Assembly: GCA_025361065.1 (NCBI GenBank)
Contig: JANYAY010000160.1
Coordinates: 1 to 32,215 of the forward strand
Reading direction: 5' to 3'
DNA: 32,215 bases
From: Deltaproteobacteria bacterium
Lineage (GTDB): Bacteria; Desulfobacterota; Syntrophia; Syntrophales; Smithellaceae
In this document: positions 1-32,215 of the stretch, piece after piece
Position numbering within the stretch: the first letter of the stretch is position 1
How the letters are laid out: each line of letters begins with the position of its first letter
The notes under the pieces: generated by a model
What the model saw: the letters and a program-made list of their open reading frames with translations, nothing else
What the model was told of the DNA's origin: nothing
Database searches by the model: none
Translations under genes and position numbers: made by a program

Positions 1-619
1 TCATGCCCAGGCCCCCGACGTCCTGGCGGACGTTGTCTTCTCTCTCCTGCGCAGCCTGAACGGCAAGGCCGCCGGCGATCTCGTTAACAGTCTTTCTGAG
101 GTCGTCCGCCAGATCCATACGGGGAACGCCCTCATCGGTGAAGCCTTCCGGATTTGCCGTCAGATCGCTCACGCTCCGTATTTGCAAGGTTAGCCAGCGG
201 CCCAGAAGGGCCGTGTCAATTCCTTTTAAAGTGCTTTGAAAGATCTCTCGCCGGCATTCCGGTGGCAAGTGCTGTCGGTTTTCGCTCAAACGGACGGCTG
301 TCCCCAGGATCGCATTGATAAGGAGAGGTAAGTCTTTGGCCATGGCCGCAGCCATTTCCGGATCTTTCCAGCGATCAGGTGTTTTTGCGTCTTGCTCCGC
401 CAGAGCGGCCAGTCCCGTGACGATCCATTTCTCCACCCGTCGGGCGACGAGGCGATTGAAGGGATCATGGGCGGACCAGTCCGCCAGCAACCGCCGGGCA
501 AGGCCCGTGGCAACCGCCCGGAACTCTGCCGTAGACGCCAGTTCCTTTACTATCATGGATAGAAACCGGCCGTATTCATCATCAGGCGGGGGCGTTTTAG
601 CAGGGGGTGTCATTTCCAT
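1..619 (-). CDS. Uncharacterised helical protein, paralogue A (partial, runs off left edge)
   Basis: Open frame from ATG at 619 to the window edge, about 206 codons with no stop, so the C-terminus is missing. The start overlaps the stop of the upstream TetR gene as TAATG (619-621), which implies translational coupling. A second in-frame Met lies at 613. The protein is alanine/leucine rich and predicted helical, with no signal peptide seen. Around residue 84 it has a W-x-DPE motif, then an LP pair and an Asn at the same spacing as in the two neighbouring proteins at 1273-1920 and 1922-2359. I therefore read all three as divergent paralogues. I do not recognise the family and assign no function. 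Location at the end of an acyl-CoA dehydrogenase operon suggests a role linked to that pathway (inference). Confidence 0.75.
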   Translation of the reverse strand, partial: MEMTPPAKTPPPDDEYGRFLSMIVKELASTAEFRAVATGLARRLLADWSAHDPFNRLVARRVEKWIVTGLAALAEQDAKTPDRWKDPEMAAAMAKDLPLLINAILGTAVRLSENRQHLPPECRREIFQSTLKGIDTALLGRWLTLQIRSVSDLTANPEGFTDEGVPRMDLADDLRKTVNEIAGGLAVQAAQEREDNVRQDVGGLGM

Positions 620-1257
620 TATTCTCCCGTTTCCTTCCCTTTTTTCGTTGTTTTACGCGCCTTTTTAACGGTCTTGACCGGTGTTGCGAGGGTTTCCTGA
701 GCCTTGTTTTCCAGGCTTTTCAGGACGAACCGGTACAGGGTATCCACCTTGGACGTAAAATCGATATTCTCCCGGATAATGATGCGTTCCGTGATGAGAC
801 CGATGAGATAGGTCATGACCAGAGCGCTCAGCTCCCGGTCGGGTAGAACATAAAAGGAGACGGCGTCGGTGTAGGTTGCAACGACGCTGGCGACAAGTCC
901 CCCCGCATCATGGCCCTCCTGACGGTGGTAGTCGATGGTGATCAGGAGGACGTCGGCGAAATGAAGCTCAAGATCAGCCACCCATTCCAGAAAGGCCTTC
1001 AGGCGATCGGCAGGGGTGATGAATTTTTCCACACGGGAAACGCCGTCGGCCACATCCCGCTGGGCAGTCAGATAGAAGACCTGCTCCAGGATGGCCATTT
1101 TATTGGGAAAGTAGTGGTAAAGTGTTCCCGTTGAAACTTTCAATTCCCATGCGATCTCCCGCATGGTTACGGCGGTGTACCCCTTTCCGGCAAAGAGATC
1201 GAAACATTTCAGTGCCAGTTCGTCGCGATATACATCATGGTCCACAATCTTGGGCAT
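619..1257 (-). CDS. TetR/AcrR family transcriptional regulator
   Basis: A 212-residue protein with a typical TetR N-terminal helix-turn-helix at about residues 30-53 (TMREIAWELKVSTGTLYHYF). This is followed by a ligand-binding type helical domain. The C-terminal 20 residues are strikingly lysine/arginine rich, which is not usual for the family. The start at 1257 has an AAGGAAAG ribosome site about 6 bases upstream. It sits inside the minus-strand operon, 15 bases after paralogue B and overlapping paralogue A by TAATG, so it is co-transcribed with its probable targets. The family usually represses and is released by a small ligand, often an acyl-CoA in lipid operons; the ligand here is not known. 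Confidence 0.93.
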   Translation of the reverse strand: MPKIVDHDVYRDELALKCFDLFAGKGYTAVTMREIAWELKVSTGTLYHYFPNKMAILEQVFYLTAQRDVADGVSRVEKFITPADRLKAFLEWVADLELHFADVLLITIDYHRQEGHDAGGLVASVVATYTDAVSFYVLPDRELSALVMTYLIGLITERIIIRENIDFTSKVDTLYRFVLKSLENKAQETLATPVKTVKKARKTTKKGKETGE

Positions 1258-1272
1258 TGTATTCTTTCCTTT

Positions 1273-1920
1273 TTATGGTTTCCGGTTACGGCGCCGGTCG
1301 CGAAAAAAGTGCCAGAACCACTTCCAGGAAAGAAAACGGGATTTGTGATCCAGCACTGCATTGAACACAATTCGGGCCGCCCCCTCGACCTCTTTTCCGT
1401 CTGTGTTGTCCAGTGTTTTCGCAACAAAACGGGAAACGGCGCCGGGATCGTGCCGGTCAATCTCATTGATGAAGTGGGCGGCAGCCGTGACGCCCGTGCC
1501 CAGGATGCGGGGGAGATTCTGGGACAGATAGTCCGCAAGGGATTTCCTGAACTCCGGCGAGGATTCCCAGAGATTCGCGATGATCTTTCCCCAAACCTCG
1601 GCGCAGGCGACGATGCGGTCCGTGTCTATATCATTACCCATGGCTGTCAGGTAACCCTTCAGGAGGTGCGGGGAGAATTTCTCGTCGATCTCCCGGCCCG
1701 CTTCGGCCAGGGAGCCGGTGCACCGGTTTGCGAGGTGGGGCAGGGTCGAAAGGACGGCGAGGGAGAATTCGGGATCTTCCCAGAGAAGCGTTCGGACGAG
1801 AGGGGGATCGTTTTCAAAGGCAGCGGTTTTCAGGCTGCTGCGGATGAGGTCCTTGACGAAGGGGGTTGACAGGATTTCCTTGATGACACTGCTTTTTGCC
1901 GTATCCGGAGATGACTCCAT
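1273..1920 (-). CDS. Uncharacterised helical protein, paralogue B
   Basis: A 215-residue protein. Residues about 43-105 align without difficulty to paralogue C: LVRTLLWEDPEF here against LIRTLMWQDPEF there, then a shared LP, Asn, a FSPHLL/MSPLLL block and a Asp-rich VDRDT/IDTDR block. The C-terminus is basic and aromatic (WKWFWHFFRDRRRNRKP), which could bind a membrane or nucleic acid. No signal peptide or catalytic motif is visible. It lies one base after paralogue C and just before the TetR gene. Family not recognised; a helical scaffold, carrier or membrane-peripheral protein are all possible, and no function is asserted. Confidence 0.8.
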   Translation of the reverse strand: MESSPDTAKSSVIKEILSTPFVKDLIRSSLKTAAFENDPPLVRTLLWEDPEFSLAVLSTLPHLANRCTGSLAEAGREIDEKFSPHLLKGYLTAMGNDIDTDRIVACAEVWGKIIANLWESSPEFRKSLADYLSQNLPRILGTGVTAAAHFINEIDRHDPGAVSRFVAKTLDNTDGKEVEGAARIVFNAVLDHKSRFLSWKWFWHFFRDRRRNRKP

Positions 1921-1921
1921 G

Positions 1922-2359
1922 TTAATCGCTCTCCTTTCCCGTTATGATCTGTTTTCCTGTCTCTTTGAGCACTTCGTCCGCCACGGCAAAGAGGTCCACG
2001 GCCAGTCCTTTGCCGTTTTTGACGATACTCTGCAGGGTATCCCGATCCACGGAGGAGGCCATGGAAAGGAGGAAATCATGGAGAAGCAGGGGCGACATCT
2101 TTTCCCGCAGCTGGATGAGAAGCTCATCGATGCCGGATATGGCGGCATTGACAATGGGGGGAAGGGCGCTGATAAGAGCGAGGAAGAACTCCGGATCCTG
2201 CCACATCAGCGTCCGGATAAGCTGCCGGCTCGATGCCGGATCGACGTTTGTGAGGACCGTTCGGACGCCGTCCTTAAAGGCGGGCTTTTTCAGGAGTTCT
2301 TTCAGGACGCGGTCCGCCAGGTCGATGACGCCCTTATCTGGTGAATTGGCTGTTTCCAT
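1922..2359 (-). CDS. Uncharacterised helical protein, paralogue C
   Basis: A 145-residue all-helical looking protein, shorter than paralogue B because it lacks the C-terminal half. The N-terminal region resembles B (segments beginning VIDLADRVLKELLKKPAFKD and VIKEILSTPFVKD), followed by the shared W-x-DPEF block. The start at 2359 is preceded by an AGAGG ribosome site, 9 bases after the stop of the acyl-CoA dehydrogenase gene. No known domain recognised. The conserved position directly after two acyl-CoA dehydrogenases suggests that the paralogues serve the same process (inference). Confidence 0.8.
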   Translation of the reverse strand: METANSPDKGVIDLADRVLKELLKKPAFKDGVRTVLTNVDPASSRQLIRTLMWQDPEFFLALISALPPIVNAAISGIDELLIQLREKMSPLLLHDFLLSMASSVDRDTLQSIVKNGKGLAVDLFAVADEVLKETGKQIITGKESD

Positions 2360-2368
2360 GACGACCTC

Positions 2369-3649
2369 TTATAAGGTTTTACAGTTGTAGAAGTACCGCG
2401 CCGCTTCCATCTGGCACAGCTGTTTGCCGCCCATCCAGAGCTGGATGATCTTGATGTCCCGCCAGTGCTTTTCGATATCGTACTGCCGGTCCGGACCGTA
2501 AACGCCCAGGACATCCATCGCTCGGCCGAAGTTTTCCACAGCCCGGTCGCAGACGAAATCCTTCAGGTTGCGGAGTTTGGCGAGGACTTCCTCGGAATAC
2601 AGAGGGTGGCCGTAGGGGCGGTTCCGCCGATCGCCGATCCGGGCGCCTTCGTAGGCGAGAATCCTGCATACTTCGATATCACCGGCGATCCGTCCGATAA
2701 GCCCGGCGATGGCGTCGTTTTCTTTGAGGGGCCGGTTTCCATAGGTTCGGGTCGATACGAATTCATAGAGAACCTCGTAGAGATTCATCATGGCTCCGAC
2801 GAGAAATCCCATGCTTCCCACGAGCCCCCAGGGGATGATCTCCTTGAAAACCTGTGCATCTTTACCGGGACCATGGGCGCGGTACCAGTTGGGGACGCGG
2901 ACGTCCTCAAACCACAGATCGCCGTTCTTGTCCGCTGCCATCCCCGCCTTTTCGTAAGGTCCGCCCTGGGTGACCCCCTTCATGTCCGCAGGGACAAAGA
3001 TGAGGGCGAAGTCGTTGGGATCCGTCGAGCCCGGACGGGTCGTGCAGGGCACGCCGAACAGCTGCCCGACTCCGCCTGTATTCGTGGGCCAGAGCTTGTG
3101 GCCGTTGATGATCCATTCATCGCCATCGAGACGGGCGGTCGTCTTGATCGTCTTTCCCCCGAGAAGTTCCATGTTCTCGATATCGGCGCCACCCTGTGGT
3201 TCCGTCATGGCCAGCGCCGCAAAAACGGCCTTGTCCGATTTGCAGAACATAGGGGCGAATTCTGCCGCGAGCCGCCGGTTGACGTGAGGTTCCACGAGAA
3301 TGGTCGTGAGCGGCCAGTAGGTTACCATGAAGGCCACGGCCATGGCCGTATCGGCGCGGCCGACTTCCTCGGCCAGGGTGCAGGCGATGGTAAATGCATA
3401 GTCGGACTGACCCAGCCCCCAGCCGCCCAGATCGGCGGGGAACAGGGCCTTCTGGATGCCCAGCCCCCTGTTTGCCATGAGGTTGTCGAAGGCCGGTTCT
3501 ATGAGAGTGTGTTCCTTCCAGTCTTCATCATACTCGCGACGATGGGGCATGACGTCCTTGTCCACCCAGGCGCGGACCACACTCCGGAAGTGTTTGTCCA
3601 GAGGAGAGATATATTCTTCGGGCCGTGAAAAATCGTCAATACTTTTCAT
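2369..3649 (-). CDS. Acyl-CoA dehydrogenase family protein, atypical active site (second of a pair)
   Basis: A 426-residue flavoprotein of the acyl-CoA dehydrogenase superfamily. The N-terminal helical domain, the middle beta domain (AALAMTEPQGGADIENMELL and a LWPTNTGG segment) and the C-terminal helical domain are all present. In ordinary members the C-terminal YEGTSE motif provides the catalytic glutamate. Here the aligned stretch is LWMGGKQ, with Met406 at the Glu position after the well-kept EKHWRDIK anchor. The alternative helix-G glutamate used by isovaleryl/long-chain enzymes is not obvious either. It follows a similar gene by 10 bases, so a heteromeric enzyme of two unlike subunits is plausible. 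Substrate unknown. Family call is firm; activity is uncertain. Confidence 0.92.
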   Translation of the reverse strand: MKSIDDFSRPEEYISPLDKHFRSVVRAWVDKDVMPHRREYDEDWKEHTLIEPAFDNLMANRGLGIQKALFPADLGGWGLGQSDYAFTIACTLAEEVGRADTAMAVAFMVTYWPLTTILVEPHVNRRLAAEFAPMFCKSDKAVFAALAMTEPQGGADIENMELLGGKTIKTTARLDGDEWIINGHKLWPTNTGGVGQLFGVPCTTRPGSTDPNDFALIFVPADMKGVTQGGPYEKAGMAADKNGDLWFEDVRVPNWYRAHGPGKDAQVFKEIIPWGLVGSMGFLVGAMMNLYEVLYEFVSTRTYGNRPLKENDAIAGLIGRIAGDIEVCRILAYEGARIGDRRNRPYGHPLYSEEVLAKLRNLKDFVCDRAVENFGRAMDVLGVYGPDRQYDIEKHWRDIKIIQLWMGGKQLCQMEAARYFYNCKTL

Positions 3650-3659
3650 GATTGTTCCC

Positions 3660-4898
3660 CTAGATTTCTCTGCAGTCGAAAAAGAACCGTGCTGTGTCCA
3701 TTTTGACGGGGACTTCCGCCCCTACGCCGCACAGGTAAGACTGGATTGTTTTAATATCCCGCCAGTGTTTTTCCGCATGCCACTCGCGGGCATATCCGGC
3801 GGACCCCATGAGTTCCAGCCCCCGGTTTACAGCCCGCATTGCTCCTTGCTGGACCCGGTATCCCACGATTTGTGCAAAGGTATAGACATTCTGCAGTTCG
3901 GGTCCATTGGGGCTCGCCGTCATGGCTATGAGGCGGGCGAGGTCATCTGTAAGAAAACGGGCGATGGCGATTTCCTCCGCTACATCGGCCAGGACGGAGG
4001 CGCACAGGGGATTTTCCTTCATGAGGCTGCCGCCCTTGATGGTGCGCGTATTTGCCCAGTCATAAACTATTTCGAAGAAGTTCATGGCTGCGCCGACACT
4101 TGTCGCCCCGAGAAAGAGATTCAGCCAGAGGTAGAGTCCCTCGACGGTCTCTTTTCCTTCGAGGGTGGCTTCCCGGGGAAGCCGGACATGCTGGAAGGTG
4201 ATGTCGGCGTTGGCGCAGGCGTTGAGCCCCGTTTCCTGGAGAATATTGCCTCTTTGTATACCCTGGGCGTCGGCGGGAACAAAGGCGATCCAGGGTTTTC
4301 CCGCGCTGTCGGCACAGACCACGCAAAAGTGGTCAGCCAGGGCGCCGCAACCGGCGGGGCGCATGTTTTTACCGAAAAGTATTGCGCTGTCACCTTCGTG
4401 AACGAGGCGGGCGTTGATGGATCTGCCGAAAAACAGGGGTGTCTGTTCATCTTGGGATCCTGGTCCCGGCAGGATCAGTGCCGGGTTGACAGGTTTATCG
4501 GTGCTGTAAAAGCGGGATATCAAGGTGTCGATGGGAGAGGTGCCGTCGGCGCCGGAAGCTAGAATGGTGGTAAACTGAAGCGCGGACATGTAGGCGGTAG
4601 CTGCGTCCGCCCGGCCGATCTCCATCAAAACAGCGGCCAGACAGGGGGCGCTTGCTTTGCTGTTCCAGCCGAATCCGCCATTTTCCTCGGAAAGGGCAAG
4701 GCGCTGGAGCCCGATCTCCATCAGGAGCATCCCGCGCTTTCCCGCAAATTCCTGTTCGTAGTGTTCCAGGTAGGTGAGGCGCTTGGCGAGAATCTCCCTA
4801 TCCGCCCACTGGCGGACGGTGTTTACGATCCGCTGCTCTTCCTCATCAATGTGTTCACGCGTTGAAAGAAACAGCCCATCCAGGGGTTTGTGCATCAT
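3660..4898 (-). CDS. Acyl-CoA dehydrogenase family protein, atypical active site (first gene of operon)
   Basis: A 412-residue acyl-CoA dehydrogenase-fold protein. The C-terminal AEKHWRDIKTIQ block matches the neighbouring 426-residue protein. At the position of the usual catalytic YEGTS, this protein reads YLCGV, with Leu389 replacing Glu. The middle domain is more diverged than usual: the expected (T/S)EP.aGSD segment is hard to find. It is the first gene of a minus-strand operon of six, with start at 4898 preceded by AAGGAGGG. Pairing of two unlike acyl-CoA dehydrogenase subunits is known from steroid-degrading actinobacteria (alpha2beta2 FadE pairs). Whether the present pair does the same is inference. 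Confidence 0.88.
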   Translation of the reverse strand: MMHKPLDGLFLSTREHIDEEEQRIVNTVRQWADREILAKRLTYLEHYEQEFAGKRGMLLMEIGLQRLALSEENGGFGWNSKASAPCLAAVLMEIGRADAATAYMSALQFTTILASGADGTSPIDTLISRFYSTDKPVNPALILPGPGSQDEQTPLFFGRSINARLVHEGDSAILFGKNMRPAGCGALADHFCVVCADSAGKPWIAFVPADAQGIQRGNILQETGLNACANADITFQHVRLPREATLEGKETVEGLYLWLNLFLGATSVGAAMNFFEIVYDWANTRTIKGGSLMKENPLCASVLADVAEEIAIARFLTDDLARLIAMTASPNGPELQNVYTFAQIVGYRVQQGAMRAVNRGLELMGSAGYAREWHAEKHWRDIKTIQSYLCGVGAEVPVKMDTARFFFDCREI

Positions 4899-4962
4899 GC
4901 CCTCCTTGCTCGGAGATCCTTAAAACAGCGGTGATTATTTATTTATAACGGACGTTCGATAT

Positions 4963-4990
4963 ACAATACACGAGTAAATTATTCTGTCAA
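4963..4990 (-). promoter_or_regulatory. Sigma-70-type promoter for the acyl-CoA dehydrogenase operon
   Basis: On the minus strand a perfect -35 TTGACA (4985-4990) is followed after 16 bases by TATTGT (4963-4968). The predicted transcript starts near 4956, about 55 bases before the first gene. Just upstream of the -35 lie A-tract repeats (4990-5030) that may act as an UP element. Confidence 0.55.
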
Positions 4991-5030
4991 GTTTTTTTGA
5001 AGCAGTTTTTTGAAGCAGTTTTTTTAGGCC
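4990..5030. repeat. Three tandem A-tract repeats upstream of promoter
   Basis: Plus-strand units AGTTTTTTTGAAGC (4990-5003), AGTTTTTTGAAGC (5004-5016) and a degenerate AGTTTTTTTAGGC (5017-5029). On the transcribed strand these are A-tracts spaced about 13 bases apart, directly behind the -35 box. Tract-length differences suggest slippage. Confidence 0.7.
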
Positions 5031-5212
5031 GTGCGGGGAACCCTGAAACTGATTACAATTGGCAATCCTCAGTGTAGTATCAAATTGAAAGTTGCCGACC
5101 TTTTGGTTAAAGAAAGGACAAACATCACCCCGAAGTATCGGGCAAAAACGCAGCCCGGCGTTGGGCAGTTTTTCGTCGGAGTTATCAGCAGTATGTGTGC
5201 CGACTCATATTT
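5031..5212. other. Non-coding stretch with two small hairpins
   Basis: This stretch between the promoter and the MITE holds two GC-rich hairpins: CCCGA-AGTAT... at 5129-5142 and GCCC-GGCGTT-GGGC at 5153-5166. The second is followed by five T (5169-5173), so it could terminate plus-strand transcription. Both strands are open for 60-70 codons, but nothing coding-like is recognisable. Confidence 0.35.
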
Positions 5213-5345
5213 GATGGTCTCGTAAAAAGTGGAAAAAGCCTCAGAATCGTCATTCCGGCGAAAGCCGGAATCCAGATATATCAAATACTTACAAAACGCT
5301 GGACACCGGTTTTCACCGGTGCGACGGACTTTTTACGAGTCCATC
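5213..5345. mobile_element. MITE-like inverted-repeat element, 133 bp
   Basis: The ends are 18-base terminal inverted repeats with one mismatch: GATGGTCTCGTAAAAAGT at 5213-5230 and ACTTTTTACGAGTCCATC at 5328-5345. Directly outside are 6-base direct repeats ATATTT (5207-5212 and 5346-5351), consistent with a target-site duplication. Inside are two perfect hairpins: ATTCCGGC-GAAA-GCCGGAAT (5252-5271) and CACCGGT-TTTC-ACCGGTG (5304-5321). It is too short to encode a transposase, so it must be moved in trans if mobile. Confidence 0.8.
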
Positions 5346-5510
5346 ATATTTAAAGACACGCAAAAACAAGTCTGGATTTGTTGATTCCACATGTTAAGTG
5401 CCAGAGGGCGAAGTTTTTTTTCAGCAGGTGTAAAAAGCGATTATAAATCCTTCTTCCTAATGTCCTTTTTCAGAATTATCCTATCCATAAAACATTTTAC
5501 ACAGTAATGA

Positions 5511-6119
5511 TCAAGACATGACGGGACTCTGCAATCCTTTGGTGATGAGCTTAAAGAACTCCTCAGAGATATGCTCGATATTCGGCTTATTACGTTTTCC
5601 TTTTTTCACAACAAAGTAATAGTAAGCAATCCTTAATAGTGCGCCGACCAAAATATTGGCAATCACATCAATGTCCATATCTTTCCGGAAAAAACCAGCT
5701 TGAACCCCTTTTTGAAGCTCATCGGCGACATACTTCAGCATCTTCTGTTCAAATCTCTCGATATAAGGTTCAAAAACATCGCTAATGCCGGGTCCGATTC
5801 GCAGATGAATATTGCACAGTTCTTTGTTCTGCTTAAAAAAATAAAGGCTGCGGGTGATTAGCGCCTGGAAGTAACTCTGCAGATCCTTATGGCCGGGTTC
5901 CGCCGTAACTTTCAGTACAACCTCTTCCCACTCGTCGAGAAACCTTTCGAGAATTGCGATGAACAAGTCTTCCTTGTTCTTGAAATACAGGTAGAATGTT
6001 CCCTTGCCAATTTTCACTTCGCGCAGGATATCTTCTACATGGGTCTGGTAATAGCCATTTCGGGCGATAAGCTTTTTTGCCCCATCGAGAATCTGGCTTT
6101 TCCTTAAATCACCTTTCAT
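5511..6119 (-). CDS. TetR/AcrR family transcriptional regulator, divergent to FAD/Fe-S cluster
   Basis: A 202-residue TetR-type regulator. The helix-turn-helix lies at about residues 26-48 (HVEDILREVKIGKGTFYLYF), followed by a helical ligand domain. Gene order is divergent from the plus-strand cluster that starts at 6309, the standard arrangement for a TetR repressor controlling its neighbour and itself. A perfect palindrome CCTGAC-TC-GTCAGG at 6217-6230 lies downstream of a plausible promoter in the shared 189-base gap and is a candidate operator. Base composition is more AT-rich than the enzymes it faces. The ligand is unknown; a hydrophobic substrate or its CoA ester is a reasonable guess. 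Confidence 0.93.
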   Translation of the reverse strand: MKGDLRKSQILDGAKKLIARNGYYQTHVEDILREVKIGKGTFYLYFKNKEDLFIAILERFLDEWEEVVLKVTAEPGHKDLQSYFQALITRSLYFFKQNKELCNIHLRIGPGISDVFEPYIERFEQKMLKYVADELQKGVQAGFFRKDMDIDVIANILVGALLRIAYYYFVVKKGKRNKPNIEHISEEFFKLITKGLQSPVMS

Positions 6120-6171
6120 TTATCGTTCCCCATCAATATAATATTTTACAGCATCATATAATATATTCTTC

Positions 6172-6201
6172 TTGACTTCCAATCATTTTGTTTCGTATAT
6201 T
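6172..6201 (+). promoter_or_regulatory. Candidate promoter of the FAD/Fe-S cluster
   Basis: TTGACT (6172-6177), an 18-base spacer and TATATT (6196-6201), in the gap between the divergent TetR gene and the first cluster gene. Start of transcription would be near 6208, placing the palindrome at 6217-6230 in the initially transcribed region. Confidence 0.4.
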
Positions 6202-6216
6202 TAAGCCATATTCAGA

Positions 6217-6230
6217 CCTGACTCGTCAGG
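6217..6230. promoter_or_regulatory. Candidate TetR operator palindrome
   Basis: Perfect inverted repeat CCTGAC-TC-GTCAGG just downstream of the candidate -10 box. Position and symmetry fit repression by the divergently encoded TetR protein. Confidence 0.45.
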
Positions 6231-6308
6231 ATTATATCTTAATCAGGGCCGGCTTCTGGATGTCAGAAAGCTGAATGCCCGATAAAAAAGGAGAAGGAGG
6301 AAGAGACT

Positions 6309-7670
6309 ATGGGGGAAAAATATGATGCCGTCATTATCGGGTGCGGTCCTGCGGGAATGGTTGCCGGTGCTTTGCTCTCCAACTCGGGAAAGCGGGTTCT
6401 CCTCGTCGACAAAATGGATCGTCTGGGTGGCAGGGCCTGCGGGTTTCAGTACCGGGGGATCCAATTTGATTATGGGATGCACCTCATGATTACCTCCGAC
6501 GACGGTGTGCTGGGGCAGACTTTAAAAAAGCTGGGCATCAATGTCAGTTGGAAACAAATACCCGGACTCCGGGTGTTCACGGATGGAGTATGGAAGGATA
6601 TGATGGAACTCGCGCCGCTCGCCGACCCGGAATTCGGTAATATAGCCGCCGAGATGATGGCCATGTCTGAAGATGACCTTGTGCAGTGTGACGATCTGTC
6701 CATCGAGGATTGGCTCAGAACGCGCACAACAAAAGACAATGTCCTCGATTTCATGCGCGGCATGGCCATGGTCATCACGACCCTTCCCGATGCCAACGAC
6801 ATGGCAGCTTCAGAGGTAATCTTTTCCACTGGGCGGGTATTAAAGACGGGAAAGTTTGCCGGAGTGCCCGAGGGCGGTTATAGCAAAATGTGGGGGACGG
6901 TCGCTGACTTTATTCGTTCCAGGGGTGGTGACATCAGACTGAATACGAACGTGGGACGGATTGCCATCAATGATGGAAAGACAGCCGGTGTCCTGCTGGA
7001 TATTAAAAAAGACCCGGAATTTTTTATGGCTGATTTTATGCTTTCCGAACAGGAGCTCATTGAAGCACCCGTTGTTATTTACACCGGGATGATCTGGGAT
7101 CTGTTTAAAATCACTTCCGCCGAGAATTTTCCTGATTTCTTTGTGAAGATGGTCAAAGGATTCACCGGAAATACGACGGCGGCCGTCGGCTGGGCGATCC
7201 TGGCCATGGACAGGCCGGCAACAGACAGTCTTTGCCATCATGCCGTTTATAAGCTCAAGCGCATGGGCCTGCCTCTGCAGTACCTCCCGATTACCAATAT
7301 CGATCCTTCTATTGCGCCTCCCGGTACCCATCTGTTTATTGGGGGGTGTCCCTGTGAACTGGACACAAACGACCGTGAACTGATGGAACAAAAGGCGGCA
7401 TTGCACAAAGAAGATCTGGAAGAGCTTTTCCCGGGCATATGGGAAAGCGTAAAATGGGGCGTTAAAGGAACTTTTACGGGAATAGACGGTATAGCCAGAC
7501 GTCCCCGCTGCGTGGGTATTTTCCGACCCGATTACAAGGCGCCGGGAATTGACGGTCTGTATTTTGCCGGCGATACCGTACGCGGTAGAGGGGTGGGAAT
7601 GGATTTTGCCTCACGGTCCGGCCTGCGGTGTGTGGAGAGAATCATGAATGAAAAATTTGATATAGAATAA
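6309..7670 (+). CDS. FAD-dependent oxidoreductase, phytoene desaturase/amine oxidase-like (1 of 3)
   Basis: A 453-residue protein. The N-terminal dinucleotide fold is clear: residues 5-16 YDAVIIGCGPAG, followed by VLLVDKMDRLGGRA. The C-terminal FAD contact motif GLYFAGDTVRGRGVGMDFAS is also present. This is the layout of the phytoene desaturase / retinol saturase / amine oxidase superfamily, which adds or removes hydrogen on hydrophobic polyene or ring substrates. Slightly shorter than typical carotenoid desaturases (about 490-510). Ribosome site GGAGAAGGAGG is upstream of the 6309 ATG. It is first in a same-strand cluster with two more relatives (10384, 12102), ferredoxin proteins and an SCP2-like protein. 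Exact substrate cannot be told from sequence. Confidence 0.88.
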   Translation: MGEKYDAVIIGCGPAGMVAGALLSNSGKRVLLVDKMDRLGGRACGFQYRGIQFDYGMHLMITSDDGVLGQTLKKLGINVSWKQIPGLRVFTDGVWKDMMELAPLADPEFGNIAAEMMAMSEDDLVQCDDLSIEDWLRTRTTKDNVLDFMRGMAMVITTLPDANDMAASEVIFSTGRVLKTGKFAGVPEGGYSKMWGTVADFIRSRGGDIRLNTNVGRIAINDGKTAGVLLDIKKDPEFFMADFMLSEQELIEAPVVIYTGMIWDLFKITSAENFPDFFVKMVKGFTGNTTAAVGWAILAMDRPATDSLCHHAVYKLKRMGLPLQYLPITNIDPSIAPPGTHLFIGGCPCELDTNDRELMEQKAALHKEDLEELFPGIWESVKWGVKGTFTGIDGIARRPRCVGIFRPDYKAPGIDGLYFAGDTVRGRGVGMDFASRSGLRCVERIMNEKFDIE

Positions 7671-7700
7671 CAAATAAATAATTCAAGCACGGGAGTATGC

Positions 7701-8600
7701 ATGAGAGCATCAACGAAAGCATTGATGGCTAAACATGGCTGGAGGTTGGATCGGGCAATTCACAATTATATTTATTTCATTTTCTATTACCCCTATGTGA
7801 GATTTGTCTATTATCTGTTTAAATATCTTGCAAAATATTTATCATGGTTCAAACCGCTAAATCCAATCGTCAGTATGGCGCTAAACAGGTATCATGCGAA
7901 AATCCTGTCCGGCGGAGACGTGACAAAGATATTGACTCTCAATGAGGATATAAGCGCGATTTCCGAAAAAAATAAAATGATCGTCCCCTTTAAATATGCT
8001 TACAAGATCCTGTTCAAAAATCCGGAGTATATTGCAGTTGTCGACTGCCCCTGCAAAAAAACACTGAACGCAGCACCCGATACGATAAACTCGTGTTTAT
8101 GTGTGGGAAGCGGTACCGCCACCTTCTGGGTGGACAGTCTCTCGAAAAAATACAATGCCCGGAAGATCAGCCAGCAGGAGGCCCTGGATATGATCAGGCA
8201 CTATCGGAAGCTGGGCTACATCAATCAGGCATTCTTCAAGGTTGCGACCGGCGGCAGCACCGGGGTGATCTGCAATTGTCACCCGGACACCTGCGTTTCC
8301 CTGCAGGCCACGAAATTCGCGAAAAAGTTCGACAAAGACTTCACCCAGAACGCCTATTCCGGCTACTCAGTCCGGCGCGATGAAGCAAAATGCAAAAAAT
8401 GCGGGACATGCGCTTCCGTATGCCATTTTGAAGCCATTACGGTTGTCCCTGAAAAAAGCTGGTCGTACAATAATGAAAATTGCACTGGTTGCGAACTGTG
8501 CGTCGAGCACTGTTCCGAAGGGACACTTTCCCTGTTTTGCGACCCGTCGAAGCCGCTACCGCTTGACATTGATCTCGTGAAAGCCGAATTCGTACAATAA
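7701..8600 (+). CDS. Cysteine-rich 2x[4Fe-4S] ferredoxin-domain protein with hydrophobic N-terminus
   Basis: A 299-residue protein. Residues 22-50 are rich in Tyr/Phe/Leu (YIYFIFYYPYVRFVYYLF) and could anchor it to the membrane surface. The middle has unusual cysteine pairs: C116-x-C118, C132-x-C134 and C191-x-C193-x4-C198. The C-terminus holds two ferredoxin motifs: C231-C234-C237-C241 and C261-C264-C267-C271, but with His and Ser instead of the usual Pro after the fourth Cys. The protein is related in layout to the one at 14263-15078 in the same cluster. Likely an electron carrier feeding or draining the flavoproteins next door (inference); the middle cysteines may hold a further metal centre. 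Confidence 0.85.
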   Translation: MRASTKALMAKHGWRLDRAIHNYIYFIFYYPYVRFVYYLFKYLAKYLSWFKPLNPIVSMALNRYHAKILSGGDVTKILTLNEDISAISEKNKMIVPFKYAYKILFKNPEYIAVVDCPCKKTLNAAPDTINSCLCVGSGTATFWVDSLSKKYNARKISQQEALDMIRHYRKLGYINQAFFKVATGGSTGVICNCHPDTCVSLQATKFAKKFDKDFTQNAYSGYSVRRDEAKCKKCGTCASVCHFEAITVVPEKSWSYNNENCTGCELCVEHCSEGTLSLFCDPSKPLPLDIDLVKAEFVQ

Positions 8601-8612
8601 AGGACTGTATCC

Positions 8613-9908
8613 ATGAAAGAATATGATGTGATCGTCGTGGGGACCGGGACAGGCGGCTCAACAGTCGCGCGGGAAATGACCAATCGCGGGAAAAAAGTCC
8701 TTATGCTCGAGTCCGGCGGGCGGTGGGAATGGATGGGCAACACCATGACCGTCGCTATGATGCTAAAGCATTTCGGTCTGGTGCGCAGCAAGGAGGGGCG
8801 AACTGTTACCTTCGCTGACAACTATGGCGGCCTATCGAACATTGCAGCCGGATGCGCGGCACCTCCCCCCAAAGCTGTTTTCGACCCGGTGGGAATCGAC
8901 CTCACAGAGGAGGCAAAAGAAGCGAAGAAAGATCTGTGGATACAGAAACAACCCGACGAGCTGGTGGGAAAGGCGAATCTGCGCCTCCTGGAGGTTGCCA
9001 ACAGCATTGGGTACCACTGGGGGAAAATGGACAAATTCATCGATCCGCAGCGGTGCAATGCCAGCGGGGACTGCATGCTGGGATGCAAGACCGGCGCCAA
9101 GTGGACTGCTCGCGTCTACGGCGATGAGGCGGTAAGTAAGGGCGCGGACCTCCATCTCCATACTAAGATCACGGAGGTAATCGTTGAAAACGGTCGGGTG
9201 GTCGGGGTAAAGGGGACAAAACTAGGCAGATCGGTCCAATATTTCGGGAAAGCCGTTGTGCTCTCAACAGGGATCGATAATGCACATATCCTTCGCCGTG
9301 CCGGGATTGCCCGCGCCGGAAAGGGTTTCTGCTGCGACTGGCTTCAATTCGTGGGGGCGGAGATACCCGGCATGAATACCATAGGTGCTACGCCCATGTC
9401 CGTGGGTTCGCTGGAGTTCTATGAATCTGACGGCATCGCCATTGTTCCGGTATTTCCCAACTGGTCAATGTATGCGGCAACACTCGCCTTTGCGGGGCCG
9501 AAGAGTCTGCTGAAGTTCCCCCGATTTTGGAAGCTTTCGGGCATAATGGTGAAAGTGCGGGATGAAACGGCGGGCGAGCTTTTCGAGGGAGTATCCTTCT
9601 CCAAGAAGGTCAGCAAAGCTGACCAGATGAAACTCGATAAGGGAATTGATATAATCAAAAAGGTGTTTCGTAAGGCCGGAGCAAAAGATTCGAGTATACT
9701 TCCTCTCAATCCGCAAGGCGCTCATCCATCGGCAACATGCAGAATCGGCGATGTGGTGGACATTAACCTGGAGACGGAGATCAAAAACCTCTACTGCTGC
9801 GACGCAAGCGTATTGCCTTCAGCTCTGGGGTTGCCGGTTATATGGACCGCAGTGGCTCTGGGTAAACGTCTGGGGAAGCATCTGGCTGCCGGCTCGGCTG
9901 ATCGGTAA
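8613..9908 (+). CDS. GMC-type FAD oxidoreductase with internal cysteine motif
   Basis: A 431-residue flavoprotein. The N-terminal FAD fold is at residues 5-16 (DVIVVGTGTGGS). The C-terminal GMC signature is GAHPSATCRIG at 369-379, with His371 in the place of the catalytic His, followed by LYCCDASVLPSALGLPV. The protein is shorter than choline/glucose oxidases (about 540-600). Cys148, Cys154 and Cys158 (RCNASGDCMLGCKTGAKW) form a motif seen in some long-chain alcohol oxidase-like GMC proteins and may bind Fe-S. Family role: oxidation of an alcohol or a ring/double-bond reaction on a lipid. The gene lies 12 bases after the ferredoxin-domain gene, so direct electron exchange is plausible. Cholesterol-oxidase-like or long-chain alcohol dehydrogenase activity are alternatives. 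Confidence 0.88.
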   Translation: MKEYDVIVVGTGTGGSTVAREMTNRGKKVLMLESGGRWEWMGNTMTVAMMLKHFGLVRSKEGRTVTFADNYGGLSNIAAGCAAPPPKAVFDPVGIDLTEEAKEAKKDLWIQKQPDELVGKANLRLLEVANSIGYHWGKMDKFIDPQRCNASGDCMLGCKTGAKWTARVYGDEAVSKGADLHLHTKITEVIVENGRVVGVKGTKLGRSVQYFGKAVVLSTGIDNAHILRRAGIARAGKGFCCDWLQFVGAEIPGMNTIGATPMSVGSLEFYESDGIAIVPVFPNWSMYAATLAFAGPKSLLKFPRFWKLSGIMVKVRDETAGELFEGVSFSKKVSKADQMKLDKGIDIIKKVFRKAGAKDSSILPLNPQGAHPSATCRIGDVVDINLETEIKNLYCCDASVLPSALGLPVIWTAVALGKRLGKHLAAGSADR

Positions 9909-9994
9909 TCCACACTGTGTACCGATTCAGTCGGAGTATTTTATCAGACATCAAACATAACACGTAAATTCCAAACAATCCGCAAGGGGGCATT

Positions 9995-10381
9995 ATGAAA
10001 CTTTGGTCACGAGGTTTGGGGAAGCAGGAGATTCATATGGATTTCAGGTATTGCAAAGCCTTAAAGGATCCGGAAACAGGTAACATGCTCATTATAGGAA
10101 AAATGCAGAGTCCGGTTACCTGGGAGTTTAAAATTACATTCCAGCCGGAAGATATCGGCGGTATAGTGAAACTCGCTTTTTGTCCTTCCCTGCTTTTTTT
10201 TGCCATTAAAAATTTGCCCCAGTATCTGATCTATCTTATGAACAAAAAAAAATTTCAACAGGAAGGGAATATTGTAGAAAAGGTTAACGCCGCATATGAA
10301 CAGTGTATGACCGGCGGCCGGGTACATTACCGTGAACCAGCGTCGCTTTCTTCGAGCGCGGCTGCGTCGCAGGAGGTATAA
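9995..10381 (+). CDS. Small hypothetical protein
   Basis: A 128-residue protein with ribosome site AAGGGGG before the ATG at 9995. Residues about 60-80 are hydrophobic (FCPSLLFFAIKNLPQYLIYLM), possibly a membrane-associated helix; the N-terminal half looks beta-rich. The stop is 2 bases before the next ATG at 10384, so it is translationally linked to the FAD enzyme that follows. No family recognised. Being sandwiched between redox enzymes suggests an accessory or lipid-handling subunit (inference). Confidence 0.7.
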   Translation: MKLWSRGLGKQEIHMDFRYCKALKDPETGNMLIIGKMQSPVTWEFKITFQPEDIGGIVKLAFCPSLLFFAIKNLPQYLIYLMNKKKFQQEGNIVEKVNAAYEQCMTGGRVHYREPASLSSSAAASQEV

Positions 10382-10383
10382 CT

Positions 10384-12099
10384 ATGCCCGATTATGATGT
10401 TATCGTCATAGGAGGCGGCATCAATGGCCTCTGTTGTTCCGCCTACCTGGGCAAAGCCGGCCTGAAGACCCTGGTCCTTGAAGCCCGGGGCGAATGCGGG
10501 GCTCATTGCGACACCAGCGAGCCGGGCATTCCGGGATTCCTTTATAATCTTCACGCGACCATGCTGGCCACAGGTTTCGGACCGCCGATGCAGGATCTGG
10601 AACTGGAAAAATATGGACTGGAACTGAGGAACACCTCCTATGTCTGGGGAAAGCCGTTTCTCGACGGCACGAATGCCCTCATCGCCTCCAACCCTTACGA
10701 CACCATGGAAAACTGGGGAAAGCATTCTAAACAGGACCGTGCCCTTTTGGAAAATGCGCTGGAGTTTCTGTACCCGCAGATGCTGGATTTTACCGATATT
10801 GTACATCGGTTCATGTATACAGCCCCCACTGCCGAGACCATGCGGGATTTTTCCGATTTTATGGGCCGCTTTTTCCAGCACCTGGGCAAAAATGTGACCG
10901 GCGAGCAGTTCATGAAAATGAACGGCTTCGAGGTCATGGATGCCATGTTTGAATCGGACCACATCAAGACCATGGTGCAGGCCATGGAATGGATAATCGG
11001 GTTTCCCCCCATACATCCGCAGATCGGCGCGATCGGTTCTCTGCTGGGTCTGCTTTCCGGCTCATTCTTCCCGCTTACAACGGCCAAGGGGGGCTCCCAT
11101 GCTGTGACCCACGCCCTTATCCAGGCGAACGTGGCGAGCGGCGTCAAGATCATGTCCTGCTGCCCGGTGAAGACAATCATCATGAAAAACGGGGAGGCCC
11201 AGGGAGTGGTACTCCACGAAGACGCCATTTATCCCAACCAGGAGATCACGGCTAAAAAAATCGTCAGCAATATAACCGTTGTGCCGACCTTCATCGACCT
11301 TATCGGTGAGGAACACATTTCCGACAAGGATCTGGTCAAAAGAATAAAGAACTTCAATTACCATGAGCAGACAATATTTACTGTCCATTACGCTCTGGAC
11401 GGTCCGCCTAAGTGGAGAACAGCCGATTATGATGAAGGCATCATGCGCTCCTGGATGGGATATTTCGGCGGTGAAACCACCGCTGAGATGAGAAAGTACT
11501 CCCAAGCGATCATCGACCAGGAGATCTACCCGGAAATTTACGCTAACTGGTACCTTCCCACCCTTGCCGATCCTACCCAGGCCCCGGCAGGCTGCCATGT
11601 AACCCAGGCGTGGATTGACATTCCGGGAGAACCATTGAAATGGAAACACGGACGGCTCGGAGGCAAGAATTCGTTCATGGATATCAAAAACGTTCTGGCC
11701 GACCAGATTACCGATGCTTATGAACGCTACGCACCTGGTTTCAAAAAGCAGATACTGAACCGTTACATCTATTCGCCCCTGGAGCAGGAACGGAATAATC
11801 CCTCGGCAATCCAGGGTTGCTGGGCGGGTGGCAGCGTTATTCCGGAACAGTTCTACGACAAGCGTCCGGTCCCCGGCGTGTGCGTCGGCGGTGGATCCAG
11901 AACCTTCTTGAAGAATCTGTATCTGTCCAATTCAATTCATCCCTTCGGGATTACGCCGTTGGGTTCAGGATACATTGCCGCCTGCGAGGTTGCCGAGGAC
12001 ATGGGCGTACGCGAGCAGGAATGGTGGACGAGCAAAGCGACCCATTGGTATCTGGAGAATGCCGCCAATATTCCGCTTGATCTCGGTGTGAGGAGGTAA
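10384..12099 (+). CDS. FAD-dependent oxidoreductase, phytoene desaturase-like (2 of 3)
   Basis: A 571-residue protein, long for the family. The N-terminal FAD fold is DYDVIVIGGGINGL at residues 3-16 with LVLEARGECGAH following. The C-terminus has the expected flavin-contacting segment (GVCVGGGSRTFLKNLYLSNS) and a GSGYIAACEVAEDMG end. Ribosome site AGGAGG is 8 bases upstream of the start. The next gene begins 2 bases after the stop and is a relative of 520 residues. The pair may form a two-step or heteromeric saturase/desaturase (inference). FAD binding is well supported; the direction of reaction and substrate are not. Confidence 0.88.
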   Translation: MPDYDVIVIGGGINGLCCSAYLGKAGLKTLVLEARGECGAHCDTSEPGIPGFLYNLHATMLATGFGPPMQDLELEKYGLELRNTSYVWGKPFLDGTNALIASNPYDTMENWGKHSKQDRALLENALEFLYPQMLDFTDIVHRFMYTAPTAETMRDFSDFMGRFFQHLGKNVTGEQFMKMNGFEVMDAMFESDHIKTMVQAMEWIIGFPPIHPQIGAIGSLLGLLSGSFFPLTTAKGGSHAVTHALIQANVASGVKIMSCCPVKTIIMKNGEAQGVVLHEDAIYPNQEITAKKIVSNITVVPTFIDLIGEEHISDKDLVKRIKNFNYHEQTIFTVHYALDGPPKWRTADYDEGIMRSWMGYFGGETTAEMRKYSQAIIDQEIYPEIYANWYLPTLADPTQAPAGCHVTQAWIDIPGEPLKWKHGRLGGKNSFMDIKNVLADQITDAYERYAPGFKKQILNRYIYSPLEQERNNPSAIQGCWAGGSVIPEQFYDKRPVPGVCVGGGSRTFLKNLYLSNSIHPFGITPLGSGYIAACEVAEDMGVREQEWWTSKATHWYLENAANIPLDLGVRR

Positions 12100-12101
12100 T
12101 T

Positions 12102-13664
12102 ATGAAAAGCACGGAATATGATGTGATAATAATAGGAGCCGGCCCCAACGGACTCATCTGTGGCGCCTATCTGGCACGGACCGGTCTCAAGGTCGCCCTC
12201 ATGGAGCGCAGGCATGAAACCGGCGGCGGACTGGACACGCTGGAGCTCGCCGGGTTTAAATACAATCCGCACGCCATCTATCATATGATGGGGGAATACA
12301 TGCCTCCCTACCGCGACTTCAATCTCGCTGAGCGCGGAGTGAAGTATATCTATCCGGATGCCCAGGCCGCGTATATCGGGAAGGGGCACAAGCCGGTCAT
12401 GCTGTATCTCGACCCGAAAAAAACAGCTCAGTATCTTTCAGCCAGCTTCAGCAAAGAAGACGGCGATCGGTATACGCGCATGTATAGCGAGTTCAAGGAA
12501 CTTTCCGAGTCAATCGTCATGCCGCTGACCTATATCCCGGCCCTGCCGGCGATGGAGCAGGTCCCGGCTTTCGCGATTGAGCACGGTGAGCTGGGCGAGA
12601 GATTCAATGAAATATCAGAAATGACGCCGTTGGAAATACTGGAAAAACGTTACGGCTTTTCCGATCCGATCAAAGCGGCCCTGTACAATCTCTTTGCCAT
12701 GTGGGGTCATTCCAACTATGACGGGCTGGGATTTCTCTTTCCGCTTTATGTATACCGTATGCTCAACGCTGCACTGGTAAGCGGCGGCTCCCACCGGCTT
12801 TCATCGGCCCTCCACAAGGTGATAATAGAGGCGGGCGGTGATATATGCGATTTGTCGGATGTCACGAAAGTCCTGCTTACGGGGGGCAAGGTATCGGGTG
12901 TGCGTCTCTCCGACGGAGCCGAAGTCAAGGCGAAGACGGTTGCATCCACCGTTGACCCGAAACAGAATTTCCTCGAGTTTTTTGAAGAGAGTCAGCTTCC
13001 TGCCGACCTCGTACAGTGCGCCCGGAGGTGGGAGTGGGAAAAAGTGTCCTATTTCGGCATTCATCTTTCGCTGCGGTCGGCACCCCGATATATCGGCACC
13101 GAAGGCGTTGACGACGCCAACAGGGCATTGATGACCCACCTGGGAGTCGGCGATACCGAGGAAATACTGTCCAATTACCAGGATATGGAAGACGGAAAGC
13201 TCCCCGGTTGTCCCCATGGCCATACCACGATAGCATCCCTCTTTGACCCGATACAGGGATACGGAACGTACCATACCGGCCGGTGGGAATCCCTGGCTCC
13301 CTTTGACCAGGACTGGGACTTGATCAAAGGTGATTACGCGAAGCAATGCCTGGATACATGGAAGCAGTATGCCCCGAACCTTGATCCTCTGGATCCGATG
13401 AACACGCTCATCTATCCTCCGACATATATAGAAAAGAAATTCAAGAACATGGTGCGGGGCTCCATCAAGCAGGGGTCATACATGACCCTCCAGATGGGAT
13501 ATAACCGGCCCCATGACTCCTGTTCCCGCCACTATACGCCCATCGAAGGATTTTACGTGTGCGGTGCCAGCACGTATCCCGGAGGTATGGTCATTGGCGG
13601 CCCCGGGTATCTTGGCGCAAAAATTATCGCCGAGGACCTCGGGGTGAAGAAGAATTGGAAGTAA
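12102..13664 (+). CDS. FAD-dependent oxidoreductase, phytoene desaturase-like (3 of 3)
   Basis: A 520-residue protein with the FAD fold at residues 6-18 (YDVIIIGAGPNGL) and a MERRHETGGGLDT segment in place of the usual E-x6-GG(R/G) motif. The C-terminal half shows GFYVCGASTYPGGMVIGGPG, close to the carotenoid desaturase C-terminal consensus. The start is coupled to the preceding gene: GAGGAGG overlaps that gene's last codons. Closest functional group by pattern is phytoene desaturase / retinol saturase-type enzymes. No other carotenoid genes are in the window, so a carotenoid role is not supported. Confidence 0.9.
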   Translation: MKSTEYDVIIIGAGPNGLICGAYLARTGLKVALMERRHETGGGLDTLELAGFKYNPHAIYHMMGEYMPPYRDFNLAERGVKYIYPDAQAAYIGKGHKPVMLYLDPKKTAQYLSASFSKEDGDRYTRMYSEFKELSESIVMPLTYIPALPAMEQVPAFAIEHGELGERFNEISEMTPLEILEKRYGFSDPIKAALYNLFAMWGHSNYDGLGFLFPLYVYRMLNAALVSGGSHRLSSALHKVIIEAGGDICDLSDVTKVLLTGGKVSGVRLSDGAEVKAKTVASTVDPKQNFLEFFEESQLPADLVQCARRWEWEKVSYFGIHLSLRSAPRYIGTEGVDDANRALMTHLGVGDTEEILSNYQDMEDGKLPGCPHGHTTIASLFDPIQGYGTYHTGRWESLAPFDQDWDLIKGDYAKQCLDTWKQYAPNLDPLDPMNTLIYPPTYIEKKFKNMVRGSIKQGSYMTLQMGYNRPHDSCSRHYTPIEGFYVCGASTYPGGMVIGGPGYLGAKIIAEDLGVKKNWK

Positions 13665-13736
13665 ACTGGGCAAAGGAATAGGGTATGTTCCGGCAGGAGA
13701 ATATTCATAATGTAACGATACCACTGGAGGTACGGC

Positions 13737-14135
13737 ATGGCAAACCTGTTTTTATCAGATGCATGGTTCGCTGAATCAGAGAAGATTGCCCAATCTTTTG
13801 GGAAAATTGATCTCCCGGAAAAGCTGGTCGGGTTTATCCTTAATCTGACCGTAACCGGGGGCCCGGGAGGCGACAAGGCGATACACTTTACCGAGGGCAG
13901 ATTCGGAAACGGGCATCACAAAAACGCGAAGACGCTGCTAACCCTTCCTTACGATATCTGTTACAAGGCACTGCTGTGCAATGATACCAAGGAGGCTATG
14001 AAGGGATTCCTCACCAGGAAGATCAGGGTTAAGGGTCATATGGCCGAAATGCTGACCTTGGCCAGCATTAAGTCCGAGGGCGACCTGGAAGCCCTTCGGG
14101 TGAAAGTCTGTGCAATGACCGAGCCCGTCATCTGA
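13737..14135 (+). CDS. SCP2-like lipid-binding protein
   Basis: A 132-residue protein. Residues about 60-105 match the sterol-carrier-protein-2 pattern: a strand, then a helix with ALLCNDTKEAMKGFLTRKI, then the family hallmark IRVKGHMAEMLTL. Single-domain SCP2 proteins bind fatty acyl chains, sterols or acyl-CoAs in a hydrophobic tunnel. Ribosome site CTGGAGG precedes the 13737 ATG. Its location within the FAD/Fe-S cluster suggests it presents a hydrophobic substrate to the flavoenzymes (inference). No signal peptide, so cytoplasmic. Confidence 0.7.
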   Translation: MANLFLSDAWFAESEKIAQSFGKIDLPEKLVGFILNLTVTGGPGGDKAIHFTEGRFGNGHHKNAKTLLTLPYDICYKALLCNDTKEAMKGFLTRKIRVKGHMAEMLTLASIKSEGDLEALRVKVCAMTEPVI

Positions 14136-14262
14136 GAACGTCCGGGAACAGCAGCATGGAAAACACAAAATAGCTAAATCTCTCCGGGTCATGTTCCCCG
14201 CAGTGAACAGAACTTGTAGTTAAAGAGTCGGGGATAATATTTCAATTTCTGAGCGGAGGCAT

Positions 14263-15078
14263 ATGAGCCTGAAGCAGTCATTGGTCGCGTGGGTAATGCA
14301 GCACAAATCCTTGTTTAAACCAGGTCATCGTGCCATCGAATGGCCCTTTTTCCTGGGGCATATCCCCCTGCTGCGGGACATTCACCCCTGGCTTTCCCGG
14401 CGCAAGAGCAACATCACCTACCTCCCCATCAATGAAACCCTTCACGCCCAAGGCGTCCCCATGCCCGCCGAAGTGATCGCCGCGTACATCGAACAGTCGC
14501 CTTACCATGTCATCATGAATCGCTGCCTATGCCGTACGGCAAGGGACTGCCGGGATCACCCCCTCAACATCGGATGCCTTTTCATGGGAGAAAGCGCCCT
14601 GCAGATGCCACCCCAGATTAGCCGCCGTGTGGACGCGCCGGAGGCCTTGCGCCACCTGGAACAGGCGCTGGCAGCCGGTCTGGTCCCGCTCGTCGGCAAG
14701 GTGCGGTTCGATAATTTTGCCTTCCTCATCCCGGATGAAAAAAAACTTCTGAGCGTCTGTTTCTGTTGTTCCTGCTGCTGTATGATGGCCTATTACCGGC
14801 ACCTGCCGCCCGACCAGCTCGACGAGGTATTCCCCCGTCTGGAAGGATTGAGCATCGAGGTTACCAATGACTGCAGGGGCTGCGGCACCTGTGCCCGGAA
14901 CTGTTTTGTCAAGGCTATCACCGTGGAGAACGGCAAGGCCGTGCACTCGGCGACCTGCCGCGGATGCGGGAGATGCGCTCGTTTCTGCCCCAATCAGGCG
15001 GTACGGATCACTCTGACTAAACCCGATTACCAGGAACATGTCCTCCGCAGAATCAACGATCACGTCGATTTCCAGTAA
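14263..15078 (+). CDS. Cysteine-rich 2x[4Fe-4S] ferredoxin-domain protein with CFCCSCCC motif
   Basis: A 271-residue protein. Middle cysteines are C88-x-C90, C96, C105, then C166-x-C168-C169-x-C171-C172-C173, six cysteines in eight residues. Two C-terminal ferredoxin motifs follow: C204-C207-C210-C214 and C232-C235-C238-C242. The second has the normal CP ending. Overall plan is the same as the 7701-8600 protein, so the two are relatives flanking the flavoenzyme genes. The start at 14263 has GGAGG 5-6 bases upstream. Last gene of the cluster. Likely electron transfer; the cysteine run may hold an additional cluster or a heterodisulphide-type site (inference). Confidence 0.87.
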   Translation: MSLKQSLVAWVMQHKSLFKPGHRAIEWPFFLGHIPLLRDIHPWLSRRKSNITYLPINETLHAQGVPMPAEVIAAYIEQSPYHVIMNRCLCRTARDCRDHPLNIGCLFMGESALQMPPQISRRVDAPEALRHLEQALAAGLVPLVGKVRFDNFAFLIPDEKKLLSVCFCCSCCCMMAYYRHLPPDQLDEVFPRLEGLSIEVTNDCRGCGTCARNCFVKAITVENGKAVHSATCRGCGRCARFCPNQAVRITLTKPDYQEHVLRRINDHVDFQ

Positions 15079-15211
15079 GCTTTTCGATATCCAGCGTAGC
15101 GTCACACAAAAAACTTGATATACGAGAGATTTTCATTTATTAGCAAGACTGATGCCAACAGCAGGACCCATTATATTAACGTCAGCAGAACGTTCAATCA
15201 TAGACTAGTGG

Positions 15212-15418
15212 GCAACAGGTAGAAGCAAACCCTGTCGCCTTGTTGAGTGTGCCCGTACCATCAGCATGGCGGCAGATGGAACCATGAATCAAGACATCGC
15301 CCGGGAACTTCATGTTTCGCGCCCAACCGTTCAACGTTGGCGACAGGGGTTTCTATCGTTAAGACTTTCAGGGCGGGAAAAGGATGCCCCGCGTCTTTAT
15401 CTGGAGTGCTTCCGTTGA
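15212..15418 (+). pseudogene. IS630-family transposase N-terminal relic
   Basis: The frame at 15212-15418 reads RLVECARTISMAADGTMNQD followed by IARELHVSRPTVQRWRQGFL, then a KDAPR segment. This is the N-terminal helix-turn-helix of IS630-type transposases (typical RARIILLAADG..IA..L.VSRPTV..WR). An in-frame TAG at 15206 and TGA at 15416 bound it, and the catalytic DDE part is absent. No intact inverted repeats were found. The rest of 15079-15676 holds no recognisable gene. Confidence 0.7.
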
Positions 15419-15676
15419 CGCAATTATGACCAAGATAGCCAAAGGCAAAGAAGTGTTGGAGCCCCATGCTCATTGTAAAGGGGTGATGGCAATTACCTGT
15501 TTAAAAAGCAGCAGGTAAATAATGAATAAAGCGAATTGATTGCTGAAGCGACGGAGATTACATGCAAGAAGAAAGAAGCGGGGCTGGCAACAGGCGCCAC
15601 TCCGAAGAAGCCATGTGAGCAAGGGTCGTATCAGCAGATAAAGCCTGCCTGAAGCTGATGAGGCAAGATAGCCCTG

Positions 15677-16201
15677 ATGAAAAATGTTTTTTGCATCAAT
15701 CACCGGCTGGAACCGGGGCAATACCGTCTGGAAGAAGTATTTGCGGATATCCGCTCCTACGATATTCTGTATTCGATCTTCGCCGGAACGGAAGAAATCG
15801 ATCAGGTCATTGCTCATACCCGGGTGTTTGTAGTGGACCATGCCTATGAGATGTTTGTGGATAACGAAGATGGTTCCATAACCATTGGTCTGGCGCATTT
15901 GCGCACTTCTTCCGACAATATCCTGTATCTGGACATTATTCACGAGCTCTGCCATGTCCAACAATGCCGGCAGGGGCGCAATCTTTACGACCGGAGTAAA
16001 GCTTACGTGGATCGGGAGACCGAAATCGAGGCCTATATCGTGACCGTGCGGGAAGCCCGGCGAATCGGTTTAAATGATGAGGATATCGCCGATTATCTGC
16101 GCGTGGCCTGGCTGACACCAAAGGAGCATCAGCGGCTTGCCCGCAGACTGAATGTTACCTTATCCGACGGGCAAGAAAACAGTAAGACAGATGATGAATG
16201 A
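15677..16201 (+). CDS. Putative zinc metallopeptidase-like protein (HExxH)
   Basis: A 174-residue protein with H89-E-L-C-H93 in a hydrophobic context (YLDIIHELCHVQQ), the classic zincin zinc-binding motif. Glu114, Glu116 and Glu118 about 21-25 residues later (DRETEIEAY) could supply the third ligand, as in gluzincins. No signal peptide or transmembrane segment, so probably cytoplasmic. The ribosome site is weak. It stands alone next to an IS630 relic and converges on the mutase operon, hinting at acquisition. Exact family not recognised; an IrrE/SprT-like role is possible but not shown. Confidence 0.65.
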   Translation: MKNVFCINHRLEPGQYRLEEVFADIRSYDILYSIFAGTEEIDQVIAHTRVFVVDHAYEMFVDNEDGSITIGLAHLRTSSDNILYLDIIHELCHVQQCRQGRNLYDRSKAYVDRETEIEAYIVTVREARRIGLNDEDIADYLRVAWLTPKEHQRLARRLNVTLSDGQENSKTDDE

Positions 16202-16334
16202 AATAGGGGACACCTATGAAAACATCGTTAAGATTCATTTGTCTTTCTTCCAAATGTTTGCGCCTTCAAGGTTGACCGAATCCGCCGCAATCAGATGATT
16301 ATAACTCCGGATCATTGAAACCTTAGCCGGTCTG

Positions 16335-17195
16335 CTATTTATTATACTGGTAAAAACCATTTCCCGTCTTTTTCCCGTGCCTGCCCGCCGTGACCATTTT
16401 ACGGAGCAGTGGACGCGGCCGATACCGATCTCCGTACTCCTGGAAAAGAACTTCGTGCACCTTCAGGTTCAGATCCAGCCCCGTAATGTCGAGAAGTTCG
16501 AAGGGACCTACCGGGTGCCCCAGGCCCAACTTGCAGGCGGCATCGATATCTTCCGCAGTGGCCACGCCTTCCTCCAGAAGCCGGATGGCCTCGATAAAAA
16601 AAATGTTCAGCAGCCGGTTGACGGCAAAACCCGCCACATCCTTGATTTCCACCGGTGTTTTGCCGAGGGTCAAGACCGCCTCCTTTGCCGTCTCCACGGC
16701 ATCTCTTCCGCAAAGGAAACCGGGAATCACCTCCACCAGTTTCATGACAAAAGCCGGTGAAAAGAAGTGCATCCCCAGAAAACGCTCCATCCGCTTCGGA
16801 CTTACGGTGGCAGCAAGTCTTGTAATGGGAATGCTCGATGTGTTGCTCGCTATCACGCAACTCTCCCGGCAAACCGCATCCAGCGTCGCGAAAATTTTGC
16901 TCTTGATTCCCCAATCCTCGCTGGCCGCTTCTATAACCAGATCCACGCCGGCCATATCCTCTAGCCGGTCGGTCGCTACTATGCGATTCAGGATGGATTC
17001 CCTGGCGGCTGCGTCCGTTCGACCTTTCTTGATGCTCTTGTCGAGCACCTGACCCTGCCGTTTTTTGCCGGTTTGCGCAAGCTCCGGCGTCGCGTCGCTC
17101 ATCACCACCTCGTAACCGGCAGCGGCAAAACAAAGAGCAATTTCCGCGCCCATCATTCCTGCTCCCACTACTCCAACTTTTTTCAGATCTGTCAT
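16335..17195 (-). CDS. 3-hydroxyacyl-CoA dehydrogenase (3-hydroxybutyryl-CoA dehydrogenase type)
   Basis: A 286-residue protein, the usual length for stand-alone 3-hydroxybutyryl-CoA dehydrogenases. The NAD motif GAGMMG is at residues 11-16. Catalytic His143 is in GMHFFSP and Glu93 in AASED. The C-terminal domain ends with [14 protein letters not shown], typical of the family. It oxidises 3-hydroxyacyl-CoA to 3-oxoacyl-CoA with NAD+. It is the last gene in the minus-strand mutase/MeaB operon, 78 bases after meaB. This suggests that the mutase yields a 3-hydroxyacyl-CoA or that both serve one acid-degradation route (inference). Confidence 0.93.
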
Positions 17196-17273
17196 TTTCG
17201 TTCCCTTTTTTCTGACCTGTTTTAAGCACAGGTTTTCTTTTAGTGATGTGGTCTCTGGTTTTATCCTCTCACT

Positions 17274-18260
17274 TTATATGCTGTTTTTTTCATCATCCTC
17301 CAAGCAGCCTTTCTGAATGCGCCTGATTATCAGTTCTGCAGCCTCGATCGGAGTCATTGATAAGGTCAGAACCTTCCCGGCCATTTCATCCAGATGGGGC
17401 TCGGCATCGCCTGCCAGCCGCGTCAAAACCGACGACCGGATTTCTTCGACAATCCTTTTACGATGCCTCTCTTGGCCCTGCAGCGCCTTCCGCTGCCTGA
17501 CCTCAGCGATTGCTTCCATGACGTCGTCAATTCCTTCATTCTGGTCCGCAATCGTGTTTAAAACCGGAGGTCTTTCCTTTTCCGCTTTCATGTAAAGAAT
17601 ATTCTGAACCTGTTTTTTCAGCAGGTCAGCCCCGGGGCGGTCCGACTTATTGATGACGAACAGATCGGCGATTTCCATGATACCGGCTTTGGCCATCTGG
17701 ATGGTATCTCCGTAACCGGGAACAAGAAGGACGGTTGTTACATCGACATACCTGGCGACATCAATCTCATCTTGACCCACACCCAGGGTTTCGACAATAA
17801 TGACGTCGAAGCCGAATGCCTTATATAGGTACAGGGCATACTTAGTCGCTTCCGAGAGCCCGCCCAGCGCCTTGCGGCTGGCAAGACTCCGGATATATAC
17901 CCCGTTGTCGGGATTATGCTCCTGCATGCGAATCCGGTCTCCCAGAACGGCTCCGCCGGAAAAGGGAGATGTGGGGTCAACAGCCATAACACCGACGGTT
18001 TTCCCCGAACGGCGGTAATGCCGGATCACCGCATTCACCAATGTGCTTTTCCCGACCCCCGGTGCTCCGGTAAAACCTAGAGTAAAACAAGCCTCGGAGG
18101 CCCTTTGGAAAGCGTCGTTCAGCAGGGCGTCCCTGCCCTCTTCATAATTTTCCACAATGGAAATAGCCCTTGTCAGCCCGCGAATATTTCTCGCTTTCAT
18201 CAAACTGATGGCTTCGTCCACACGGGGTATTCCGGTTAAGTTGTGCAAAAATACCTCCAT
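17274..18260 (-). CDS. meaB: MeaB/ArgK-type G-protein chaperone of B12-dependent mutase
   Basis: A 328-residue P-loop GTPase of the MeaB family, which guards cobalamin loading and protects acyl-CoA mutases from inactivation. Walker A is GAPGVGKS at 65-72, then VDPTSPFSGGAVLGDR. The switch-like VETLGVGQDE is at about 156-165, and the base-specificity motif NKSD at 204-207. Length matches the family. Start: ATG at 18260 has GAGGA almost touching it, so the in-frame TTG at codon 5, preceded by GGAGG, is a possible true start. It sits directly downstream of the two mutase subunits, as expected for its partner. Confidence 0.95.
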   Translation of the reverse strand: MEVFLHNLTGIPRVDEAISLMKARNIRGLTRAISIVENYEEGRDALLNDAFQRASEACFTLGFTGAPGVGKSTLVNAVIRHYRRSGKTVGVMAVDPTSPFSGGAVLGDRIRMQEHNPDNGVYIRSLASRKALGGLSEATKYALYLYKAFGFDVIIVETLGVGQDEIDVARYVDVTTVLLVPGYGDTIQMAKAGIMEIADLFVINKSDRPGADLLKKQVQNILYMKAEKERPPVLNTIADQNEGIDDVMEAIAEVRQRKALQGQERHRKRIVEEIRSSVLTRLAGDAEPHLDEMAGKVLTLSMTPIEAAELIIRRIQKGCLEDDEKNSI

Positions 18261-18337
18261 TCCTCACTTCTCGGACCGTTAAACCAGACAAAGACTCTCG
18301 CCGGTGATCCTTTTTTCATCTTCTCCCTATGCGATTT

Positions 18338-18736
18338 TCAGCAGGCCACGTTCCGGATATGGGTGAGAATTACATCCATCGGTGTTCCCGGTCCGTAATT
18401 TCCGGTCACACCCATCCTTTCGAGAACCTTGACATCCTCTTGTGTCAGAAGCCCCCCGGCGATAATCGGCATATCCGTTACGCCCAGTTTCTTTAATTCG
18501 GCCAGCACTGCTTCCGCGATAATCGGAAGACTGCCTGTGTGGTCGCTCAAAGCAATCACGTCAACGTCTTCGGATACAGCCGCATTGGCGACGCCTTTCG
18601 GCGTTTGATACCGTCCCGTATAAATTGCTTCCATCCCTTCGTCGCGGAATGTCGTAAGCAGGGTTAAGGCGCCTCTTTCATGGATGTCGCAACCTACCTT
18701 GGCAATCAATACCCTGATCTTTTTCTCCTTCGGCAT
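18338..18736 (-). CDS. Acyl-CoA mutase small subunit, B12-binding
   Basis: A 132-residue Rossmann-type cobalamin-binding protein, like the separate small subunits of isobutyryl-CoA and 2-hydroxyisobutyryl-CoA mutases (about 136). The base-off/His-on motif DxHxxG is intact: D17-I-H19-E-R-G22, with His19 as lower axial ligand. The next motif, S-x-L in methylmalonyl-CoA mutase, reads S64-D-H66 here; the late GG motif is kept in IIAGGLL. I chose ATG at 18736 because AAGGAG lies 8 bases upstream; a GTG at 18745 that overlaps the large-subunit stop (GTGA) is the longer alternative. Partner of the 563-residue subunit immediately upstream. Confidence 0.93.
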   Translation of the reverse strand: MPKEKKIRVLIAKVGCDIHERGALTLLTTFRDEGMEAIYTGRYQTPKGVANAAVSEDVDVIALSDHTGSLPIIAEAVLAELKKLGVTDMPIIAGGLLTQEDVKVLERMGVTGNYGPGTPMDVILTHIRNVAC

Positions 18737-18741
18737 GTTTT

Positions 18742-20433
18742 TCACTCCTTCACGATTTCCCGGACAAATTCCGGTGTTTCGATTTCTTTGAGGGGATCAT
18801 AGTTGTAACCTGCTCCCATACGGATAACGCCGACGCACTCGCCGATTGTCATGCCTGCTTTGGCCGCTTCGATGACCGGGCGCTGCGTGTTCCGATTCTC
18901 CTTTGTCGCCCGGTAGACTTCTTTCATCAGCGGCGCCAACCGTTTCTTGTCGCGTCCGGCCTTGAATGCCTTGACTTCTGCCACCATTGCCTCGCGCGCG
19001 GCGAGGGAAGGCGATTTGTAGGCTATATCGCGGATGGCCTTGTTAATCGGACCTTCCTCACCTTCCTCCCGGAAGGAATTGACGCCGACAATCAGTCGCT
19101 TGTTCTCGGCCTTTTCGCGCTGCACCTTCAATCGTCCGGCTTCCATCACTTCATTGAGCCATCCGGTTTCCAGGCAGGCGAAAATCCCCCCCCGGGATTC
19201 GATTTCCTGGAGGTAGGAATTGACTTCTTGTTCCATGCGGCTCGTGAGCCATTCCACGTAATAGGATCCTCCCAGGGGATCGGCAACCAGCGGAACATTG
19301 GCTTCATGAGTGATGATGTGCTGGGTATCCAGATTGAAGATCCGGGCTTCCAGTGAAGGCAGTCCTATCGCCTCGTCGATACTGGATGCATCCAGAGAAT
19401 TGACACCGCCCAGAACACAGCTTAATATCTGCAGCGTCACACGGGCGGCATTATTCAACGGTTTCTGGCTGGTTAGAGAAAGTCCCGATGTGCGGATCCC
19501 GATTTTCAGCTGCATCGCCCGCTTGGTCTTCGCGCCGAATTTTTCCCTGGCAATCTTGGCCCACATTTTCCTGGCCAGACGAAACTTGACAATCGTTTCG
19601 AAGAAATCCGATTCAGCGTCGAGGGCGAACACCATGGCGCCAAAATCGTCTATCGCGATGCCGCGCGCCGCCAGATCAGTCATAACCTGCGTGGCAACCG
19701 CCAGACAACCGCCCAATTCTTTGATCGCATCCATGCCGCCCTGGCAGGGATCAACCCCGTTCGGCGCAATCGGACGCCAGTTCGGCGTGTTGCGGATGGA
19801 GTACTCGATGTGATCCAGGCAGATGCGCCGGTCCAGTTTTGTCGGGAAATCAGGACAACCATAGACGAGCTTCGTCCGGATAGGATCGTTGATGCTGTTT
19901 CCCCGTAATGTCTGGAGATCGATTCCTTTATTTTCCATCACGGCGACGAGCAACCCGTAGAAATAGAGGAAGCTCGACATCCCGGCATGGGCAAACTCAA
20001 AAATCGCCTCCCCCAGCGGAAGCCCTTCGAGCATTTTCTCGTAAACAGGAATGGCGTAAGTGGCAACACCGCCGCACATCATGCTGTTCCAGGCGGAGGG
20101 ATGATCGGGGTCAATTCCCGCCTGGGTCGGCAGATCGCAGAGAAGGCGCAAATCGGTCAGTCCGTTGGCAATATAATTGCGGAAGGCCTGATTGGTCTCT
20201 TCAGCCGTTGCGTAACTGACGATAAATGACTTCAACCAGAGACGATCCCGGTACATCTCGGGATAAAGGCCCCTCGTAAAGGGAAATGCCCCGGGATCAC
20301 CGATATCCTTTTCATAGGAAAGATGATTTATGTCTTCGGCATTATAAAAAGGTTTTAATTCCAAACCGCTTTGTGTTGCCGTCCTCACCATGTGGCCGGC
20401 CTTGCGATCTACTTTTGCTTCAATGTTTGCCAT
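18742..20433 (-). CDS. B12-dependent acyl-CoA mutase large subunit, non-canonical active site
   Basis: A 563-residue TIM-barrel subunit of the methylmalonyl-CoA mutase family, the size of IcmA/HcmA rather than of full mutases (about 700+). Family blocks are clear: FPFTRGLYPEMY, CDLPTQAG, RTSGLSLTSQKPLNN, DPLGGSYYVE. Aligned from memory to P. shermanii MCM, key residues differ. Tyr89 becomes Ile71 (as in 2-hydroxyisobutyryl-CoA mutase), Ala116 becomes Leu98, and carboxylate-binding Arg207 becomes Tyr191. The Tyr243-His244 pair becomes Val227-Asp228. Arg82 (Arg64 here) is kept. It therefore should not use methylmalonyl-CoA. Ribosome site AGGAGG precedes the ATG. First gene of an operon with small subunit, MeaB and a hydroxyacyl-CoA dehydrogenase. 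Confidence 0.93.
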   Translation of the reverse strand: MANIEAKVDRKAGHMVRTATQSGLELKPFYNAEDINHLSYEKDIGDPGAFPFTRGLYPEMYRDRLWLKSFIVSYATAEETNQAFRNYIANGLTDLRLLCDLPTQAGIDPDHPSAWNSMMCGGVATYAIPVYEKMLEGLPLGEAIFEFAHAGMSSFLYFYGLLVAVMENKGIDLQTLRGNSINDPIRTKLVYGCPDFPTKLDRRICLDHIEYSIRNTPNWRPIAPNGVDPCQGGMDAIKELGGCLAVATQVMTDLAARGIAIDDFGAMVFALDAESDFFETIVKFRLARKMWAKIAREKFGAKTKRAMQLKIGIRTSGLSLTSQKPLNNAARVTLQILSCVLGGVNSLDASSIDEAIGLPSLEARIFNLDTQHIITHEANVPLVADPLGGSYYVEWLTSRMEQEVNSYLQEIESRGGIFACLETGWLNEVMEAGRLKVQREKAENKRLIVGVNSFREEGEEGPINKAIRDIAYKSPSLAAREAMVAEVKAFKAGRDKKRLAPLMKEVYRATKENRNTQRPVIEAAKAGMTIGECVGVIRMGAGYNYDPLKEIETPEFVREIVKE

Positions 20434-20462
20434 TATTTTCCTCCTGTTTAAATCATCCGCCT

Positions 20463-20508
20463 CGCAGCAGGCTGCGGAGAATTAACGCTCGTCCCGTGTG
20501 AGCGGGAC
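20463..20508 (-). other. Two hairpins in the mutase operon leader
   Basis: Inverted repeats CGCAGC-AG-GCTGCG (20463-20476) and GTCCCG-TGTGAG-CGGGAC (20491-20508) lie between the candidate sigma-54 promoter and the mutase start. No U tract follows. I do not see the cobalamin riboswitch consensus. Confidence 0.45.
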
Positions 20509-20599
20509 TAAATCCATATGATGCCCTATAATGAAGACCAGGCCGCACCTTTACTGTAACCGCAGGGTAATTACATCAATTATTCAATAATTATTCAAT

Positions 20600-20615
20600 T
20601 GCAAATAGCGTTCCA
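20600..20615 (-). promoter_or_regulatory. Sigma-54 (-24/-12) promoter of the mutase operon
   Basis: Minus-strand TGGAACGCTATTTGCA against the consensus TGGCACG-N4-TTGCA: one mismatch and exact GG-N10-GC spacing. GG is at 20614-20613 and GC at 20602-20601; transcription would start near 20590, giving a leader of about 155 bases. A decayed sigma-54 activator gene lies directly upstream on the other strand. Confidence 0.65.
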
Positions 20616-20697
20616 ATAAGGTGAGTAGATAAATATCATGCTTTTTCCCCTTTCAGCAACGATATTTCGTGGTCTGCATTGACATCCCCTTCCGGTA

Positions 20698-21417
20698 ATG
20701 CTTAGCCGCACGGAAGAGGCCTTAAAATATTTTCAGGATTCCTTCAAGGAAGCAAGAAAGAAAAGAAATGAATACAGCCTCATGCTTGGTTCTGTTTGCC
20801 TGGCTTACATCTATTACCTGGAAAAAACAAAAAGCGATCAGTCTATTTTCTCAGAAGCCACGACCCCGAAAAAAGTCTTCTGGAAAATATTATAAATTTA
20901 GGCAAGGAGATCGTGACCATCACTGAAAGCAGCGACCTCTTTCAGCATATTATCGCCACGGTCAATCGCGTCACCGGAGCGGAAAGGGGTGCACTTTTTG
21001 TGTACGATAAGGATACCGACCCGCCGCAGTTTCGCTTGAAGGCTTCGAAAAATATTACACCGGAAGAGATTGAACATCCGGACTTTTGTTCGTCAATGGA
21101 CATGATTAGCACGGTGGCTTCCGCGGGCCTCGGCCTGATCCGCGGCCCCAATTCGGGTTCAGCGGAAAATAATTCGGTGAAAATATATTCCCGAATTGGA
21201 GGGCCTGTCATCGGCTCCCCAGTCTCTGTCTCCGATTTCCGGCTCAACCCTTAGGGATAATGAACGAAACCATATTCTGCGGACACTTCAGAAGACGGGA
21301 TGGAAAATTCACGGTTCCGGCGGCGCGGCGGAAATGCTGGACATCCATCCCTCCACACTGGACTCCAGAATGAAAAAACTGAAAATCATGCGGCCTCAAA
21401 AAACGCCCCGGAGTTGA
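20698..21417 (+). pseudogene. Remnant of sigma-54-dependent activator (TPR-GAF-[AAA+ lost]-Fis HTH)
   Basis: Three pieces in two frames. A TPR-like piece is at 20698-20895 (EEALKYFQDSFKEARKKRNE). A GAF piece in another frame covers about 20870-21254 (AERGALFVYDKDTD, LKASKNITPEEIEHPDF). A Fis-type helix-turn-helix is at about 21250-21417 (NERNHILRTLQKTGWKIHG, then GGAAEMLDIHPSTLDSRMKK). This is the order of a well-known class of sigma-54 enhancer-binding proteins, but the roughly 230-residue AAA+ ATPase that should lie between GAF and Fis is absent, with a frameshift on the N-terminal side. It therefore cannot activate sigma-54. Divergent from the mutase operon, which has a sigma-54 promoter. 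A full-length copy may exist elsewhere. Confidence 0.85.
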
Positions 21418-21833
21418 TTTGTAAACAGCAGCAGTTCTCGTGTCATAATAATATATGGTGCATTCTGCTTGCCAGTGCACCAGTATAGATAAACGGAGGA
21501 CATGATGGGATTTTCCGGTAGTATGTGAAGCACGACCAACACGCACAACAGAAAGAATCCCCTCATACCCTGCAGCCATCTTACACAAAAAGACCGATAT
21601 GTCATCAGCCATTTAAGTCTTGCCGGTTATTCGCAAAGAGAAACCGGACCTGAGAAAAGTCCGGTCATAAAACCGATTCGGAAGAAACCATTGCCTAACC
21701 TGTTGTTGTTGCGTTAAAAAATAACGCTTATCGCTCTTGATTTTTGCGTTCAATGGTGCTACCTACTTGTGCGAGGATTGGTTCGCTCCACCGGCAACAG
21801 CAACGCGAAAAATCCGGACATGGGGTAACGATC
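21418..21833. other. Intergenic region with hairpins, no gene
   Basis: No coding sequence recognised. It holds ACCGGAC-(9)-GTCCGGT at 21643-21665, an overlapping alternative pairing of CCGGTT (about 21623) with AACCGG (21642-21647), and GCGTTA-AAAAA-TAACGC at 21711-21727. These could be terminator or operator elements for the SDR operon; no clear promoter boxes were found. Confidence 0.4.
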
Positions 21834-22664
21834 ATGAAGAGCTTTGAGCGCAAGATGATCTATATCACCGGTGGTTCGAGCGGGATCGGGCTGGCAATGG
21901 GCAGGGTTTTTGCGGCCCAGGGTGCACATCTGCTCCTCCTGGCAAGGGATGAGCAAAAGCTTAAGGATGCCGGCCGGACCGTGGAAAAATCACGGCGCAG
22001 CCACACCCAGAAGGTTGGCACAATGTCCCTGGATGTGGCCGACCCTGCGGCTGTGAAAAAAAAGATGAAAATTGCTCTGGACATATACGGAGCCCCCGAT
22101 ATCCTCATCAACAGCGCCGGCATCAACAAGTATGCCGATCATTTCGAGAACATAACCTATGATATGTTTGACGAGGTGATGAAGATCAACCTCTATGGCC
22201 CCCGCAATATGATACATACCTTGCTCCCCGTCATGAAAACCGGGAAAGGCCATGTGGTAATCCTCTCTTCGGCAGCCGGCCTCTTCGGGATGTTCGGCTA
22301 TACGGCCTACGGGACATCCAAGGCGGCACTGCTGGGGTTATCCGACAGCTTGCGCTACGAGCTGAAGCCGCTGGGGATGAAGCTGACAGTCATCTGTCCG
22401 CCGGAGGTAGATACCCCCATGAACATTGACGAAGCCAAGACGCTGCCTCAGGAAGGCAGAGCAGTGAAAAGCTTGGGCGGGTTCCTGACTCCCGAATTCG
22501 CCGCAAAGGTCATCATAAAGGCCATTGCCAGAGAACAATACCTGTATATACCCGGGGCATCAACCCGTTTCCTCTATCTACTGCATCGTTTATCCAACGG
22601 GTGGCTCACCCGGATGACGTCGGATGCGGTCATCAGGAGAGCACGAAAGAAGATGGGAAAATGA
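21834..22664 (+). CDS. Short-chain dehydrogenase/reductase (SDR)
   Basis: A 276-residue classical SDR. Cofactor motif TGGSSGIG at 12-19, NSAG at 93-96, catalytic Ser145/146, Tyr159 and Lys163 (YGTSK). The C-terminus (LHRLSNGWLTRMTSDAVIRR) is basic and hydrophobic, reminiscent of 3-ketodihydrosphingosine reductase-like SDRs that work on lipids at membranes. I chose ATG at 21834 because the nucleotide fold begins there; the frame is open to 21744, but the extra 30 residues look non-homologous. First gene of a plus-strand operon with DUF362, split transketolase and SCP2-like genes. Predicted reaction: NAD(P)H-linked reduction of a keto lipid or acyl intermediate (inference). Confidence 0.9.
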   Translation: MKSFERKMIYITGGSSGIGLAMGRVFAAQGAHLLLLARDEQKLKDAGRTVEKSRRSHTQKVGTMSLDVADPAAVKKKMKIALDIYGAPDILINSAGINKYADHFENITYDMFDEVMKINLYGPRNMIHTLLPVMKTGKGHVVILSSAAGLFGMFGYTAYGTSKAALLGLSDSLRYELKPLGMKLTVICPPEVDTPMNIDEAKTLPQEGRAVKSLGGFLTPEFAAKVIIKAIAREQYLYIPGASTRFLYLLHRLSNGWLTRMTSDAVIRRARKKMGK

Positions 22665-22713
22665 TTTTGCCGAATGTCCAGGTTGTGATGGAGACATTAC
22701 TAAAGGAGAGACT

Positions 22714-24003
22714 ATGTCCAAGGATCGGTGGGTTTTACTGCGCAAGGTTGAGTCGTACAATCCCTCATTGATGAAAGCGGTCGTGCAGGAGGCTTTCGAT
22801 CTGCTCGGCCGTAAACCGCGGGGTAAGGTACTGATCAAGCCCAATGTCGTCTTTGCCAACAAGCACTATTCACAGCATGCCTTTACCAATCCGGAGCTGG
22901 TAGGTACAGTGGTGGATCAGGTCCGGTCCTATCCGGGAGTCGCAGATCTCTCCATCGGTGAATCAGGCGGTTTTGCCATCCCCACACGTCTGAACTTCAA
23001 GGAGGCCGGTTATTATGAAATGGGCGCCCGCCACCGCGTCCCCATAACTGATTTCAATGAAGACACATACGTAAAGGTGGCCCTGAAGAAGGCCGCCTGC
23101 CATAAGACGCTTCTCTGCCCAAGGCTGATCCATGAAGCGGATTTCAAGATCTGGATGCCCAAGCTCAAGTACCATATCTGCTGCGAGATCACCAATGCTC
23201 TCAAGCTCAATATAGGCAGCCTCCTCCACAAAGAGCGCATGCTTTATCACGACGACCGCCTGAACGAAAAGATAGTGGACATCCTGGAAATAGGCTATCC
23301 CGACCTCATCGTTACCGATGCCGTAACCATCGGCCATGGATTCGAATCCTGCGCCAAACCCTTCCACCTCGGGCTCATCATGATCAGTAATGATCCGATT
23401 GCCTCCGATGTCGTGGCGGCCCAGATCCTCGGGTATAAGCCCGAAGCGGTCAACCACCTGCGGATCGCCTCTGAAAGAGGTTACGGGTCCATCGACCCGG
23501 ATTCGGTCAATGTCCTGGGGGATATCAGCATCGCCGAGCTTGCCCGGCGAACCTCCGGAATAGTAAGCGAGTTTCAGGATATCCAGAAGCTCGATACAAA
23601 GATACGCTTCTATGAGGGAATCGGCCCGAACACGAATCAGATCTGTTATGGCGGGTGCATGGCGGCGGTAAAGGGCAGCCTGGGCACCATTGATGCCCGC
23701 CGTCCCGGTTCCATCAAAAAGGCCAAGCCCGGCGCCATGGTCACAGGCATCTATGAAGGGGATGTGGATGCGGACGGCGGGGTGTGCCTGCTCATCGGCG
23801 ACTGCACCGAAGTGAAGGGGACAATCAGGGCCAAACGCATCAAGCGGGTGAAAGGATGCCCCATCGGTGCCGTCAAGCTGACCAGCGTGCTGCCCTTTGT
23901 CTTCGGCATGCCGTCCCCCATGTTCGACCCCCGGGATGTCCCGCTCATCGCATTGAACACCATCGAGAAGATCGTGAACAAGGCCCGGCATGGGGCTTTT
24001 TAA
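22714..24003 (+). CDS. DUF362 domain protein
   Basis: A 429-residue DUF362-type protein: GKVLIKPNVVFANKHYSQHA near the N-terminus, SIGESGGFA, a LKYHICCEITNALKLNIGSL segment and the FHLGLIMISNDPIASDVVAA block are family hallmarks. Late cysteines (ICYGGCMAAVKG, then CLLIGDC and KGCPIG) are clustered and may bind a metal or Fe-S. The family's biochemistry is unknown. The start at 22714 has AAAGGAGAG upstream; 26 bases separate its stop from the transketolase start. Presence between an SDR and a transketolase suggests a redox or activation role in the same pathway (inference). Confidence 0.88.
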   Translation: MSKDRWVLLRKVESYNPSLMKAVVQEAFDLLGRKPRGKVLIKPNVVFANKHYSQHAFTNPELVGTVVDQVRSYPGVADLSIGESGGFAIPTRLNFKEAGYYEMGARHRVPITDFNEDTYVKVALKKAACHKTLLCPRLIHEADFKIWMPKLKYHICCEITNALKLNIGSLLHKERMLYHDDRLNEKIVDILEIGYPDLIVTDAVTIGHGFESCAKPFHLGLIMISNDPIASDVVAAQILGYKPEAVNHLRIASERGYGSIDPDSVNVLGDISIAELARRTSGIVSEFQDIQKLDTKIRFYEGIGPNTNQICYGGCMAAVKGSLGTIDARRPGSIKKAKPGAMVTGIYEGDVDADGGVCLLIGDCTEVKGTIRAKRIKRVKGCPIGAVKLTSVLPFVFGMPSPMFDPRDVPLIALNTIEKIVNKARHGAF

Positions 24004-24028
24004 AGATAATTATAGTAAGGAGGTTGGA

Positions 24029-24877
24029 ATGCCGCTTACACAAGAAGGAATAAAAGGACTCACAAAAAAGGCATGGGAGATCAGAAGGGCTATTATTGAA
24101 ACTACCTTTACCTGCGGCGGATCGCACCTCGGAGGATCGCTTTCCCAGACCGATGTGCTCGTTGCGCTCTATTACAAGTATCTCCGGATAGACGCGGCCA
24201 GGCCGCAATGGGAAGATCGCGATCGGTTCATCCTGAGCAAGGGGCACGGGGGCATAGGATGGGCGACTATACTGGGCGACAAGGGGTTCTTCGACAAGGC
24301 TCTCCTCAAGGACTTCAATAAGACGGGCAGTCCCTTTGGTATGCACCTGGACAGCCGCCGGGTCAAGGGATGTGATGCCTCCACCGGCTCTCTGGGCCAC
24401 GGACTGGCCATCGCTATCGGTCTTGCCGTCGGAGCCAGACTGCGAAAAAAAGATTATCGCACCTATTGCATGATGGGTGACGGCGAACTCTGCGAAGGAA
24501 CTGTCTGGGAGGCTTCAATCCTCGCCGGTCACCACAAGCTCGACAATCTCACTGCCTTTGTGGATCGGAACAGCCTCATGATCGACGGCCCCACCGAGCA
24601 GATTACCACCCTGGAACCCATTGATGAGAAGTTCAAGGCCTTCGGCTGGGAGACACTCGTGATAGACGGGCATGACTTTGCCGCTATCGGAGAGGCCATC
24701 GAGAAGGCCCAAACCATCAAGGGAAAGCCCACAATCATCATCTGCAAAACGATCAAGGGCAAAGGTGTAGACATTATGGAAGGCCAGGCGCAGTGGCATT
24801 ACGGCGGGTTGAATTCCGACTTGCGGGATCAGGCCCTGGCATGCATTGATAAACATTATCGGGAAATACCCGGCTAA
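24029..24877 (+). CDS. Transketolase, N-terminal subunit
   Basis: A 282-residue thiamine-diphosphate-binding half of a split transketolase. The ThDP motif runs from GDGELCEG at about 150 to VDRN at 178-181. Other family residues are seen: His33 (GGSHLGG), His73 (SKGHGG), and DASTGSLGHGL at 116-125. Ribosome site AAGGAGG is 7 bases before the ATG at 24029. Reaction: transfer of a two-carbon ketol unit between sugar-like donor and aldehyde acceptor, with the C-terminal subunit encoded next. Many bacteria use such split pairs for pathway-specific purposes; here the companions are lipid-type genes rather than pentose-phosphate genes. Confidence 0.95.
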   Translation: MPLTQEGIKGLTKKAWEIRRAIIETTFTCGGSHLGGSLSQTDVLVALYYKYLRIDAARPQWEDRDRFILSKGHGGIGWATILGDKGFFDKALLKDFNKTGSPFGMHLDSRRVKGCDASTGSLGHGLAIAIGLAVGARLRKKDYRTYCMMGDGELCEGTVWEASILAGHHKLDNLTAFVDRNSLMIDGPTEQITTLEPIDEKFKAFGWETLVIDGHDFAAIGEAIEKAQTIKGKPTIIICKTIKGKGVDIMEGQAQWHYGGLNSDLRDQALACIDKHYREIPG

Positions 24878-24887
24878 GGAGGCACGT

Positions 24888-25895
24888 ATGGCTGAAGGTA
24901 TGACATGGTCGGTAACGGACGGCGACAAGCTCACACAGGCTGAAGTATACGGTGAGGTGCTCTCCCAGCTCGGAGACAAGTATCCCGATATCATCGCCAT
25001 AACTGCGGACCTGGCCAGCTCCACGAAGATCGAACGATTCGGAAAGAAGTATCCGGAACGGTTCATCAATGTGGGTATAGCGGAAAACTCCATGTTCGGC
25101 ATGGCTGCCGGTCTCGCCCTGGCTGGATTCAAACCCGTGGTCTCCACCTTTGCCGCCTTCACTGCGCTCAGGAGCGCCGAGCAGGTGCGTACGGACATTT
25201 GTTACCAGAACCTCGACGTTAAAATCATCGCCACCCATGCCGGGATCTCCTTCGGACAGGCGGGCTCCACCCACCACTGTACCGAGGACATTGCAGTCAT
25301 GCGCTCATTTGCGAACATGACAGTTATTGTTCCGGCCGATGGTTTGGAGACCGGCAATGCAGTTGCTGCCGCCATGGAATGGCCCGGACCAGTTTACATC
25401 CGAGTGGGCAGGGGGTTCGAGCCCCCGGTGAACAAGACCAAGGATTATGGCTATGAGATCGGCAAGGCCATCACCATGCGGGAAGGCAGGGACATTACAA
25501 TCATTGCTTGCGGCGTCGGTGTTCTCCATGCTGTGCGCGCGGCGGAAGTGCTAGCCCGGCAAGGCCTGAGCGCACGCGTAATCAATATGCATACCATCAA
25601 GCCCATCGACCGCGATGCCATTATCCAGGCGGTCAAGGATACTCGGCGGATAATTACGGTCGAAGACCACAACCTCATCGGCGGTCTCGGCTCCGCCGTG
25701 GCGGAAGTCATCATTGAGACCGGCAAGGCCTGCGGCTTCAGGAAGCTTGGTGTTCCGGACTGCTACTCCATCGTCGGCTACCCCGAAGACCTTTACCACT
25801 ATTACAAGTTTGACGCCGACGGAATCGTTGAGACGGTCAGTGAACTCATGCGCATGGAAATCGAAGAAGACGAAGACTGGGAAGACGAGGTATAA
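24888..25895 (+). CDS. Transketolase, C-terminal subunit
   Basis: A 335-residue pyrimidine-binding plus C-terminal half of transketolase. It starts with AITADLASSTKIERF and has the catalytic Glu66 in NVGIAEN, the STFAAFTALRSAEQVRTD block and the GQAGSTHHCTEDIA loop. The C-terminal domain begins near residue 200 (GVLHAVRAAEVL). It ends in an acidic tail (EIEEDEDWEDEV). Start ATG at 24888 with TAAGGAGG overlapping the stop of the N-terminal subunit, so the two are translationally linked and should form the alpha2beta2 enzyme. DXS-like (deoxyxylulose) synthases share this half, but length and split favour transketolase. Confidence 0.95.
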   Translation: MAEGMTWSVTDGDKLTQAEVYGEVLSQLGDKYPDIIAITADLASSTKIERFGKKYPERFINVGIAENSMFGMAAGLALAGFKPVVSTFAAFTALRSAEQVRTDICYQNLDVKIIATHAGISFGQAGSTHHCTEDIAVMRSFANMTVIVPADGLETGNAVAAAMEWPGPVYIRVGRGFEPPVNKTKDYGYEIGKAITMREGRDITIIACGVGVLHAVRAAEVLARQGLSARVINMHTIKPIDRDAIIQAVKDTRRIITVEDHNLIGGLGSAVAEVIIETGKACGFRKLGVPDCYSIVGYPEDLYHYYKFDADGIVETVSELMRMEIEEDEDWEDEV

Positions 25896-25907
25896 GGAGG
25901 GACGTCC

Positions 25908-26696
25908 ATGGCAGACAAGGTGATGCTCACAAACCGGATCGTCCTGAGATCCATCATGCCGCTCTTCAAGGTGCTCTATGAGGCGGACAACACCCGCATC
26001 AAAAAGCTCTTCGCCGGCTTCGACGGGGTCATCCAGTTCTCCATCAGGGGCGGCGAAAGCGGCGCCTACCTCGAGTTCAAGGACGGAAAGCTCGATGTAT
26101 TTCAGGGAGTCCACCCCCACCCCGATATTGACCTGCCCTTTAAGCATGCCGCAGGCATGAACGCCATGTTCACAGGCGGCATCCCCGTCTTCGGCGGCAT
26201 TCCCAAGGGCCTTTGGAGACTTCCCCTGCTCATGAAGCTCGTCATGCTGTTCCTGGGCCTTCTGCTCCTCATGCCTAATGTCAACCCCAAAGACCCGGTC
26301 AGGCGCGAACTCAAGTTGAAGCTCATCATGTACATGGTCACCAATGCCCTGAGCCAGCTCAACAAAGGTGGCGACGAAGACATGGCGGCCTGGACGGCCA
26401 AGCAACCCGACCGCATCTACCAGCTTTCCATAGACCCGGCAGGACCTGCGGCCTACCTCAGGGTAAAGGGCGGCAAAACCAAAGGCGGACGCGGCCATTA
26501 TACACGCAAGGCTCCCTTTGTACACATGAGATTCAACGGACTCGACGGCGCCTACAAAGTTCTGGCGGAAAGCAAGGATACTGTGAGCGCCACGGCGGAC
26601 GGAGACATCAGGCTGGAAGGTTCACCCGAATATGCAGGCAGCATCGGCTCCTTCATGGTCCGCATCCAGGACATGCTCATGCCTCCGAAAAAATAA
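25908..26696 (+). CDS. Tandem SCP2-like lipid-binding protein with hydrophobic linker
   Basis: A 262-residue protein. Residues 35-92 look like an SCP2 domain (VIQFSIRGGESGAYLEFKDG, then HPDIDLPFKHAAGMNAMFTG). Residues 168-245 repeat the same strand plan (YQLSIDPAGPAAYLRVKGG, KAPFVHMRFN, ATADGDIRLEG). Between them is a hydrophobic segment at 105-123 (LPLLMKLVMLFLGLLLLMP), possibly a membrane hairpin or helix. The start ATG is preceded by AAGGAGG, 12 bases after the transketolase stop. Such proteins may hold a long-chain substrate for the other operon enzymes (inference). The SCP2 reading rests on pattern, so moderate confidence. Confidence 0.65.
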   Translation: MADKVMLTNRIVLRSIMPLFKVLYEADNTRIKKLFAGFDGVIQFSIRGGESGAYLEFKDGKLDVFQGVHPHPDIDLPFKHAAGMNAMFTGGIPVFGGIPKGLWRLPLLMKLVMLFLGLLLLMPNVNPKDPVRRELKLKLIMYMVTNALSQLNKGGDEDMAAWTAKQPDRIYQLSIDPAGPAAYLRVKGGKTKGGRGHYTRKAPFVHMRFNGLDGAYKVLAESKDTVSATADGDIRLEGSPEYAGSIGSFMVRIQDMLMPPKK

Positions 26697-26877
26697 TGGG
26701 CGAAGTTTTTGCCCCCCCCGGGTAGGGAAACATCTCGTTGACCGGATGTCCTGCCTGTTCTGCGGGAACTTCCATCCACGGTAAAAAAACGAGATTGTAA
26801 AAGAAGAGGAGTTCGGATATAAAAACAGCATAATCCGGCTGACGGCGCTATCAACTCAAGTCAGGAGCACGGCTAAT

Positions 26878-26904
26878 CGGGGCTTCCGCAGGGAAGCCCC
26901 TTTT
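26878..26904 (+). terminator. Rho-independent terminator
   Basis: Perfect stem GGGGCTTCC (26878-26886) / GGAAGCCCC (26891-26899) with GCAG loop and a five-T run at 26900-26904. It ends the SDR-to-SCP2 operon but lies 182 bases past its last stop and only 36 bases before the next start. Confidence 0.9.
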
Positions 26905-26939
26905 TCAATATTAACATTTTTAAATAAAGGTAATTTTGT

Positions 26940-27566
26940 ATGGGACTATTAAATTTATTGCTTAAAGATCCGGTATCATTCCTGATATTGGCGATACTTC
27001 TTTTGTATTCCGTGATTTTTCACGAACTGGCGCACGGCTGGGTAGCCTATAAACTAGGCGATAACACGGCTAAATGGATGGGGCGTCTGACACTCAACCC
27101 GATCAAGCATCTTGATCCGATCGGCAGTTTGATGCTGCTGATTTTTGGCTTCGGCTGGGCAAAGCCTGTTCCTGTTAATCTGGGAAATATCCCCAACCGC
27201 CGTCAGGGGCTGATTCTCGTTTCTTCCGCGGGCATAGTTGCCAACATTATCTGCGCCTTTATTGCTCTTCTCCTGTACAAGATCATTGCGCCGGGTGAGT
27301 CCGGTATGGCGGAACAAATTTTATATCTCTTTGCCCGGATCAACATCATGCTGGCCGCATTTAATTTGATACCAATACCGCCACTCGACGGCTCGAAAAT
27401 TTTAATGGGCTTTACATCGGAGTCCGTCAGCAGATTTCTTTTCCAAATAGAGCCATACGGCTTCTTTATCGTTATTGGTTTGCTGTATATCGGCGCACTA
27501 AATCCCCTGATAAACTTTTTTCAGACGATTATTCTAGCGGTTATTAAAGTTATCCTGTTCCTTTAA
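26940..27566 (+). CDS. Site-2 protease family membrane metallopeptidase (M50)
   Basis: A 208-residue integral membrane protein with four or more hydrophobic segments. The zinc motif H28-E-L-A-H32 lies in the first transmembrane helix, and the second catalytic motif has Asp150 (LIPIPPLDGSK). Length and layout match the short M50B site-2 protease-like proteins of many bacteria, without PDZ or CBS domains. These cut other proteins within the membrane; the substrate here is not evident. A short AAAGG site is seen 10 bases before the ATG. Preceded closely by an intrinsic terminator, so it needs its own promoter or readthrough. Confidence 0.92.
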   Translation: MGLLNLLLKDPVSFLILAILLLYSVIFHELAHGWVAYKLGDNTAKWMGRLTLNPIKHLDPIGSLMLLIFGFGWAKPVPVNLGNIPNRRQGLILVSSAGIVANIICAFIALLLYKIIAPGESGMAEQILYLFARINIMLAAFNLIPIPPLDGSKILMGFTSESVSRFLFQIEPYGFFIVIGLLYIGALNPLINFFQTIILAVIKVILFL

Positions 27567-27599
27567 TACGGCAAAATTTATTCTGGATGTGCTAATCTG

Positions 27600-28265
27600 T
27601 TATTCTACCCAATGGACAAATTCGGAGATTTCCGCCCTTTTCCTGTCGATATGGTTGAGCGGAAAATCCAGATCGGGATAACCCAGGGCAATACCCACAA
27701 TTATTCTTTTATCCTCCGGAATCGAGGCGATTGTTCTTATGGCGTCAGGGTAACTCGCCGCCGCGGCCAGAATACAAGTGCCGAGTCCTTTATCATGAGC
27801 CAGCAGGCAGATGGTTTGGCTGATAAGGCCTACGTCCAGCATCGGATATTCGACGACATTGTTCCGGGAGATACAGGCTAAGATCAGGCAGGGGGCGCCA
27901 AAGAATGTAACCATGTTCTGATAGTGTTGGAAGCGTGACGCCTTGTCTTCTCTCGCAATTCCCAGAGCAGAAAATACTGTTTTGCCTAATTCATTATAAC
28001 GGGCTTTCATGTTTTCCGGCCAGCTTTCCGGCATGGGGACATCGGGTGCTGGCGGCACACCGGCAGCCGGTTTTTCCATATTCATTTCTTTGATCTTTGC
28101 CAGGATCGGACCTGTCAAAATATAAAATTCCCAGGGCTGGGTATTGCCCCAGGAAGGTGACCAGCGGGCCGCATTAAGAATTTCCCTGACCAAATCCGGG
28201 GGAACATCAGCCGGTTTGAATTTCCTGATGCTGCGCCGTTCCCTGACAGCAGTTCCTAATTCCAT
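27600..28265 (-). CDS. Nitroreductase family protein
   Basis: A 221-residue FMN-dependent nitroreductase-fold protein. The N-terminal ERRSIRKFKPADVPPD and RWSPSWGNTQPWEFYI segments are typical FMN-binding pieces. The GLGTCILAAA and IIVGIALGYP segments close the site. Members reduce nitro, quinone or ring substrates with NAD(P)H; some act in anaerobic ring or iodotyrosine-like reductions, so the substrate is open. AAGGAGG before the ATG. Divergent from the XRE-cupin regulator at 28406, which may control it. A shorter relative is encoded at 30130. Confidence 0.92.
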   Translation of the reverse strand: MELGTAVRERRSIRKFKPADVPPDLVREILNAARWSPSWGNTQPWEFYILTGPILAKIKEMNMEKPAAGVPPAPDVPMPESWPENMKARYNELGKTVFSALGIAREDKASRFQHYQNMVTFFGAPCLILACISRNNVVEYPMLDVGLISQTICLLAHDKGLGTCILAAAASYPDAIRTIASIPEDKRIIVGIALGYPDLDFPLNHIDRKRAEISEFVHWVE

Positions 28266-28373
28266 TGTAACCTCCTTTACGGGTTATGCTGATTATGTTG
28301 TTTTTATTATTGATAAAAAAATATATCCACTATTTAATAATATGTGTATTATAGCAGAAACGATTTGAATATG

Positions 28374-28389
28374 ATAGGGTTGACCCTAT
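28374..28389. promoter_or_regulatory. Candidate operator palindrome before XRE-cupin gene
   Basis: Perfect inverted repeat ATAGGGT-TG-ACCCTAT just before the GGGAGGGAGG ribosome site. It lies in the gap shared with the divergent nitroreductase gene, so it is a likely binding site for the XRE-cupin protein itself (inference). Confidence 0.5.
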
Positions 28390-28405
28390 AGGGAGGGAGG
28401 TTGTT

Positions 28406-28957
28406 ATGGCGCAGATTAAAAAACCTTCAGCATCGCTGGGAGAGAAGATGAAAAATGCCCGGGAAAAAAGGGGCTGGAGCATAAGTGACCTGGCCCACGA
28501 GACCGGCTATCCGGGCAATGTTCTCAAAAGTGTCGAAGAGAATAAAATTGTACCGCCGGTGGCTCTGGTTTTGCAGCTGAGCCGGGCATTAAAATTCAAC
28601 ATGGAAGATTTGGAATCTGCCGACGGGAAAAAGGCAGTAGCTCACCGGACAAAGAGCCACAAGAAGAGAGTTGCTTCTTATGCCTATTCACCTCTTACTG
28701 AAGCCGGCGCCAAGAATCATTTGCGCGCTTATCTTGTGACTATCGATGCCGGAACGGAGCATCAGGGTGTCGAGTATAAGCATGAAGGCGAAGAGTTTAT
28801 CTATGTCCTGAAAGGCGGCCTCGTTATTACGGTGGGCAAAAACAAAACAGTGCTGGCCAAAGGAGAGAGCATCCATTTCAATTCCGGCCTGCACCATAAA
28901 TTAAGCAATCCCCATCAGGAGGCAACCACGCTTCTGGTCACTATATACACACCATAA
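28406..28957 (+). CDS. XRE-family transcriptional regulator with cupin domain
   Basis: A 183-residue two-domain regulator. An XRE helix-turn-helix covers about residues 11-68 (MKNAREKRGWSISDLAHETG), and a C-terminal cupin covers about 110-180 (HEGEEFIYVLKGG and a GESIHFNSGLHHKLSN segment). The cupin presumably senses a small molecule. Such proteins often sit next to acyl-CoA or acid-metabolism genes. The start is preceded by GGGAGGGAGG. It is followed 13 bases later by an acyl-CoA dehydrogenase gene with which it is likely co-transcribed. A nearby palindrome at 28374-28389 may be its operator. Confidence 0.93.
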   Translation: MAQIKKPSASLGEKMKNAREKRGWSISDLAHETGYPGNVLKSVEENKIVPPVALVLQLSRALKFNMEDLESADGKKAVAHRTKSHKKRVASYAYSPLTEAGAKNHLRAYLVTIDAGTEHQGVEYKHEGEEFIYVLKGGLVITVGKNKTVLAKGESIHFNSGLHHKLSNPHQEATTLLVTIYTP

Positions 28958-28970
28958 GGAGAAAAGAACC

Positions 28971-30104
28971 ATGTCTTTTCAACTCTCGTCAGAGCAGGAA
29001 ATGATCCGCTTGATGGCGCGCGATTTTGCCCGCAATGAACTGGAACCTAATGCCCATAAATGGGATCAAACAGAAACTTTCCCTGCGGCCGCCGTAAAAA
29101 AAATGGGGGCACTGGGTTTGCTGGGCATGATGATACCCCCGGAATACGATGGGGCCGGCGCGGGGGCAGTCAGTTATTCCCTGGCACTGCAGGAAATAGC
29201 TTATTCCTGCGCGTCTACTGCTGTAACAATGTCTGTAACTAATCTTTCCTGCGATCCCCTCTGGAAATTCGGCAATGATCAGCAAAAAGAGAGGCATTTA
29301 AAACCGTTAGCGGCAGGCCTGGCCCTCGGTGCTTTTGCTATTACGGAATCGGGCGCCGGGTCGGACCCGGGAGGGATGATCACGCGGGCGGTAGAAGACG
29401 GCAACAGCTATCTGGTTAACGGCTCGAAGATTTTTATTACCAATGGCGGCTATGCCGATACAATTATTTTGGTTGCCCGCACCGGGCAGGATAAATCCAA
29501 CCGCGGTCTCTCCGGTTTTATCGTGGAGAAGGGCACTCCCGGGTTAATAATCGGTCGGAAAGAAGACAAAATGGGACTGCGGGCCTCCAATACGGTGGAA
29601 TTATTATTTGAGGATTGCCGGATTCCCAAGGCCAATTTGCTGGGGAAAGAAGGGATCGGTTTCAAGATTGCAATGGTGGCCCTCGACAGCGGGCGGATCG
29701 GCATTGCCTCGCAGTCTTTGGGGATTGCAAGGGCCTGCTTGGATGAAGCTATTCAATATGCCAAGAACCGGCGGCAATTTGGTAAGAGCATCAATTCTTT
29801 TCAGGCCATTCAATGGATGATTGCCGACTCGGCGACGGAAATAGAAGCGGCACACTGCCTGACCATTCAGGCCGCCTCGCTGAAAGATCAGGGTTTGCCT
29901 TTTACCAAGGAAGCATCCATGGCCAAGCTTTTTTCCTCGGAAATGGCCAACCGGGTGGCATACCGCACCTTGCAAACTCATGGCGGCTATGGTTACATGA
30001 AGGAATATAAGATTGAACGGCTTTACCGCGATGTCCGGGTTACCACTATTTATGAAGGAACTTCCGAGGTGCAGCGCATAGTCGTCGCCCGGGAAGTAAT
30101 GTGA
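28971..30104 (+). CDS. Acyl-CoA dehydrogenase
   Basis: A 377-residue, standard-length acyl-CoA dehydrogenase. Middle-domain signature AITESGAGSDPGGM is present, QTHGGYGYMKEYKIERLYRD is intact, and the catalytic Glu362 sits in YEGTSEVQ, as in short/medium-chain enzymes. It introduces a double bond at C2-C3 of a CoA ester, passing electrons to ETF. Chain length cannot be fixed from sequence. This contrasts with the two dehydrogenases at 2369-4898, which lack this Glu. Start ATG has AAGGAG 8 bases upstream; followed by a nitroreductase gene 25 bases later. Confidence 0.95.
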   Translation: MSFQLSSEQEMIRLMARDFARNELEPNAHKWDQTETFPAAAVKKMGALGLLGMMIPPEYDGAGAGAVSYSLALQEIAYSCASTAVTMSVTNLSCDPLWKFGNDQQKERHLKPLAAGLALGAFAITESGAGSDPGGMITRAVEDGNSYLVNGSKIFITNGGYADTIILVARTGQDKSNRGLSGFIVEKGTPGLIIGRKEDKMGLRASNTVELLFEDCRIPKANLLGKEGIGFKIAMVALDSGRIGIASQSLGIARACLDEAIQYAKNRRQFGKSINSFQAIQWMIADSATEIEAAHCLTIQAASLKDQGLPFTKEASMAKLFSSEMANRVAYRTLQTHGGYGYMKEYKIERLYRDVRVTTIYEGTSEVQRIVVAREVM

Positions 30105-30129
30105 GGCCACTTAAAAAAGGAGAAAAATT

Positions 30130-30699
30130 ATGATGACTTTCGATGATCTTTTACGAAACAGAAGATCCATTCGGAATTTTCAGCAAAAAGATGTCCCTCT
30201 GGAAACAATTAAAGAGATCATTAAAGATTCATGCCTCGCTCCATCGGCCAGCAACGGCCAGCCCTGTAATTTCATAATCATTAAAAACAGGGACATGATG
30301 GAAAAAATATCCGCTGAATGCAAAAAAAATCTGCTCAACGATTTTGCGGATAGTCCCGGTCCGATGAAAGAGCGCTACGAAGCAATCCTGCAAGATGAAA
30401 AATTCAATATCTTTTATAATGCTCCCAGCGTTGTGTATGTTGTCGGCTCCCCGGATGTCGATTCTCTCGATGTTGACTGTGCGCTGGCAGTTGGTTATCT
30501 GATGTTTTCGGCAGCGCAAAGAGGTTTAGGTACGTGCTGGATCGGTTTTGGCACTAATATCAGGGATCCTAAAATAAAAGAGGAAATCGGCCTGCCCGAT
30601 AATTATAGCATTGTAGCGCCGCTGATAATCGGTTATCCGCAGTTAATTCCGGCCCCCCTGGAAAGGCATGATCCCCGAATTCTCCAGATCATAAGTTAG
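30130..30699 (+). CDS. Nitroreductase family protein
   Basis: A 189-residue FMN nitroreductase-like protein. RNRRSIRNFQQKDVPLE and APSASNGQPCNFIII form the FMN pocket; RGLGTCWIGFG and APLIIGYPQ are also typical. AAGGAG upstream of ATGATG (30130 or 30133). It ends an XRE-cupin / acyl-CoA dehydrogenase / nitroreductase run. Substrate is unknown. It is a different subgroup from the 221-residue relative at 27600. Confidence 0.92.
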   Translation: MMTFDDLLRNRRSIRNFQQKDVPLETIKEIIKDSCLAPSASNGQPCNFIIIKNRDMMEKISAECKKNLLNDFADSPGPMKERYEAILQDEKFNIFYNAPSVVYVVGSPDVDSLDVDCALAVGYLMFSAAQRGLGTCWIGFGTNIRDPKIKEEIGLPDNYSIVAPLIIGYPQLIPAPLERHDPRILQIIS

Positions 30700-30719
30700 G
30701 TAACTAATCGCGTTTTTTC

Positions 30720-30759
30720 AATCCTATCGCCTCTTCCCACCGAAAGAGGCGATAGGATT
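30720..30759. terminator. Hairpin between convergent genes, likely bidirectional terminator
   Basis: 16-base perfect stem AATCCTATCGCCTCTT (30720-30735) and its complement at 30744-30759 with loop CCCACCGA. No strong U tract on either side. Lies between the convergent nitroreductase and 3-hydroxyacyl-CoA dehydrogenase genes. Confidence 0.7.
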
Positions 30760-30785
30760 ATTTCCAGGTTCTCTTTTTTATATCA

Positions 30786-31700
30786 TCATTTCCCGGCAAT
30801 TTTAGGATTAAGGAAAGACGGCTCCAGAAATTCCGGATTGGGATAGGTATAGAATCCTTTCCCGCTTTTCACACCTAACTCTCCTCGTTTAATCATTTGC
30901 AAGAGTGCATCCGGTGGAAAATCTTTCGGATCTTTGGAGTCATTATAATAGGACATTTCAATGTCATAGACTACGTCCAGGCCGACTTTATCCATGAGCG
31001 CAAAGGGTCCTTCTTTCATTTTAGTAAAGATGCACCAGCCGCGGTCGGCATCGCGAAAATCAACAAATCCGTTGGCCCATGTATAAAGAACCTGCCTTTT
31101 GATGGCCCGCCACACGTTGTTAAAGCAAAAGCCAAGAATTTCTTTATTAACTTTCAGCGGTACGCAACCGAGCGAAATGATCCAGTCATATCCGGCTTGC
31201 ATAACTTCGGGAGCGGTCCTGGTGCCGCCCATAATATCCACCATATTCACGCCCTGCAGAGGGAAATAAAAATGAATGTTCAGACATTTTTCCGGCCGGC
31301 CGCTGCTTACTTCCATTTTGGAAATTGGCAGTGAGGAACTGTTCGAGGCTAAAATCGCTCCGGCAGGTGTTTTTTTACCCAGTTCAGCAAAGACTTTATT
31401 TTTTAATTCGACATTTTCCGGAACAGCTTCAATAACCAGATCGGCATTCTTCACGGCTTCGCCTAAATCAGTGTCCTGCCTGACTGCATCGCGGCATGCT
31501 TCCCAGCGTTCCCAGGGAATCAGCGGATTCACACCTTTCTCTTTTAAATCCGCATATAGCTTCTTATAGGTTGCCGCAAAGGCATTCGGAATGGGATCAT
31601 ATGCTATCGTTTTATAGCCCGCATCTGCTGCCAGCATTGCTATCTGGGCTCCCAGAATACCAGTACCTACTAATGTGACATTTTCAATTTTTTTTGCCAT
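30786..31700 (-). CDS. 3-hydroxyacyl-CoA dehydrogenase family protein
   Basis: A 304-residue protein. NAD motif GTGILG at 12-17. Predicted catalytic His143 (NIHFYFPLQ) and Glu95 (AVPENVELK) are present, but the usual HFFNP reads HFYFP, so the pocket differs from standard hydroxybutyryl-CoA enzymes. The C-terminal domain runs to GVKSGKGFYTYP. AGGAGGAG stands before the ATG. It is a distinct subtype from the 286-residue enzyme at 16335. Single-gene unit on the minus strand. Confidence 0.92.
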   Translation of the reverse strand: MAKKIENVTLVGTGILGAQIAMLAADAGYKTIAYDPIPNAFAATYKKLYADLKEKGVNPLIPWERWEACRDAVRQDTDLGEAVKNADLVIEAVPENVELKNKVFAELGKKTPAGAILASNSSSLPISKMEVSSGRPEKCLNIHFYFPLQGVNMVDIMGGTRTAPEVMQAGYDWIISLGCVPLKVNKEILGFCFNNVWRAIKRQVLYTWANGFVDFRDADRGWCIFTKMKEGPFALMDKVGLDVVYDIEMSYYNDSKDPKDFPPDALLQMIKRGELGVKSGKGFYTYPNPEFLEPSFLNPKIAGK

Positions 31701-32043
31701 GATTGCTCCTCCTGATTAATGATTCAATTCAGACGACCTCCCTGAACAAGGGTGAAGTCCTGGTGATCATAGTTTTGTCAGAAAAGATGATCGCGTTTTT
31801 TCGCCTCCTTTCTTTCTTCTTTATTTTTGTAATAATTAGCAAAGAGAATGCCAGAAATTCAGTCAATTATGTATGGCAATGATTTCACTAAATAATTTAA
31901 GTTAGCGAGAATTCCTTTCCTTTTTAGAATTCAGTATAAAAGATTATACAAAAGCTGCCGGATAAAAGACTAATGCTATACTGAACAAGGGTTTGTCATT
32001 CATGTATCCGGGATAATATATATAGACAACATTCTACAGTTCA
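31701..32043. other. Intergenic region, no gene seen
   Basis: AT-rich. It contains the inverted repeat GATCAT-(16)-ATGATC at 31765-31792, about 65 bases upstream of the dehydrogenase start. It also has an 11-base direct repeat CTGAACAAGGG at 31742-31752 and 31981-31991. No convincing promoter boxes or terminator. Confidence 0.4.
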
Positions 32044-32215
32044 TCAGTGCAGCAGCCTGTACTGGACGATGTAGGCGGCGATGCCGCTGAAATAGCCGAT
32101 CAGGGCCAGCCCGCCAATGCGCCTGGCGTACCAGAAGAAATGGATCTTCTCCATGCCCATCGCGGCTACTCCCGCCGCCGATCCGATAATCAGGATCGAG
32201 CCGCCGGTTCCGGCG
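32044..32215 (-). CDS. NhaD-type Na+/H+ antiporter, C-terminal end (partial)
   Basis: The last 56 residues of a minus-strand gene that begins beyond the right edge. Residues GSAAGVAAMGMEKIHFFWY then RRIGGLALIGYFSGIAAYI are characteristic of the C-terminal transmembrane helices of NhaD-family sodium/proton antiporters. TGA stop at 32046-32044. It would sit in the inner membrane and export Na+ in exchange for protons. Assignment rests on a short stretch. Confidence 0.75.
   Translation of the reverse strand, partial: AGTGGSILIIGSAAGVAAMGMEKIHFFWYARRIGGLALIGYFSGIAAYIVQYRLLH

Follow-up and report, generated by a model that had tools for sequence, protein, structure and literature searches.

Methylmalonyl-CoA mutase (MCM) binds the carboxylate of its substrate through Arg207 and Tyr89, His244 and Gln197 contact the thioester oxygen, and the other residues compared here line the CoA channel. 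Residue numbers follow 1REQ, for which an offset of +1 was applied by us to the PDB chain index. In 2-hydroxyisobutyryl-CoA mutase (HCM), AspA117, which is Asp at 116 in 1REQ numbering, is taken here to contact the substrate hydroxyl, and the combination Phe89/Gln207/His244 is assumed to be the signature of isobutyryl-type mutases. Mutase small subunits carry the adenosylcobalamin-binding signature DxHxxG...SxL...GG. To our knowledge, few specificities of B12 acyl-CoA mutases have been characterised.

The mutase described here is encoded in a window of 32,215 nucleotides, the whole stretch of DNA that was analysed. It resembles HcmAB (4r3u) in its separate large subunit of similar size, its barrel fold and the Ile at 89; however, the Asp, Gln and His of HcmAB at 116, 207 and 244 are Leu98, Tyr191 and Asp228 here. 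With MCM (1req, human MMUT) it shares the fold, the B12 domain motif and a MeaB-type chaperone, whereas Arg207, Tyr89, His244, Gln197, Arg87, Arg283, Ser114, His328 and Gln330 of MCM are all changed. Arg207 is absent as in IcmAB/IcmF (by the assumed signature), and IcmF matches the modelled fold with Z 31, but the Phe89/Gln207/His244 assumed for those enzymes is missing (Ile71/Tyr191) and, unlike IcmF, the mutase is separate from its G-protein.

Organization and fold of the mutase

The operon features and active-site codons are listed in Table 1. The GTG start of the small subunit overlaps the stop of the large subunit by 4 bases, and 78 bases separate the dehydrogenase and MeaB genes. The large subunit scored 446 bits against PF01642 (cut-off 22) and 345 bits against TIGR00641 (cut-off 304), while its score against PRK09426, the model of methylmalonyl-CoA mutase proper, was 287 bits and under the cut-off of 876. 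The small subunit reached 108 bits against TIGR00640 (cut-off 57) and the MeaB-type gene 281 bits against TIGR00750 (cut-off 241). No RNA family was found at E ≤ 0.1 between positions 15000 and 24000.

Table 1. Features of the mutase operon and codons of active-site residues in the window
Feature	Position	Strand	Family, motif or basis
Mutase large subunit (TIM-barrel, substrate), 563 aa	18742..20433	(-)	PF01642, TIGR00641
Mutase small (B12-binding) subunit, 135 aa, GTG start	18338..18745	(-)	TIGR00640, DIHERG
MeaB-type G-protein chaperone	17274..18260	(-)	TIGR00750
3-Hydroxyacyl-CoA dehydrogenase, possibly co-transcribed	16335..17195	(-)	PF02737+PF00725
B12 motif D-I-H-E-R-G, small subunit	18671..18688	(-)	kept in clade
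S-D-H where other mutase small subunits have S-x-L	18539..18547	(-)	alignment
Asp228 codon (His244 of methylmalonyl-CoA mutase)	19750..19752	(-)	alignments
Arg314 codon (Gln330), basic partner of Asp244	19492..19494	(-)	alignments
Tyr191 codon (Arg207)	19861..19863	(-)	alignments
Ile71 codon (Tyr89)	20221..20223	(-)	alignments
Arg96-Leu97-Leu98 codons (Ser114, Val115, Ala116)	20140..20148	(-)	alignments
Ser69 codon (Arg87)	20227..20229	(-)	108-row alignment

An AlphaFold2 model of the large subunit, built on 29 aligned sequences, had a mean pLDDT of 76 and a pTM of 0.81, with loops below 50. HCM was the top PDB match by sequence and, in Foldseek as well as VIA-align, by fold; the VIA-align match to 4r3u gave a Z of 37.0 over 503 residues at 27% identity, and several MCMs within 1 Z unit (Z 36–37) made this a tie.

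The window and 11 close loci form a clade of 12 rows from several phyla. The DIHERG motif was present in all nine clade small subunits aligned (L005, L006 and L011 are outside this alignment), and GG was also kept. At the S-x-L site the nine rows had SDH in seven, SDM in one and SDL in one; S-x-L was present in four of the five non-clade small subunits aligned. By its families the protein is predicted to be a two-subunit mutase, with a PF01642 barrel, a DxHxxG B12 subunit and a MeaB neighbour in 7/12 loci. The sequence-only reading had taken subunit size and the MeaB partner as confirming a functional mutase architecture. The mutase part of this stands on the B12 acyl-CoA mutase families and fold, together with a small subunit in 12/12 loci; the MeaB partner is adjacent in seven.

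Distribution and selection

A collection of 84,980 species was scanned with six peptide patterns, for which an exact match was required and members may be missed. The scan returned 29 loci, 11 close (67–87% identity to the window) and 18 distant (29–35%). The close loci, all in metagenome-assembled genomes (MAGs), belong by record title to Syntrophaceae/Syntrophobacterales (3), Desulfobacteraceae (1), other Deltaproteobacteria (2), Proteobacteria (1), Actinomycetota/Actinobacteria (3) and Firmicutes (1). Within the window's order, 4/155 genomes matched at E ≤ 1e-130, source genome included; an even draw of the phylum gave one match among 395 genomes, the source genome itself, and three searched genomes of the same genus gave none. 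The clade therefore appears rare and patchy, as laterally moved genes would be. The source bacterium is probably anaerobic, and the clade hosts are probably syntrophic anaerobes.

Selection was assessed by the Nei-Gojobori method, comparing the window with ten others and excluding L013. Four of the ten pairs had unsaturated dS and gave dN/dS of 0.03–0.10, a rough ratio as dS was still 2.0–3.0; in the remaining six dS was saturated and pN/pS was 0.11–0.30. The clade is under purifying selection. Two genes are broken: the L013 large subunit is frameshifted (MAG contig, about 2880–2900), and the L005 small subunit lies in two pieces in different frames (2500–2788).

Separately, one family (f59) of the window's phylum includes eight genomes (G192, G227, G260, G288, G314, G338, G360 and G381) with 15–30 candidate acyl-CoA mutase places each. 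These counts are a first look with three places scored per genome, and they look as if the acyl-CoA mutase family has expanded greatly there.

Active-site residues

Residues were compared in MAFFT alignments of 82 and 108 rows and in a separate phmmer comparison with PDB chains, with 4r3u, human MCM and 1req as reference stretches. The 82-row alignment was made without eight duplicate rows and without loci repeating the window or L003/L004/L008. Three proteins doubled in the earlier alignment are single in the 108-row set, one partial ORF of L088 was skipped, and L013 is represented by its N-terminal piece only.

Five correspondences had been drawn by hand in the sequence-only reading: Tyr89 as Ile71, Ala116 as Leu98, Arg207 as Tyr191, Tyr243 as Val227 and His244 as Asp228. 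Both MAFFT alignments reproduced them exactly and phmmer gave the same pairing. The five stretches are gap-free and flanked by columns invariant across the 29 sequences (M60, R62, W66; L101, P102; G178, D183; G226, G233), and all five changes are identical in the 12/12 orthologues (window + 11). The Ile at 89, which that reading had likened to 2-hydroxyisobutyryl-CoA mutase, does align with the Ile of that enzyme.

Its list of lost residues was right as far as it went but too short. Nine further changes occur in 12/12 rows at positions identical among 4r3u, human MCM and 1req: T85L, R87S, G91S, S114R, Q197I, deletion of R283, H328G, Q330R and Q361N. The exact site of the 283 deletion depends on the alignment, yet no Arg is present between residues 262 and 284. 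In addition, R326 is Lys in 12/12 clade rows, F117 is Cys or Ala and F287 is Ala or Ser. Tyr75 and Met78 are kept in 12/12 and Arg82 in 11/12 rows. Of the 108 rows, the 12 of the clade alone combine Ser87 with Arg114, as if an arginine had been shifted across the CoA channel.

Pairing of residues 244 and 330

His244 had been called near-universal in the earlier reading. HCM and the two MCMs, the characterised enzymes in the comparison, do keep it, but the family at large does not: the 108 rows had 61 His, 35 Asp, 7 Asn and 5 other residues at 244, in a set enriched in relatives of the query whose counts are not family-wide frequencies. Loss of His244 is thus common to a wider set of mutases beyond the clade. 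PDB entry 1e1c is titled as an H244A mutant.

In 33 of the 35 Asp244 rows, the 12 of the clade included, residue 330 was His, Arg or Lys, and the two exceptions (L061 and L063) were placed elsewhere in a tree of 96 rows. His244 was accompanied by Gln330 in 50/61 rows and by His or Arg330 in six, and Asn244 by Gln330 in 7/7. This pattern suggests that 244 and 330 act jointly and that a charged pair replaces His-Gln here, the rows being related and the events not independent.

Besides the clade, 21 uncharacterised rows carry Asp244 (L033, L035, L085–L100, L107, L108 and L050) and are 33–37% identical to the window protein. They share with it the basic residue at 330 and the loss of His328; in contrast to the clade, they mostly keep Thr85, Arg87, Gly91, Arg283 and Gln361.

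Phylogenetic position

The careful tree was built from 65 of the 108 rows, with 43 near-copies, long or distant rows taken out. A quick tree held 96 rows (12 distant rows out), and in it the long branches H1 and L097 were flagged as meeting. In the 65-row tree the clade had 100/100 support on a stem of 1.66 changes per site, and another 100/100 branch split the rows into 35 and 30. The 35-row side contained the reference MCMs, HCM, the isobutyryl-type Phe89/Gln207 rows, three Asn244 rows and others; the 30-row side contained the clade, 17 other Asp244 rows and one Asn244 row (L111). The same split had an SH-aLRT of 81 in the 96-row tree. The three reference MCMs and L071 formed a separate 100/100 group with the clade outside it. 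The clade thus lies across a 100/100 branch from the MCM, HCM and isobutyryl-type parts, and the trees do not support a placement with MCM or HCM. The rows closest to the clade had moderate support (81/92), and its exact position is less sure because its stem is long.

Gene neighbourhood of the clade

The small subunit directly follows the large one in 12/12 loci (broken in L005), and MeaB adjoins the mutase in 7/12. MeaB gave no match at E ≤ 1e-6 in L005, L007 and L013, each with room for it; L006 and L011 lie close to the ends of their contigs, with 434 and 874 bases remaining. No gene besides the small subunit and MeaB was found in more than two clade loci, and therefore the neighbourhood gives no substrate clue.

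Several genes were considered as partners and rejected. L007 and L009 both have a VAO-type FAD gene and a FixC/FixX-like pair flanking the mutase; homologues of the FAD gene occur in 5/12 clade genomes (E ≤ 1e-20) and in none of the four from the window's order. Neither a gene common to L005 and L007 nor the ADP-forming acyl-CoA synthetase-like genes of L004 and L008 are general. L004, L008 and L003 were assigned to genomes G087, G118 and G123 by their matching contig coordinates. In L013 the place of MeaB after the small subunit is taken by a gene with weak matches to B12-binding radical-SAM families. The window itself has, at 5511–15078, a TetR gene followed by a run of FAD and ferredoxin genes (amine-oxidase-like, GMC-like, two CrtO-like and two 4Fe-4S proteins), and, upstream of the mutase operon at 21744–25895 on the (+) strand, a short-chain dehydrogenase, a DUF362 protein and a split transketolase pair.

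Surroundings of other Asp244 mutases

Sequence clustering revealed acyl-CoA dehydrogenase homologues in 7 of 13 stretches around the Asp244 mutases checked (L050, L053, L115, L116, L117, L120 and L122; none in L056, L114, L118, L119, L121 and L126), which suggests that at least some Asp244 mutases handle CoA esters. Gene families were checked in L050, L053 and L117. A Paraburkholderia plasmid cluster with an Asp244 mutase contains acyl-CoA dehydrogenases and an enoyl-CoA hydratase. Three mutases stand in a row in L053 (G048:C1, 8615–16040), a contig from the window's order. Their large subunits differ, with Asp, His and Asn at 244; a small subunit comes after each of them, and the cluster has a single MeaB. 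Thiolases, acyl-CoA dehydrogenases and a hydroxyacyl-CoA dehydrogenase are encoded around them. Homologues of an HMG-CoA-synthase-like gene, which in L053 has a ChsH2-type OB domain, and of a thiolase-type gene occur near the Asp244 mutases of L050, L053 and L118 (the Paraburkholderia plasmid and two other contigs).

In L117 (G514:C68, 3–16680), the large and small genes of the Asp244 mutase are separated by an amine-oxidase-like FAD gene. The cluster further contains two 2-hydroxyacyl-CoA dehydratase-type genes, a D-2-hydroxyacid dehydrogenase, a CoA ligase, an acyl-CoA dehydrogenase, ETF-like genes and a TPP oxidoreductase (PF01855+PF02775), whose domain layout we read as that of an indolepyruvate oxidoreductase.

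Proposed function and mechanism

The explanation considered probable is that the window encodes an adenosylcobalamin-dependent acyl-CoA mutase with two subunits, which belongs to a separate clade and acts on a non-dicarboxylic and probably hydrophobic acyl-CoA. The new specificity that the sequence-only reading had suggested is likely, since the substrate-contact residues are replaced in a conserved manner and the clade lies outside the MCM, HCM and isobutyryl-type parts of the tree.

Catalysis would begin with Co–C homolysis and hydrogen abstraction by the 5'-deoxyadenosyl radical, followed by a 1,2-shift of the CO-S-CoA group between neighbouring carbons and return of the hydrogen. The substrate would have no free carboxylate near the cobalamin and would sit in an apolar frame formed, at the MCM/HCM substrate sites and neighbouring sites, by Ile71, Leu98, Ile181, Tyr191, Val227, Ala270 and Leu271. 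The thioester-polarising job of His244/Gln197 would pass to the Asp228-Arg314 pair, in which Arg314, held by Asp228, may polarise the thioester. CoA would be held differently, with Arg96 for Arg87 and Arg283 lost. Apolar or aromatic residues occupy the positions that hold a carboxylate in MCM and a hydroxyl in HCM. A substrate with either group is therefore unlikely, and an acyl-CoA that is bulkier or has a branched alkyl chain would fit better.

A substrate that is no CoA ester may also be considered, because most of the CoA-side residues compared are changed. The bolder proposal is a histidine-less mutase with Asp-Arg for His244-Gln330 and no usual hold on the CoA channel, acting on an acyl compound new to B12 mutases and possibly no CoA ester, which together with the other Asp244 mutases would be a second branch of the acyl-CoA mutase family. 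We regard this as unlikely.

Two alternatives are narrower versions of the preferred reading. A mutase of the isobutyryl-/pivalyl-CoA type, converting a plain branched alkyl acyl-CoA with drifted contacts, would agree with the apolar residues and the loss of Arg207, and an exchange of branched and linear acids could be useful to the probably syntrophic hosts. However, the same genome has another mutase (L001) with the Phe89/Gln207/His244 that we take as isobutyryl-type, and the clade is far from such rows in the tree, which leaves this version rather unlikely. The second version, in which the acyl-CoA is aryl or otherwise bulky and a ring lies where MCM holds the carboxylate, would agree with the replacement of Phe117 by Cys/Ala and of Phe287 by Ala/Ser and with Tyr in place of Arg207. 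The indolepyruvate-oxidoreductase-like and 2-hydroxyacyl-CoA dehydratase-type genes beside the L117 mutase point the same way, as does a phenylsuccinyl-CoA mutase, IaaGH, named in the literature (PMC8360864). Yet L117 is a relative at 35% identity outside the clade, and the aryl version is considered improbable.

The sequence-only reading had found a 3-hydroxyacyl-CoA product attractive, and a 2-hydroxyisobutyryl-CoA-type mutase whose product is oxidised by the adjacent dehydrogenase, as in acetone use by Desulfococcus biacutus, would account for the Ile at 89, the dehydrogenase downstream of MeaB, the short-chain dehydrogenase gene at 21744–22664 (opposite strand to the mutase) and the rank of HCM among PDB matches. 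Such a product is not supported, as the dehydrogenase lies beside the mutase in 1/12 loci, the window only (0/11 in the available flanks of the others, short in several), and the residue at the place of HCM Asp117 is Leu98. Gln207 and His244 of HCM are likewise replaced, and the 100/100 branch separates clade and HCM. The acetone gene set, as outlined in the published accounts, comprises a TDP enzyme annotated as acetolactate synthase, a two-subunit B12 mutase and a dehydrogenase (PMC8084838, PMC7888143). Among the window's ORFs above 221 aa, all scanned with Pfam or NCBIfam, there is a split transketolase and no acetolactate-synthase-like ORF. The acetone/HCM pathway, compared within the window by this gene set and for D. 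biacutus by description, was rejected, and an HCM-type enzyme is held to be quite improbable.

A non-catalytic or decayed mutase, for which the changes at most of the catalytic contacts compared and the broken genes of L013 and L005 could be cited, is very improbable given 12 loci across phyla, the low dN/dS in four pairs, the adjoining small subunit and MeaB genes and the intact DIHERG motif.

Significance

By sequence comparison, the active site is unlike those of the studied relatives compared, namely HCM, the MCMs and, by its assumed signature, the isobutyryl type (ethylmalonyl-CoA mutase, pivalyl-CoA mutase and IaaGH sequences lie outside this comparison), and the specificity may be new. 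Among the plasmid matches listed (60 of 426), no record was labelled ethylmalonyl-, isobutyryl- or pivalyl-CoA mutase. Literature titles and abstract starts included none on an Asp244 mutase or on the clade, a weak absence as structure papers on HCM and IcmF were also missed.

Together with the other Asp244 mutases, the clade suggests that an anaerobe part of the family has been rebuilt around a different polar pair, and it gives access to a part of the acyl-CoA mutase family that is uncharacterised and open to testing. Identification of the substrate would extend anaerobic carbon degradation by a further carbon-skeleton rearrangement, and it would test whether a thioester histidine is needed for the radical 1,2-shift.
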